DNA from: Afipia sp. P52-10
GTDB lineage: Bacteria; Pseudomonadota; Alphaproteobacteria; Rhizobiales; Xanthobacteraceae
DNA: 64,000 nt
Reading direction: 5' to 3'
Assembly (NCBI RefSeq): GCF_000516555.1
Contig: NZ_AZSJ01000007.1
Span: 1,041,836-1,105,835 of the forward strand
Shown: piece after piece, positions 1 to 64,000 of the stretch
How the letters are laid out: every line of letters starts with the position of its first letter
How positions within the stretch are numbered: the first letter of the stretch is position 1
Made by a program: the position numbers and the translations under genes
The notes under the pieces: generated by a model
Database searches by the model: none
What the model was told of the DNA's origin: nothing
Seen by the model: only the letters and a program-made list of their open reading frames with translations

Positions 1-253
1 AGCCCATGCGCACTTCGGCGGGCTTCTTCGACACGGGAACGTCCGGGAACACGCGGATCCAGACGCGGCCGGCACGCTTCATGTGACGGGTCAGCGCGCG
101 GCGGGCGGCTTCGATCTGGCGCGCGGTGACGCGCTCCGGCTCCATCGCCTTCAGGCCGAACTGGCCGAAAGCGAGCGTCGCGCCCGAGGAGGCGACGCCA
201 TGAATCCGGCCCTTATGGGCTTTGCGGAATTTGGTGCGCTTTGGTTGCAGCAT
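1..253 (-). CDS. rplP: 50S ribosomal protein L16 (partial, 3' end outside window)
   Basis: L16 is a large-subunit protein that helps shape the tRNA-binding and peptidyl-transferase region. Only the first 84 codons are present; the gene runs off the left edge. The protein begins [16 protein letters not shown], the standard bacterial L16 start. The ATG at 251-253 follows rpsC by 28 nt, the usual S10-operon order. No irregularity is seen in the visible part. Confidence 0.97.
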
Positions 254-281
254 GGTTCTACGCTTTCAATCCTAATCTCGA

Positions 282-986
282 TCAGGCCGCGTCACGGCGC
301 GAACGGCCACCGCCACCCTCGCCTTCCGCCATGCGCTTGTCCTGCGCCATCGGATCATGCTCGAGGATCTCGCCCTTGAAGATCCAGACCTTGACGCCGC
401 AGGTGCCGAACGTCGTGAACGCAGTGGCGACACCGTAGTCGACGTCGGCGCGCAGCGTGTGCAGCGGCACGCGACCTTCGCGATACCACTCCATACGCGC
501 GATTTCCGCGCCGCCCAGGCGACCCGAGCAGTTGATACGAATGCCTTCGGCGCCGAGACGCATCGCCGACTGCACCGCCCGCTTCATCGCGCGGCGGAAC
601 GCAACGCGGCGCTCCAGCTGCTGCGCGATCGACTCGGCCACCAGCGTCGCGTCGAGCTCCGGCTTGCGGATCTCGACGATGTTGATGACGACGTCCGACG
701 AGGTGATGTCGGCGACGCGCTTGCGCAGCTTGTCGATATCCGCGCCCTTCTTGCCGATCACAACGCCCGGACGCGCCGAGTGGATCGTCACACGGCACTT
801 CTTGTGCGGACGCTCGATCACGATGCGGGCGACAGCCGCCTGCTTCAGCTCCTTCATCAAGATCTTGCGGATCTCGACATCCTCATGCAGCAGCTTGCCG
901 TACTCGCTCTTGCCCGCGAACCAACGCGAATCCCACGTCCGGTTAATGCCAAGGCGCAAGCCGATCGGATTGATCTTCTGACCCAT
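282..986 (-). CDS. rpsC: 30S ribosomal protein S3
   Basis: S3 sits at the mRNA entry channel of the small subunit. The 234-residue protein starts [13 protein letters not shown] and has the type-2 KH domain with its GKKG loop at about residues 78-81, followed by the C-terminal S3 domain. The tail is Gly/Arg-rich, as is common in alphaproteobacteria. It lies between rplV (19 nt upstream) and rplP and is surely co-transcribed with the S10 operon. Confidence 0.98.
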
Positions 987-1005
987 CGTTCTCTCCCGCG
1001 CTCTG

Positions 1006-1386
1006 TTAAGCGCTCGCCTCGACCTGACGAACGACGATCGTCAGGTTCGAGAAAGGCTTCAAAATTCCACCAGCGCGACCACGGCCGCGGGCATGGAAAC
1101 GCTTCATCACGATCGCCTTGCCGACATACGCCTCGGCGACAACCAGATCGTCCACGTCGAGATCATGGTTGTTCTCGGCGTTGGCAATTGCCGACTCGAG
1201 GCACTTCTTTACGTCAACTGCGATCCGCTTGCGCGAAAATTGCAGGTCGGCGAGCGCAGACGCCACCTTCTTGCCGCGGATCAAACCCGCGACGAGATTC
1301 AGCTTCTGCGGGCTGATGCGCAGCATTCTCGCAATGGCCTTGGCCTCGTTATCGGCCAGCGCGCGCGCTCGTTTCTCTTTGCTCAT
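1006..1386 (-). CDS. rplV: 50S ribosomal protein L22
   Basis: L22 lines the nascent peptide exit tunnel and contacts 23S rRNA. I chose the ATG at 1384-1386 ([10 protein letters not shown], 126 aa). It has a GAGG ribosome-binding site about 9 nt upstream, and the in-frame TTG 15 nt earlier adds residues not typical of L22. The core matches the family: ISPQKLN near the N-terminus and a C-terminal HARGRGR loop of the tunnel hairpin. It sits between rpsS and rpsC in the S10 operon. Confidence 0.97.
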
Positions 1387-1431
1387 GCCTTCAATCCTCA
1401 AGCCTGCCCTGTCGTCTCAGGCTTACAAAAT

Positions 1432-1710
1432 TCAAGCCTTCTTGGCTTTCTTGTCGCCGGAGTGGCCGTGGAAGGTCCGCGTCGGCGAGAACTCGCCGAA
1501 CTTGTGACCGACCATTTCCTCGCTCACGGCGACCGGAACATGCTTCTGGCCGTTGTAGACACCGAAAGTCAGACCGACGAACTGCGGCAGGATCGTCGAG
1601 CGGCGGCTCCAGATCTTGATCACATCGTGGCGGCCCGACGCACGCGCGGCGTCAGCCTTCTTCAAAATCGAGGCCTCGACAAAGGGGCCCTTCCACACCG
1701 AACGAACCAT
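1432..1710 (-). CDS. rpsS: 30S ribosomal protein S19
   Basis: S19 lies in the head of the 30S subunit and contacts S13 and the A-site region. The 92-residue length is exactly that of the family. The protein starts [16 protein letters not shown] and ends in the lysine-rich tail after a HSGDKKAKK segment. It lies 12 nt downstream of rplB and upstream of rplV, the canonical order. Confidence 0.98.
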
Positions 1711-1722
1711 GGGGTGCGATCC

Positions 1723-2559
1723 TTACTTCTTCTTCCGAGCGTGGCGATTGGCGATGATGAACCGGGTCGTCGACTTGTTCTTACGAGTCTTCTTACCCTT
1801 GGTCGGGAAGCCCCACGGCGTAACCGGATGACGGCCACCGGAGGTGCGACCTTCACCACCACCATGCGGGTGATCGATCGGGTTCATCGCGACACCGCGG
1901 TTATGCGGCTTCTTGCCGAGCCAGCGATTACGACCGGCCTTGCCGATCGAGATGTTCATGTGATCCGGGTTCGACACTGCACCGATCGTACCCGTGCAGC
2001 GGCCGTGAACCAGGCGCTGCTCGCCGGAGTTCAAGCGAACGATGACGTACTCCTGGTCGCGGCCGACGATCTGCGCGTAGGTCCCGGCCGAACGAGCCAG
2101 CTGACCACCCTTGCCGATCTTCAGCTCGACATTGTGAACGATCGTACCGACCGGCATGTTGCCGAGCGGCATCGCGTTGCCGGGCTTCACGTCGACGTAG
2201 TTGCCGGCGATCACGGTGTCGCCCACGGCCAGGCGCTGCGGAGCCAGAATGTAGGCCTGCTCGCCGTCCTTGTACTTGATCAGCGCAATGAACGACGTGC
2301 GGTTCGGATCATATTCGATCCGCTCGACGGTCGCCGGCACATCCAGCTTCGTCCGCTTGAAGTCGATCATGCGATACGACTGCTTGTGGCCGCCGCCGCG
2401 GAAGCGCACGGTGATACGACCGGTCGCGTTGCGGCCACCCGACTGGGTCTTGCCCTGGGTCAGCGCCTTAACCGGCTTGCCCTTGTAGAGGCTCGACCGA
2501 TCGACCAGCACCAACTGGCGGGTGCCCGGCGTCTTCGGATTGTAGGTTCTCAATGCCAT
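1723..2559 (-). CDS. rplB: 50S ribosomal protein L2
   Basis: L2 is needed for subunit association and for building the peptidyl-transferase centre. The 278-residue protein has the usual size and starts [17 protein letters not shown]. The conserved C-terminal segment [14 protein letters not shown] carries the histidine equivalent to E. coli His229, and the basic tail ends HARKKK. Its neighbours rplW and rpsS place it in the S10 operon. Confidence 0.98.
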
Positions 2560-2574
2560 CTGACTTACCCGCCC

Positions 2575-2871
2575 TTACAGCCCGGTCGTCACGTCGATCC
2601 GATGACCCTCTTCCAGGGTCACGATCGCGCGCTTCGAATCTTGCTGCATGCCGAAGCGGCCACGGAAGACTTTCATCTTGCCCGGACGGTTCAGCGTGTT
2701 CACGCTCTTCACCTTGACGTCGAAGAGCTTCTCGACCGCTTCCTTGATCTGCGGCTTGGTCGCCGTGCGCGCCACCTTGAACACAACTTTGTTGTGCTCG
2801 GAAGCGACGGTCGCCTTCTCGGTGATCACCGGCGCGACGATGATATCGTAGTAACGCGGATCAATGCTCAT
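2575..2871 (-). CDS. rplW: 50S ribosomal protein L23
   Basis: L23 stands at the exit of the peptide tunnel and docks trigger factor and SRP. The 98-residue protein starts [19 protein letters not shown] and has the typical [16 protein letters not shown] helix-strand core. Its start overlaps the end of rplD by four bases, indicating translational coupling. Confidence 0.97.
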
Positions 2872-3488
2872 TTGAAACGCGCCTCCAACGCTTCGACGGC
2901 AGCCTTGGTCAGCACCAGCTTCTGACGGCGGACAATGTCGTACACATTGATGCCCTGCACCGGCAGCACATCGACGTTCGGGATGTTGCGCGCGGCGTTG
3001 GCGAAGCCGGTGTCGACCTGCGCACCATCGATGATCAGCGCGCTGGTCAGGCCAAGACCCGAGAACTGCGCGGCGAGAGCCTTGGTCTTCGCGTCCTTAA
3101 TCTGGGCGCTGTCGAGCACGATCAGGCCGCCGTCCTTGGCACGCGCCGATAGCGCATGCTTCAGCGCCAACGCACGGACCTTCTTCGGCAGGTCGAACGC
3201 ATGGCTGCGCACGACCGGGCCGAAGGCGCGACCACCGCCACGGAACTGCGGCACACGGGCCGAACCGTGACGAGCACCGCCGGTGCCCTTCTGCTTGTAC
3301 ATCTTCTTGCCGGTGCGCCAGATCTCCGCACGACCCTTGGCCTTGTGCGTGCCGCGCTGACGCTTGGCGAGCTGCCAGGCGACGCAGCGCTGAATGATGT
3401 CGACCCGCGGCTCCAGGCCGAAAATCGCATCCGGCAGCTGCACCGAACCGGACTCTTTACCTTCGAGGGTTGTGACCTTCAGTTCCAT
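2868..3488 (-). CDS. rplD: 50S ribosomal protein L4
   Basis: L4 lines the exit tunnel; in enterobacteria it also autoregulates the S10 operon. The ATG at 3486-3488 ([12 protein letters not shown], 206 aa) is chosen because it matches the family start and lies just past the rplC stop. An upstream in-frame start would add about 28 arginine-rich residues that only read through rplC. The tunnel loop includes [20 protein letters not shown]. The 3' end overlaps rplW by four bases. Confidence 0.96.
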
Positions 3489-3489
3489 G

Positions 3490-4215
3490 TCACGCACCTT
3501 CCTTCTCGGCCGGCGCCTCGGCAGCCGCAGCTTCGCCACCGGCGACGCGGAACTTGCCCGGCTTCGGCGCATCCTTCGGAAGCGGCTTCTTCACCGCATC
3601 GCGCACCATGATCCAGCCGCCCTTGGAGCCCGGAACTGCGCCCTCGACGAGCAGCAGACCGCGCTCCACATCCGTCTGCACGACGCGCAGGTTCAGCGTG
3701 GTGATGCGATCGACGCCCATGTGACCGGGCATCTTCTTGTTCTTGAACGTCTTGCCGGGGTCCTGACGACCACCGGTCGAACCGATCGAACGGTGCGAGA
3801 CCGAGACGCCGTGCGTCGCACGCAGACCGCCGAAGTTCCAGCGCTTCATGCCGCCAGCAAAGCCCTTACCGATCGAGGTGCCAGTCACATCGACGAACTG
3901 CCCCGCCACAAAGTGGTCGGCGGTGATCTCGGCACCGACCGGGATCAGCGCATCCTCGGTCACGCGGAATTCAGCGACCTTGCGCTTGGGCTCGACCTTG
4001 GCGATGGCGAACTGACCGCGCTCCGCCTTCGGCATATAGACCGTGCGACGCGAGCCCGAACCGAGCTGCAGCGCGACATAGCCATTCTTGTCCTTGGTGC
4101 GGTGGCCCAAGACCTGGCAATTGCTCAACTTCAACACAGTCACGGGGATATGCTCGCCGGCATCCGTAAACACCCGCGTCATCCCGACCTTCTGTGCGAT
4201 CACACCGGAACGCAT
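3490..4215 (-). CDS. rplC: 50S ribosomal protein L3
   Basis: L3 helps nucleate 50S assembly and reaches towards the peptidyl-transferase centre. The 241-residue protein starts [16 protein letters not shown] and contains the conserved KMPGHMG segment and a [11 protein letters not shown] loop near Q-methylation sites of the family. It is longer than E. coli L3 because of an Ala/Glu-rich tail, typical of this order. An AAGGAAG ribosome-binding site precedes the ATG. Its stop lies one base before the rplD start. Confidence 0.97.
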
Positions 4216-4255
4216 CTTCGTGCTTCCTTGTTCCCGTCCTTACGGACTTTAATCC

Positions 4256-4564
4256 TTAAAGCTTGATCTCGACGTCGACACCTGCCGCGAGATCGAGCTT
4301 CATCAAAGCATCGACGGTCTGCGGCGTCGGATCGACGATGTCGAGAAGACGCTTGTGCGTGCGCATCTCGAACTGTTCGCGGCTCTTCTTGTCGACGTGC
4401 GGCGAACGGTTGACGGTGAACTTCTCGATGCGGGTCGGCAGCGGGATAGGTCCACGCACCTGCGCACCGGTCCGCTTCGCCGTGTTCACGATCTCGCGCG
4501 TCGACGTATCGAGAATCCGATGGTCGAACGCTTTGAGACGGATGCGAATATTTTGGCCGTTCAT
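4256..4564 (-). CDS. rpsJ: 30S ribosomal protein S10
   Basis: S10 is part of the 30S head and, as NusE, joins the Nus antitermination complex. The 102-residue protein starts [19 protein letters not shown] and carries the conserved [17 protein letters not shown] segment. It is the first gene of the S10 operon; tuf lies 146 nt upstream on the same strand, so the str and S10 operons may be partly co-transcribed. Confidence 0.98.
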
Positions 4565-4668
4565 CTTGTTTCTCTCTCACCGTCACCACCCGCGGGGCGG
4601 ATGATCCAGCAATCCATATCTCTTAAGTTAAACCCAAGCCTTGTGGACCAAGCCCTGCGGCGTACTGG

Positions 4669-4690
4669 ACGCCCCGCTCGCGCGGGGCGT
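4669..4690 (-). terminator. GC-rich hairpin between tuf and rpsJ
   Basis: A perfect 9-bp inverted repeat (ACGCCCCGC / GCGGGGCGT) with a 4-nt loop lies 20 nt past the tuf stop. On the minus strand no T-run follows, so it is not a standard intrinsic terminator. It may be a pause or processing site that sets the tuf/S10 ratio. Confidence 0.4.
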
Positions 4691-4710
4691 GACAGCAACG
4701 ATGGTGAAAG

Positions 4711-5901
<1,191 letters not shown>

Positions 5902-5941
5902 GACACTCTCCGTTCAGGCTTCGACTTACCGTCAAAGACAA

Positions 5942-8014
<2,073 letters not shown>

Positions 8015-8047
8015 GGGGGTTGTCCTTCGTGTCCGTTCCGTTCGCCG

Positions 8048-8524
<477 letters not shown>

Positions 8525-8536
8525 CTAACTCCCCGA

Positions 8537-8908
8537 TTACTTCGGACGCTTCGCGCCGTACTTCGAACGGCGCTGCTTGCGGTTCTTGACACCCTGGGTA
8601 TCAAGCACGCCGCGGAGGATGTGATAGCGAACACCCGGAAGGTCCTTCACGCGGCCGCCGCGGATCATCACCACCGAGTGCTCCTGAAGGTTATGCCCCT
8701 CACCCGGGATGTAACCGATCACCTCGAAGCCGGTGGTCAGACGCACCTTCGCGACCTTACGAAGCGCCGAGTTCGGCTTCTTCGGTGTGGTCGTGTAGAC
8801 GCGGGTGCAGACACCGCGCTTTTGCGGCGACTGCTTCAGCGCCGGCACCTTCTTGCGCGACTTCTGAACGACGCGCGGATTTGCGATCAGCTGGTTGATC
8901 GTCGGCAT
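8537..8908 (-). CDS. rpsL: 30S ribosomal protein S12
   Basis: S12 monitors codon-anticodon pairing in the decoding centre. The 123-residue protein has [13 protein letters not shown] around residue 43 and [13 protein letters not shown] around residue 88. Both lysines whose replacement gives streptomycin resistance (K43 and K88 here) are in the wild-type, sensitive state. Asp89, the usual methylthiolation site, is present. It is the first gene of the str operon and has a long untranslated leader. Confidence 0.98.
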
Positions 8909-9387
8909 TGCTCGCCTTCATCCCTCATTCGCGCGAAGCTCACCCGCGAGCCTCGCAAAAAACTCAACAGGACCGGAAACCCGACCTGCAACGTGGCGCG
9001 CAAAACGAAACAACGCCAACCACTCGTCACCGAGCGGGAAGCGTTTGATCGCCACAGAGGACCTCAGAAGGCGAGAAGCCGACCGAGATCTTGCATTCGA
9101 AATCGACCCCGTGAGGAGGCCGACAATCGTCTTGGCATTGCCTGGCTTTGATCGACAGCGTTTGAGCGACTTTGGTCGAGGTTGGTGCCCGCTTCGCCGC
9201 CGAGACATCTCTCAAGCGAAAAAGGGGTGGTCCGTTCCGACGCCGCGTAGCTCACCGCCTGTCGTAAAGTGCGCGGGTTGTATCCAGCGCTTCAACGCAA
9301 GTCAAGGCATAAAACCAGCGTCAAACAAGCACTTCTATCGCCTCCCGAATCCACCGCGGCAGGTCCGGGGAAAATCGATTCTTCGGC
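8909..9387. other. str operon leader and promoter region (no gene)
   Basis: These 479 bases lie between rpsL and the DUF2239 gene. No convincing coding frame is seen. The right part holds a sigma70-like promoter (separate entry). The remainder would be a leader of several hundred nucleotides for the str operon. Confidence 0.6.
9277..9305 (-). promoter_or_regulatory. Candidate housekeeping promoter of the str operon
   Basis: On the minus strand TTGACT (9300-9305) is separated by exactly 17 nt from TACAAC (9277-9282), a good match to the alphaproteobacterial sigma70-type consensus. It points at rpsL about 370 nt downstream, so the transcript would carry a long leader. It is predicted from sequence only. 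Confidence 0.5.
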
Positions 9388-10014
9388 TCATGCGGCCGCG
9401 CTGACGACAGCGCCGCCGGCCAGCAGCCATCGCGCGTGATCACGAATGTCGACCGGCCAAGCCTCGGTAAGGCCGAAGAATCGCTCGCGATTGCCGGCAA
9501 ACAACGCCCGCGTCGCCTCCTCGAAATCGCTCAGATTGCCCGCCATCGCATGGATGAAGCGATATGTCGCCTCTTGCAGCCCCCTTTGCAAATCTTTGGA
9601 TTCGCTCAATTTTCTTTCTTTGTCGATCAGCTTTCGGATTGCCACGGATGCTCCGCCCGGCTGGGTGCCGAGCCATTCCCAATGCCGCGGCAGAAGGGTG
9701 ACCTCACGTCCGATCACGCCCAGTTTGGGACGGCCTGCCCGTCGGGCGCCTCCCTCGCCGTCCCCCGTATCGGCGATCGGAGTCGCTGGCGGAACCGAGA
9801 ATCGCTCGCCCAACCGTGACAAAACCTCGTCCGCGGTTCCGCGGAAATCGATCTCCACTGGCTGCGAGGTCGCGTTATCGAAGATGAGAATCGTCGTCGA
9901 ATCGTCCTGGTCGACGAATCGCTTGGTGGCTAACGCCACGTCGCGGATGGAACCTGTGGCCAGGCGGGCCTGCCCCGCGAAAGCCGTGCATGATTGCGGT
10001 TCGATGGGTAGCAT
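9388..10014 (-). CDS. DUF2239 family protein
   Basis: This 208-residue soluble protein is of unknown function. Recognisable DUF2239 features are the N-terminal SCTAFAGQARLATG segment, an ILIFDNAT...VEIDFRG strand pattern, and the GRPKLGVIGREVTLLPRHW stretch around the middle, followed by a helical C-terminal half. The ATG at 10012-10014 is chosen over an upstream TTG because GAGGAGA lies 6 nt before it. Two related near-palindromes in the promoter region suggest control by a dedicated repressor. Confidence 0.85.
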   Translation of the reverse strand: MLPIEPQSCTAFAGQARLATGSIRDVALATKRFVDQDDSTTILIFDNATSQPVEIDFRGTADEVLSRLGERFSVPPATPIADTGDGEGGARRAGRPKLGVIGREVTLLPRHWEWLGTQPGGASVAIRKLIDKERKLSESKDLQRGLQEATYRFIHAMAGNLSDFEEATRALFAGNRERFFGLTEAWPVDIRDHARWLLAGGAVVSAAA

Positions 10015-10038
10015 TGGAAATCTCCTCAAGATGAGAAG

Positions 10039-10081
10039 ATTATACCCGGATGAAATGTAACGTCAATATTATCCGGGTAAA
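10039..10081. promoter_or_regulatory. Paired operator-like palindromes upstream of the DUF2239 gene
   Basis: TACCCGGAT (10043-10051) and ATCCGGGTA (10071-10079) are exact inverted copies, 28 bp apart start to start. Each half is itself a near-palindrome around CCGG in the form TTAyCCGGrTAA. The surroundings are AT-rich compared with the neighbouring DNA. This looks like a double operator for a dimeric repressor; the regulator is not identified. Confidence 0.55.
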
Positions 10082-10129
10082 TTTATTTATGAGGACTCAG
10101 TTCGACTCCTAACTCTTCCTACTTCTCTC

Positions 10130-12136
10130 TTAGTCGTCGTCATCATCTTCGTCGTCATCATCCGCCTCGGGCTGCGCATGCGGTCGATGGATTTGATCCT
10201 CCCAAAGCTTGGCGTACGCGCCCCCTTTGGCCAGCAGTTCGCGGTGTGAGCCGCGCTCGGCCACCCGTCCGCCGCTGATGACGATGATCTCGTCCATATC
10301 GACCACCGACGTCAGGCGGTGGGTCGAGAAGATCATGGTGCGCCCTTTCGCCAGCGCGAGCAGTGTCCGATTGATCGCAGCCTCGGTGGTCTGGTCCAGC
10401 GCCGACGTTGCCTCGTCCAGCAGCAGAATCGAGGGATCGCGGACGATCGCGCGCGCGATCGCAATGCGCTGCCGCTGCCCGCCCGACAACGTGTCGCCAC
10501 GCTCGCCGACAACGGTGTCATACCCATCCGGCAGGCTCATGATGAATCGGTGAATCTCCGCCTTGCGCGCAGCCTCCTCGACCTCGTCGTCGGTGGCCCC
10601 TTCCTTACCGAGGCGGATGTTCTCGCGCAGCGACATGTTGAACAGCATGTTTTCCTGGAATACGACCGCCATGCTGCTGCGAAGGGAATCGCGCGTCACG
10701 CGGCGGATATCGACGCCGTCGATGGTCACCCGCCCCTCGGTCGGCGTGTAAAGACGCAGGATCAGATTGAGCAGGGTACTCTTTCCGGAGCCGCTCGGCC
10801 CGACCACCGCAACGCTGTGGCCAACGGGAATCTTCAGCGACAGATTGTCGATCACCGGATGGTCCGCCCCTTCGTAAGCAAAGGAGACGCGGTCGAAAGT
10901 GATGTCATGGGTAATGCGCGGCATATCGGGCGCGCCGGGACGGTCGGCTCCGCGCGCGGGCTCGTCCAACAACTCCTGCATGTGCTGGGTGGCGGCTGCC
11001 GCCTGGATCGCCACGGGAATGAAATGCATCAGATGGGCGATATTGTAGGAAATCTCCCAGAAGGCGCTTTCGAAGGTAACGAACGTCCCGATCGTGATCT
11101 GCCCGGTAGTCGCAAGATACGCGCCGATCGCCAAGACCACGAGATGCAGCAACAGCACCGAGATCGTGACGGTCCGCTCCACCATCGTCGAAAGGAACGT
11201 CGCGCGAACCATGCTGAAACGTGCCGCATGATTGCGCAGGGAGAACCAGCCAAGCGCCCGGCGCTGCAGGCCGAAGGCCTTCACGACCGCTTGCGCGCCG
11301 ACATTCTCCTGCACCACGCCGAGGATCGCCGCCTCATTGACCTTCTGCTCATAATTGGCCTGCACGGCCTTCGGGGTCAGGATGCGCGGTCCGATCAGCG
11401 TGATCGGGAAGATCAAGAGCGCCACAGCCGCGAGCTGCCAGTTCAGGTAGATCATCAGGCCGATGCCGGCGATGAGCTCCATGAACGGCAGCAGCGCACC
11501 ATTGGCGAGATGCTTGATCGAGCCTTCATACGCCGCGATATCGACCGAGAAGCGCGAAAGAACTTCACCCCTTTTGGTCTTGGCGAAGAAGGCCGACGGT
11601 AGGTTCTGGACATGCTCGAACAGCCGTGTGCGGACATCGGCAATGAGCCCGGATGATGTTCGCGCGTCCCACAGTTCGTACCAGACGGCGATGATCGAGG
11701 TGAAAACCCCGGCAACCGCGAGCACGATCAGGATCGTGTAGAGGACCTGAAGATCCTCCTCATTCAACGCGTCGTCGATGAGGAATTTGAGGCTCAACGG
11801 CATGATGACGTTGAACAGCGTTTCGACCAGGAGGCCGAAACCAACGATCGCCAGTCCCTTCTTGTAGTTCTTCAGGAACGGCAACGTGAAACGGTAGAGG
11901 GTCGCGAAAGCACCGGCCGCTTCGCGGGCGGTGAAGACGATCAGATCCTCATCGTCCTCATCGTCGTCAATATCCGCCGTCGCCTCGGACACCGGGCCGG
12001 TCTCGGCGAGCTTGTCCGGATCGGCATCGCCCGCCGCCGCTACAGGCTTCTCGGGCTGCGCCGGGTCGGCTCCGGCCATAGCTTCGCTATCGGGCGCCGG
12101 GCGCTCGTCTGATGGAGATTTCGGCGGCAACGCCAT
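10130..12136 (-). CDS. ABC exporter, fused permease and ATPase
   Basis: This is a 668-residue type IV (MsbA-like) half-exporter. After an acidic, low-complexity N-terminus of about 60 residues comes a six-helix transmembrane domain (about 75-390). The ATPase domain has Walker A GPSGSGKST at 446-454, signature LSGGQ at 550, Walker B ILLLDEA at 570-576 and the H-loop histidine in FSTHRLT. The C-terminus ends in a run of Asp/Glu residues, which is unusual. Acidic tails at both ends may face the cytoplasm. It works as a homodimer by family rules; the substrate is unknown. The gene lies downstream of the FAD-methyltransferase fusion on the same strand. Confidence 0.9.
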   Translation of the reverse strand: MALPPKSPSDERPAPDSEAMAGADPAQPEKPVAAAGDADPDKLAETGPVSEATADIDDDEDDEDLIVFTAREAAGAFATLYRFTLPFLKNYKKGLAIVGFGLLVETLFNVIMPLSLKFLIDDALNEEDLQVLYTILIVLAVAGVFTSIIAVWYELWDARTSSGLIADVRTRLFEHVQNLPSAFFAKTKRGEVLSRFSVDIAAYEGSIKHLANGALLPFMELIAGIGLMIYLNWQLAAVALLIFPITLIGPRILTPKAVQANYEQKVNEAAILGVVQENVGAQAVVKAFGLQRRALGWFSLRNHAARFSMVRATFLSTMVERTVTISVLLLHLVVLAIGAYLATTGQITIGTFVTFESAFWEISYNIAHLMHFIPVAIQAAAATQHMQELLDEPARGADRPGAPDMPRITHDITFDRVSFAYEGADHPVIDNLSLKIPVGHSVAVVGPSGSGKSTLLNLILRLYTPTEGRVTIDGVDIRRVTRDSLRSSMAVVFQENMLFNMSLRENIRLGKEGATDDEVEEAARKAEIHRFIMSLPDGYDTVVGERGDTLSGGQRQRIAIARAIVRDPSILLLDEATSALDQTTEAAINRTLLALAKGRTMIFSTHRLTSVVDMDEIIVISGGRVAERGSHRELLAKGGAYAKLWEDQIHRPHAQPEADDDDEDDDDD

Positions 12137-12226
12137 GCAACAGGACTACCGATGGAGGTTGATGGCAGGATGACACGGACTGCCGCGGCGGCTCAATAGC
12201 CGCGCCCTGCCCGCATCGATCTGCGG

Positions 12227-14281
12227 TTAATCATCCTCGGAAGTCTTGTCAAAGAAGGAGTACCGCAGCGAATCCGCGTCGGCATACCAGTGGCCAGGCC
12301 CCTTGTTGGCGGCCAGGGTGGCCTCCCACAAAGCATCGGTAATATCGCGGCGATGCATCGACAGGTCGAAGCCATTGCCGAAGAACAGCTCGGACCACTC
12401 CCACCAGGTGCCGAGTTTCTTGACCCCGCGCAGAAGATCGTACTTGTCGATCAGCGCCGCCGGCAGATCACTGGTCACCGACCCGAAAACCAGACCGGTT
12501 TTGACGACGCGATGGAGTTCTCGGACCGCCTTCGGCGCCTGCTTGTCGGACACATGGCAGAGGCTGGTCTCGAACACGAAGTCGAACTGGCCATCCTTGA
12601 ACGGCAGATCGGTGATCGAGCCGAGCACGTTGTATTTGCGCAGCGCCTTCGGCGTCTTGGCATGGATCGCGCGGTTGTTTTCGACGCCCCAGGCATCGAT
12701 GCCGCGCTCCCGCAAGGCGCCGACCAGTTCGCCGCTCGCTGAGCCTGCGATCAGGAGCTTGTAATTTTTTGCCCTGTTCCAGACGAGCTTGATCAAGGTC
12801 ATCAGGTAGTCGGGATCGGTGAACTGGTTCCAAACCTCGCTGTAGGGCCCGACGCCGCGATAGTTGTCGAAATATACGCGATCGATCTTGTCGGCCATCG
12901 GCCGGGCGCCCTTACCCTTCGCATAGCGAAGCTTGATCGTCTCGGTCAGGATCAGGTCCGTTGCGGCATCGGAGGAATCGAACAGGCCGTTGAGGGTCGA
13001 ATCGAACAGGTAGTCGCCAACGACCACCAGCCCGGCATGGTCCTTCGGCTCAGGCCGATGGTTGGTCAGCACGTCGCGTACCGGAAGGCCGCCGGGAATC
13101 GCATTGACCGACGACAGCCAGCGGTGCACCTTGCCTTCCATCAGATGGGCGCGGGCATCGCCGAGCGAAGCCGGCAACGACTTCAACGCCGCATCGATCA
13201 ATTGATCGTCGCGCAGATTGACATAGGCAAGCGCGTCGGAGCCCGCGATCAGGAAGTTCAGTACGCCATTACGGCCGACATCGTGCCGGGCGCCTTCCAC
13301 ATAGACACAGCAGCCGCCAAACGCTTCCGACATGAACCAGGCGCCGGGAATCCGGTCGCCCCAGAACGGCTCGTCGAACAGCAGCGCCACGCGCAGATAA
13401 TGCGCGGGCCGATCGAAGTAAGCGACATGCTTGACCATCGACTTGCGCAGCTGCTCGTTGTCCCAGCCGACCGTGGACAGCCAGTTGTGCGGCAGACACA
13501 TCACCACGAGGTCGAAATCGCGCGTTTCCGGCCCCTTGCCGTTCATCATATTCAGCTGATAGCGGCCGTTCTCGCCCTTTCCGACCTTCAGCACCCGATG
13601 ATTGAACTGGATGTCGGCGTCGATCTCTTCGCGCAGCCGCTCGATGATCTGCTCATTGCCGTTCTGGATCGAATAGAGGCCGATGTAGCCATCGATATCC
13701 ATCACGAAGTTCTTCAGCGCGTTGAGACCGTTGGTGTTGTGGCTCTCGGTCGCGATGTCGGAACGCGCCATCACCTTGAGGAAACGCTTCGCGACCGGGT
13801 CCTTCACCTCACGGTCCAGCAGTTCCTCGCAGTTGATGAAGGCCCATGGATGCTCGTTATCGTGCGCGCCGACACCTTCGTAGTACTCCTGCGGCGAGAT
13901 CATCTCGGTGCAGCGCTTGCGGAAGGCCTCGATCGCATCAGCGGTCTTGTTGCCGTACTTGCGACGCATCCCGCGCACGTCGTCCAGCAGTTCGCCGTCG
14001 AGCTGCACCTGCTCGGCATCCATCGGAATCGTCTGCAGGCCAAGGTGCTGCACCAATTCGCGCAGCGGGTCCGGTCCGAGCATCGAATAGTCGTAGATTT
14101 CCGCAACGCCGGCTTCATACATCGCCGGAGCGGAGTCGAACTTACGCGATACGATCTTGCCGCCGAGACGTTCGGTCGCCTCGAAGATGGTTACCTTACA
14201 GAGCGGGCCAAGTTTCTTACGCAGGTACCAGGCGGTCATCAGCCCGCCAGGGCCTCCACCAACAATTGCCAGATCGAGCAT
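12227..14281 (-). CDS. FAD-dependent oxidoreductase fused to a SAM methyltransferase
   Basis: This is a 684-residue two-enzyme fusion. The N-terminal part (about 1-480) is an amine oxidase / protoporphyrinogen oxidase-like flavoprotein with a dinucleotide-binding GGGPGG at residues 8-13 and a GLVVVGDYLFDSTLNGLF segment near its end. The C-terminal part (about 507-640) is a class I methyltransferase with an AGSASGELVGAL motif I and SITDLPFKDGQFDFVFE motif region. The ATG at 14279-14281 is chosen for its GAGGAAGGGG ribosome-binding site and because the flavin fold starts right there. A longer reading from further upstream is unlikely. The substrate is unknown; the neighbouring exporter might move the product. 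The fusion order (oxidase, then methyltransferase) is uncommon. Confidence 0.85.
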   Translation of the reverse strand: MLDLAIVGGGPGGLMTAWYLRKKLGPLCKVTIFEATERLGGKIVSRKFDSAPAMYEAGVAEIYDYSMLGPDPLRELVQHLGLQTIPMDAEQVQLDGELLDDVRGMRRKYGNKTADAIEAFRKRCTEMISPQEYYEGVGAHDNEHPWAFINCEELLDREVKDPVAKRFLKVMARSDIATESHNTNGLNALKNFVMDIDGYIGLYSIQNGNEQIIERLREEIDADIQFNHRVLKVGKGENGRYQLNMMNGKGPETRDFDLVVMCLPHNWLSTVGWDNEQLRKSMVKHVAYFDRPAHYLRVALLFDEPFWGDRIPGAWFMSEAFGGCCVYVEGARHDVGRNGVLNFLIAGSDALAYVNLRDDQLIDAALKSLPASLGDARAHLMEGKVHRWLSSVNAIPGGLPVRDVLTNHRPEPKDHAGLVVVGDYLFDSTLNGLFDSSDAATDLILTETIKLRYAKGKGARPMADKIDRVYFDNYRGVGPYSEVWNQFTDPDYLMTLIKLVWNRAKNYKLLIAGSASGELVGALRERGIDAWGVENNRAIHAKTPKALRKYNVLGSITDLPFKDGQFDFVFETSLCHVSDKQAPKAVRELHRVVKTGLVFGSVTSDLPAALIDKYDLLRGVKKLGTWWEWSELFFGNGFDLSMHRRDITDALWEATLAANKGPGHWYADADSLRYSFFDKTSEDD

Positions 14282-14446
14282 TTGCCCCTTCCTCGGACAC
14301 GGCCGCTCTACGTCACCTGAAACCTTAAAACTTAAGGACCCATAGGGCCCGCACGGTCGCTCTACGGGCCTTATAAGAAAGGCCTTTTTCACCTGAAAGG
14401 AAGATGAACAAAGCAAGCTCGGGCAGCAAAAAATAGGCGAAACAGC

Positions 14447-14474
14447 AAAAAGGCCGGGTCGCCCCGGCCTTTTT
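14447..14474 (-). terminator. Intrinsic terminator of the rpoBC operon
   Basis: A perfect 12-bp inverted repeat AAAAAGGCCGGG / CCCGGCCTTTTT with a 4-nt loop lies 29 nt past the rpoC stop. The A/T flanks make it able to work in both directions. It separates rpoC from the FAD-methyltransferase gene. Confidence 0.85.
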
Positions 14475-14502
14475 CCAACAGGTGTTACGTCTAAAGAACA
14501 AT

Positions 14503-18711
<4,209 letters not shown>

Positions 18712-18758
18712 CGTCTTCTCCGCTTGCCGACCAGTGTCGGCGTAAGAAGTTTCCGTTC

Positions 18759-18846
18759 GTCATGCCCGGTCCATGCCGGGCCTCCACATCGTCAAGCCAT
18801 CACGCGCAGCGAAGACGTGGATGGCCGGGACAAGCCCGGCCATGAC
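18759..18846. repeat. Palindromic intergenic repeat (REP/RPE-like)
   Basis: An 88-bp element begins GTCATGCCCGG and ends CCCGGCCATGAC, so its ends are inverted copies. Internal CCGG-rich arms can fold into two or three hairpins. The text pattern is that of the abundant palindromic intergenic repeats of Bradyrhizobium and Rhodopseudomonas. It sits inside the rpoBC operon, between rpoB and rpoC. Confidence 0.7.
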
Positions 18847-18852
18847 ATCGTG

Positions 18853-22965
<4,113 letters not shown>

Positions 22966-23265
22966 TGTGTCCTCTCATCTCATGCCGCTCGCCGAAGCGG
23001 CTCGTCCAGAATGCGGCCGCCACCGCACCCCAGGGTCAAAATCAACGCCGTCCGGAGCGCGGAACGCCCGTCAATTCAGGAAATTTTTCCTGATCCAACG
23101 GCTCCCAAAACCGGAACGCAAAAGAACGCGCCGGGCGCAACCCTGCGCCCCGCACGTTCCGAAACTGCCGTTACGGACTACAAAAGCCCGAAATGACCCG
23201 TCTCCCAACGTCCTGCAGCGAACCCGGCCGGTCCACCACAGGTCGTGCTATCCTGCTGCCCCTCC

Positions 23266-23271
23266 ATTATA
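23266..23271 (-). promoter_or_regulatory. Candidate -10 box of an rpoB promoter
   Basis: A perfect TATAAT on the minus strand lies about 300 nt before rpoB. No good -35 hexamer is found at 16-18 nt; TTGCCA lies only 12 nt upstream. It is therefore weakly supported as a promoter. Confidence 0.35.
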
Positions 23272-23353
23272 GAGCGGCGATCGTGGCAATTCGAGGGGAA
23301 ATCCCGCAAATCCCCACACTTTCTTGTGTCCGACCAGATATTTAGGCCGGAAA

Positions 23354-23377
23354 ATGCCGGGGGCAAGCCCCCGGCAT
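23354..23377 (-). terminator. Terminator/attenuator between rplL and rpoB
   Basis: A perfect 11-bp inverted repeat (ATGCCGGGGGC / GCCCCCGGCAT) with a 2-nt loop starts 7 nt past the rplL stop and is followed on the minus strand by TTTT. It probably stops part of the transcripts and so adjusts RNA polymerase against L7/L12 synthesis, as in the enterobacterial rplL-rpoB gap. Confidence 0.75.
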
Positions 23378-23383
23378 CGAAAA

Positions 23384-23764
23384 TCACTTGAGCTCGACCT
23401 TGGCGCCAGCCTTCTCAAGCTGGGCCTTGATCTTCTCGGCCTCGTCCTTGGCAACGCCTTCCTTGAGCGGCTTCGGAGCGCCCTCGACCAGATCCTTCGC
23501 CTCCTTGAGGCCGAGACCGGTGATCGCGCGAACCTCCTTGATGACCTCGATCTTCTTGTCGCCAGCGGCGGCAAGCACGACCGTAAAGTCGGTCTTCTCT
23601 TCAGCCGCAGCGGCACCACCGCCGCCAGCGCCCGGAGCAGCAGCCACTGCAACAGCGGCAGCAGCCGAAACGCCCCACTTCTCTTCCAGGAGCTTCGCGA
23701 GCTCGGCAGCCTCGAGCACGGTGAGGCTCGAGAGGTCGTCAACGATCTTCTGCAAGTCAGCCAT
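23384..23764 (-). CDS. rplL: 50S ribosomal protein L7/L12
   Basis: L7/L12 forms the flexible stalk that recruits translation GTPases. The 126-residue protein starts [22 protein letters not shown] (dimerisation helices), has an Ala/Gly-rich hinge around residues 38-52, and ends with the compact domain [16 protein letters not shown]...AKVELK. It follows rplJ by 51 nt. Confidence 0.98.
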
Positions 23765-23815
23765 TTGTCTTCTTCCTTGATATCAGTTCGAACCAGTTGA
23801 GATTAGCGAAGAGCC

Positions 23816-24334
23816 TTACGCCGCTTCGCCCTTTGAGGCATAGGCCTGGACCACGCGAGCGACCTTGGCCGCAGGCGCATTGGTGAGCTGGGCGATCTTG
23901 GTTGCCGGCGCCACGAGGAGGCCGACCAGCTTGCCGCGCAGTTCGTCCAGAGACGGCAGCGAGGCAAGCGCCTTGACGCCGTTGGTATCCAGGACGGTTT
24001 TGCCCATCGAGCCGCCAAGAATGACGAACTGTTCGTTCGTCTTGGCGAATTCGACGGCGACCTTGGGTGCCGCAATCGGATCGTCCGAGGTGGCGATCAC
24101 CGTCGGCCCCTTCAGCAGGGAACCGATGGCAGCGACATCCGTGCCTTCAAGAGCAATTTTGGCGAGACGGTTCTTCGAGACCTTCACCGAGGCGCCCGCC
24201 TGCTTCATCTGCTTCCGCAGGGTCTGCATTTGAGCAACGGTGAGGCCGGAATAGTGAGCAACGATCGCGACGCCGGTGGCCTTGAAGACCCCGTTCAAAT
24301 CCTCGATCGCCTGTTTTTTTGCCGCCCGTTCCAC
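23816..24334 (-). CDS. rplJ: 50S ribosomal protein L10
   Basis: L10 anchors the L7/L12 stalk and, as the L10-L12 complex, represses its own mRNA in studied bacteria. I start it at the GTG 24332-24334 ([13 protein letters not shown], 172 aa), which matches the family length and has GGAGAGAG 7 nt upstream. A longer in-frame reading adds about 25 residues atypical of L10. The [10 protein letters not shown] segment is the family hallmark. Confidence 0.95.
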
Positions 24335-24840
24335 AGCAAGCTCTCTCCGGTTGGCAGCCTTACGCGAACGCACGGCCACCGGGTTGCACTCGCCGTCCTG
24401 CCCGCCCACCCGGTTGCCCGAGCACGGCCGCGACCTGACGACAGCTTAAGATGCCTGCCCTCTCGTTTCGCGAAGCGAAGCGAGGTGTCGAGGTTCGAAC
24501 CTTCAAGGGCCCGCCAGCGGCAGGCCGAAATCCGGTCTTCACCCGTCTATGCAGGCCATGCGATTAAGCCTTTGGCAGAACTGACGTTCATCCGTAGGCG
24601 CCTGCAGTCTCGGACAGGATGGGATACGCCGCCGAAGCGGACGCCCCCTGCGCAACGGACGTTCGAGTGAACTCTTCCCCTCAACGAGCCAACCCGTGGC
24701 CGATCAAGGGCAAAGCGCCAGCCTCGCATTGTCCGATAAGCGCATACAGGCGCACCGGCCAGAAGCCAGTACGCCCGCGGGTGGCTATGTAACGGCTCGC
24801 CCCCGCGTTGCCAAGCAAAAACTTCAGCGCAACAGCAGGA
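24335..24840. other. Long rplJ leader region (no gene)
   Basis: These 506 bases separate rplJ from the nitronate monooxygenase-like gene. No convincing coding frame is seen. A promoter candidate lies at the far end, so most of the region would be an mRNA leader of about 440 nt. It includes the perfect 12-bp palindrome AGGTTCGAACCT (24491-24502). A leader of this kind is where L10/L12 autoregulation is expected. Confidence 0.55.
24786..24814 (-). promoter_or_regulatory. Candidate promoter of rplJL-rpoBC
   Basis: TTGGCA (24809-24814) and TACATA (24786-24791) are 17 nt apart on the minus strand. The pair lies just after the stop of the upstream enzyme gene, so rplJL-rpoBC could be transcribed independently of it. 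The -10 match is only moderate. Confidence 0.4.
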
Positions 24841-25803
24841 TTAGCCCAGCAACCTGCCGCCGTTTCGCAGGCATCTTTCTGCCTGCTCGACCAGATCGCG
24901 AAGAATCACGGCGGCAGGGCGCTGGGCGCGAACGAAATCGACGCCTTCGCCGACGATAACCGCCGCAATGTCTGGGTCTCCTTGTTCCCGCGCCGCCAGA
25001 TAGCGCGGGCGTTCTTCAGCCAGACTGACCCGCAACCCCTCCAGATCGCCGGACCAACGCCGCAGGAAGCCATTGCGAAGGGTGCGGATGGTCCAAGGCT
25101 TCGGCCATTCCAGCCCCCGCACCAGATCGACCGCCGATCCGCGCTCGGTGTCGTCGCCGGAGCCATCCACCGCCCCCTGTTTCAGACCGGGTGGGACCAA
25201 TGATTCCGTGCTGGCAAAGAACGCGGTTCCACAGACCGCCCCGGCCGCGCCGAGCATCAGAGCGGCAGCAAGCCCCCGGCCATCGGCGATGCCGCCGGCC
25301 GCGAGCACCGGAACGGTTCCGGCGATATCGACCACCGCAGGGACCAGCGGCAAGGTTGCCCGCGCAGCGCCATGGCCGCCAGCTTCCGTCCCCTGCGCGA
25401 CCAGAACGTCCGCTCCGTTGGCCAAGGCATGCTTCGCCTGCGCCACCGTTTGCACCTGCGCGACCAGCGGCACGTTCGCCTTCCTGATCTTGGGCGCGAA
25501 CGGCGCAAGATCGCCAAACGACAGGAACAAGGCCCTGGGCGCCCGATCGAGCGCAAGATCAAGCAAATCCGGCTGCTTGGCCAACGACCAGGTAATGAAG
25601 CCGATACCGACCGGGGCATTGCCCGCAGCGGAGAGCTCGCGCGCCAGATCATCGCGATCACCATAGCCGCCGCCGACGATTCCTAAACCGCCTGCCCGGC
25701 TCACGGCGGCGGCCAGCGCGCCGCCGCTGACGCCGGCCATAGGCGCCAGCAAGAGCGGATGGTCGATGCCGAACATCTCCGTGATCGCCGTCTTGATGGC
25801 CAT
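24841..25803 (-). CDS. Nitronate monooxygenase-like FMN enzyme
   Basis: This 320-residue TIM-barrel flavoprotein belongs to the 2-nitropropane dioxygenase / nitronate monooxygenase family, which also includes enoyl-ACP reductase FabK-like members. Visible signatures are LLAPMAGVSGGALAAAVS at the N-terminus, a VAQGTEAGGHGA phosphate-binding segment, and PVLAAGGIADG. The ATG at 25801-25803 has AGGAGA 7 nt upstream; an earlier in-frame start gives an arginine-rich extension without support. It lies 57 nt after a 2-hydroxyacid dehydrogenase gene, probably as an operon, and both sit between rplA and rplJ. Oxidation of nitronates to carbonyl compounds is the likely reaction, not proven. Confidence 0.85.
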   Translation of the reverse strand: MAIKTAITEMFGIDHPLLLAPMAGVSGGALAAAVSRAGGLGIVGGGYGDRDDLARELSAAGNAPVGIGFITWSLAKQPDLLDLALDRAPRALFLSFGDLAPFAPKIRKANVPLVAQVQTVAQAKHALANGADVLVAQGTEAGGHGAARATLPLVPAVVDIAGTVPVLAAGGIADGRGLAAALMLGAAGAVCGTAFFASTESLVPPGLKQGAVDGSGDDTERGSAVDLVRGLEWPKPWTIRTLRNGFLRRWSGDLEGLRVSLAEERPRYLAAREQGDPDIAAVIVGEGVDFVRAQRPAAVILRDLVEQAERCLRNGGRLLG

Positions 25804-25860
25804 TTGCGATCTCCTGCGCCTTGCATGATGGCGGCGACAGCAATCACCGCCGACCAAACA

Positions 25861-26814
25861 TCAATCCAGCGGGACTTCGAAGGGCACCGGCTTGCCGGCG
25901 AAGAAGGCGTCGAGATTGGCCATCACCCGATCCTGCATATCCTCATGCGCCTCGATGGTGTGGCCGGCTTGATGCGGCGACAACACGACATTGGGCAGCG
26001 TCAGGAATTCCGGCCTGATCCGCGGCTCGTTCTCGAACACGTCGAGCCCCGCTCCGGCGATGGCCCTGTGCTGCAGCGCCTCGATCAGCGCCGGCTCGTC
26101 GATCACCAGACCGCGCGAGATGTTGATGACATAGCCGTGCGGCCCGAGCCGCCTGAGAATATCGGCATTGATGATGTGACGGTTGTCGTCGCCCGCTCGC
26201 ACGGCGATCTGCAGGACGTCGCACCAGTCGGCCAGCGACTCCAGCGTCGCATGGTGCGGATAGGCTACGTCCTCCAGCTTGCGGCGGCTGAAATACTGCA
26301 CATCGGCCTCGAAGCTCGCGGCCCGGCTTGCAATCTTCTGGCCGATCGCGCCCATGCCGTAGACGCCGATCTTGCGCCCTTTCAAGCCGAAGGCTGCATG
26401 GATGTTCGAGCGCTCGCCTGCCCCCCATGCGCCGCTGCGGACATAGGCGTCGGCCCGCGGTACGTCGCGCATCACCGCCAGCATCAACGCGATCGCCTGA
26501 TCGGCGACCGCCGCAGCATTCGCACCGGGGCTGTTACAGACCGCAATCCCCCGCGCCTTGGCGGCGGCGCGGTCAACACCGTCATAACCGGTGCCGTAGC
26601 AGGCAATCAATTTCAGGTTCGGCAGTTCGTCCATGAAGGCGCCGGTGACAGGCCGGCCGCCGATCGTCACCAGCGCTACGACTTTCGCGCGCTGCTCGGC
26701 CGAGAACGCCTCGCCCGGCGTCTGCTTGCCCGGGTCCAGCAGTTCGTAGCGGTCAGCGATCATCGCCTGCAACCGCTTCGGAAACCGCGGATAGGTGAGC
26801 ACGCCTTTGAGCAT
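25861..26814 (-). CDS. D-isomer 2-hydroxyacid dehydrogenase
   Basis: This 317-residue NAD(P)-dependent dehydrogenase probably reduces glyoxylate, hydroxypyruvate or related 2-oxoacids. The Rossmann motif GMGAIG is at 153-158. The catalytic triad of the family is visible as R234 (NISRG), E263 (ENEP) and H281 (SPHQAGH). The substrate-loop segment ACYGTGYDGVD is also present. It is followed by the nitronate monooxygenase-like gene on the same strand. A hairpin separates it from rplA, so it may use its own promoter. Confidence 0.9.
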   Translation of the reverse strand: MLKGVLTYPRFPKRLQAMIADRYELLDPGKQTPGEAFSAEQRAKVVALVTIGGRPVTGAFMDELPNLKLIACYGTGYDGVDRAAAKARGIAVCNSPGANAAAVADQAIALMLAVMRDVPRADAYVRSGAWGAGERSNIHAAFGLKGRKIGVYGMGAIGQKIASRAASFEADVQYFSRRKLEDVAYPHHATLESLADWCDVLQIAVRAGDDNRHIINADILRRLGPHGYVINISRGLVIDEPALIEALQHRAIAGAGLDVFENEPRIRPEFLTLPNVVLSPHQAGHTIEAHEDMQDRVMANLDAFFAGKPVPFEVPLD

Positions 26815-26872
26815 TCGTTGCCTGCTTCATGAGCCGCGCGATGTGACGAGCGCGCGGGTCCACATCATAGAA

Positions 26873-26907
26873 CAGGGCGGAACCGGGGTGCACCCTGTTC
26901 CGCCCTG
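26873..26907 (-). terminator. Hairpin downstream of rplA
   Basis: A perfect 11-bp inverted repeat (CAGGGCGGAAC / GTTCCGCCCTG) with a 13-nt loop lies 28 nt past the rplA stop. The T-run is weak (TTCTAT). It likely ends or weakens the secE-nusG-rplKA transcript. Confidence 0.55.
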
Positions 26908-26935
26908 GAATTTATCGACGACGTGAAGGTCGCGA

Positions 26936-27631
26936 TCAGCTCGTCAGGCTGGACGGGTCGATCTTCAGGCCCGGCCCCATGGTCGAGGAGATCGCCACGC
27001 GCTGCACGTAAGTCCCCTTCGAACCCGCCGGCTTCGCCTTGATCACCGCATCCGCGAGCGCCTTCACGTTCTCCACCAGCTTGTCCTCGGAGAACGACGC
27101 CTTACCGATACCGGCCTGCACGATGCCCGCCTTCTCGACACGGAACTCGACCGAGCCGCCCTTAGCGCCCTTAACGGCACTGGCGACGTCCATGGTCACG
27201 GTGCCGATCTTCGGGTTCGGCATCATGCCGCGCGGGCCGAGCACCTTACCGAGACGACCGACCAGCGGCATCATGTCCGGGGTGGCGATACAGCGATCGA
27301 ACTCGATCGTGCCGCCCTGCACCTTCTCGACCAGGTCTTCCGCGCCGACCACGTCGGCACCGGCAGCCTTGGCTTCGTCCGCCTTCGCGCCGCGCGCGAA
27401 CACGCCAACGCGGAGCGTACGGCCGGTGCCGTTGGGCAGCGTGACCACGCCGCGCACCATCTGGTCCGCGTGACGCGGATCGACGCCGAGGTTCATCGAC
27501 ACCTCGATGGTCTCATCGAACTTGGCCGTTGCCCGCTCCTTCACCAGCTTGATCGCTTCAGCGATCGGGTAAAGCTTCTCGCGGCTCACGCCCTCATAGG
27601 CTTTCGTCAAACGCTTTCCGATTGTCGCCAT
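26936..27631 (-). CDS. rplA: 50S ribosomal protein L1
   Basis: L1 forms the mobile stalk by the E site and represses the L11 operon mRNA in E. coli. The 231-residue protein starts [19 protein letters not shown] and has the conserved [12 protein letters not shown] and [10 protein letters not shown] segments. It follows rplK by 5 nt. Confidence 0.98.
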
Positions 27632-27636
27632 GGCGC

Positions 27637-28065
27637 TTACCCCGTCACTTCCAGGCCCATCGAACGGGCGGAGCCCTCAACCATCTTCATGGCCGCTTCG
27701 ACGGTGTCGCAATTCAGATCCTTCATCTTCTTCTCGGCGATCTCGCGCACCTGCGCCTTGGTCACCTTGCCGGCCTTGTCACGGCCCGGGGTCTTGGAGC
27801 CGGACTGGATCTTGGCCGCCTGCTTGAGGAAGTAGGACATCGGCGGCGTGCGCATTTCGAAGGTGAAGGACCGGTCCTGGTAGATCGTGATGACCACCGG
27901 GATCGGGGTGTTCTTCTCTTCCTTCTGGGTCTGCGCGTTGAACGCCTTGCAGAATTCCATGATGTTGAGGCCGCGCTGACCGAGCGCGGGGCCGATCGGA
28001 GGCGACGGATTCGCCGCACCCGCCGGCACCTGAAGCTTCAGGTATCCGGTCACTTTCTTTGCCAT
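27637..28065 (-). CDS. rplK: 50S ribosomal protein L11
   Basis: L11 is part of the GTPase-associated centre and is needed for RelA activation. The protein has 142 residues, the family length, starting [19 protein letters not shown] with the [19 protein letters not shown] segment. Two adjacent ATGs exist; the second (28063-28065) is chosen because AAGGAG lies 6 nt upstream of it. The trimethylation-site lysines at the N-terminus are present. Confidence 0.96.
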
Positions 28066-28170
28066 CATTGACTCCTTCAAATGGCCCGGACCATTCCGGA
28101 CCTTCTTAGGGACCGTGGTGCGGTTCACAGAACGGCTGGCGACCGTTCGTCCCCTTCCACGGGTCTTTCT

Positions 28171-28281
28171 TCTCCCTCGCCCCATCATGGGGAGAGGGTC
28201 GTGGCGAGGGGGCAAGAACCAAAGAAACGCCCCTCACCCGGACCGCGAGCGGTCCGACCTCTCCCCGCTTGCGGGGAGAGG
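28171..28281. repeat. Palindromic repeats between nusG and rplK
   Basis: Three hairpins lie in the gap after nusG: a CTCCCTCGCCCC / GGGGAGAGGG pair around the loop at 28185, CGGACCGC/GCGGTCCG (28239-28256), and CCTCTCCCCGC/GCGGGGAGAGG (28258-28281, 2-nt loop). This pattern is a common dispersed repeat in genomes of this family. The last hairpin may protect or process the nusG mRNA end. Confidence 0.65.
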
Positions 28282-28287
28282 TGAAGC

Positions 28288-28818
28288 TCAAACCTTCTCG
28301 ACCTGACCGAACTCGAGCTCGACCGGGGTTGCGCGGCCGAAGATCGACACTGCGACCTTCACACGCGAGCGCGCCTCGTCGATTTCCTCGACCACACCGG
28401 AGAAGGATGCGAACGGGCCGTCGGCCACGCGCACGTTCTCGCCGATCTCGAAGGAGACCGAAGGCTTCGGCCGCTCCACGCCCTCCTGAACCTGGTGCAG
28501 GATACGCATCGCCTCCGATTCCGGGATCGGCATCGGCTTGTTATCCGCGCCGAGGAAGCCCGTCACCTTCGGCGTGTTCTTGATGAGGTGAAACGCCTCG
28601 TCGGTCAAATTCATCTTCACCAGCACGTAGCCCGGGAAGAACTTGCGCTCGGTATCGACCTTACGGCCGCGGCGCACCTCAGTCACCTTTTCGGTGGGAA
28701 CCAACACCTGCTCAAACAGCTCCTCCAGGCCGCGTTGCTTGGCCTGCTCGCGGATCGATTCCGCGACCTTCTTCTCGAAATTCGAATAGGCGTGGACGAT
28801 GTACCAGCGCATGCTCAT
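28288..28818 (-). CDS. nusG: Transcription termination/antitermination protein NusG
   Basis: NusG binds RNA polymerase, promotes processivity and links it to Rho or to S10. The 176-residue protein has the NGN domain (RWYIVHAYSNFEKKVAESI, then FPGYVLVKM) and the C-terminal KOW domain (VADGPFASFSGVVEEID). It is 17 nt downstream of secE and upstream of rplK. Confidence 0.97.
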   Translation of the reverse strand: MSMRWYIVHAYSNFEKKVAESIREQAKQRGLEELFEQVLVPTEKVTEVRRGRKVDTERKFFPGYVLVKMNLTDEAFHLIKNTPKVTGFLGADNKPMPIPESEAMRILHQVQEGVERPKPSVSFEIGENVRVADGPFASFSGVVEEIDEARSRVKVAVSIFGRATPVELEFGQVEKV

Positions 28819-28835
28819 GAGTCAGATCCGCACGC

Positions 28836-29027
28836 TCAGGCTTTGATGCCGAGGATGAAGGTCACGACCAGACGAATGATCTGGTCGGCCGCGAGAAAGA
28901 ACACCGACGAGACGGCGACCATGATGAACACCATGATGGTGGTGATCACGGTCTCCCGGCGCGTCGGCCAGGTGACCTTGGAGGTCTCGGCGCGCACTTC
29001 CTGCAGGAATTTGAACGGGTTTGCCAT
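28836..29027 (-). CDS. secE: Preprotein translocase subunit SecE
   Basis: SecE is the small clamp subunit of the SecYEG channel in the inner membrane. The 63-residue protein has an amphipathic N-terminal helix with the family motif VRAETSKVTWPTRRE and one transmembrane helix (about residues 28-58). This single-helix form is standard outside enterobacteria. It is translated just before nusG. Confidence 0.96.
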   Translation of the reverse strand: MANPFKFLQEVRAETSKVTWPTRRETVITTIMVFIMVAVSSVFFLAADQIIRLVVTFILGIKA

Positions 29028-29208
29028 CGCTGTTGGTACAGTCCTTAAAGCTTCGTGCCCGGAGTTCCGTTTCCGGAAGCGGTCCGCAACATGCCAGCCA
29101 GAAGTACGCCCAACCCCTGTTTTTGAGGATGAGGCCGGCAGGCGGGCCTGTTTCGGGAAATCGATGCCGTCTCGGAAGTCCGTTTACCGGGCCGATCACG
29201 GGTTGCGC

Positions 29209-29236
29209 TTGGTACTGCGCACTGGTCAAAACGTCA
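29209..29236 (-). promoter_or_regulatory. Candidate secE-nusG promoter
   Basis: TTGACG (minus strand, 29231-29236) and TACCAA (29209-29214) are 17 nt apart, some 180 nt upstream of secE. The -35 is good, the -10 weak. Confidence 0.3.
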
Positions 29237-29313
29237 AGTTCTGAGCCGCGGTTCGGTTCGATTTCGGGACCGGCTTTGGACGTCGGGGCTGATAATGGCC
29301 GGAAGAGCGCTTT

Positions 29314-29929
29314 TTACCCCTCTCCAGCTCGTCCTAGCTGCTTCAGCCAGGGGTTGTCGCGGCCATACGCCACAGCGATCGCCTCGCATAGCCAGATGCG
29401 CTGGGGTTCTCTCGGCACAGGAAGCGCCGCGACGAGATCGCGTTCATCCTTCTCCCGCGGCGATTTGGCCTTGTAAAAGAGCTGCACCTCCGGGACCAGG
29501 AACGGGATGCCCTTTCGCGGACCAGGCCGTCAGCTCCAACAGAGGGCCGCGAACTTCCGCCCAACGCCGCGAGCACCAGACCTCTCCATCCGCATCGTCC
29601 AGCATGATCTGAAACCGCCACAGGTCGTTATCATTACGGCGACACCAGACATCGGACACTGAAGCTCGCAGGCTTTCGTGCTCCGGCCAAAGCCGCTGCG
29701 TCACAGGTGGATCGGCAGCCCAGTACTCCCATGCCGACAGCAACGCCCGAGCCAGGGCTCGGTCCGCCGCAGCACCAGCACGTCGATATCATCGTGCAGG
29801 CGAAACGAACCACCGACAGCATGGGCGATGGCGTGGCCGCCTCCACCACGGAAACGGCGCGTTACGGAACAGCGCATGCACGTCCTGAGGAGATAGCGGC
29901 CGCCAGGACTTGAGATGGTCTTCAGTCAT
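29314..29929 (-). pseudogene. Broken nucleotidyltransferase (aminoglycoside adenylyltransferase-like)
   Basis: Three frames together spell one protein of about 200 residues. It starts MTEDHLKSWRPLSPQDVHA (ATG at 29927-29929), then passes through a frameshift near 29836-29843 to GGHAIAHAVGGSFRLHDDID, a GG...DxD nucleotidyltransferase core. A second shift near 29745-29750 leads to LLSAWEYWAADPPVTQRLW, and a third near 29509-29513 to PEVQLFYKAKSPREKDERDL and a stop at 29314. The family is that of aminoglycoside 2''-adenylyltransferase-like proteins. Three separate shifts make a functional product very unlikely. It lies between tRNA-Trp and secE, which are often adjacent in this group. Confidence 0.8.
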
Positions 29930-30229
29930 CGTTGCTCAATCGTAGAACATCCCACTAAGAGCCGCTGGACCAAGCACATACCAGTGACATAAGGGATTAG
30001 AGATATAATTTCATTACAAATAATTATTGCTTTACAATAAATATTCTCCAGTTACGGGCAGGCAGCCGCGGTTGTCAGCCTTCTCTGTCTTATGTCCCCC
30101 GCTCTTGCCGATCTTCGACGTCTCGCGGGCAGATCTCGGTCGCCCACGGGAGATGCTGAGGCCATTCGCCGTGCCGATTGTCGCACTGCGTGGTGATCTA
30201 CGAAAAAACAGGCTGTTAGGAGAGATCGC
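29930..30229. other. AT-rich spacer after tRNA-Trp
   Basis: These 300 bases hold no plausible gene. Positions about 29989-30050 are strikingly AT-rich for this genome. This may be remnant foreign DNA linked to the adjacent pseudogene. Confidence 0.5.
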
Positions 30230-30305
30230 TGGCAGGAGTGGCAGGGCTCGAACCTGCGACCCCCGGTTTTGGAGACCGGTGCTCTACCAATTGAGCTACA
30301 CTCCT
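30230..30305 (-). tRNA. trnW: tRNA-Trp (anticodon CCA)
   Basis: A 76-nt cloverleaf on the minus strand runs from AGGAGTGTAGC to CACTCCTGCCA. The 7-bp acceptor stem is perfect, the anticodon loop is CTCCAAA with anticodon CCA, the T-arm has TTCGAGC, and the discriminator is G followed by an encoded CCA. Its place upstream of secE-nusG is common in bacteria. Confidence 0.97.
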
Positions 30306-30363
30306 ACTGGGCGCCTCTATAGCGAAGGCTTTCGCGCACGTCACGCCCCGTTTCACGCATTTT

Positions 30364-30669
30364 TCACTGCCGATTTTCGTCAATCGGCGCGCCGTAGTGC
30401 TCGACGAGCGGAAATGGCTCGTAAAAATGGTGCAACAGAGCGCGCCAGCAGGCGTATCGGGTGGATTGGCGGAAGCCCACCGTATGCGCCTCGAGCGTGT
30501 CCCACCAGACAAGCAGCAGGTAGCGGCCGGGCGTCTCGATACAAGGGCGGACCTCGATTTGCTGAAAACCGGGCGTAGCCGCGATCAAAGGCCGCGCCTC
30601 CCGCATTGCGGCTTCGAACGAAGCCTCCTGTCCCGTTTTGACGTTGAGTATCGCACTTTCGAGAATCAC
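30364..30669 (-). CDS. Antibiotic biosynthesis monooxygenase-domain protein
   Basis: This 101-residue ferredoxin-like ABM-domain protein begins VILESAILNVKTGQEASFE and carries the family pattern in which a PGF(Q)...EV...ET(P)..Y.LLV.W segment is followed by a HTVGFRQS helix. The GTG start (30667-30669) follows GGGGAGG by 1-5 nt and gives the family length; longer readings from upstream add a charged, low-complexity N-terminus. Members act as dimeric small oxygenases or heme/quinol-related enzymes; the substrate is unknown. It is divergent from the caspase-like gene. Confidence 0.8.
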   Translation of the reverse strand: MILESAILNVKTGQEASFEAAMREARPLIAATPGFQQIEVRPCIETPGRYLLLVWWDTLEAHTVGFRQSTRYACWRALLHHFYEPFPLVEHYGAPIDENRQ

Positions 30670-30868
30670 GCCTCCCCTCCCCTCTTCGCGATCGCCCTTC
30701 TTCGGACCTAAGGTTCCCCTCGAACCTTTGCCGCGCTCCATGGCTCAAATGATTGGCTGCAGCGTACGCGCCAGCGGGCAAATGTGCGCCAGATCACGGA
30801 GCGGTGTCGTTGCGGCGGTCACGCTGCCCATTCAAGATACCGGCCGATCAGCAACCTGTGGTGACGTC

Positions 30869-32251
30869 ATGCGCCAGATCGTCTTCCTCCTGACAGCAAT
30901 CATCTCGCTCGCGTTCGCAAGCGAGACCGCTGCCGCCGAACAACGCGTCGCCCTCGTCATCGGCAACTCCAGTTACCGGAACGCCCCCGCGCTCGCCAAC
31001 CCGGTGCGGGATGCCGCCGCAGTCGCCGATATGTTGCGGAAAGCGGGTTTCGATATCGTGGAGAGCGTCCACGATGTCAACAACAGCGACATGCGCCGCA
31101 GCCTGCGTGAGTTCTCCGACAAGGTGCAGGCGGCCGACGTCGCTGTCGTCTATTTCGCGGGCCATGGCATCGAGGTCGATGGCCAGAACTATCTGATCCC
31201 GGTCGATGCCATGCTCGAACGCGACCGCGATGTCTATGACGAGGCGATTTCACTCGATCGCGTTCTGCAGATCGTCGAACCCGCCAAGGCGTTGCGCCTC
31301 GTCATCCTTGATGCATGCCGGGACAATCCGTTCGCGAAGGCGATGAAGCGGGTGACGGCGCTGCGCTCGCTCGGCCGCGGCCTGGTCGCGGTCGAACCGG
31401 CGCGAAACAACACGCTGATCGCCTATGCGGCGAAAGGCGGCTCTACCGCCGAGGACGGCGCCGGCACGAACAGTCCGTTCGCCACCGCGCTGTTGAAGTA
31501 CTTGCCGATTCCGGGCCTCGACCTGCGCCAGGCCTTCGGTATGGTGCGTGATGACGTGATGAAGGCGACCGACAACAAGCAGGAGCCGTTCGTCTACGGC
31601 TCACTGGGCGGCGCAACGGTCTCGCTCGTACAGACCGCATCGCTTGCCACTGCGACACCACAACCCACGACACCCAACCCGCAGGCCGACATCCGGCGCG
31701 ATTACGAATATGCGGAGCGCGTCGGCACCCGCGAGGGCTGGGAATCCTTCCTCAAGGCTCATGCCAGCGGATTCTACGCAGACCTCGCCAAGGCGCAGCT
31801 CGCCAAGCTTTCCGCTGAACAAGCCAGCACGAACGCTGCAGCGAAGGCGAAGGAAGCGGCCGACGAGAAGGCTCGCCTCCAGCGTGAGAACGCCGCACCG
31901 GCAGATCAGGCCAAGGCTGCTGCCGCCGCGAAAGCCGCCGAACAAGCCAAGCGCGCCGCCGAGAATGCCAGAAAGCGCGAGCAAGCGCGTGTCGCCGCAG
32001 CCGAGCGCAAGAAGCGCCGCGAAGAGGCGCGCCTGGCTGCGCAATCCCGCACCGTCGCGCTTCCAGTCCGACGGCAAGCCACGTCACCGGTCCCGTCGCA
32101 GCAGAAAAAACAGGCCCGTGCCGCACACCGGCTGGATCGCGCATCGCTCTACGCGCGTTGCGACGCGCAAGTCCCGCGCGGCGCGCGCGACGACGACATC
32201 GCACGCCCCTCGAAGATCGAATTCTGTATCAACAATGGCGGCCGCTACTGA
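30869..32251 (+). CDS. Secreted caspase-like (peptidase C14) protein
   Basis: This 460-residue metacaspase/paracaspase-like protein carries a signal peptide (about residues 1-23, cleaved after ETAAA). The p20 domain starts RVALVIGNSSYRNAPAL. The catalytic histidine is H99 (YFAGHG) and the cysteine C150 (LDACRDNPF). A p10-like part follows to about residue 270. Residues about 330-430 form a long Ala/Lys/Glu/Arg-rich helix or coiled coil. The C-terminus has two cysteines in a small domain. The start at 30869 is chosen because it opens directly into the signal peptide. Function in bacteria of this class is unknown; periplasmic location is inferred. Confidence 0.88.
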   Translation: MRQIVFLLTAIISLAFASETAAAEQRVALVIGNSSYRNAPALANPVRDAAAVADMLRKAGFDIVESVHDVNNSDMRRSLREFSDKVQAADVAVVYFAGHGIEVDGQNYLIPVDAMLERDRDVYDEAISLDRVLQIVEPAKALRLVILDACRDNPFAKAMKRVTALRSLGRGLVAVEPARNNTLIAYAAKGGSTAEDGAGTNSPFATALLKYLPIPGLDLRQAFGMVRDDVMKATDNKQEPFVYGSLGGATVSLVQTASLATATPQPTTPNPQADIRRDYEYAERVGTREGWESFLKAHASGFYADLAKAQLAKLSAEQASTNAAAKAKEAADEKARLQRENAAPADQAKAAAAAKAAEQAKRAAENARKREQARVAAAERKKRREEARLAAQSRTVALPVRRQATSPVPSQQKKQARAAHRLDRASLYARCDAQVPRGARDDDIARPSKIEFCINNGGRY

Positions 32252-32460
32252 TTGATGCGTTAAGCGAACGACAGTCCACCTACCGATCCGACACGCCCCG
32301 TTGCGCGCACAGCCTCGCGAACCGATACGCTATCCAGTTCAGCCGGCGCCATCTGCGCAAATCGCACCTGTTCAAACGCAAGCTTCTGGTTAAGCTGCAT
32401 CGAACGATTGCGGCGCAAACCGCCGTACGGAACAATCAACACCGATCGGGAGGAACGCCA

Positions 32461-33705
32461 ATGCCACCGCGTGCGACCGCCAAGAATGACGCAGCCCCAA
32501 AGAAGAACGGTCTCCAGACTCCTGCTCTGCCGAAAGGCAAGCCGGAAAGCCTCGGCTTCTCGTCGGCGCGCTTGAAGAACTTGTCACAAACCATCGGCCG
32601 TGAAGTCGACAAGGGCACGCTGCCCGGTGCGGTGGTGATGATCGGCCGGCGCGGCAAGGTCGCCCATTTCGATGCGATCGGCCGCCAGGGACCGGATTCG
32701 GATGCGAAGATGCGTCCTGACTCCGTCTTCCGCATCTTTTCGATGACCAAGCCGATCGTCTCGCTCGGCATCATGCAGTTGGTCGAGGACGGTCTAATCC
32801 TGATCAACGATCCGCTGTCGAAATATATTCCCGCCTTCGCCAAGATGCAGGTCGGCGTTCCACGCGAAGGCAAGCTGCATCTCGTTCCGGCCGAGCGCGA
32901 GATCACCATCCAGGATCTGCTCACCCACAGCGGCGGCCTCTCCTACGAGATCACCGGCCCGGGCCCGATCCAGACGCTGTATGCCGAGGCGAAGCTGTAT
33001 CGTCGCAACCAAACCAACGAGGAGCATGCGAACACGGTTGCAAGCTTGCCCTTGATCTCGCAACCGGGCACCGCCTGGAACTACAGCCGCTCCACCGACA
33101 TCCTCGGCCGGGTCATCGAAGTCGTTTCCGGCAAGACGCTGATGGCCTATCTGACCGAACGGATCCTCGGACCGCTGCGCATGACCGACACCGGCTTCCA
33201 TATCGATGCAGACCGTGCGGAAGGCCGCCTCGCCGAGCCGTTTCCTACCGATCCATGGACCGGCGCGAAGGTGGTCTACTTCAGCATGACCGACAAGCCG
33301 CTGTTCGAGTCCGGTGGCGGCGGCATGGTGTCCACCGCTCCCGATTACGCACGCTTTGCGCAGATGCTCGCGAATGGCGGCTCGCTCGATCGCGAACGCA
33401 TCATCGGTCGCAAGACGCTCGAGTTGATGGCATCGAACCATCTCGGCCCGAATGTGAAGGTGGAATCGCACCTGATGCCGCCCGGCCATGGCTTCGGCCT
33501 GGGCTTCGCGGTGCGCACCGAAGCGGGACTCGCGCCCTATCCCGGCTCGGTCGGTCAGTATTTCTGGGGCGGCGCAGCCGGCACGCAGTTCTGGGTCGAT
33601 CCGAAGGAAAACCTGTGGGCGTTGCTGATGGTCCAGGCACCGGGCCAGCGCGAGTACATTCGCGTGCTGTTCCGCAACCTGGTCTATGCCGCCATCGACA
33701 GCTGA
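32461..33705 (+). CDS. Class C beta-lactamase-type serine hydrolase
   Basis: This is a 414-residue member of the penicillin-binding protein / class C beta-lactamase / esterase superfamily. The nucleophile motif SMTK is at 94-97, the tyrosine motif YSR at Y208, and the third motif appears as WGGAAGTQFW near the C-terminus. No clear signal peptide is seen, so a cytoplasmic esterase or peptidase is more likely than a beta-lactamase. The ATG at 32461 has GGGAGG 9 nt upstream. Family EstB-type esterases share this motif set. Confidence 0.88.
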   Translation: MPPRATAKNDAAPKKNGLQTPALPKGKPESLGFSSARLKNLSQTIGREVDKGTLPGAVVMIGRRGKVAHFDAIGRQGPDSDAKMRPDSVFRIFSMTKPIVSLGIMQLVEDGLILINDPLSKYIPAFAKMQVGVPREGKLHLVPAEREITIQDLLTHSGGLSYEITGPGPIQTLYAEAKLYRRNQTNEEHANTVASLPLISQPGTAWNYSRSTDILGRVIEVVSGKTLMAYLTERILGPLRMTDTGFHIDADRAEGRLAEPFPTDPWTGAKVVYFSMTDKPLFESGGGGMVSTAPDYARFAQMLANGGSLDRERIIGRKTLELMASNHLGPNVKVESHLMPPGHGFGLGFAVRTEAGLAPYPGSVGQYFWGGAAGTQFWVDPKENLWALLMVQAPGQREYIRVLFRNLVYAAIDS

Positions 33706-33725
33706 TCTGCCCAGAACGCGATCGC

Positions 33726-33752
33726 AGGGGCTCCCACAATGGGGGCCCTTTT
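33726..33752 (+). terminator. Terminator of the serine hydrolase gene
   Basis: AGGGGCTCCC / GGGGGCCCTT forms a 10-bp stem (two G-U pairs) with a 5-nt loop, followed by TT. It lies 20 nt after the stop. Confidence 0.6.
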
Positions 33753-33871
33753 CCATGCGGCCCGGCGAGTTGCTGGACACAGCACGTATTCGCCAACGCC
33801 GGCGTCGTATGCTTTACAGAACCGCTCGCTCCCCTCATCACTGAGGCGAGGAAACAAAGGCGCAAGACGGA

Positions 33872-34822
33872 ATGAACAAAGTCGAGTCCATCGTTGCCGA
33901 CCGGCGCAACCTGCTTGCTCCCTTCGCCGGCGACAAGCCCCACGCCCCGCAATGGTTCAACGACGCCATCGCGCGGGCGCCGGAGAGGACGACAACGGAC
34001 GTGCGCGGCGCAGCGATTGAAACACTCACTTGGGGCGAACGCGGCAAACCCGGCCTGCTGTTCCTGCACGGCAACGGCGCGTGCGCCGACTGGTGGAGCT
34101 TCATCGCACCGTTCTTCGCCGATCATCATCGCATCGCTGCCTTTTCAATGTCCGGCATGGGCCGTTCCGGCTGGCGCGATCGGTACTCTTACGATCTCTA
34201 CATTGACGAAGCGTTTGCCGTTGCCGAAGGCGCGGGCCTGTTCGACGCGCCGCAGAAGCCGATCGTCATCGGCCATTCGTTCGGCGCCTTCATCACGTCG
34301 GGCATCGTCGGCCGCGCAGGCTCCCGCATCGGCGGCGCGATCCTGCTCGACGGCCCGTTTCTCGGCTCGACCGCACGCAAGCGGCAACGCGAAATGCAGG
34401 GGCCGCCGCGTCCGAAGAAGGTCTACGATACGCTGGCCCAGGCATTGACTCGCTTCCGCTTCGCGCCGGAACAGGATTGCGAGAACCTTTACATCGCCGA
34501 TTGGATCGCGCGTGCGTCGCTTCGGCAATTCCGCCGCGCCGACGACAGCGTCGGCTGGACCTGGTGCTTCGATCCGGGGCGTTTCATGGGCTTCATCCAT
34601 GGCGATCCTGCAAGGGATCTCAGCGCCGGTCAGTGCGCGATCGCCGTGATCGGCGGCGCGCGCTCAGGCTTCGTCGCCAACAAATCGATGTACGAGCTCG
34701 AACCCTATCTGCCCAAAGGCACGCCGTTCGTTGCTATCCCGGATTCCGACCATCACATCATGGCCGATCAGCCGCTCGCACTGGTTGCCGCGATCCGCAC
34801 GCAGCTCGCGAACTGGGCCTGA
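33872..34822 (+). CDS. Alpha/beta hydrolase
   Basis: This 316-residue alpha/beta-hydrolase fold enzyme has LLFLHGNGACADWW at about 62-75 (oxyanion loop), the nucleophile elbow GHSFG with S136, and a C-terminal DSDHHIMADQP segment holding the catalytic histidine. No signal peptide is present. The substrate is unknown; esterases, dehalogenase-like and C-C hydrolases share this pattern. The gene stands alone between two terminators. Confidence 0.88.
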   Translation: MNKVESIVADRRNLLAPFAGDKPHAPQWFNDAIARAPERTTTDVRGAAIETLTWGERGKPGLLFLHGNGACADWWSFIAPFFADHHRIAAFSMSGMGRSGWRDRYSYDLYIDEAFAVAEGAGLFDAPQKPIVIGHSFGAFITSGIVGRAGSRIGGAILLDGPFLGSTARKRQREMQGPPRPKKVYDTLAQALTRFRFAPEQDCENLYIADWIARASLRQFRRADDSVGWTWCFDPGRFMGFIHGDPARDLSAGQCAIAVIGGARSGFVANKSMYELEPYLPKGTPFVAIPDSDHHIMADQPLALVAAIRTQLANWA

Positions 34823-34832
34823 TGACAAACAA

Positions 34833-34857
34833 AAGCGGCCGGAAGCTCCGGCCGCTT
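34833..34857. terminator. Bidirectional terminator between convergent genes
   Basis: AAGCGGCCGG / CCGGCCGCTT is a perfect 10-bp stem with a 5-nt loop. On the minus strand it is followed by TTTGTTTG, so it best serves the SDR gene on that strand, and could also end the alpha/beta hydrolase transcript. Confidence 0.75.
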
Positions 34858-34882
34858 GAAACGCGCGCAACATTGAGGGCGG

Positions 34883-35653
34883 TTAGCTGATCGTGCCGCC
34901 GCCATCGATGACGATGCTCTGGCCGTTGACGAACGCACCAGCCTTCGAGGCCAGGAACACCGCACCGCCGGCGATTTCATCCGGCTGACCGATGCGCCGC
35001 ATCGGCGAACGCGCTTCGGTCGTCTTCAACGTGTCCGGATTGTCCCACAGCGCCTTGGCGAAATCGGTCTTGATCAGACCTGGCGCGATGCAATTCACGC
35101 GGACGTTGTGCTTGCCGTATTCGACCGCCAGGTTGCGCGCGAGTTGCAGATCGGCCGCCTTGGAGATGCAGTAGGCGCCGATCGTGGTCGATCCCTTGTA
35201 GCCGCCGACCGAGGAGATGATGATGATCGATCCGTCGTTGCGCTCGATCATCTGCGGCACGGTATAGGAAATCAGCCAGTTGTTGGCGATGATGTTGTTC
35301 TCGAGAATCTTGCGGAACTGGTCGTCGCTGATGCCCGCCAGAGGACCGTAATACGGGTTCGACGCGGCATTGCAGACCAGCACGTCGATCTTGCCGAACG
35401 TCTGGGTGGTCTTGTCGACGAGGTTTTTCAACTCCTCCTTCGAGGAGATGTTGGCCGGGATCGAGACCGCGGTTCCTGCGCCGAACCGATCGTTGATCGC
35501 CTTGGTCACCTCCTCGCACGCCGGCATCTTGCGCGACGACACGACCACCTTCGCGCCATGCTCGGCGAAACGTTCAGCAATCGCCCGGCCGATGCCACGC
35601 GACGATCCGGTAACGACGGCGACCTTGCCCGTCATGTCAAACAAACTCGGCAT
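34883..35653 (-). CDS. Short-chain dehydrogenase/reductase (SDR)
   Basis: This 256-residue classical SDR has cofactor motif TGSSRGIG at 15-22, a CNAAS strand at about 94-98 and catalytic S147/S148, Y161 and K165 (YCISK). The C-terminus DGGGTIS is the FabG-like end. The ATG 35651-35653 follows GGGAGG by a few nt. It lies in a cluster with a phosphatase, another SDR, a kinase and an acyl-CoA dehydrogenase, which suggests acyl-CoA or hydroxyacid metabolism. Confidence 0.9.
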   Translation of the reverse strand: MPSLFDMTGKVAVVTGSSRGIGRAIAERFAEHGAKVVVSSRKMPACEEVTKAINDRFGAGTAVSIPANISSKEELKNLVDKTTQTFGKIDVLVCNAASNPYYGPLAGISDDQFRKILENNIIANNWLISYTVPQMIERNDGSIIIISSVGGYKGSTTIGAYCISKAADLQLARNLAVEYGKHNVRVNCIAPGLIKTDFAKALWDNPDTLKTTEARSPMRRIGQPDEIAGGAVFLASKAGAFVNGQSIVIDGGGTIS

Positions 35654-35804
35654 TCTTCCCTCCCTTGATGGCAAGCGCACGCAGCTGCGCGCATTCTTTG
35701 ATGGCCCGACTCTAAGCAGGCTTTGCCGAAAGCGGCAACCTGCGGAATCCGCGCGCGTCGTTGCGCAAGGCAAGGCGCGGCTGTCTTCGCTGCCTATATC
35801 TTGC

Positions 35805-36509
35805 TCAGGCGAGCTTGACGACTTCGGGCCCGGCCGGCTGATGCATGCCGGGGTGATCGCCGCCGGCGAGCCACGGCTGATGGTTGACCATGCCGATGCG
35901 CCAGCCGGATTCTCCGTTCAGTGTCAGATAATCGAGCCGCGTCAGCGAACAGTTCTCGATCGCAAAGGATAGGCCCCCTTGCGGACCGAGGCCGAGCGCC
36001 AGCGCGATCGCCGCCTTGATCGTGCCGCCATGGGTCACGGCCACAATGTCACGGCCGACATACGCCTCGTTGATCAACTTGATGCGGTTACCGACACGCG
36101 CATAGAGATCGAGGAAGCTTTCGCCATTCGGCGTCTGTTCTTCAGCGGGACCGAACCAGTAACTGCCGAGCTGCACCGGCCGGCTGGCATAGAAGGCTGC
36201 GCGATCCCGCCCCTGCCACTCGCCCAGATTTTGCTCTGCGAAATCGGCCTCATGCGACATCGCTGCGGGCTTCGGAAACCCGGCATCCCAGACGGCGGCG
36301 GCGGTCTGCTGTGTCCGCTTCAGCGTCGAAGAGAACCACACGGCATCCTGCGGCAGCGTACGCGCCAGCCCCTGGAAAACGGTGCGATCGCTACAGTCGC
36401 AGCCAAGGTCAGACTGCCCGTAGATCCGTCCGCCATCTTCGCGAACCGGGGCGTGACGCACCCACCACCATCGCGTGACAACAGGTTGGGCACTGGACGC
36501 ATTGGACAT
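35805..36509 (-). CDS. Histidine phosphatase family protein
   Basis: This 234-residue phosphoglycerate-mutase-like phosphatase has the catalytic VRHAPV (H19), the second phosphate ligand SSTLKRTQQTA, a NLGEWQG glutamate segment and the VTHGG histidine. All core residues are present, so it should be active. The substrate is unknown. It is divergent from the SDR at 36654, separated by 144 nt. Confidence 0.9.
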   Translation of the reverse strand: MSNASSAQPVVTRWWWVRHAPVREDGGRIYGQSDLGCDCSDRTVFQGLARTLPQDAVWFSSTLKRTQQTAAAVWDAGFPKPAAMSHEADFAEQNLGEWQGRDRAAFYASRPVQLGSYWFGPAEEQTPNGESFLDLYARVGNRIKLINEAYVGRDIVAVTHGGTIKAAIALALGLGPQGGLSFAIENCSLTRLDYLTLNGESGWRIGMVNHQPWLAGGDHPGMHQPAGPEVVKLA

Positions 36510-36653
36510 GGCGGAGACCCTTCAATATTGTTTTGCGTTAGTTAAGTCAGCGCGCGAAAAGGCTCAAGGGCGTTTCTCGCAAGGCGCCCGACAACAAGAA
36601 AACCAGCGGCAACACGACAAAGTTGTGACGCAGGCACGCAACGGAGGAACAAG

Positions 36654-37445
36654 ATGGGTCGCCTCGAAGGCAAATCGATCATCATTACAGGCGCCGGCTC
36701 CGGCATCGGCCGTGCGGCGTCGCTGATGTTCACGAAGGAAGGCGCAAGGCTGATTGCCGTCGACAAGACCGATGCAGTCGATGAAACCGTCAAGATGGTC
36801 CGCGAAGCCGGCGGCACGGCGGAAGCGCTGAAAGGCGATGCCGGCAACGAGCAGGATGTCGCAGGTTTCGTCGGCAAGGCCGTGTCGGCTTACGGCAAGC
36901 TCGATGTGATCTGGGCCAATGCCGGCATCTCGGGCGGCTGGGTGCCGCTGCACGACCAGACCGTCGAGCAATGGCAGGAGATCCTGCGCGTCAACCTGAT
37001 CGGCCCGTTCCTTGCCATCAAGCATGCCTCCAGGCAGATGATGAATCAGGGTCATGGCGGCTCGATCATCTGCACCGCGTCCGTTGCGGGCCTCAAGGCC
37101 AATGCCGGCGGCAATCCCTACAGCGCCAGCAAGGCTGGCGTCGTCAGCCTGGTCCAGACCTCGTCTTATTCGCTCACCGGCACCGGCGTTCGCGTGAATG
37201 CGATCTGCCCCGGTCTGATCGAAACCGGAATGACCCGCAACACCTTCGAGCGCGCGCGCGAACGCGGCACGGAGAACAAGATCGGCCAGATCAATCCGAC
37301 CCAGCGCGGCGGCAAGCCGCACGAGATCGCCGCGATGGGCTTGTTCCTGGCCAGCGACGAGGCATCCTACGTCAATGGCCAGGCCGTTCCGGTCGATGGC
37401 GGCCTGACCGCATCAATGCCGTTTGCAGGCAAGCTGCGGAGCTGA
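36654..37445 (+). CDS. Short-chain dehydrogenase/reductase (SDR)
   Basis: This 263-residue classical SDR has TGAGSGIG at 12-19, WANAG at about 87-91, S143, Y156 and K160 (YSASK), and ends ...VPVDGGLTASMP. Acidic D37 after the second strand suggests NAD(H) rather than NADP(H). A GGAGG ribosome-binding site precedes the ATG. The neighbouring phosphotransferase and acyl-CoA dehydrogenase make a 4-oxoacyl- or 3-hydroxyacyl-CoA substrate plausible. Confidence 0.9.
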   Translation: MGRLEGKSIIITGAGSGIGRAASLMFTKEGARLIAVDKTDAVDETVKMVREAGGTAEALKGDAGNEQDVAGFVGKAVSAYGKLDVIWANAGISGGWVPLHDQTVEQWQEILRVNLIGPFLAIKHASRQMMNQGHGGSIICTASVAGLKANAGGNPYSASKAGVVSLVQTSSYSLTGTGVRVNAICPGLIETGMTRNTFERARERGTENKIGQINPTQRGGKPHEIAAMGLFLASDEASYVNGQAVPVDGGLTASMPFAGKLRS

Positions 37446-37485
37446 ACGCGCGCGGCTTCTCCAATAAGCCAATCCCATCAACGGA

Positions 37486-37511
37486 AATGCCCGCGGCTGA
37501 CCGCGGGCATT
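37486..37511. terminator. Bidirectional terminator hairpin
   Basis: AATGCCCGCGG / CCGCGGGCATT forms an 11-bp perfect stem with a 4-nt CTGA loop between the convergent SDR and phosphotransferase genes. T-runs are weak on both sides. Confidence 0.6.
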
Positions 37512-37544
37512 ATGTTGGGCTTGTTGTGACCGATCGCGAGCGGC

Positions 37545-38624
37545 TCAGGCCGCACCGGCCTTGACGGCATACTCCCACGACGACTTGGCCAGCGGCTTCA
37601 CGCGCGCCGCGCTTTCGGCCGCCTTCGCGCTCGACGCGGTGCCGTCACGGATACGGCCGGCGATGCCCTGCAGAATGCAGGTCAGACGGAACAGGTTGTA
37701 GGAATAATACCAGTTCAGATCCGGGATCGACGGGCGACCGGTCGCCTTGCAATAGATCTCAATCGCCTCTTCGAGCGTTGGAATGTTCAACGCGGGAAGG
37801 TCCTGGCCGACCAATCCGGTGCGGCCGCCGCCGGACGACATAATCCACTGCATCAGCAGATAGGTGAAGTCCGCGAGCGGATCGCCGAGCGTGGACAGCT
37901 CCCAGTCGAGCACCGCGATGACCTTCGGCTCCTGAGGCGCAAAGATCATGTTGTCGAGCCGGTAGTCGCCGTGCACCACCGATACCCGCTCCTGCTGCGG
38001 AACCGTCTTCGGCAGCCATTCGATCAACCGCTCGACCTCCTCGATCGTCTCGGTTTCCGAGGCGCGATACTGCTTGGTCCAGCGATCGACCTGCCGGGCG
38101 AAGTAATTGCCCGGCCGGCCATAGTCGCCAAGCCCGATCGTCTCGGGATCGTAGCTGTGCAGCTTCGCCAGCGTCAGAACCTCCTGCTCGAAGATCGGGC
38201 GCCGCTGCTCGCGCGCGACCGCGGGCAGCGTCTGGTCCCAGAACACGCGGCCCTCCACCATCTGCATCACATAGAACGCGGCGCCGATGACGCCGTCATC
38301 CATGCAGAGGCCGTAGGTCTTCGGAGCCGGAAAGCCTTGCTTGTGCAGGGCGGTGATGACCTTGTATTCGCGATCCACCGCATGCGCGGACGGCAGCAAC
38401 TTGCCGAACGGCTTGCGACGCATCACGTAGGAGCGGCCGGGTGTATCGAGCCGATAGGTCGGGTTCGATTGTCCGCCCTTGAATTGAGTGACCGTCAGCG
38501 GTCCCGCATAGTCCTCGACATGCTCGCGCATCCACTTGTCAAGGCCGGCTTCATCGAACCGATGACGCTCCTCGACGGCCTTGGTGCCCGAGTATTCCGA
38601 ATCGCGGCTTTGCGCCTGCGCCAT
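37545..38624 (-). CDS. APH-type phosphotransferase (ACAD10/11 kinase-domain-like)
   Basis: This 359-residue aminoglycoside phosphotransferase-fold kinase has the catalytic loop HGDYRLDN at 218-225 (D220) and the metal-binding segment DWELSTLGDP at 240-249. These two stretches match the kinase domain of ACAD11 and LvaA-like proteins much better than drug-resistance enzymes. GGGGGAGG precedes the ATG. The gene starts 15 nt after the acyl-CoA dehydrogenase gene ends, so they form an operon. The probable role is phosphorylation of a 4-hydroxyacyl-CoA. Confidence 0.88.
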   Translation of the reverse strand: MAQAQSRDSEYSGTKAVEERHRFDEAGLDKWMREHVEDYAGPLTVTQFKGGQSNPTYRLDTPGRSYVMRRKPFGKLLPSAHAVDREYKVITALHKQGFPAPKTYGLCMDDGVIGAAFYVMQMVEGRVFWDQTLPAVAREQRRPIFEQEVLTLAKLHSYDPETIGLGDYGRPGNYFARQVDRWTKQYRASETETIEEVERLIEWLPKTVPQQERVSVVHGDYRLDNMIFAPQEPKVIAVLDWELSTLGDPLADFTYLLMQWIMSSGGGRTGLVGQDLPALNIPTLEEAIEIYCKATGRPSIPDLNWYYSYNLFRLTCILQGIAGRIRDGTASSAKAAESAARVKPLAKSSWEYAVKAGAA

Positions 38625-38639
38625 GATGCCTCCCCCTGC

Positions 38640-39887
38640 TTACCGGCTCTTCATCGGCGTGAAGTTGCCGTGCCTGGCAATCTCCATCCGCGCGATCGAG
38701 CGGTTGTGCACTTCGTCCGGACCATCCACCAGCCGCAACGTGCGCGACTGCGCATACATGCGTGCGAGGCCGGGATCTTCGGTGACGCCGGCGCCGCCGA
38801 ATGCCTGGATCGCGTCGTCAACGATCTTCAGCAACATCTTCGGCACGGCGACCTTGATCATCGCGATTTCGAGCTGAGCCGCCTTGTTGCCGACCTTGTC
38901 CATCATGTCGGCGGCCTTCAGCACCATCAAGCGGTTGATCTCGATGTTGGTGCGGGCTTCGGCGATGCGCTGCTCCCAGATCGAATGCTGTACGATGTAC
39001 TTGCCGAACGCGACACGCTCCGACAGCCGCTTGACCATCTTCTCCAACGCGACCTCGGCGCGGCCGATCGCCCGCATGCAGTGATGGATGCGCCCCGGTC
39101 CAAGGCGGCCTTGGGCAATCTCGAAGCCGCGGCCTTCGCCGAGCAACAGGTTCTCGCGCGGCACGCGGACGTCCTTCAGCAGAATCTGCGCATGGCCATG
39201 CGGGGCGTCGTCATAGCCGAACACCGGCAGCATCCGCTCGATGGTGATGCCGGGCGTGTCCATCGGCACCAGGATCTGCGACTGCTGCTGGTGACGCGGG
39301 TTGTCCGGATCGGTCTTGCCCATCAGGATCGCGACCTTGCAGCGCGGGTCACCCGCACCGGAGGAAAACCACTTGCGGCCGTTGATCTTGTAGTAATCGC
39401 CGTCGCGCTCGATGCGCGTCTCGATGTTGGTCGCGTCCGAAGAAGCGACCGCCGGCTCGGTCATCAGAAACGCCGAACGGATTTCGCCGTCCATCAACGG
39501 CCGCAGCCATTTCCGCTTCTGCTCCTTGGTGCCGTAGCGCAGGAACACTTCCATGTTGCCGGTGTCGGGGGCCGAGCAGTTGAACACTTCGGAGGCCCAG
39601 CTGATGCGGCCCATTTGCTCGGAGAGCAGCGCGTATTCGAGATTGTTCAGGCCGGCCCCATGGAACTCCTCGTCCTCATGGTCGTTCGGCGGCATGAACA
39701 TATTCCAGAGGCCCTCGGCCTTGGCTTTCTTCTTCAACTCCTCGAGGATCGGCACCACCTTCCAGCGGGTGTCGCCCTCATTCATCTGCTGCCGATACGT
39801 ATCGACATTCGGCTCGATATGCTTTTGCATGAAAGCGATCACGCGGTCGCGCCAGTGGCGCTGTCGTTCCGACATATCGAAATTCAT
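38640..39887 (-). CDS. Acyl-CoA dehydrogenase (ACAD10/11-like)
   Basis: This is a 415-residue FAD-dependent acyl-CoA dehydrogenase with N-terminal helical, middle beta and C-terminal helical domains. The middle domain carries [14 protein letters not shown] and [10 protein letters not shown] flavin/substrate segments. The C-terminal R.LR..DGPDEVH pattern (DGPDEVH at about 388-394) is the mark of ACAD10/11-type enzymes, which remove phosphate from 4-phospho-acyl-CoA. It is followed 15 nt later by the kinase gene, the two being one fused protein in animals. Confidence 0.9.
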
Positions 39888-40188
39888 GGGCGATCCTCAC
39901 GCTTGGCTATTCTTGGAAACCTCTCGGTCATTTCTATACGTCGGCTCGATCCCTCAGCAAGCTGATTTGGTAAGCCTCATATGGCGAATTCGCAGGGCGA
40001 AATCCGCCGTGGCTGCGACCTTTTCGCCATTGCGGCAATGATCGAACAGACGGCCTGCGCTGCATCAACACGGCCGTGACACGCTTACACCGGCGGGCCA
40101 CGCGGCGTGCTAGCATTCCATCGACGGCGAGCGCGTGCGGCCTGCCGTGCCGCACCTATGGATACCTGATGGATTCGGGAGGCCGGTC
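39888..40188. other. Intergenic region (no gene seen)
   Basis: About 300 bases between the acyl-CoA dehydrogenase start and the 73-aa gene. It must contain the dehydrogenase promoter; I see no strong promoter match, hairpin or coding frame beyond a 32-codon frame at 39979 without support. Confidence 0.5.
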
Positions 40189-40410
40189 ATGACCAGGTCC
40201 GAGTTTGCGGCCGGCGCGGGCGTATGCCTGCTTGTCGCGTTGGCCGCTTGGGTGACAACTCCCTACGTGAACAGCCACATCCCTGAGCGCCTCTCGGCCA
40301 CCGCACCGACCGAGCCATGCTTTGACAAGGGTGGTTGGCAGAATTGGCCATGGCCCAATGTTCCATGGCTGTCCCCGCCCTGCCGGCCATCCGCGCCGAA
40401 GCAGAGTTAG
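40189..40410 (+). CDS. Small Trp/Pro-rich membrane-anchored or secreted protein
   Basis: This hypothetical protein has 73 residues. The ATG at 40189 has GGGAGG 6 nt upstream. Residues about 5-24 form a hydrophobic helix (signal anchor). The rest is short, with two cysteines and a tryptophan/proline-rich patch (GGWQNWPWPNVPW). Two cysteines 20 residues apart may form a disulfide in the periplasm. No family is recognised. Confidence 0.6.
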   Translation: MTRSEFAAGAGVCLLVALAAWVTTPYVNSHIPERLSATAPTEPCFDKGGWQNWPWPNVPWLSPPCRPSAPKQS

Positions 40411-40460
40411 CACGGCCCCCTGGTCCGAATTTTAAGGGCGGCAGGCGTTCCGGAAAGAAC

Positions 40461-40534
40461 TGGAGCGGGTGAAGGGAATCGAACCCTCGTATTCAGCTTG
40501 GAAGGCTGCTGCTCTACCATTGAGCTACACCCGC
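40461..40534 (-). tRNA. trnG: tRNA-Gly (anticodon TCC)
   Basis: A 74-nt cloverleaf on the minus strand runs from GCGGGTGTAGCTC to CACCCGCTCCA. The anticodon loop is CTTCCAA (TCC), the T-arm has GTTCGATTC, and CCA is encoded. The downstream flank (lower coordinates) has no sign of integration. Confidence 0.97.
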
Positions 40535-40836
40535 GTCGCGTTACGTATGCAACGGCTCCAGCGCGTTTGCAACGCCGCAATGCCGCGCATGATGATCCCG
40601 CATGTTCAGCAACCTGGGCGAAATCGTGGACATTTCGGCCCTAACACTGACCAACGCGGGCAGGTCCGGGCGGTCGTCTTGCGCTCGACTTTCAGTTCTC
40701 AATCTGTCCATATTTAAGAATCAGGTCATTGCAAATGGAATATTCGATATATTTTGCTCGCATCGATCGGTCTTTTCGCCATCAGCCTGACAAGCTCCTC
40801 GCAAGGACAAGCTCCGTTTCACAACTTCGCTCACGT
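40535..40836. other. Spacer with rising AT content (no gene)
   Basis: Some 300 bases between tRNA-Gly and the decayed paralogue. The right part (about 40700-40790) is AT-rich. No coding frame is convincing. It marks the edge of the island that ends at tRNA-Tyr. Confidence 0.5.
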
Positions 40837-41527
40837 CTATCTTCTCGTGAAATAAGGAACATTGACGGTGAAACGATCAGAGGCTCCTGATATTTGATCA
40901 GCTAATCCTTTAGCCCTCCACTCATCAATCCACCGAAGCTTTTGTTCAATTCCTCGCGTTACTGGTTCGCCAAACGGGCCGCCGATGTCGAATGGCCAGA
41001 AACCAACCGGAATTATCGTGAGCAACACGTCTTTCAGTCGATAACCTGCTCCGAACACTAAGGACATGTCTTCCACACGTACCACGCGGACGCTTTTAGG
41101 CTGCTCCAAATTATCGAACGTCACCAACGTTGGAATCAGATTTTGTTTGACGGAAACGGTGCCCTGCAGACTCCCAACCCTGCCAAAAGGCACTCGCTTC
41201 CCAGCAGCAGCAAACGCCTCCATAGCGAGATAGATTATTCCATCAGGATTCTCGCCATTTCTCCCAGAAGTCAAAGTCACAATTAGATTGCGACCGCGAC
41301 CGAGATCGAGAAAGATGGCATCGCCTTTCGCTGCAACCGCACCACCAAGTGGACCCAGGCGATTTTTCCCAAGTACGTAGCGATCACGCCCGAGGCTGAT
41401 TTCATCCCATCCGGCGTTTCGACTTCAATTTCGAGACGGTATTTGTGCTCAGGTCGAGTGAGATAGAGCCATCCGCCAACAGCAGCAGAATTACGACCAT
41501 CAGGCCGACAACGCGAGCGGATATCAT
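40837..41527 (-). pseudogene. Frameshifted paralogue of the 42108-42812 membrane-anchored protein
   Basis: Three frames in series give a protein alignable along its whole length with the intact neighbour. It starts MISARVVGLMVVILLLLA (like MISNRVIGG...), shifts near 41472-41476 to WLYLTRPEHKYRLEIEVETP, shifts again in the T-run 41363-41367 to NRLGPLGGAVAAKGDAIFLD, and continues to VFGAGYRLKDVLLTIIPVGF and GEPVTRGIEQKLR. Both shifts look like single-base losses. The C-terminal 147 codons remain open, but lack a start with a ribosome-binding site. The original product was a single-pass inner-membrane protein. Confidence 0.85.
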
Positions 41528-41877
41528 CGCAGCAGGCCCACAGCGCGGCGGATGGCCCGACAACAGTGCTCCCCCTTCGTAATGGAGCTTACTCCCGAAG
41601 AACGAATAGAAACGATTGCTGCATATAGGTCCCCACGCAAATAATAACGTTCTGCTCAAAACAAAGCATAAGGCCGACCGCCATCACAACGATCTGACAT
41701 TCTTATTCCAATCTCCGCGCACCCGTGACCCAATTGTGACCCACCCAGAAACCGGCGCATAACAAAACCCCAAAATTGCAACTCAAAACCGCATAGCGGT
41801 CTGCGTATAGCGTCAGTCGCAAGTGACGCCCGAACCGCCTCTATTCCGTATAAGATCGGCACTATACGCGACCATCC
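41528..41877. other. Unassigned spacer in the island
   Basis: About 350 bases upstream of the decayed paralogue. A 68-codon minus frame (41656-41862) has no recognisable domain and no ribosome-binding site. I see no repeat or RNA gene. Confidence 0.4.
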
Positions 41878-42101
41878 TTAGTGCCTTTCCCATTGGCGAG
41901 CGCGCATTCTTCGCAATTCATCGTTTGTTATTGGAGTGCCGAAGAAATCTCGTCTGAGCTCGTTAGCGTAGAAGAATTCATAATTAGAAAAGCATTACCG
42001 AGCGCAGCCTGCGTCCCAGGTACGTCTATCCCTTCGTTATAGCCCCGATTGTAGGCATCAAGAGCAAGTATGGCTCGAAAGAGATCGGATGATATCGGCA
42101 T
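41878..42101 (-). pseudogene. Frameshifted small gene (lipase-like N-terminal motif)
   Basis: Starting at ATG 42099-42101, 7 nt after the intact paralogue stops, the frame reads MPISSDLFRAILALDAYNRG and stops at 41928. After one shift near residue 40 the neighbouring frame continues YEFFYANELRRDFFGTPITN to a stop at 41878, giving about 75 residues in all. The FRAILALDAYNRGY start resembles the N-terminus of lipase-like proteins of this family, from memory only. A GAGG 9 nt before the ATG supports real translation. It could also be two small genes in different frames. Confidence 0.5.
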
Positions 42102-42107
42102 CTGAAG

Positions 42108-42812
42108 TCAACCTCTAATGAACTGTCCAAGTTCGGCGATATATGGATCATTCGGTCTATGGATTTGCATCACTTGAGAACGCTCACGAAGCCTAGCGAT
42201 AATCTCCGGAATCTTGTTTTCGATTCCACGCGTGACCGGCTCTCCCAGGACGCCTCCCCAATCAAATGGCCACAGACCAACAGAAACGACTGTCAGAGTA
42301 ACCTCTGACAGTCGGTAGCCTGCTCCAAAAACAGACTGAAGATCGTCAGGGCGCACGACTCTCGCGGTGGCGACGTCTTTCAAATCTACAAAGCTGACAA
42401 GTGTGGGAATATGATCACTTCCGACGGGGAGAGTTCTTCCAGCAAACTTATAGACATCCTGAAATGAAACTTTATGACCGGTCGCAGCTAGAACTTTCTC
42501 TGCAAGATATGCTATTGCATCGACATTCTCGCCTTTTTTACCCGCCGCCATAATCATAAAAAGGTTTCGCCCCTCACCCAGATTTACAAAAATAGCATCG
42601 CCTTTAGCGCCTATAGACCCGATGTGCGGTAACAAAGGCGGATCTTTGCTGAGATGAACCGAGACTACTCCAGATCCAGATTTAACTCCGAACGGCGTTT
42701 CTACGTTAATTGTCAGGCGGTACTTGTGATCTGGCCGCACAAGGTAGACCCACGCGCCGAACAGCAGAAGCGCAACGGCTACACCTCCTATGACGCGGTT
42801 GGAGATCATCAT
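42108..42812 (-). CDS. Membrane-anchored hypothetical protein (intact paralogue)
   Basis: This 234-residue protein has one N-terminal transmembrane helix (about residues 5-24) and, by the positive-inside rule, a periplasmic domain. Beta-strand-rich segments include KYRLTINVETPFGVKSGSG and GDAIFVNLGEGRNLFMIMAA; a conserved core reads VFGAGYRLSEVTLTVVSVGL and WGGVLGEPVTRGIE. It has no recognised family. A degenerate copy follows 580 nt further along on the same strand, so the locus arose by duplication. Codon use is less GC-biased than in flanking genes, suggesting recent transfer. Confidence 0.75.
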   Translation of the reverse strand: MMISNRVIGGVAVALLLFGAWVYLVRPDHKYRLTINVETPFGVKSGSGVVSVHLSKDPPLLPHIGSIGAKGDAIFVNLGEGRNLFMIMAAGKKGENVDAIAYLAEKVLAATGHKVSFQDVYKFAGRTLPVGSDHIPTLVSFVDLKDVATARVVRPDDLQSVFGAGYRLSEVTLTVVSVGLWPFDWGGVLGEPVTRGIENKIPEIIARLRERSQVMQIHRPNDPYIAELGQFIRG

Positions 42813-43261
42813 GGATTTACCAACGACCTCGCCGCGCCGAAAAACGTCGCAGAGAGTAGACGATTCAGATCGCTATAAGAATGGTTATGTGAAGCCGGTG
42901 AATTATACAGCAAGTTCAAATTAAACAGCCCGAACACAATTCGATGCGATGATAAAGCCGAATGAAGCATCAGACTAGCCACCTAATTCCCTTAGCTGAA
43001 TGTTACTACTCCCATAACCACCGAGGCTTGCGTGACTGTCCCTCGATCAGATTGATGTTCGCTGCGCTGGCGGATACGAATCATCTGCTTCAATTGTGCC
43101 GCCAGGTACAAAGATTGCACCCGCAACGCTGATGCTAACCGGCGGCAACGTGCGGTGTGCAGTCGCAGAACAGAACGCGAAACCACGATTGCTTACAGGA
43201 TTGATTACGGATTGCTTACAGGGCGGACCCGCTAGCTGAGAATTTCTCTGGAAAATCAAAT
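42813..43261. other. Non-coding end of the island next to tRNA-Tyr
   Basis: These 449 bases have no supported gene. The left half is AT-rich. Near tRNA-Tyr a 13-bp direct repeat GATTGCTTACAGG occurs at 43187-43199 and 43210-43222. No integrase or clear attachment site is found. Confidence 0.5.
43187..43222. repeat. 13-bp direct repeat near tRNA-Tyr
   Basis: GATTGCTTACAGG is repeated exactly with a 23-bp period. It lies 40 nt from the 3' end of tRNA-Tyr. It may be an integrase arm-binding site or a chance duplication. Confidence 0.5.
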
Positions 43262-43347
43262 TGGTGGGGGAGGCAGGACTCGAACCTGCGAAGCCATGAG
43301 GCGGCTGATTTACAGTCAGCTCCCTTTGCCACTCGGGACACTCCCCC
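43262..43347 (-). tRNA. trnY: tRNA-Tyr (anticodon GTA)
   Basis: An 86-nt tRNA on the minus strand, with a 7-bp acceptor stem GGGGGAG/CTCCCCC, anticodon GTA in the loop CTGTAAA, a long class II variable arm, a T-arm with GTTCGAGTC, and encoded CCA. The 3' end faces the decayed island. Confidence 0.96.
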
Positions 43348-43626
43348 GGAGCCGCAACGGCCGGATATTATGGCCCATTCCCGAAACGGGACTTTCGCGC
43401 AGGAGGCCCTGCGAATGCTTGCGGCGGGGCGGTTTATGGGCACCAGCCAGCCGGAAGTCAATAAAAATGGCCCGCCCTGTCGAAAAACCTTCAATTGTCT
43501 CAACATCGTGTGTGCCGATCCGCCGGACCGGCCACCTCCGCCTTGACCTGACCGCCGAAACCTTGAGATAGCCTGTTCGTTCCGGCCGCAGACGGCCGCC
43601 AACCGCCCTCCCCACGGAGCCTGTCA

Positions 43627-45111
43627 GTGACGCAACAGCGCGCGACCAATGTCAGCGCCAGCGGCGACGCGCCGGATCAGGCTGCGGCCGGCGGTCCCCA
43701 CTCCCCGCTGGAACAGCCGGGCAGTCCGACGCTGATCGCCCTGATCGTGGCGGCGGCGTTCTTCATGGAGATTCTGGATGCGACGATCATCGCGCCGGCG
43801 ATCCCGGAGATGGCCAAGAGCTTCGGCACCACCGCCGTCGCCGTTTCCACCGGCATCTCCTCATACCTGATCACGGTGGCGATCTTCATACCCGCCAGCG
43901 CCTGGCTGTCGGACCGCTTCGGCGCCCGGAACGTCTTCACCTTCGCCATCGCCCTGTTCACGGTCGCTTCGGTGCTGTGCGGCTTCAGCCAGACCCTGGA
44001 GCAGTTCACGCTCGCGCGCATCCTGCAGGGCATCGGCGGCGCGATGATGTCGCCGGTCGGCCGCATCGAGGTGATGCGACGCACCGACAAGGCCCAGCTT
44101 CTGCGCACCATCGCCTTTCTGACATGGCCCGGCCTCAGCGCACTGGTGGTGGGCCCGCCGCTCGGCGGCCTGCTGACCACGTATCTGTCGTGGCGCTGGA
44201 TCTTCTTCATCAACGTGCCGATCGGTATCCTCGGCATCGTGCTGGTGCAGGTTTTCTTCGATCGCGCCCGCAGGACCGCCGTCCGGCGGTTCGACCTGCT
44301 GGGATTCGCCCTGAACGGCGGCGCACTCGGCACGCTCATCTACGGCATCGAAAGCGTCAGTCGCAACGAATCGTGGATCGCCACGGTCGGGTTCATCGGC
44401 CTCGGCGCGATCCTCGGCTTTTTCGCCATCCGCCATGCCTTGACGCATCCGGCACCGCTGTTGTCGCTCGGTCCATTCAGCGTTCCCTCATTTGCGATCG
44501 GGACGCTGACCGGCGGCGGCCTGTTCCGCCTGTCCGCCAGCGGCACCGCCTTCATCCTGCCGGTGATGTTCCAGGTTGGCTTCGGCACGACGGCGTTCGC
44601 GGCCGGACTCTTGGTCGGCTGCTACCTTGCAGGCGATCTCGGCATCAAGATTGTCGCGAACCAGATCGTCCGCCGATTCGGTTTTCGCAACACCTTGCTC
44701 GGCGGCACCCTGGTCGTCGTGCTGGTCAGCATTCCGCTGCTGTTGATCAATGCGCGCACCTCGCTCTGGATCGTCATCCCCGTCCTCGTCGCCGTCGGTG
44801 CCAGCCGCTCGGTGCAGTTCACGGCGCTGAACTCGTTGATCTTTGCAGAGTTGCCCGCCGAGCAGATCGGCAGCGCCTCCGCGTTGAACAGCATGTCGCA
44901 TCAGGTGTCATCCGGCATCGGCGTCGGACTCGCCGCGGTGGCGCTGGCGCTGTCCTCGCTGTCGCAAGGGCACGGCGGCGGCTCGTTGAGCATGCTGGAC
45001 TTCCGCGTCGCCCTGGGCTTCACGCTGTTGCTGGCCCTGGCCGCGGTGCTTTTCTATAGTCGGATGTCACCGCAGACCGGGATGCAGGTGACGGGACATC
45101 GCCCGCGTTGA
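43627..45111 (+). CDS. MFS drug exporter, DHA2 (EmrB/QacA) family
   Basis: This 494-residue inner-membrane H+ antiporter has about 14 predicted transmembrane helices. Motif A appears as WLSDRFGARN after helix 2, and the antiporter motif C as LVVGPPLGGLL in helix 5. The first helix has the DHA2-typical FFMEILDATIIAPAIPEM with an acidic residue. The start is GTG at 43627, with GGAG about 8 nt upstream. No adaptor or regulator gene is adjacent. rlmB follows 16 nt later on the same strand. The substrate is unknown. Confidence 0.92.
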   Translation: MTQQRATNVSASGDAPDQAAAGGPHSPLEQPGSPTLIALIVAAAFFMEILDATIIAPAIPEMAKSFGTTAVAVSTGISSYLITVAIFIPASAWLSDRFGARNVFTFAIALFTVASVLCGFSQTLEQFTLARILQGIGGAMMSPVGRIEVMRRTDKAQLLRTIAFLTWPGLSALVVGPPLGGLLTTYLSWRWIFFINVPIGILGIVLVQVFFDRARRTAVRRFDLLGFALNGGALGTLIYGIESVSRNESWIATVGFIGLGAILGFFAIRHALTHPAPLLSLGPFSVPSFAIGTLTGGGLFRLSASGTAFILPVMFQVGFGTTAFAAGLLVGCYLAGDLGIKIVANQIVRRFGFRNTLLGGTLVVVLVSIPLLLINARTSLWIVIPVLVAVGASRSVQFTALNSLIFAELPAEQIGSASALNSMSHQVSSGIGVGLAAVALALSSLSQGHGGGSLSMLDFRVALGFTLLLALAAVLFYSRMSPQTGMQVTGHRPR

Positions 45112-45127
45112 TTGAACGAACCACACC

Positions 45128-45970
45128 ATGACCGAGCGCGACCGTTATCCGAAGCGGCAGGACCAAAGACGGCCCGGCGGCAAACCTGCCGGCAAGGACC
45201 GCTGGCCGCGCAAGGGCGCGCAGCGGGGCTCGTTCCGCCGCGAACGCGCGGCCGACGACACTGTCATTCTCTATGGCTGGCATTCGGTGACGCTTGCGCT
45301 CGCCAATCCGAAGCGGACCATCCGCAAACTCTACGCCACCGAGAATGCTTTGCGGCGGCTGATGGAAGAAAACATCGCTCCGCGCGTGGCGCCGGAGATC
45401 GTCCGCCCCGATCAGATCGCGGCGAAGCTGTCGCCGGATGCGGTACATCAAGGATTGCTGGCGGAGGCCGATCCGCTGCCCGCGCCGACCATCGACACGC
45501 TTCCCGCCGAGGGTATCGTGCTGGTGCTCGACCAGATCACCGATCCGCACAATGTCGGCGCCATCCTGCGCTCGGCGGCGGCGTTTGCGGTGAAGGCGAT
45601 CGTCACCACTGCCCGCCATTCACCGGAGGTCACCGGCGTCCTGGCCAAATCGGCCTCCGGCGCCTTGGAACTTGTTCCGTTCGTGACGGTCCAGAACCTC
45701 GCCCGCGCGCTGACCGAGCTGAAGCAGCGCGGCTTTCACACCGTCGGTCTCGACAGCGAAGGCAGCGAGAATTTGAACGCGGTGGCAATGAGAGAGCCGC
45801 TGGCGCTGGTGCTCGGCGCCGAAGGCAAAGGCCTGCGCCAATTGACGCGCGAGACCTGCGACGTGGTCGCCCGGCTCGACATGCCGGGCGAGATCAAGAG
45901 CCTGAACGTCTCGAATGCAGCGGTGCTCGCCCTCTATATCGGGGCGAGCAAGCTGGGACTCGTGCGCTGA
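45128..45970 (+). CDS. rlmB: 23S rRNA (guanosine-2'-O)-methyltransferase RlmB (TrmH/SpoU family)
   Basis: This 280-residue SPOUT methyltransferase probably methylates G2251 in the P loop of 23S rRNA. It has a basic, disordered N-terminus (about residues 1-42) and a SpoU substrate-binding domain. The three SPOUT motifs are DQITDPHNVGAILRSA (135-150), LVLGAEGKGLRQLT and SLNVSNAAVLALY, which form the trefoil knot. The family contains close relatives with other rRNA/tRNA targets, so the exact site is inferred. Confidence 0.9.
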   Translation: MTERDRYPKRQDQRRPGGKPAGKDRWPRKGAQRGSFRRERAADDTVILYGWHSVTLALANPKRTIRKLYATENALRRLMEENIAPRVAPEIVRPDQIAAKLSPDAVHQGLLAEADPLPAPTIDTLPAEGIVLVLDQITDPHNVGAILRSAAAFAVKAIVTTARHSPEVTGVLAKSASGALELVPFVTVQNLARALTELKQRGFHTVGLDSEGSENLNAVAMREPLALVLGAEGKGLRQLTRETCDVVARLDMPGEIKSLNVSNAAVLALYIGASKLGLVR

Positions 45971-46588
45971 TCAGCGATAGCGATGCGGCCCGCGCTGCTG
46001 ACGATGGCCGTACTGATGCGGCGCGACCGAATAGCGCGGCGACTGATAATGATGGCGGTGGCCATAGCGGACTGACGAACGCGCCCCAACCGCACGCGGC
46101 GCATAGCCGTAGCGCGGCGCGTAAGAACGATGCGTCGCGTAACGGACACCGGAGCGATAGGCCCGGCGATAGCTATACACGACCGGTCCCGACACCGCAG
46201 GCATGCCGTGATAGTAGTGGTGCGACGGATGCGCGTACGGCCCGCCGGTGTAACCATAGTAGCCCTGCGAATAGCCGCTCCAGCCCGCCACCGCGCGCTG
46301 CTGATAGCTCGGCGCCGGCGCGAACAGGCCAGGCCCCGTATAGGTCGGCCCCCGGTCCACGTAGTAATATTGCGGCTGCGCGGCATAGTACCGGCGCTGT
46401 TCCGGAAGCCGTCCATAGTGCCAGCCGCCACCCCACGAACCGCAAGGGGAATAGACCGGCTGGGCGCAGCCCGAGTAACTGGGGCTGTAACCGTACGGCG
46501 CGCAGCCGCCACACCCTGCTGACGCCGGTGTAGATGTCGCAACCGCGGCCAGCGCCGCCGCTGCCAGACCCATCAGATAGTGACGCAT
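45971..46588 (-). CDS. Secreted Tyr/His/Gly-rich protein
   Basis: This 205-residue protein has a signal peptide MRHYLMGLAAAALAAVATST, cleaved after PASA, leaving Cys at the mature N-terminus region (GCGGC). The rest is low-complexity, rich in Tyr, His, Gly, Pro and Arg, with four cysteines close together. The start 46586-46588 follows AGGAGA. No enzyme domain is seen. Such proteins are common in Bradyrhizobium and may bind metal or cell wall; that is speculation. The strand is opposite to rlmB and the stop codons are adjacent. Confidence 0.75.
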   Translation of the reverse strand: MRHYLMGLAAAALAAVATSTPASAGCGGCAPYGYSPSYSGCAQPVYSPCGSWGGGWHYGRLPEQRRYYAAQPQYYYVDRGPTYTGPGLFAPAPSYQQRAVAGWSGYSQGYYGYTGGPYAHPSHHYYHGMPAVSGPVVYSYRRAYRSGVRYATHRSYAPRYGYAPRAVGARSSVRYGHRHHYQSPRYSVAPHQYGHRQQRGPHRYR

Positions 46589-46681
46589 CGTGTTCTCCTG
46601 TTCGTGACCCTTACGGGTCTTGTTGCTGCTTGACGCTTGGTTCGGCTTTTCTTGTGCCTGTTGGTCTGATCGCATCCCTCT

Positions 46682-47110
46682 TCAGCGCGAACGCCGGTAG
46701 CGGTCGCGGAAGTCCGGCGCGTAGATGATCGGCGGAGGCTCTGTCGGGATCGGCTCGAAACCACGCGGCGATTCCGTCCCCCAGGATCGCTCGAAGCGCT
46801 CGGCCTGCGGCAACCGGCGGGGCGGCGTGTTGATCTCGTAGCGCCCATAACCCGGGCGCCGACCAGTGCGTGGATAGTAATGCCCGGTGGGCGGCGGCGC
46901 GAAAACCGGCCAGCCATAATAGACCGTCGGCTGGATGCGAACGTCCTTGCCGAGCCCCCAATCGCCCTCCACCACTGCGAACGAGGCATCCATCCCATTG
47001 ATGACGATCGGCACGCCAGGACGCGAAGGAATCACGACCACCGGCCCGGTGTCGGCCATCGCCGTCACCGCCGTCACCATCAAGATCAATCCTGCAATCG
47101 TTGTCCGCAT
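46682..47110 (-). CDS. Secreted Pro/Tyr-rich hypothetical protein
   Basis: This 142-residue protein has a signal peptide (MRTTIAGLILMVTAVTAMA). The mature part begins DTGPVVVIPSRPGVPIVING and has a GDWGLGKDV segment, a PPPTGHYYPRTGR stretch and an Arg/Tyr-rich tail. It lies 93 nt upstream of the Tyr/His-rich protein on the same strand, probably as a pair. The ATG 47108-47110 is preferred to an upstream TTG because it opens into the signal peptide. No known family. Confidence 0.7.
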   Translation of the reverse strand: MRTTIAGLILMVTAVTAMADTGPVVVIPSRPGVPIVINGMDASFAVVEGDWGLGKDVRIQPTVYYGWPVFAPPPTGHYYPRTGRRPGYGRYEINTPPRRLPQAERFERSWGTESPRGFEPIPTEPPPIIYAPDFRDRYRRSR

Positions 47111-47400
47111 CGGTATGCCCAGAACTTGAGGCAACTGTAATTCAATAGGCACGGACAAGGGTTAAGGCTGCGCCGGAATGTGCCGGTAAGCCTAACGCGT
47201 AAGCATTGGGATCATTCAACTGTGCCGGCGCGCATACGGAGAATCGTTAACAACACGGGTATGGAACAACCGTGCGAGCCGCCGCCCTGCGGGAACGGCC
47301 AAAACACCGGCAAACACCCGCTGACACGGTCCATCCGGGCGGAATTTCATGAATGACGACCTTGTCGTAGCCGGGCGGCGCTGGTAGCTCTTGCCCCGTC

Positions 47401-47475
47401 GCCGGCTTAGCTCAGCGGTAGAGCAGCGGTTTTGTAAACCGAAGGTCGGGGGTTCAATCCCCTCAGCCGGCACCA
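47401..47475 (+). tRNA. trnT: tRNA-Thr (anticodon TGT)
   Basis: A 75-nt cloverleaf runs from GCCGGCTTAGCTC to AGCCGGCACCA. The anticodon loop TTTGTAA gives TGT. The acceptor stem is perfect; the lowest anticodon-stem pair is a G-A mismatch at the outer end. T-arm GTTCAATCC is present and CCA is encoded. Confidence 0.95.
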
Positions 47476-47706
47476 CCAGACATCACGATTGCAGATGATA
47501 GTGCGCACGTTGCATGTGCGCCGATTTTCAAGCGCAGCCGTTCCCTGGCGTAATGGCGAGCGGCGAACGCAACCGGGCCCATTCACACGATCGACCCGGC
47601 ATCCGACCAGGACCAACGGCTGTCTCCCGCTTCCAAGGCAAACGCCACGACGAACGTGGTCCGGCGAAACAGAGTGTCCGTGCCGAAAAGATGAAAGGCT
47701 GCGCGA

Positions 47707-47886
47707 TCAGAAAGCCCGGCGCTTCGCCATGACAGGGACCGGCATCCGCCGGTCCTCGATAAAAGCATGCACTGCGCCAGCGACAAAGGCGGCGAACAAG
47801 AAAGCAAACAAGGGCGCAACAAGGCCCCCGAGCAGCAAGGCCGCGGCCAAGACCATCAGAGCGACTGGGGAGAAGATACCGTTCAT
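47707..47886 (-). CDS. Small two-helix membrane protein
   Basis: This 59-residue hypothetical protein begins MNGIFSPVALMVLAAALLLG and has two closely spaced hydrophobic stretches (about 5-22 and 24-42) followed by a basic tail (EDRRMPVPVMAKRRAF). GGGAAA lies 7 nt before the ATG. A longer in-frame start at 48007 exists but lacks support. No family is recognised. Confidence 0.5.
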   Translation of the reverse strand: MNGIFSPVALMVLAAALLLGGLVAPLFAFLFAAFVAGAVHAFIEDRRMPVPVMAKRRAF

Positions 47887-48108
47887 TGCAGGTTTCCCAA
47901 CAAATGCGTTTGCGTTCTGAGCTGCGATGCCTGTCAGGCTCACCGATCCGTGCGGCGTAAGTTTGACAGGATCGCGAAAAATGCTGCCCACAAAACAGGC
48001 GTGTGACAATGTCGCAAACGGAAGCGGACTCGCTTTTCCACTAGAAGCAAATCACAATCGCAACCAGCAACGCCGGAACACACACGCGTTCGTTGGTACT
48101 CTGCCCAC

Positions 48109-49164
48109 TCAGCGAGCGATCACGAGACGGCCCTTCACCTGTCCTGCGCGCAACCGATCCAGCGCATCATTGACGCCATTGAACGAGACCGTCTCCACCG
48201 GCATCGGCTTCACCTTTCCGGCCTTGACCAGCGCGATCAGGTCTTTCAGCTCCTTGAGATTGCCGACATAGGAGCCGCGAACGGTGATCGCGCGCAGGAC
48301 CACGAGCGGAATCGACAAGGTGATGTCGCCGCCAAACAGGCCGACGACGACGTAGGTGCCTCCCTTGCGCAAGACGCCGGTCGCAAACTCCGCCGTCGCC
48401 TTCGCGCCGACGAAATCAACCGCGGCGCCAACGCCGCCGGGTTGTGCCTGCAGCGTCGCAACCGCTGCTGCATCGCGCGGGTCGACGGTGAGTTTCGCAC
48501 CATTGGCCATCGCCAACTCGCGCTTGCCGGGATCGATGTCGGCGACGGCGATGTTGCGGTAACCCAGAGCGTTCGCGATCTGTAGTCCGCTCAGTCCGAC
48601 GCCGCCGAGCCCCATGATCAGCAGCATATCCTTGTCCTTGTCGATGTCGACCTTACGCAAGGCGCTGTAGGCGGTGATGCCGGAGCAGGCGTAGGTCGCA
48701 GCCAGTGTCGGATCGATTCCGGACACGTCGATCAAATGCTTGGGATGCGGCACGAGGCATTTCTCGGCATAACCTCCCGCACGGTAAACTCCGAGCGACG
48801 ACGGCTTCGGGCAATAGTTCTCCTCGTCGCGCAGGCAGATGTCGCACGTTCCACAGCCAAGCCACGGATAAACCAGGAAGGTCTTGCCGATCTCGCTGTC
48901 GGCAATCGGCGCATCGGGGCCCTTGGCGATCAGCCGTCCCAGAACCTCATGGCCCATCACCACCGGCGTCGAAACGCCGCGATCGGCCAGACTCAGCGTC
49001 TTGCCGCCGCCGAGGTCATAGTAGCCGTCCTGAATGTGCAAATCGCTATGACAGACCCCGCATCGCGTGACCTCGACCACCACCTCGGTCCCGCGAGGTT
49101 GCGGATCGCTCAATTCGATCTGCTCGACCGGCTGGCAAAACATCTTCACCGCGTAAGCGCGCAT
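48109..49164 (-). CDS. Zinc-dependent alcohol dehydrogenase
   Basis: This 351-residue medium-chain dehydrogenase has catalytic zinc ligands C35 (GVCHSD), H72-E73 (GHE) and C160. The structural zinc site is C104, C107, C110 and C118. The Rossmann motif GLGGVG is at 185-190; an aspartate in VADID after the second strand favours NAD+. It probably acts on primary alcohols or aldehydes. GGAGG precedes the ATG. It stands alone. Confidence 0.92.
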   Translation of the reverse strand: MRAYAVKMFCQPVEQIELSDPQPRGTEVVVEVTRCGVCHSDLHIQDGYYDLGGGKTLSLADRGVSTPVVMGHEVLGRLIAKGPDAPIADSEIGKTFLVYPWLGCGTCDICLRDEENYCPKPSSLGVYRAGGYAEKCLVPHPKHLIDVSGIDPTLAATYACSGITAYSALRKVDIDKDKDMLLIMGLGGVGLSGLQIANALGYRNIAVADIDPGKRELAMANGAKLTVDPRDAAAVATLQAQPGGVGAAVDFVGAKATAEFATGVLRKGGTYVVVGLFGGDITLSIPLVVLRAITVRGSYVGNLKELKDLIALVKAGKVKPMPVETVSFNGVNDALDRLRAGQVKGRLVIAR

Positions 49165-49338
49165 ATCGCTCCTCCCTCACGTCCCTGTGCCCGGCTCTCG
49201 GACATGGCTGTCAATGCCATGAGGCCCGACGCGCTGGCCATGAGTCAAGCGAGGAACTCCGGGTGACACGCCGGCAGGTGCGCGGTGATAGATGGCATTG
49301 TCCCGGACGACGGGCGCGAAGATTTCCTCAGGCGCGGG

Positions 49339-51738
49339 TTACGCGACTTTGATCTGCCAGGTATCGCTCGCCTCTTTCGCCTTGAGCAGCACCTCCTCAT
49401 GCGTCAGGGCGTGGAAGCTCTCGATCGGAGCCGGTCGCGCGATCAGATAGCCCTGCGCTTCGTCGCAGGACTCTTCTTTCAGGAACTGAAGTTCAGCGGC
49501 GGTTTCGACGCCTTCGGCCGAAACCACGAGCCCGAGCCCGCGTCCAAGGTTGAGAACCGCACGCACGATGGCTGCCGCCTGCTCATTGGTGTCCACCGCG
49601 CTGATGAAGGAGCGGTCGATCTTGATCTTATCGAAGGGGAACGTCCGCAGGTTGGATAGCGAGGAATATCCCGTCCCGAAGTCATCCATGGCGATGCGGA
49701 TGCCGAGCGCCTTCAGGAGCCGCAGTGTCGTCAGCGCCCGGTTGAGATCTCGAATGAGTGCGGTCTCGGTGATTTCCAGTTCCAATTGCTGCGGCCGCAG
49801 GCCTGTCTGCAACAGGATATTGTGCAGTTCATGCGCGAAGTTCGGATTATAGAGTTGCACGGCCGAGACGTTGACGGCGATCGTCAATGCCTGCGGCCAG
49901 GCCGCAGCCGCGCGACACGCCGTGCGCAGAACCCAATCGCCGATTTCCAGGATGGTCCCGCTTTCCTCAGCGATGGGAATGAAAACCGTCGGGGAAATGT
50001 CTCCGCGGGTCGGGTGCTTCCACCGCAGCAGCACTTCGAAGCCGCTGAACGTGCCGTTCCTGATGTCGAACTGCGGTTGATAGGCCAGGTGCAATTCATT
50101 CCGCGCAAGGGCCTGGCGGAGATCGAAATCGAGCATCTGACGCTCACGCAGTTCGACCTGCATGTTCGACTCGAACAGATGGAAGGTGTTTCGACCATTC
50201 GCCTTGGCGCGATAGAGCGCGATATCCGCGTAGGTCAGCAGCGTTTCCCGGTCCTGCCCGTGCTGTGGATAGAGGGCGATGCCGATGCTGGTGGACACGC
50301 CTGCGGCTTCGTTGGCGTCACAAGCCGCGAGCAGAGCCTGCAGGATGGCTTTGGCGAGATCGACCGCGGCCTGTTCGTTCTTCAGCCCTGGCGCCAGAAC
50401 TGCGAACTCGTCGCCGCCAAGGCGCGCCATGATTTGGCGCCCCTTCAAGACAGCGGACACCCGGTCGGCGACCGTCTGAAGGACCTTGTCACCCGCCGCG
50501 TGGCCGAACAGGTCGTTGACCTCCTTGAAGCCATCCAGATCGAGGCACAGCACGGCAAGAGTCTCGCCCGCACACACTGTAGCGATGTCCTGATCCAGCC
50601 GCAGATTGAAATGGGCGCGGTTCGGCAAGGACGTCAGTCCGTCGTGCAGGGCCAAGAAACGAATATGCCGCTCGGCCTCCTTGCGTGCACGCAGGTCGCG
50701 GACGGCAATCACCCGATGCGGCCGCCCACCGAACTCGATCGGCCGCGGTATCAGTTCAACCGGGGTTTCCGATCCATCGACATGATGGACGACCGTTTCG
50801 ATCGACTGATCGCCGCCGGAGAGGATTTGCCCGCAAGCAGGTTCCGGCAAACAGCTCTCGAGCCGGACACCGAGGAGCTCCGACTGCGTCCGGCCGGTCA
50901 ACAGCGTGAAGCTCGTGTTGGCCGAAACCACCTCGTCGCCGTCGCAAACCAGAAGTCCCTCGACAGCCGCGTTGGCAAGATCGCGCATCAGGCCGATCTC
51001 ATGCTCGGCACGATGCCGACGGCGATCGAGCACGATTCCGGCCAAGGCGATCGCGATGATGAAGAGGCTCGCGAACGCAAGCGCGGCGGCAAGCCAGCCT
51101 GCCGGCAGCATCAGCTCGGAGATCGGGACTGTCGTGTCGGGGAGGATCGAGACCGCCCCCATCGCAGTGAAGTGATGGCTGCAGATGGCCAGCGTGAGCA
51201 GAAGGGCGCCGCTGATCTTCCAACGCTCCGCCTCACCATGCAGCCCAACCACGAGCGCCGCCGCGCCGAACGCAATGCCAACCACGATCGAGGCGACGAC
51301 AAGCGGCTGGTCCCACAGGATCATGCCCTGGACATCGAATGCCGCCATTCCCGTGTAATGCATCGCGGCAATGGCGATCGCGACCACCGCGCCACCGAGC
51401 GCCGGCCCGTAGCGCCAGTCCGCGATCAGCGCAACGGCGAATCCCAGGCAGGTGAGCAGTATCGCCGCGACCAGCGACAGGCTGGTCAGAACAGGATTGA
51501 AGCCGCTCGGGATGTTCGGCTCGTAAGCCAGCATCGCGACGAAATGGGTGGCCCAGATGCCGAACCCGGTCGACAGCGCGGAAACCACCAGCCAGAGCCA
51601 GCGCATCCGGCCGCGCGATTTGCGCGCATGACGCAGCAGCGTGATGGCGGCAAACGAGGCGACCGCGCAGATGATCGCAGCCAGGAGCACCAGCCGCAGA
51701 TCATGTGCCGTCGCGATGCAATTGTAGACCTTCAACAT
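49339..51738 (-). CDS. MHYT-PAS-GGDEF-EAL membrane protein (c-di-GMP enzyme)
   Basis: This 799-residue integral-membrane protein may both make and break cyclic di-GMP. The N-terminal MHYT sensor (about 1-240, seven helices) has three copper/gas-binding-type histidine motifs: ATHFVAM, AMHYTGM and SHHFTAM. A PAS domain follows (about 255-375). The GGDEF motif is intact (RLGGDEFAVL), the EAL motif reads EVL (FEVLLRW), and the other EAL-domain residues (DDFGTGYSSL, KIDRSFI) are present. The EVL variant is found in active members, so both functions remain possible. The ATG 51736-51738 has no strong ribosome-binding site. Confidence 0.92.
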   Translation of the reverse strand: MLKVYNCIATAHDLRLVLLAAIICAVASFAAITLLRHARKSRGRMRWLWLVVSALSTGFGIWATHFVAMLAYEPNIPSGFNPVLTSLSLVAAILLTCLGFAVALIADWRYGPALGGAVVAIAIAAMHYTGMAAFDVQGMILWDQPLVVASIVVGIAFGAAALVVGLHGEAERWKISGALLLTLAICSHHFTAMGAVSILPDTTVPISELMLPAGWLAAALAFASLFIIAIALAGIVLDRRRHRAEHEIGLMRDLANAAVEGLLVCDGDEVVSANTSFTLLTGRTQSELLGVRLESCLPEPACGQILSGGDQSIETVVHHVDGSETPVELIPRPIEFGGRPHRVIAVRDLRARKEAERHIRFLALHDGLTSLPNRAHFNLRLDQDIATVCAGETLAVLCLDLDGFKEVNDLFGHAAGDKVLQTVADRVSAVLKGRQIMARLGGDEFAVLAPGLKNEQAAVDLAKAILQALLAACDANEAAGVSTSIGIALYPQHGQDRETLLTYADIALYRAKANGRNTFHLFESNMQVELRERQMLDFDLRQALARNELHLAYQPQFDIRNGTFSGFEVLLRWKHPTRGDISPTVFIPIAEESGTILEIGDWVLRTACRAAAAWPQALTIAVNVSAVQLYNPNFAHELHNILLQTGLRPQQLELEITETALIRDLNRALTTLRLLKALGIRIAMDDFGTGYSSLSNLRTFPFDKIKIDRSFISAVDTNEQAAAIVRAVLNLGRGLGLVVSAEGVETAAELQFLKEESCDEAQGYLIARPAPIESFHALTHEEVLLKAKEASDTWQIKVA

Positions 51739-52258
51739 GGACGGAAGCCACAATGCGAGTGTCGATCGTCAACGTTAGACGCATCCGACGCTAAGATGCG
51801 TAAACATTGAAGATTAGCCGTCGATGGAGTTATTGCCTCCTTAAGCAGTTCCGCAGCATTTGCGAATGACGCGACTTATTCCACAAATTCGGTACTCCGC
51901 TCCGTCCTGCGACTCAGGTGTAGCGCGGATGCAATGCGCCGTCGGTATCGATATAAGGCCGATTTCGGCCAAACCGGTCGCCTTCTTCGAGGCTGCACCT
52001 CATCAGATCATCTTCATCCAACCATCATCGCGGCCGTCCAAAACGCTGGCGCGGAACACCGGATGATCAGATTCCCCGGCCGCCCATCCTCAAGCCAACT
52101 GGCGAACGGCAGCCGAACTCGTTTTGCGACCGCATGTTGGCAGCCGGCAGACGCCGCGATGCAGGCGCGGTTTGATTACGCCTTCGAGATAAGCGTTGCC
52201 TCGCACCGGAGCGCACGATAGTCATGCCGCGCTTTCGCAACGTGAGTAGCGGCCGGCC
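51739..52258. other. Intergenic region (no gene seen)
   Basis: Some 520 bases between the divergent MHYT and Dabb genes. It should hold two promoters; I find no confident match. A 95-codon plus frame (51934-52221) has no family signature or ribosome-binding site. Confidence 0.5.
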
Positions 52259-52579
52259 ATGATTCGCCACATCGTCTTCTTCAGCGCCAAGGACAAAGCC
52301 GAGATCAATCAAGTGATCGACGGCCTGTCGATCCTGACCGGCATCCCACACGCTCGTAAGCTGGAGGTTGCCCGCAACAAGAAGACGGACCAGCTCGGCA
52401 ACGATATCGACGCGGTGGTCTATGGGGAATTCGACGACGAAGCGGCGCTCGCTGCCTTCAAGGCACACGAACTCTATCATGAATCGATCCGCCGGGTGCG
52501 GCCGATCCGCGAGCTGCGGTTCGCAGCCGATTACGACACCGCGAAGGATATCCGTCAGACTGCCGTAAAGGCCGACTAG
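52259..52579 (+). CDS. Dabb (stress-responsive A/B barrel) family protein
   Basis: This 106-residue ferredoxin-like dimeric barrel protein begins MIRHIVFFSAKDKAEINQVI, the family start, and has the KLEVARNKKTDQLGNDIDAV and HELYHESIRRVRP segments. Members act in stress response or as small cyclases; here the role is unknown. The gene stands alone. Confidence 0.85.
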   Translation: MIRHIVFFSAKDKAEINQVIDGLSILTGIPHARKLEVARNKKTDQLGNDIDAVVYGEFDDEAALAAFKAHELYHESIRRVRPIRELRFAADYDTAKDIRQTAVKAD

Positions 52580-52702
52580 ACACGCTGCCGATGGCCGGAG
52601 CCGGTTCGGCATCGATCCCGCCCGCGCCCTGGTCCACCATCCCAAGCATGCACAGGGAAATCCGATCCAGCGGCGCTGGACCGGATTGCTCCTCATCGTT
52701 CG

Positions 52703-53893
52703 CTAGCTTGCGTACAGACCGCTGATGATCGGCAGTCGGGCGGCGCGCAGCGCCGGAAACAGGCCGCCGATCAGCCCGACGATCAGCGCTAGCGCAACAC
52801 CCTGAACCATCAGCGCCGGGCTGAGCTTGAAGTCGAACACGACCTGCGTGAAATTGCCACCGAGGGTCGAAGCGGTGACGCCATCGAAGATCAGGTAGGT
52901 CGCAGCCGCACCCAAGAGACCACCGACCGCAGCCAGCAGCAGCGACTCCGCAAGCGTCCCGACAAACGCCGGAAATCCGCCGAAGCCGATCGCCCGCAAA
53001 GTCGCGATCTCCGTCGCACGCGCCGCGACCGACGAATACATCGTGTTTAGCGCACCGGCGAGCGCACCGAAGGCCATCGCGATCGCCAGCGGCCAGCCGA
53101 GCTTCTGAATCAGGTCGGAGGTTTGCGATGCCTGTTCGGCGAAGTAGGCCGCTTCCGACTTGACGTCCAACTTCAGCCGCGGATCGTTGTCACTGTAACT
53201 CTTGAGTTCGTTCAGCGCCGCAGGGCTCGTCAGCCGCGCGCGCACGGTCTGAAAGATGTTGTTGCGATTGAACAGGCTCTGCACCACCGGCAGGTCCGCC
53301 CAGATCTCCGATTCGAACACGCTGCCGCCCGCGTCGAACACACCGACCACGGTCCACCGCGTCGTCCCGAACGACACCGTGTCGCCGAGTTCGAAGCCTT
53401 CGAACTCCCGCTGCAACGACTTGCCGACCACGATCTCGTTGCTGCCGCTGTGGAACATGCGGCCCTGCGCCATGGTCACGCCCTTGCGCAACGCTGCGCC
53501 CTGCTCGCCGATACCGCGCAACGGGAGATTGGCCTTGGTCTTGGTGGAACGCTTGATCCCATCGACCACGAGATAAAGCTCCGACGAGATCAATGGCTTG
53601 CCGTCGGTGCCACGGGCGATGCCCGGTCCATCCTCGATCAGACGCATCTGATCGCGGGTTACCGTGCTGTTGATCTCGGCTTGCGAACCCGCGCGCAGGA
53701 TGATGGCGATATCGTCGGCACCGGAGCCGGCGATAGTGCGCTGGAAACCATTGGCCATCGCCAGGAACGCGAGCAGCACCACGACCACGAGCGCAATCGC
53801 GATCACCGTCGACAATGACAACCAGCGCCGCTGCGGGATGCTCCTGAGGTTGATGGAGGTGACCGCCGCCACCTGACGCCAAAGCGAGCCCAT
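52703..53893 (-). CDS. ABC transporter permease (MacB/FtsX type)
   Basis: This 396-residue inner-membrane permease has an N-terminal helix (about 25-45), a large periplasmic domain and three C-terminal helices, the FtsX/MacB layout. The conserved RATEIATLRAIGFGG cytoplasmic segment lies before helix 3. It follows the other permease gene by 3 nt. Two non-identical permeases make the complex a heterodimer in all likelihood. Confidence 0.9.
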   Translation of the reverse strand: MGSLWRQVAAVTSINLRSIPQRRWLSLSTVIAIALVVVVLLAFLAMANGFQRTIAGSGADDIAIILRAGSQAEINSTVTRDQMRLIEDGPGIARGTDGKPLISSELYLVVDGIKRSTKTKANLPLRGIGEQGAALRKGVTMAQGRMFHSGSNEIVVGKSLQREFEGFELGDTVSFGTTRWTVVGVFDAGGSVFESEIWADLPVVQSLFNRNNIFQTVRARLTSPAALNELKSYSDNDPRLKLDVKSEAAYFAEQASQTSDLIQKLGWPLAIAMAFGALAGALNTMYSSVAARATEIATLRAIGFGGFPAFVGTLAESLLLAAVGGLLGAAATYLIFDGVTASTLGGNFTQVVFDFKLSPALMVQGVALALIVGLIGGLFPALRAARLPIISGLYAS

Positions 53894-53896
53894 GAC

Positions 53897-55057
53897 TTAA
53901 CCTCTTCCGAGCGCGGCGGCGATCTGCAGCCGCATGGCGTTGATGGCGGGAATCATGCCGGTGATCAGGCCGAGCGCGATCATCAGGCCAAGCCCTTGCA
54001 GGACGATGTCCCAAGACACCGAGAACGCAGGCGCGACATTCTGAAGGCTGGTGCGCAGGGCCATGGTCGCTAGCCAGGCAAGCACGAGCCCTGGTATACC
54101 GCCGAGCAAGGCCAGCAGGATGGATTCGCCGAGCACCATGCGCAGGATGCGCGGACCGGAGAAGCCGAGCGTCTTCAAGACGCCGATCTCGCGAGTCCGT
54201 TCGCGAATCGACAGCGCCATGGTGTTGCCGACGATCATCAGAATGGTGACGAACGCGGCCCCCACCACCAACGTCACGATCAGCGCGATGTTGCCGAACT
54301 GCGCGGCGAACGCCTTGCCGAACGCCTTCTCGGTGTCGGTCGATGTCTCCGCGCTGGAGTTGGCAAACATCGCATCGATCGCCTTGGCGACGCGATCATT
54401 GTTCTCAGGCGCCGTGGTCTGCAGGATCATCCAGCCGATCGTGTCCTTGCCGAACGATCGGGTTTCGTCGAAGTAATTGTATTGGAACAACAGGAAGTTG
54501 GTATCGACGTGCTCGGCCTTGCCCTTGACGATGCCGGCAATGGTGAAGTCCCAGGTCTGTCCGCCGCTCCGCTGGGAGAAGATGTTGCTCTTCAGCGGAA
54601 TGCGATCGCCGACCTTCCATCCCCATTTGCGCGCGAGCGCCTCACCGACCACGGCGCTGCTGCGGTCACGGATGAATGCCTGCAAGGCATCCGGCGCAAT
54701 ATCGAATTCGTTGCGGTAGACATCGAAATACGTCGCCGGCTCGATCGCCAGCGCGATGATGAAGTTCTTCGGCTCCTGATAATACCCGCCGAACCAGTTG
54801 GCGAAGGTAACCTGCCGCACTCCCTCCACCGCCCGCACCCGATTGAAATAGGCAATCGGCAGCGGCTGGGTGAAATTGATCTTGTTGACGGTGATCAGCC
54901 GATCGGCGGCAGCGCGATCCTCGCCCGCATTGAACGCGCGATAGAATCCGGCCAGCACGCCGAAGATCAGGAACGCGACCAGGATCGAGACGATCATCAG
55001 GATCGCGCGCAGCTTGCGGCGGAAGAGATTCTTCCGCACCAGGTCGAAGTCGTTCAC
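53897..55057 (-). CDS. ABC transporter permease (MacB/FtsX type)
   Basis: This 386-residue FtsX/MacB-type permease starts MNDFDLVRKNLFRRKLRAIL with the typical N-terminal basic elbow and first helix. The periplasmic domain spans about 45-255, and the mechanotransmission segment reads RTREIGVLKTLGFSG before the last helices. It overlaps the ATPase gene by four bases, so the two are translationally coupled. Confidence 0.9.
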   Translation of the reverse strand: MNDFDLVRKNLFRRKLRAILMIVSILVAFLIFGVLAGFYRAFNAGEDRAAADRLITVNKINFTQPLPIAYFNRVRAVEGVRQVTFANWFGGYYQEPKNFIIALAIEPATYFDVYRNEFDIAPDALQAFIRDRSSAVVGEALARKWGWKVGDRIPLKSNIFSQRSGGQTWDFTIAGIVKGKAEHVDTNFLLFQYNYFDETRSFGKDTIGWMILQTTAPENNDRVAKAIDAMFANSSAETSTDTEKAFGKAFAAQFGNIALIVTLVVGAAFVTILMIVGNTMALSIRERTREIGVLKTLGFSGPRILRMVLGESILLALLGGIPGLVLAWLATMALRTSLQNVAPAFSVSWDIVLQGLGLMIALGLITGMIPAINAMRLQIAAALGRG

Positions 55058-55752
55058 GCGGCCAGCTCCCGTTCGACGAAACGGCCCTTGTCGAGGTGCA
55101 GCGTCCGCTGCGCGTATTGCGCGGCGGCCGGGTCGTGCGTCACCATGACGATGGTCTTGCCGAGTTCCTTGTTGAGCAATTGCAGGATCGACAGGATTTC
55201 GTCAGCGGAGGTGCGATCGAGGTCGCCGGTCGGCTCGTCGCAGAGCAGCAGGTTCGGATCGGAGACAATGGCGCGAGCGATGGCGACGCGCTGCTGCTGA
55301 CCGCCGGACATCTCGCGCGGACGGTGCTTGACGCGATCGGCAAGACCGACCACCGACAGCGCGGTATTGACGCGCGCGGCGCGGTCCTTGCCGCCGAGTT
55401 TGGTCAGCAGCAGCGGCAGCTCGACATTCTGCGCCGCCGTCAGCATCGGCATCAGGTTATAGAACTGGAAGATGAACCCGACGTTCCTCGCGCGCCATGC
55501 CGCAAGCTGGCCTTCGGACAACCCGTCGATCCGCTCGTCGGCGATGGTGATCTCGCCTTCATCGACATGATCGATGCCACCGAGCAAGTTCAGCAGCGTG
55601 GTCTTTCCCGAGCCCGATGGACCCATCACGGCGACGAAATCGCCGCGCGGGATCGTGAAGTCGAGATGATCGAAGATCGAGATCGTCTCCTTGCCTTTGG
55701 TGAAGCGCTTGCTCACGCCGGCAAGGCGAACCATCGGAGTTTCCGGTGTCAC
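55054..55752 (-). CDS. ABC transporter ATPase (LolD/MacB type)
   Basis: This 232-residue ATP-binding subunit has Walker A GPSGSGKTT, signature MSGGQQQR, Walker B LLLCDEPTGDLD and the H-loop (MVTHDP). It energises the two permeases. It lies between the adaptor gene (27 nt upstream) and permease gene in one operon. Confidence 0.93.
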   Translation of the reverse strand: MTPETPMVRLAGVSKRFTKGKETISIFDHLDFTIPRGDFVAVMGPSGSGKTTLLNLLGGIDHVDEGEITIADERIDGLSEGQLAAWRARNVGFIFQFYNLMPMLTAAQNVELPLLLTKLGGKDRAARVNTALSVVGLADRVKHRPREMSGGQQQRVAIARAIVSDPNLLLCDEPTGDLDRTSADEILSILQLLNKELGKTIVMVTHDPAAAQYAQRTLHLDKGRFVERELAA

Positions 55753-55779
55753 TTTAGTCTCTCCTCGGGTCGATTGGAG

Positions 55780-56859
55780 CTAGTTGGCCGCGGTCGTTTC
55801 GGTGGTCGCCGCCGTGCCCGCCGCAGCGCGCAGGAACGTCACCTTCACAGCCATGTCGGGAAGAATACGCGGGTCCTTCTGCTCGAAGCGAATGCGGACT
55901 TTCACCGTCGCCTTCTCGCGGTTGGCCGTCGGCACGATCGCGATCACCGAAGCGGGAATCGTCCAGCCTGGATAAGCATCGAGCACGGCGTTGACCGCAC
56001 CGCCTGGCACCACGCGGCCGATGAAAGCCTCGTTCACATCGACTTCGATCTCGATCGAATCCATGTCGACGACGGTGCAGATGCCGGTTCGGGTGAAGCC
56101 GCCGACCGACATCGGCGAGATCATCTCGCCGGGCTGCGCGCTACGATCGACGATCACGCCGGCGAACGGCGCCCGGATCTGATGTTTATCGAGCACCGAT
56201 TTGCTGCGGGCGGCATCGATCTTGGCGGTTTCGAGTTGCGAACGCGCCTGACGCAGTTGCGCCGTCAGGACGCCGACGCGTGCCTGCGCCTTGGTGAAGT
56301 CGGCTTCGGTCGCGACGTTCTTCTGCTGCAGCGCTTCGACGCGCGACAGGATTCGCGTCGCGTCCTGCAGATCGGCATTGATCGCGCTGATGGCCGCGTC
56401 AGCCGCTTCGACGCGCGATTGCGCGAGCTGATAGTCCTTTTCGGCCAGCACGCTGTCGAGACGCGCGACCACCTGCCCTTCGGTGACGCTCATGCCCTCG
56501 TCGATGTAAACGCCGACCACTTTGCCGGTGATTTCGGCCGCCACCGTCGCCTTGCGACGGGCGACGACATAGCCCGAGGCAGACAGATTGCCTGCCTCGC
56601 TCGGTGTCACCGGCTGCGACGGCGTTTGGAGCTGAGATTGCGCCGGCGCTTGTGTCGGCGCGTCGGACTGCGCAACCTGTTTCGTCGGCTCTGAGGAGCC
56701 GAACCCCGTCAACGCATAAGCCGCGAACGCCAGCACGGCGCAGCAGACGACGACAGCCGCCGCGATCGGCATCCAGCGGCGGCCGGACGGCGGCGGCGCT
56801 TCAGGCGCGCTGCGATCGATGGTCAGCGAGCGCAACAGTTTGGCCTTTTCCTCACTCAT
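55780..56859 (-). CDS. HlyD/MacA-type periplasmic adaptor
   Basis: This 359-residue membrane-fusion protein has one N-terminal anchor helix (about 30-50), a Pro/Gln/Thr-rich linker, a split lipoyl domain (ASGYVVARRKATVAAE...GMSVTEGQVVARLD), a coiled-coil hairpin (about 145-215) and a beta-barrel domain. It links the ABC permeases to an outer-membrane channel such as TolC, not seen here. It follows padR by 18 nt. Confidence 0.92.
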   Translation of the reverse strand: MSEEKAKLLRSLTIDRSAPEAPPPSGRRWMPIAAAVVVCCAVLAFAAYALTGFGSSEPTKQVAQSDAPTQAPAQSQLQTPSQPVTPSEAGNLSASGYVVARRKATVAAEITGKVVGVYIDEGMSVTEGQVVARLDSVLAEKDYQLAQSRVEAADAAISAINADLQDATRILSRVEALQQKNVATEADFTKAQARVGVLTAQLRQARSQLETAKIDAARSKSVLDKHQIRAPFAGVIVDRSAQPGEMISPMSVGGFTRTGICTVVDMDSIEIEVDVNEAFIGRVVPGGAVNAVLDAYPGWTIPASVIAIVPTANREKATVKVRIRFEQKDPRILPDMAVKVTFLRAAAGTAATTETTAAN

Positions 56860-56877
56860 CGTAACCTTGCCCCAACC

Positions 56878-57585
56878 TCAGCCATCTGCGTCGTCCCGCA
56901 CGGCGCTCTCATTCTCACGTTGATAGCCTTGCTCGCAGTGCGCCTGCATACCCCGCCACACCTCGACTGGCCCCCAGCCCTCCTCGGTGATACGGCGGAC
57001 CAGATCGTTGACGAAATCGATCTCGGCCTTCAGCAGGGCCGAACGATACTCGCTCTCGACCATGAAGATTGCAGGAAATTTCTGTCCTAATAGCGGCGCC
57101 GGAAGATCCTGATTAGGTTCAGCAAGCTCACCTAACGTCATATCCGACAGCTGGCCGGCCAGCGCCTGCATCTGGGTCAGATTCTCCGACAGCCGCTGCA
57201 CGCGCTCGCGCAGCATGGCGACGGCTTCGTCCGGCGGCAGCACCGGCAGCAGCGACAAGGCCGCCTCGAACTGGACGAACTCCTTCGCCGGCTGCGCAAT
57301 CAAGTCACGCATCCAGCTCCGTAGCAGATCACGCCCCGCCGGCGTCAGCGCGTACACGGTCCGCTCCGGCCGCTTGCCGTCGCGAGAGGTCTCCTTGGGC
57401 CGGATCAAGCCACGGGACGTCAGCAGCTCGATCACTGTATAGAGCGTCCCGTACCGCAGCTTGATGCTCTCGTGCTTGTGTCGATGCTTGAGCGTCGCTG
57501 CCATCTCGTACGGATGCATCGGACGTTCAAAGATCAACGCCAGCACGGCCAGCGCCAGGGGATTTGACCGAGTCTTCGCGGACAT
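56878..57585 (-). CDS. PadR family transcriptional regulator
   Basis: This 235-residue winged-helix repressor has a PadR N-terminal domain (ALAVLALIFERPMHPYEM, then RYGTLYTVIELLTSRGLI) and a C-terminal helical dimerisation region. It heads the efflux operon. The ATG 57583-57585 has no ribosome-binding site; the predicted transcription start is at or next to the A of ATG, so the mRNA may be leaderless. A perfect palindrome over the -35 box suggests autorepression. Confidence 0.9.
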   Translation of the reverse strand: MSAKTRSNPLALAVLALIFERPMHPYEMAATLKHRHKHESIKLRYGTLYTVIELLTSRGLIRPKETSRDGKRPERTVYALTPAGRDLLRSWMRDLIAQPAKEFVQFEAALSLLPVLPPDEAVAMLRERVQRLSENLTQMQALAGQLSDMTLGELAEPNQDLPAPLLGQKFPAIFMVESEYRSALLKAEIDFVNDLVRRITEEGWGPVEVWRGMQAHCEQGYQRENESAVRDDADG

Positions 57586-57591
57586 GGGCGA

Positions 57592-57626
57592 CTAATATCC
57601 GCATCCAATATATCCGTCAACGGATA
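57592..57626 (-). promoter_or_regulatory. PadR operon promoter with overlapping operator
   Basis: TTGACG (57615-57620) and TATTAG (57592-57597) are 17 nt apart on the minus strand. The perfect inverted repeat TATCCGT-CA-ACGGATA (57611-57626) covers the -35 box. Repression by blocking polymerase is the natural reading. The same region may influence the divergent gene at 57806. Confidence 0.65.
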
Positions 57627-57805
57627 AACGGTGGCGTACTATCAATTGCCCGTCCCTCGGACAACCCGTCCGGAGTGGAAGACATCGCGGCGAGATGCCG
57701 CCGCCCTCCTATTCGTTGATGAGAATTCCGCCGCGTGCTGGCAGGCTGGCTAAAACGCGATGGAGAATGGCTCCATAGGCACAAATGCATCGTCGGGAGG
57801 GCCTC

Positions 57806-59146
57806 ATGAACCGCTGGGTATCCGTCACACCTGCACCGACGGGCGACTATGCAGCGGACAGCGTCCGCTTTTCCCGCTTCTGGCTCGAAGGCCTGGCGTG
57901 CCTCGACACTGCTCCGCCCCGCCTTCAACGTGATGCGTCCGACAAAGACGCCGCCGACGCGCTGCTCCGGCAGGCCCGCAGCACGCGGCAAGACTTCCTG
58001 CGCGCCCATGCGGCAAAGCTGTATCGCGACCTCACTGACGATCTGCAAACCTTCCGCCGGGTCGAGGAACTGGCGACACTCGCTGCCGCGAAAGTCCCAG
58101 GTCTCTGCCCGAGCCCCGATTACATCGCGCGCGAGGCGGCGTTGCCCCAGGCCGGCAAGGATGGCCACGAGATCGACCAGGGCCTGTTCTTCCATCATGT
58201 GCTCGCCGACACCGATTGCGGCCGGCATCTCTGTCACGCGATGCTGTTGCCGCGGCGGGAAGCGCTCGACCAGCTCGACCTTCTCAAGCGGCATGGCCAC
58301 ATCGATCTCGGTGCCGCGATGGTGGAGCGCCGAGGCAAGGCTTCGTTCGTGACGATGAACAACAGCCGCTACCTGAACGCCGAGGACGACGGCACGGTGG
58401 CCGCCGTCGAAACCGCCGTCGATCTCGCTTTGCTCGATCCGGCAACGTCGGTCTGCGTGCTCCGCGGCGGCGTCATCGAGCACGGCAAATACGCAGGACA
58501 GCGGGTGTTCTCGACCGGCATCAACCTCACTCACCTCTATCGGGGCCGGATTTCCTACCTCTGGTATCTCATTCGCGATCTTGGCTTCGTGAATAAATTC
58601 TATCGCGGTATCGCCAGACCCGAGGCCATTCCGGACGACGTGCATGGCGAGACCATCGAGAAGCCTTGGATTGCAGCAGTGGAAAAGTTCGCCATCGGCG
58701 GCGGCTGCCAGTATCTGCTGACGATGGACTACACCATCGCGGCGAGCGACGCCTACATGACACTGCCCGCCCGCAAGGAAGGCATCGTGCCGGGCGCCGC
58801 CAATCTGCGGCTGCCGCGCTTCGTCGGCGATCGCATCGCCCGCCAGGCCGTGATGACCGGACGCCGCATCGATTGCGACAGCCCCGAAGGCCTTTTGATT
58901 TGCGACCGCATCATCGCGCCGGATGACATGGACGGCGCGATCGACGGAACCGTCCACGCCCTCACCACCTCCGGCGTCGTCGGCATTGGCAGCAACCGCA
59001 AGGCCTTCCGCGTCGCGCAGGAGCCGCTGGACCTGTTCCGCAACTACATGGCCGTGTACGCGCGCGAGCAAGCCGCCTGTCATTTCTCGCCGGCCCTGAT
59101 CGACAATCTCGAGCGCTTCTGGAACGCGCGTGAGCGCGCCGCATGA
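57806..59146 (+). CDS. DpgC-like cofactor-free dioxygenase (enoyl-CoA hydratase superfamily)
   Basis: This 446-residue protein aligns by eye over most of its length with DpgC, the metal- and cofactor-independent 3,5-dihydroxyphenylacetyl-CoA 1,2-dioxygenase of glycopeptide producers. It has a helical N-terminal domain (about 1-160), then a crotonase fold with FSTGINLTHLYRGRIS (235-250), the oxyanion-hole segment FAIGGGCQ (295-302) and ARKEGIVPGAANLRLPRF (322-339). The C-terminal YAREQAACHFSPALIDNLER is also DpgC-like. The ATG at 57806 follows GGGAGGG by 4 nt. No other dpg genes are nearby, so the true substrate may be another aryl- or acyl-CoA. Confidence 0.85.
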   Translation: MNRWVSVTPAPTGDYAADSVRFSRFWLEGLACLDTAPPRLQRDASDKDAADALLRQARSTRQDFLRAHAAKLYRDLTDDLQTFRRVEELATLAAAKVPGLCPSPDYIAREAALPQAGKDGHEIDQGLFFHHVLADTDCGRHLCHAMLLPRREALDQLDLLKRHGHIDLGAAMVERRGKASFVTMNNSRYLNAEDDGTVAAVETAVDLALLDPATSVCVLRGGVIEHGKYAGQRVFSTGINLTHLYRGRISYLWYLIRDLGFVNKFYRGIARPEAIPDDVHGETIEKPWIAAVEKFAIGGGCQYLLTMDYTIAASDAYMTLPARKEGIVPGAANLRLPRFVGDRIARQAVMTGRRIDCDSPEGLLICDRIIAPDDMDGAIDGTVHALTTSGVVGIGSNRKAFRVAQEPLDLFRNYMAVYAREQAACHFSPALIDNLERFWNARERAA

Positions 59147-59221
59147 TCCACCGATTGTGACCGTTTACCGCTCGTCGAGACGGCGTATATTTCGTTCAAC
59201 GAACATGAACGGGAGGCCCGG

Positions 59222-60910
59222 ATGGAGACGCTCAGCCACGTCATCGGCGAGGAGCAGCCGCCTTTGCTGGAGCATACCATCGGCGAGGCGCTCGACATGG
59301 CCGTCGCCAAATGGCCGGACGCCGAGGCGCTTGTCTCCGCGCACCAAGGCCTGCGCTTCACCTGGACGCAATTCGCCCGCAAGGTTGATGATTTCGCCGC
59401 AGGACTGCTGGCGCTGGGGCTCCGCCCCGGCGATCGCGTCGGCGTCTGGGCGCCGAACTGTGCGGAATGGACCATCGCGCAATTCGCCACCGCGCGCGCC
59501 GGCCTGATCCAGGTCAACATCAATCCCGCCTATCGCACCTCAGAGCTCGAATACACGCTGGCGAAGGTCGGCGTGCAGGTGCTGATCTGTACGGATCGAT
59601 TCAAGACCAGCGATTACATCGCGATGGTCGAAGGCCTCGTGCCCGGAATCGCCACATCGGCCGGCCAGCCGCTGAATGCGGCGAAACTGCCGATGCTGCG
59701 CCATGTCATCCAGATCGGCGGCACGGCGCGCCCCGGCTGGCTGATGTTCGATCAGGTGCCGTCGCTCGCGACCGCCCGGGAGCGAGCGCAGCTTACCGCG
59801 ATCGGCCCGACGCTCGACCGCAACGATGCGATCAACATCCAGTTCACGAGCGGCACCACCGGCTTGCCGAAGGGCGCCACCCTCTCCCACCGCAACATCC
59901 TCAACAACGCTTACTTTGTCGGTCTCGGTATGGGCCTGCGCGAAGGCGATCGCCTGTGCGTGCCCGTTCCGCTCTATCATTGCTTCGGCATGGTCATGAG
60001 CAATCTCGCCTGCCTCGTCCATGGCGCGACCATGGTTTATCCCTCCGATGCATTCGACCCGATCGCGGTCCTGCGAACCGTCGAGGCCGAGCGCTGCACG
60101 GCGTTGCATGGCGTACCGACCATGTTCATCGCCGAACTGGAACATCCCGAATTCGAACGCTTCGACCTGTCCTCCTTGCGCACCGGCATCATGGCGGGCT
60201 CGCCCTGCCCGATCGAGGTGATGAAGCGGGTGATCAGCCGCATGCATATGACCGAAGTCGGCATCGCCTATGGCATGACCGAGACGAGCCCGGTCAGCTT
60301 CCAGACATCCAACACGGATTCCGTCGAACGGCGGGTCTCGACCATCGGCCGCGTGCAGCCGCACCTGGAGGTGAAGATCATTGATGCGGCTGGAGCCACC
60401 GTGCCGCGGGGAACAGCCGGCGAGCTCTGTACCCGCGGCTATTCGGTGATGCTGGGCTATTGGAACGATCCCGAGAAGACCACCGAGGCCGTCGATGCCG
60501 AGGGCTGGATGCACACCGGCGATCTCGCGGTGATCGATGCGGAGGGCTACGGCAACATCGTCGGCCGGTTGAAAGACATGGTGATCCGCGGCGGCGAGAA
60601 CATCTATCCGCGCGAGGTCGAGGAATTCCTGTTTCGCCATCCCAAGGTGGAGGATGTGCAGGTCGTCGGCGTCCCGGATGCCAAATACGGCGAGGAAATC
60701 TGCGCCTAGATCAAGCTGCGCGCGGGCGAAACGTCGAGCGAAGACGAGATCATCGCCTTCTGCAAGGGGCAGATCGCGCACTACAAGGTGCCGCGCTATG
60801 TGCGCTTCGTCGATGGCTTCCCGATGACGGTCACCGGCAAGATCCAAAAATTCCTGATCCGCGACGCGATGATCGAGGAACTGAAGCTGCGGATTCAACA
60901 GACGGCTTAG
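59222..60910 (+). pseudogene. Acyl-CoA ligase (AMP-binding) interrupted by an in-frame TAG
   Basis: The frame encodes a 562-residue fatty-acyl- or aryl-CoA ligase, except for a TAG at 60707-60709 (codon 496). Upstream are the phosphate-binding [10 protein letters not shown] at 209-218, the AYGMTET segment, and [20 protein letters not shown] in the hinge. After the TAG the same frame goes on for 66 codons with [20 protein letters not shown] and the catalytic lysine K540 (TGKIQK). The position normally holds Trp (EEICAWIKL), so a single TGG-to-TAG change explains it. A truncated product would lack the adenylation lysine. It lies 75 nt after the DpgC-like gene. A sequencing error or read-through cannot be excluded. 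Confidence 0.85.
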
Positions 60911-60947
60911 ACATCGATCCTCGAAGATCGAGACGCCGCAACGCTGT

Positions 60948-61799
60948 CTAGCCGCGCTTGGTCTCGGCAATCGTTCGCATGTTGTCGAGCGCGTGACCGA
61001 ACAGACGCGCATCATGTTCGGCGGGATAGACCGCGTAGGCCGGCAACAGGAATTCCGGGGCGTCGCGAACGACCGTGAGCATCTTCGTGCGCAGATGGCG
61101 CTGAATGGTTCGCATCGGGAAATAACCCGAGCCGCCATTCAGCAACACATGCTGCAGCCCGAGCCAGCCGATGTTCGCCGTCACGGCAGCGCCCTCGTAG
61201 TTCGGAAACAGCGCGCCGTGCCGCGCCTGAAATTCCGGCCCCCAATCGACGTAGACGTAACCAGGTTGCGGCTCCGGCTTGCTCCGGCGATCGGTCGAGA
61301 CCAACACGAGCCTCTCCTCGAACAGCTGTTCCACCTTCAGCCCCGGACGGCTCTGTGGCGTGTACATCACGCCGATATCGACGCGCCCCTCGACCAGTCC
61401 TTGCATGATCTCGGCCTCAAGGCCGATTTCGGCCCGAACGGAGACATCCGGACTGCGCGTTCGCATCAACGGCAGCCACTCCAGCAGGAACTCCTCCCAA
61501 AGACCGATGCGGCCGCCCACCACCAGCGTCCCCAGGAAACCTTTCGGAATGCCGATGTCGTGACGCGCCTGCTCGACCGTTCTCACCAGCGTCGAAGCAT
61601 GCCGCTGGAACTGCCGCCCCGCGGCCGTCAGCGTCGTGCCAGCCTTGTTGCGCACGAACAGTTCGCAACCGAGCTGCTGTTCCAGCGTTTGGATCCGGGT
61701 GCTGACGGTCGATTGACTGACGTGCAGGCGCTCGGCGGCGTTCACGAAATTGCCGACCGCGATCACAGTCAGGAACGTGCGTGCCAGCTCGGTGTCCAT
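60948..61799 (-). CDS. LysR family transcriptional regulator
   Basis: This 283-residue LysR-type regulator has an N-terminal winged helix (ERLHVSQSTVSTRIQTLEQ) and a substrate-binding domain from about residue 90. It is slightly short for the family (usually about 300). It is convergent with the acyl-CoA ligase gene, so it does not read into it; it may control the divergent PAS gene or the ligase/DpgC pair. The effector is unknown. Confidence 0.9.
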   Translation of the reverse strand: MDTELARTFLTVIAVGNFVNAAERLHVSQSTVSTRIQTLEQQLGCELFVRNKAGTTLTAAGRQFQRHASTLVRTVEQARHDIGIPKGFLGTLVVGGRIGLWEEFLLEWLPLMRTRSPDVSVRAEIGLEAEIMQGLVEGRVDIGVMYTPQSRPGLKVEQLFEERLVLVSTDRRSKPEPQPGYVYVDWGPEFQARHGALFPNYEGAAVTANIGWLGLQHVLLNGGSGYFPMRTIQRHLRTKMLTVVRDAPEFLLPAYAVYPAEHDARLFGHALDNMRTIAETKRG

Positions 61800-61968
61800 T
61801 TGCGTCTCCGGGATTTCCGGAAGTTTATATCGGATTTATCGATAGTAACCGCCATTTTAATTCGTTTGTCAAAACCATCGAACGGCCTACGCTGTGAATC
61901 GCCGCCAATGATCCATCGAACAATTCATAGGCTGGCACCGAAACGCGAAAGGGAGCGACGATAACCTC

Positions 61969-62400
61969 ATGCAGGCATCACAACCGGTCATCGACGCGCT
62001 TCTTGCGACGGCTTCGGACGCGATCATGGCGACCGATCGCAACGGAATCATCCGTTTTTGGAATCCCGGCGCGGAACGGATCTTCGGGTTCTCGGCCGCT
62101 GAGGCCGTCGGCCAGTCGCTCGATATCATCATTCCCGACAACTTCCGGAAGCGTCACTGGGACGGCTTCGAACGTACGATGCAAACCGGCCAAAGCCGGT
62201 ACGGCGCCGGCGACCTCCTCGCGGTACCGGCACTGACGAAAGACGGCCGGCGTCTTTCAGTCGAGTTCACCATCGCCATCCTGCGCGATGCACAGCAACA
62301 GCCGTCGGGAACGGTGTCGATCCTGCGTGACGTATCGCAGCGCTTCGAGGAGATGCGTGAACTGAAACGCAAGCTTGCGGCACGGACGGCGACAGGCTGA
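61969..62400 (+). CDS. Single PAS-domain protein
   Basis: This 143-residue soluble protein is a lone PAS domain: DAIMATDRNGIIRFWNPGAE, then FGFSAAEAVGQSLDIIIPDN and a C-terminal helix (EMRELKRKLAART). It may bind a ligand or heme/flavin and signal by contact. It lies 34 nt upstream of a small membrane protein on the same strand. No output domain is attached. Confidence 0.88.
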   Translation: MQASQPVIDALLATASDAIMATDRNGIIRFWNPGAERIFGFSAAEAVGQSLDIIIPDNFRKRHWDGFERTMQTGQSRYGAGDLLAVPALTKDGRRLSVEFTIAILRDAQQQPSGTVSILRDVSQRFEEMRELKRKLAARTATG

Positions 62401-62434
62401 ACACCGGTCGCGCCGGCGCCGACAGGAGGACGAT

Positions 62435-62896
62435 ATGACCAGCCTGAATACGGAATTCGAGAACTTCCTGTACGCGCCGGTCGTTGACCAAGACGGACTA
62501 TCGCTCAGCGTGATTTCGGCGCTCGCGCGGCAAGGGCTCGATCCGTGGGAGGAGTCCGCACGGCTGAGCGGCCTGTCCGAACAGGAGGCGGCGAACAGCC
62601 TCGCCGCGACACTTTGGACGACGGCCAGTGCCCATCTCTCGCCAGAACAAGCAAGCGTACTCGCGACCCAACTCGTCAAGCGGCTGCCCGCGCCGGGCGC
62701 CGTGGTCGAACCTCCCGGTATGACGGTGGAAGCGGACGTGATGGTGGTCTGGCTGGTCTACGGCATCTTCATGGGCCTGGCATCGATTTCTGGCGCGGCC
62801 CAGCAGACGCGATACCAGGACACGGCCGCCACGGTCGCACAGCATGAAAGCGCCGCGCAGCATCAACCTCACGCGACCGAGGCCAAGGTGAGATAA
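62435..62896 (+). CDS. Hypothetical protein with one transmembrane segment
   Basis: This 153-residue protein begins MTSLNTEFENFLYAPVVDQD; the ATG follows AGGAGG by 6 nt. Residues about 15-75 are helical with the pattern SVISALARQGLDPWEESARL. One hydrophobic stretch (about 102-122) is the only likely membrane helix. The tail is His/Gln-rich. It is paired with the PAS protein gene, suggesting a sensor-partner relationship, which is an inference. Confidence 0.7.
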   Translation: MTSLNTEFENFLYAPVVDQDGLSLSVISALARQGLDPWEESARLSGLSEQEAANSLAATLWTTASAHLSPEQASVLATQLVKRLPAPGAVVEPPGMTVEADVMVVWLVYGIFMGLASISGAAQQTRYQDTAATVAQHESAAQHQPHATEAKVR

Positions 62897-62908
62897 GCCA
62901 TGGTCGCA

Positions 62909-62952
62909 ATTGGCGGGGCGGGAGTGCTCCCCGATCTTCCTGCCCCGCCAAT
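62909..62952. terminator. Bidirectional terminator before gdhA end
   Basis: ATTGGCGGGGC / GCCCCGCCAAT is an 11-bp perfect stem with further inner pairing (GGA/TCC). It separates the convergent hypothetical and gdhA genes. Confidence 0.7.
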
Positions 62953-62965
62953 CTTTCTCCGACGA

Positions 62966-64000
<1,035 letters not shown>

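What the first reader, a model, noticed from the sequence alone, without database searches (positions are those of the whole stretch)
40535..43261. Decayed island of duplicated membrane-anchored proteins between two tRNA genes
Intact and broken paralogues (42108-42812 and 40837-41527) with the same orientation, AT-rich spacers and atypical codon use point to a foreign segment. The intact protein has a single anchor and a periplasmic domain, and a small gene with a lipase-like start follows it at 7 nt. Duplicated, decaying anchored proteins next to lipase fragments are the usual look of orphan immunity loci for secreted phospholipase toxins. The toxin link is inference; the paralogy and decay are read directly.
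Basis: partly seen in the sequence, partly recalled or inferred. Interest (0 to 1): 0.6.

Follow-up and report, generated by a model that had tools for sequence, protein, structure and literature searches.

The report
Orphan immunity gene beside toxin stub
The segment holds a membrane-anchored protein left over from a toxin-antidote pair: related bacteria carry the same gene directly in front of a giant secreted fat-digesting toxin of the RTX type, while here only the toxin's first 57 residues survive, which points to a widespread, apparently undescribed bacterial weapon family and its leftover antidotes.

Summary
Between tRNA-Gly and tRNA-Tyr lies a low-GC insert (50.5% against 62.1%) with an intact anchored protein, a stub just downstream, and a paralogue broken by two frameshifts. 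The stub is the N-terminus of an RTX lipase. A scan with that lipase domain alone found 114 genomic places; in 62 of the 80 kept, a gene of the window protein's family sits directly upstream, usually overlapping by 4 nt or within a few nt. Full partners have RTX repeats, a GHSLGG lipase motif and HlyC/HlyD neighbours, so export is type I, not type VI. The lipase domain's best structural match is a T6SS phospholipase toxin solved with its immunity protein. Of 36 truncated lipases with the partner upstream, 35 keep that partner intact; 18 loci carry tandem partner copies, many with lipase stubs, as here. The window genome has no full lipase copy. Best explanation: an orphan immunity gene from a decayed type I-secreted RTX lipase cassette. 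Inhibition and an antibacterial target are inferred, not shown. The partner family matches no curated family and no solved fold, and paper searches found no description of it.

The parts
42108..42812 (-). intact 234-aa anchored immunity-like protein (N-terminal helix 5-25, beta-rich domain predicted periplasmic, C-terminal helix 202-214)
   Evidence: AF2 mean pLDDT 91.9 on a 73-row alignment
41928..42101 (-). 57-aa stub: N-terminus of an RTX class-3-type lipase, starting a few nt after the stop codon of the immunity-like gene; the rest of the lipase is missing
   Evidence: no further convincing lipase similarity in the island
40837..41527 (-). broken paralogue of the immunity-like protein, two frameshifts
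43262..43347 (-). tRNA-Tyr (gta), edge of the insert
   Evidence: 24-157 bp from tRNA-Gly in 8 relatives
40461..40534 (-). tRNA-Gly (tcc), edge of the insert
40535..43261 (.). low-GC insert (50.5% GC) between the two tRNA genes

Best explanation
The island is the remnant of one or more toxin-immunity cassettes of the kind seen in relatives, in which an immunity gene directly precedes a gene for an RTX lipase, often with an hlyC gene before them. The toxin is a large calcium-binding protein exported by a type I system, with an N-terminal lipase domain of the Lipase_3/alpha-beta hydrolase type. The protein at 42108-42812 is the cognate immunity: an inner-membrane-anchored (in some relatives lipoprotein) domain facing the periplasm, which binds and blocks the lipase domain when siblings or competitors deliver it to the envelope. 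In this genome the lipase has been deleted down to 57 residues and a second immunity gene is frameshifted, while one immunity gene stays intact as an orphan. Shown: homology, gene order, RTX/lipase/T1SS signatures in relatives, asymmetric decay, foreign composition. Inferred: inhibition, periplasmic site of action, antibacterial target, selection for keeping the orphan.
For: Scan of 84,980 species genomes with the lipase domain alone: 114 loci, 80 kept; a family gene lies directly upstream in 62 of 80 loci and before 77 of 97 lipase N-termini, usually overlapping by 4 nt or within a few nt. Full partners: 40 lipase ORFs over 400 aa with at least two RTX motifs, 31 with the family upstream; 7 HlyC and 5 HlyD among 65 neighbour ORFs; Shinella order HlyC - family - RTX lipase - ABC permease - HlyD. 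Lipase model (pLDDT 91.6) best matches 9cys, the T6SS lipase/immunity complex of E. cloacae, E = 6e-6; Ser129 in GHSLGG is invariant and His241 nearly so. 35 of 36 truncated lipases keep an intact family gene; 18 loci carry two or more family copies. Window remnant: profile E = 6e-10, and no other lipase copy in the genome.
Against: No experiment shows inhibition. Most copies in the window's own taxonomic family stand alone, many in a conserved context, which would also fit a domesticated envelope function. 18 of 80 loci have no detected partner upstream, including six short Bradyrhizobium lipases (L183 looks like a partner cut by the contig end), so the partner is not obligatory for every lipase of this type. 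No solved immunity fold matches the predicted structure.
Confidence: 0.72

Rival explanations
1. The protein is an anchor or secretion partner of the RTX protein, as FrpD was proposed to be for meningococcal FrpC: it holds the secreted protein at the cell envelope and does not neutralise a toxin.
For: FrpD is a lipoprotein encoded in the frpDC operon with the RTX protein FrpC and binds its N-terminal domain with Kd about 0.2 nM (PMC5233953). The Afipia MAG partner (P0001) contains the FrpC self-processing module, E = 9e-33 to 6sjw.
Against: An anchor is useless without its cargo, yet intact copies persist next to truncated lipases in 35 of 36 cases, in tandem arrays and as solo genes. No sequence match to FrpD and no fold match among the 50 best was recovered.
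Confidence: 0.12
2. The window protein is a domesticated envelope protein of unrelated function, and its position beside a lipase stub is a relic of descent only.
For: A well-supported clade of 50 rows that holds the window protein is 48 solo, many of them beside the same amidotransferase-like gene.
Against: The nearest relative of the window protein (Afipia MAG, 51% identity) is coupled to a full RTX lipase, and the window copy itself is followed by a lipase stub; the label solo needs about 17 changes on the tree, so coupling has been lost or regained repeatedly.
Confidence: 0.08
3. The island is debris without function: the intact ORF is decaying like the rest and has merely not yet been hit.
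For: One paralogue here and one on contig C3 are broken.
Against: Across 77 coupled pairs the lipase is truncated in 36 while the partner is intact in 35 of those, an asymmetry not expected from neutral decay. For the window itself this cannot be decided: no close homologue was found for a test of selection.
Confidence: 0.06
4. Type VI secretion phospholipase immunity locus (Tle/Tli).
For: The lipase domain resembles a T6SS lipase effector structurally.
Against: Full-length partners carry RTX repeats and lie beside HlyC/HlyD, and no T6SS family is among the 25 commonest neighbour families. Tli of E. cloacae is an all-alpha ankyrin-repeat protein (PMC11470151); the window protein is beta-rich.
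Confidence: 0.02

Closest known systems
Tle/Tli phospholipase-immunity pair of Enterobacter cloacae (T6SS; 9CYS, PMC11470151; PMC10294624)
   Same: Alpha/beta-hydrolase lipase domain (best Foldseek match); immunity carried as an envelope-anchored protein; toxin and immunity form a pair
   Different: T6SS delivery, no RTX; Tli is an ankyrin-repeat alpha solenoid, whereas the protein here is beta-rich
FrpD/FrpC of Neisseria meningitidis (5EDF; PMC5233953), proposed but not tested as antibacterial effector/immunity in PMC6759196
   Same: Membrane-anchored small protein encoded in one operon with a type I-secreted RTX protein; one partner here has the FrpC self-processing module
   Different: No sequence similarity of the partner family to FrpD and FrpD not among the best fold matches; no lipase domain reported for FrpC in the papers read
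Smlt3024/Smlt3025 X-T4SS effector/immunity (PMC6759196; NCBIfam NF050128)
   Same: Periplasm-acting effector related to N-termini of RTX proteins, neutralised by its immunity protein
   Different: The RTX lipase domain does not match NF050128; the partner family shows no sequence link to 6PDK
RTX lipases exported by type I systems (e.g. 2z8x, 2qua)
   Same: RTX repeats plus a lipase domain
   Different: Sequence match is to the RTX part only; no immunity partner is known for those (general knowledge, not tested here)

Membership tests
RTX lipase exported by a type I system (the partner, judged on full-length relatives) | GGxGxD nonapeptide repeats | tested here: met
   40 ORFs over 400 aa with two or more motifs; PF00353 E = 4e-21 in Shinella, 2e-9 in the Afipia MAG
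RTX lipase exported by a type I system (the partner, judged on full-length relatives) | T1SS or RTX-activation genes nearby | tested here: met
   HlyC 7, HlyD 5, ABC transporter 2 of 65 neighbour ORFs
RTX lipase exported by a type I system (the partner, judged on full-length relatives) | class 3 lipase fold with GHSLGG nucleophile | tested here: met
   Lipase_3 just under its cut-off; fungal class 3 lipases and 9cys
RTX lipase exported by a type I system (the partner, judged on full-length relatives) | lipase activity | not testable with these tools
   needs an assay
Immunity protein of a toxin-immunity pair | gene directly adjacent to the toxin gene in many genomes | tested here: met
   62 of 80 loci
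Immunity protein of a toxin-immunity pair | located where the toxin acts (envelope-anchored) | tested here: inconclusive
   anchor helix in the model; lipobox in 14 of 106 relatives; topology is predicted and the toxin's site of action is not known
Immunity protein of a toxin-immunity pair | kept as orphan when the toxin is lost | tested here: met
   35 of 36 truncated toxins keep an intact partner; solo copies
Immunity protein of a toxin-immunity pair | binds and neutralises the toxin | not testable with these tools
   needs an assay
FrpD family | sequence or fold similarity to FrpD (5EDF) or Smlt3025 (6PDK) | tested here: inconclusive
   no sequence hit at E up to 10; not in the best 50 of 538 weak Foldseek matches
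T6SS Tle/Tli | T6SS genes or adaptor domains nearby | tested here: not met
   none among the 25 commonest neighbour families; RTX/T1SS instead
Smlt3024 X-T4SS effectors | match to NF050128 | tested here: not met
   the two RTX lipases scanned do not match; lipases L259/L270 match it only in the C-terminal part

The most novel reading that the evidence does not exclude
A widespread and apparently undescribed class of type I-secreted RTX phospholipase toxins used between bacteria (mainly Alphaproteobacteria, also Nitrosomonas, Nitrospirales and Saprospiraceae), each with an anchored immunity protein of a fold not yet solved, in which lineages gain and lose toxins and pile up arrays of orphan immunity genes with toxin stubs; the window shows the end stage.
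Probability: 0.55. Interest if true: 0.72.

Novelty: new variant of a known kind. Interest (0 to 1): 0.55.

Why it matters
Type I secretion is known for small bacteriocins and for toxins against host cells (general knowledge). A dedicated immunity partner for large RTX lipases would make it a general route for antibacterial lipases and would explain many RTX proteins of unknown purpose in soil and water bacteria. The orphan arrays would be a record of past toxin exposure that can be tested directly: do solo copies protect against relatives' lipases? The finding also gives a functional lead for a protein family that matches no curated family.

Tried and rejected
Family libraries: nothing significant in Pfam, NCBIfam, PADLOC or PHROGs for the window protein, nor for 59 family members in Pfam. 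Homology to FrpD/Smlt3025: no sequence hit, no fold hit among the best 50. Link to the lipoproteins that precede X-T4SS-type lipases: profile-profile probability 0.8%, rejected; those lipoproteins do not match 6PDK by sequence either. Viral structures: no match. Search of genome contigs with the window protein alone: none, too divergent. Att-like repeats at the tRNA edges: no repeat of 20 bp or more involving the tRNA ends was reported and no integrase was seen in the insert, so the mode of insertion is unknown. Further lipase pieces in the island or beside the C3 copy: none convincing. HlyC in the own genome: none found, but the control rang nowhere, so this is no proof of absence.

Full report
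Observation. The island has 50.5% GC against 62.1% for the window, the ten lowest 500-bp windows of the 64 kb fall in it, and GC3 of the intact ORF is 0.45 against 0.81-0.87 for flanking genes. The paralogue carries two frameshifts. Its identity to the intact copy is 47-63% in pieces, so these are old paralogues. A further broken copy lies on contig C3.

Site. In 8 of 11 relatives in which both tRNAs are on the contig, tRNA-Tyr and tRNA-Gly are 24-157 bp apart; in 3, including the other genome of the genus, 4.4-8.4 kb of other genes lies between them. The 2.7 kb is therefore most simply an insert, at a place where other content has also accumulated. No integrase and no repeat of the tRNA ends was found.

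Family. The protein matches no curated family. In the window's taxonomic family 106 of 392 genomes carry it. Members share an N-terminal anchor (a hydrophobic helix, or a lipobox in 14 of 106), then a consensus RYRLTxxVxTPxGxxxGSSV and a C-terminal TGEPxTxGIExxLPWL. AF2 gives a confident model (pLDDT 91.9) of a beta-rich domain behind an anchor helix; Foldseek finds no significant solved relative.

The stub. The 57-aa ORF aligns to the N-terminus of RTX lipases (MTISADLFKAILAMDSYNRG...) at E = 6e-9 to 4e-4 and E = 6e-10 by profile. Nothing else of the lipase was found in the genome.

The pair elsewhere. On a Shinella plasmid the order is HlyC acyltransferase - family protein - 1258-aa RTX lipase - ABC permease - HlyD. 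In an Afipia MAG the closest relative of the window protein (51%) overlaps or abuts an RTX lipase of at least 1228 residues (cut by the contig end) that also has the FrpC self-processing module. A scan of 84,980 species genomes with the lipase domain alone returned 114 loci; of 80 kept, 62 have the family gene directly upstream, most often with a 4-nt overlap or a gap of a few nt. That scan used no information from the upstream gene, and the family is found about once per genome, mostly not at all, so this is far beyond chance. HlyC (7) and HlyD (5) are the commonest families among 65 neighbouring ORFs.

Decay. 36 lipases with the partner upstream are truncated to 22-262 aa; 35 of these keep an intact partner. 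Eighteen loci have two or more partner copies or pieces, and many of these have lipase stubs of 22-180 aa between them (for example L164, L172, L182, L184, L186, L188, L191, L193). The window has this anatomy with the last full lipase gone. One further genome (G465) keeps a partner followed by only a 19-residue stub. On a tree of 174 members the label solo changes at least 17 times; the window sits in a supported set of 50 rows of which 48 are solo and one other is the Afipia pair (FastTree only). The count of lipase-coupled rows rests on my own marking.

Lipase. The domain model (pLDDT 91.6) matches the T6SS lipase of E. cloacae in its immunity complex (9cys, E = 6e-6) and class 3 lipases. 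Ser129 of GHSLGG is invariant and His241 nearly so. In some gammaproteobacteria-type genomes a related lipase carries a C-terminal part like that of the Smlt3024 X-T4SS effector family and is preceded by one or two lipoproteins, so the same type of lipase seems to be delivered by other routes as well; those lipoproteins are not detectably related to our family.

Interpretation. Best reading: orphan immunity for a lost type I-secreted RTX lipase. The main rival, an FrpD-like anchor, does not explain why the partner outlives the lipase. A domesticated function for the solo clade cannot be excluded, and for the window gene alone neutral survival cannot be excluded either. Literature: FrpC/FrpD has been proposed, without test, to be an antibacterial T1SS effector/immunity pair (PMC6759196); searches of the held library for T1SS RTX lipases with immunity returned no description of this family. 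Absence from that library is weak evidence of novelty.

Noticed in passing
G000:C3:2210927-2211611 (L039:8925-9618, minus): Third copy of the immunity-like gene in the same genome, broken by a frameshift and a TAA; no lipase remnant found beside it.
   Followed up: partly
window 40535-43261; L241, L242, L243: The spacer between tRNA-Tyr and tRNA-Gly holds different genes in different relatives (4.4-8.4 kb in three, tRNA-Tyr inverted in L241) and is under 160 bp in eight others: a variable site.
   Followed up: partly
L270:634-3321, L272:1-2682, L259:499-2564: Lipases of 440-480 aa with a Smlt3024-family C-terminus are preceded by one or two lipoproteins; these look like X-T4SS lipase effectors with (duplicated) immunity genes.
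   Followed up: partly
L151 (G273:C1:5246196): An RTX-lipase-like reading frame of about 11,400 codons preceded by a lipoprotein resembling the immunity-like family; similarly giant frames in G265, G354 and G531.
   Followed up: no
L143-L148, L202, L204, L205, L212-L214: Bradyrhizobium carry a short (about 640 aa) relative of the RTX lipase with at most one RTX motif and no immunity-like gene upstream, in a conserved place beside a serine-protease-like gene.
   Followed up: no
window 40135-40410: Small ORF (91 aa, plus strand) with a possible signal sequence next to tRNA-Gly; no family match.
   Followed up: no
G000:C3:2718808-2719578: The genome keeps one RTX-repeat protein (737-codon frame) that was not hit by the lipase searches.
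   Followed up: no

Follow-up and report, generated by a model that had tools for sequence, protein, structure and literature searches.

DpgC, the (3,5-dihydroxyphenyl)acetyl-CoA 1,2-dioxygenase of glycopeptide biosynthesis (PDB 2np9, 4ylh and 2pg8; model NF042432), is the described enzyme that the protein studied here most resembles. In the L-phenylglycine (pristinamycin) operon, the passages of PMC7089894 drawn on here describe PglA as a dioxygenase oxidising phenylacetyl-CoA and give its product as benzoylformyl-CoA, not the free acid; Table 1 of that paper calls it a dehydrogenase. From operon order only, we infer that PglA is a DpgC homologue. PadBCD, the phenylacetyl-CoA:acceptor oxidoreductase of the anaerobic route to phenylglyoxylate, performs the same conversion that we propose below for the dioxygenase but, unlike it, is a molybdenum-iron-sulfur enzyme that uses no O2. 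Under oxic conditions, according to the portion of PMC9007349 cited here, the product of PaaK is used by PaaABCDE, a multicomponent ring epoxidase. In the family examined here, this epoxidase and the dioxygenase hardly ever share a genome.

We analysed a 64,000-nt stretch of DNA, referred to as the window, in which a gene for a DpgC-like protein is followed by an acyl-CoA ligase gene (Table 1).

Table 1 Features of the dioxygenase-ligase locus, in window positions
Feature	Position	Strand	Remark
PadR regulator gene	56878-57585	-	flanks the dioxygenase-ligase pair
DpgC-like dioxygenase gene	57806-59146	+	intact ORF, 446 aa
E193 codon	58382-58384	+	aligned with the Glu of the DpgC LNAED motif
R257 codon	58574-58576	+	taken as the equivalent of DpgC R254 (residue mutated in PDB 2pg8)
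Q302 codon	58709-58711	+	invariant glutamine
Acyl-CoA ligase ORF (PRK12583-like)	59222-60709	+	495 aa, ended by in-frame TAG
In-frame ligase remainder (rest of AMP-binding_C)	60710-60910	+	untranslated unless the stop is read through
LysR regulator gene	60948-61799	-	flanks the dioxygenase-ligase pair

A DpgC-family protein and its pocket

Judged by sequence, the 446-aa protein is a full-length DpgC homologue, and the resemblance noted in the preliminary description is borne out. DpgC is its top PDB match (E 7e-99, 43% identity), with an ordinary crotonase reaching 2e-15 at best. The predicted structure (mean pLDDT 88) contains the N-terminal helical domain and the whole-length DpgC fold, matching DpgC 4ylh with Z 51.1 (417 aligned, rmsd 1.8, residues 12-440); among ordinary crotonases the highest Z is 27.7, over 237 residues. 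The crotonase domain PF00378 is detected in the protein, which would fit an ordinary enoyl-CoA hydratase or isomerase, but we consider that reading extremely improbable: the NF042432 score of 432 bits stands against 78 bits for the top hydratase model, and the alignment with DpgC begins at model residue 12, whereas the single-domain crotonases listed alongside it start to align only near residue 152. Best matches to ordinary enoyl-CoA hydratases with gaps at the pocket, the outcome named beforehand as speaking against a DpgC relative, were not what we saw; DpgC came out best and the pocket aligned.

The window protein thus shares with DpgC its length, its fold over the whole length and the equivalents of E193, R257 and Q302; it differs in identity, in carrying Cys 301, in having no Dpg genes nearby and in its NF042432 score (432.4 bits), which lies under the curated 530-bit cut-off. 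The same is true of the five other proteobacterial homologues scored, and the runner-up in the window genome reaches 66 bits. Among comparison loci, L063 (572 bits) and L028 (735 bits) exceed the cut-off and L064 (523 bits) falls below it. The latter, from Streptomyces, is the likeness to PglA, since its DpgC homologue lies in an operon with a gene order like that of the published L-phenylglycine operon. Plasmid records gave 15 matches to the dioxygenase, all below 60% identity and 12 of them from Streptomyces.

The pocket residues of DpgC are E189, R254 and Q299, R254 also appearing in the title of PDB 2pg8. The window dioxygenase has equivalents of all three, E193, R257 and Q302 being in place in the alignment proposed for them in the preliminary description. 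E193 and R257 are each conserved in 28 of the 30 other proteobacterial rows and Q302 in all 30, and each of the three in all six actinobacterial rows. Position 301 is Cys in the window protein and in 29 of the 30 other proteobacterial rows and Ala, Thr or Met in the six actinobacterial ones; residues at position 300, beside the pocket glutamine, differ between rows (G/H/S/A). In L052 and L057, E193 and R257 are absent and a PaaK-like neighbour is still present. Homology, fold and pocket residues together predict that the window gene product is a DpgC-family dioxygenase working without metal or cofactor.

Such an enzyme could serve biosynthesis, its arylglyoxylate going into a phenylglycine-type amino acid of a secondary metabolite, as DpgC and the L064 homologue do sit in actinobacterial clusters of this kind, dpgA and dpgB adjoin the homologue in L063, and the part of PMC3849588 cited here reports DpgC together with companion genes from Xanthomonas, a proteobacterium whose DpgC sequences lie outside our trees. 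For the window we find this role very unlikely. As had been stated for the locus, other Dpg genes are missing: among 14 neighbouring window proteins (48-64 kb), DpgA, DpgB, an aminotransferase and a peptide synthetase had no match, and the single DpgD match (76 of 400 bits) was the dioxygenase itself. In the tree, moreover, the proteobacterial rows examined separate as a clade from the actinobacterial rows (100/99), and their neighbours are mostly catabolic; L062 may be an exception to the catabolic neighbourhoods.

The adjoining ligase and the window genome

The ligase begins 75 nt past the dioxygenase gene, exactly as first described. It had also been read as complete to position 60910 and as the supplier of the CoA-thioester substrate, and here the earlier picture has to be revised. 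An in-frame amber stop (TAG, 60707-60709) ends the ORF with only domain positions 1-31 of 76 of AMP-binding_C kept, and the complete C-terminal domain of a functional ANL acyl-CoA ligase is absent from the 495-aa ORF. Identity to five relatives is 59-65% before the stop and 59-67% after it; being as high 3' of the stop as 5', it indicates a stop that arose recently, is an error or is read through. The window ligase also falls outside the clade of dedicated, DpgC-linked ligases (100/100), for which a second tree was computed without L076 because the L076 ligase contains an internal stop as well. Ligases like the window's revealed no common operator when 12 upstream regions were compared. The PadR and LysR genes do flank the pair, as noted earlier, but their association with it finds no support in relatives: neither protein had a tblastn match (E <= 1e-10) in 53 other locus stretches, one of them a duplicate.

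Searches of the window genome (G000) gave no match to PaaK at E <= 1e-100 and none to IorA or PaaA (phenylacetyl-CoA epoxidase) at E <= 1e-60; BoxB is present. In a genome of the same genus, G001, neither PaaK nor IorA was found. Given the stop, the wrong ligase clade and a genome in which PaaK and IorA were not found, the window pair is not the conserved pair of the relatives, and it is probably not a working pathway.

The window locus may then be a relic or a part-acquired fragment that has no working pathway, its dioxygenase intact as the loss is recent and its ligase unrelated and inactivated; we regard this as a real possibility, if one short of even. Besides the stop, the undiminished identity beyond it and the two enzymes not found, it accords with the trees, in which the window dioxygenase clusters with L093 and with two IorAB/ligase loci, L092 and L009 (99/97; 96/94): L092 and L009, close homologues, have a ligase-IorAB block that the window does not. 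Against it stand the intact dioxygenase ORF with its pocket residues kept, a tree branch of 0.46 that lies outside the rows flagged as long, and BoxB in the genome. It concerns this genome and our preferred reading, a catabolic role, concerns the clade, so that the two are not mutually exclusive. The sequence suggests that the dioxygenase gene in this strain is intact yet orphaned, its usual partners not having been found.

Neighbourhoods and co-occurrence in relatives

We compared 52 other distinct proteobacterial loci (L095 was dropped as a duplicate of L010), calling neighbours by tblastn with marker proteins; an ORF filter on GC by codon position had missed the lower-GC loci L021-L023. A PaaK-like phenylacetate-CoA ligase lies within 400 nt of the dioxygenase gene in 22 of the 52. 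The dedicated ligase clade is represented in 11, excluding weak matches in L062 (28%) and L109 (34%), and IorA also occurs in 11, ten of them with a dedicated ligase. At least one of the three is found in 34 loci; all are absent from the other 18, and in ten of these the sequence extends 8.5 kb or more to either side. An FlK-type thioesterase occurs in 13/52 loci, and in 4/52 a PadB-like molybdoenzyme lies no more than about 6.2 kb from the dioxygenase. The PaaK of L010 exceeds the TIGR02155 cut-off (710 of 646 bits), and several other PaaK-like ligases adjoining the dioxygenase gene score under it. In L054, a PaaK-like ligase, BoxB and BoxC stand beside the dioxygenase gene, BoxB and BoxC above their own cut-offs. 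The L009 IorA matches TIGR03336 (indolepyruvate oxidoreductase alpha) under its cut-off. PDB sequence searches returned no match for IorA and only distant molybdoenzymes for the PadB-like protein. A firm PadBCD label was rejected at only 27-28% (PadB) and 41-42% (PadC) identity to PadI-adjacent proteins in L090; PadB had no match in a second PadI locus, L091.

Co-occurrence was counted at E <= 1e-60 for the dioxygenase, IorA and PaaA and at E <= 1e-100 for PaaK and BoxB, the last two in the 101-genome set only; the two scoring runs took the best 5 and best 3 candidates per genome. Among 101 relatives, genomes with the dioxygenase are richer than those without in PaaK (15/17 against 39/84), IorA (13/17 against 23/84) and BoxB (15/17 against 31/84), and none has PaaA (0/17 against 32/84). 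The 54 PaaK genomes divide into 32 with PaaA only, 15 with the dioxygenase only, none with both and seven with neither. The PaaK enrichment depends on the threshold and is gone at the TIGR02155 curated cut-off (6/17 against 37/84, p 0.6); the exclusion of PaaA and dioxygenase is seen there too (32 PaaA only, six dioxygenase only, none both, five neither; p 8e-5). Across 296 family genomes, a set that overlaps the first (G000-G060 are in both) and in which, as in the first, the relatedness of the genomes makes the counts non-independent, PaaA occurs in 2/59 genomes with the dioxygenase and 116/237 without, and IorA in 50/59 and 62/237. PaaA and dioxygenase meet in two genomes, G437 and G461; eight genera hold genomes of both kinds, and six of these have no genome with both genes. 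PaaA was found in none of 30 dioxygenase genomes searched, namely the 17 of the 101-genome set and 13 reached through loci (13 of 16 non-duplicate proteobacterial loci were taken; L018, L024 and L025 were left out). Tistlia consotensis USBA 355 (L014) and Lacisediminimonas profundi CHu64-6-4 (L016) combine an IorAB-linked dioxygenase gene with the lack of a PaaA match.

A candidate aerobic route from phenylacetate

In our best explanation, the proteobacterial DpgC-like clade would be catabolic: its enzymes would use O2 to oxygenate the alpha carbon of an arylacetyl-CoA, the likeliest substrate being phenylacetyl-CoA. The product would be an arylglyoxylate (phenylglyoxylate), free where PglA of its biosynthetic operon is described as yielding a CoA ester, and CoA would be released by the dioxygenase itself, the way DpgC does it, or by a thioesterase encoded nearby. 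A PaaK-like or dedicated AMP-forming ligase would make the arylacetyl-CoA in the relatives, phenylglyoxylate would be decarboxylated to benzoyl-CoA, probably by an IorAB-type 2-oxoacid oxidoreductase, and benzoyl-CoA would enter the box pathway, so that the route would stand in for PaaABCDE. Homology, fold, pocket residues, neighbourhoods, co-occurrence, the grouping of the window gene with IorAB/ligase loci and the PglA-like operon of L064 point to this reaction, substrate and order of steps, and it is from the relatives' neighbourhoods and the near-exclusion of PaaA that we infer an O2-dependent step from phenylacetyl-CoA to phenylglyoxylate replacing the epoxidase. The explanation as a whole, a catabolic clade replacing PaaABCDE and a gene orphaned in the window genome, is one we moderately favour. 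Weighing against it are the scores under the DpgC cut-off of all six proteobacterial homologues, the threshold dependence of the PaaK enrichment, the 18 loci lacking all three markers, the two genomes that hold PaaA as well as the dioxygenase, the missing E193 and R257 in L052 and L057, the absence of PaaK and IorA matches in the window genome and G001, and the CoA ester given as the PglA product. The arylacetate catabolism through a CoA ester to an arylglyoxylate that had been suggested for the window thus gains from the relatives' neighbourhoods and co-occurrence and loses the window's own pair.

The same chemistry may instead act on another arylacetyl-CoA, such as hydroxyphenyl- or indole-acetyl-CoA. 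IorA could act upstream of the dioxygenase, and in this alternative IorAB would work upstream from an arylpyruvate and not downstream, much as Aromatoleum IorAB is reported to convert phenylpyruvate to phenylacetyl-CoA (PMC9765128). The TIGR03336 match of the L009 IorA and the variable position 300 would suit this, and the PaaK-like neighbours under the PaaK cut-off make the substrate less certain. We nevertheless judge it unlikely, since the near-exclusion of the phenylacetyl-CoA epoxidase indicates phenylacetyl-CoA as the substrate and the BoxB enrichment, with the BoxBC locus L054, indicates benzoyl-CoA downstream.

Among the matches listed in open-licence literature, we found no description of a phenylacetate route via a DpgC-family dioxygenase. 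A 2026 survey of phenylacetate pathways (PMC13186573) reports, in the part cited here, some ligase loci without the epoxidase, and by its search listing the word phenylglyoxylate does not occur in it. With 15 of 54 PaaK relatives carrying the dioxygenase and no epoxidase, the gene could explain phenylacetate use without PaaABCDE. Returning to the catabolic reading, we tentatively propose, at a little under even chances, that many alpha- and betaproteobacteria have an undescribed aerobic phenylacetate route in which a DpgC-family dioxygenase, an IorAB-type enzyme and the ring-opening box pathway replace the epoxidase. If this is true, cofactor-free O2 chemistry would have a place in mainstream carbon metabolism, a single protein would offer simple access to arylglyoxylates, and a kind of enzyme characterised from antibiotic biosynthesis would be much wider spread in catabolism.

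An intact dioxygenase and an interrupted ligase

The 446-aa protein had been described from sequence as DpgC-like, and this identity is confirmed: the NCBIfam DpgC model is its top match by far (432 bits, below that model's curated cut-off of 530; runner-up model, 78 bits), and the nearest solved structures are DpgC (E 7e-99), with ordinary crotonases next (2e-15). Its predicted structure (mean pLDDT 88) superimposes on DpgC 4ylh with Z 51.1, 417 residues being aligned at an rmsd of 1.8 and 43% identity, compared to Z 27.7 over 237 residues, from model residue 153, for the best ordinary crotonase. The previously named residues E193, R257 and Q302, whose equivalents we take to line the DpgC pocket, are all present in the alignment and conserved in 34, 34 and 36 of the 36 other rows, respectively. 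R254 is the residue mutated in PDB 2pg8, according to the entry title. Loci L052 and L057 have jointly lost the equivalents of E193 (Met or Ile) and R257 (His), with a PaaK-like ligase still adjoining; these residues may act in concert, or the enzymes may use another substrate.

The preliminary description paired this gene with an acyl-CoA ligase ending at 60910, and neither the end nor the pairing holds. The ligase frame meets a TAG earlier (see table), which truncates the C-terminal domain at position 31 of 76; in such ligases the missing portion contains the catalytic lysine. Compared to five relatives, identity is 59–65% upstream of the TAG and 59–67% downstream; because it is equally high past the stop, the TAG either arose recently, reflects an error in sequencing, or is bypassed by readthrough. 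A ligase homologue at L076 (genome G093) likewise has one in-frame TAG, at a different position. In two trees, the window ligase, of the PRK12583 kind, groups with ligases located elsewhere in their genomes (best identity 65%) and apart from those accompanying the dioxygenase (support 100/100; 41–49% identity to the nine compared). Since a ligase of the window kind lies close to a DpgC homologue at L096, a link between the two is possible; the L096 genome also carries the epoxidase.

Features of the window and of three loci in other genomes
Sequence	Feature	Position	Remarks
Window	DpgC-like dioxygenase gene (+)	57806-59146	Intact, 446 aa
Window	Ligase ORF (+)	59222-60709	495 aa; TAG at 60707-60709
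Window	Following in-frame stop of ligase	60908-60910	
Window	Inverted repeat TATCCGT-2 nt-ACGGATA	57611-57626	Perfect; between padR and dioxygenase gene
Window	Inverted repeat TTCGTT-C-AACGAA	59191-59203	Inside 75-nt gap preceding ligase
Window	Low-G+C region	40001-44000	About 0.55 vs 0.60-0.66 in rest of window
Window	Two small ORFs in low-G+C region	40837-41280, 42108-42812	Alike by eye
L096 (genome G437)	Window-kind ligase, divergent DpgC homologue (49% identity)	8548-11763	289 nt apart
L062 (Tistrella mobilis plasmid pTM3)	Carrier protein, methyltransferase, adenylating enzyme, acyl-CoA dehydrogenase, then DpgC homologue	7715-13137	First four putative, judged by eye
L064 (Streptomyces)	DpgC homologue, then E1 alpha and beta, thioesterase, MbtH, aminotransferase	7920-13957	

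The PadR regulator may use the repeat ahead of the dioxygenase gene as its operator. The repeat preceding the ligase was not found in the upstream regions of 12 related ligases, and the window ligase may have its own regulation.

Gene neighbourhoods in relatives

The dioxygenase gene was found in 17 of 101 relatives and, in a sample of 296 genomes from the family, in 59. A genome-collection scan yielded 23 loci, 19 proteobacterial (53–64% identity) and 4 actinobacterial. Neighbourhoods were compared across 52 distinct proteobacterial loci, window excluded: these 19, 13 and 19 of 20 from later sets (L095, a duplicate of L010, was left out), and one plasmid locus. A PaaK-like ligase lies within 400 nt of the dioxygenase gene at 22 loci, a ligase of the dedicated clade occurs at 11, IorA within 6 kb at 11, an FlK-type thioesterase (labelled from Pfam matches of two copies) at 13, a PadB-like molybdoenzyme at 4, and BoxB together with BoxC at one. 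L010 PaaK and L054 BoxB and BoxC score over their cut-offs. At least one of PaaK, dedicated ligase and IorA is present at 34 of the 52 loci and none at 18; at ten of these 18, the available sequence extends 8.5 kb or more in both directions, so that the absence is real at that range.

The window lacks the PaaK-like ligase, dedicated ligase, IorAB and thioesterase, and four of the proteins flanking the pair (PadR, LysR and two transporter proteins) have no counterpart at the other loci examined. The larger tree places the window gene with L092, L093 and L009 (99/97), of which L092 and L009 carry a ligase-IorB-IorA-thioesterase block and L093 is a short contig. The L062 homologue is possibly in biosynthetic use. 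L017, a record titled Bordetella parapertussis MAG, has a PaaK-dioxygenase pair and groups with the betaproteobacterial MAGs L013 and L024; its species label looks doubtful.

Co-occurrence with phenylacetate genes

Among the 101 relatives, the epoxidase subunit PaaA occurs in 0/17 genomes with the dioxygenase gene versus 32/84 without, IorA in 13/17 versus 23/84, and BoxB in 15/17 versus 31/84. PaaK (E ≤ 1e-100) is found in 15/17 versus 39/84, an enrichment that disappears when only hits over the curated cut-off are counted (6/17 versus 37/84, p 0.6). All 32 PaaA genomes have PaaK. The 54 PaaK genomes comprise 32 with PaaA only, 15 with the dioxygenase only, none with both and 7 with neither (Fisher p 2e-8), and this exclusion holds at the curated cut-off (32, 6, 0 and 5; p 8e-5). 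In the 296 family genomes, PaaA is present in 2/59 versus 116/237 (p 2e-12) and IorA in 50/59 versus 62/237 (p 1e-16); the two sets overlap in G000–G060, and p values ignore relatedness. The two genomes with both PaaA and the dioxygenase gene are G437, whose homologue is the divergent one, and G461, whose assembly is 69% complete. Genomes of both kinds occur side by side in eight genera, six of which include no genome carrying the two genes together. PaaA was also sought in 30 genomes with the dioxygenase (the 17, plus 13 reached through loci) and found in none.

A candidate route and its state in this genome

Three precedents suggest a pathway. DpgC converts 3,5-dihydroxyphenylacetyl-CoA to the glyoxylate without metal or cofactor, according to PMC3849588. 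In PMC7089894, PglA is called a dioxygenase that oxidises phenylacetyl-CoA; the product, benzoylformyl-CoA, is subsequently cleaved by a thioesterase, while Table 1 of that paper labels the gene a dehydrogenase; the gene order at L064 is that described there for the PglA (L-phenylglycine) operon. The anaerobic route, as outlined in PMC9765128, runs from phenylacetyl-CoA via phenylglyoxylyl-CoA and phenylglyoxylate to benzoyl-CoA. By analogy, a ligase would convert phenylacetate to phenylacetyl-CoA, the DpgC-like enzyme would use O2 to form phenylglyoxylate, and an IorAB-type enzyme would yield benzoyl-CoA, which would enter the box pathway. Of these steps, that of IorAB is the least secure: PMC9765128 also has IorAB converting phenylpyruvate to phenylacetyl-CoA, and such an upstream role would also explain the co-occurrence.

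In the window genome, PaaK, IorA and PaaA had no match at the search thresholds, and BoxB is present; G001, of the same genus, shows the same pattern and has its own dioxygenase homologue (60% identity). The window gene is best described as an intact yet orphaned member of its clade in this strain. The pattern across relatives is more interesting than the window pair, and it is open to direct test.
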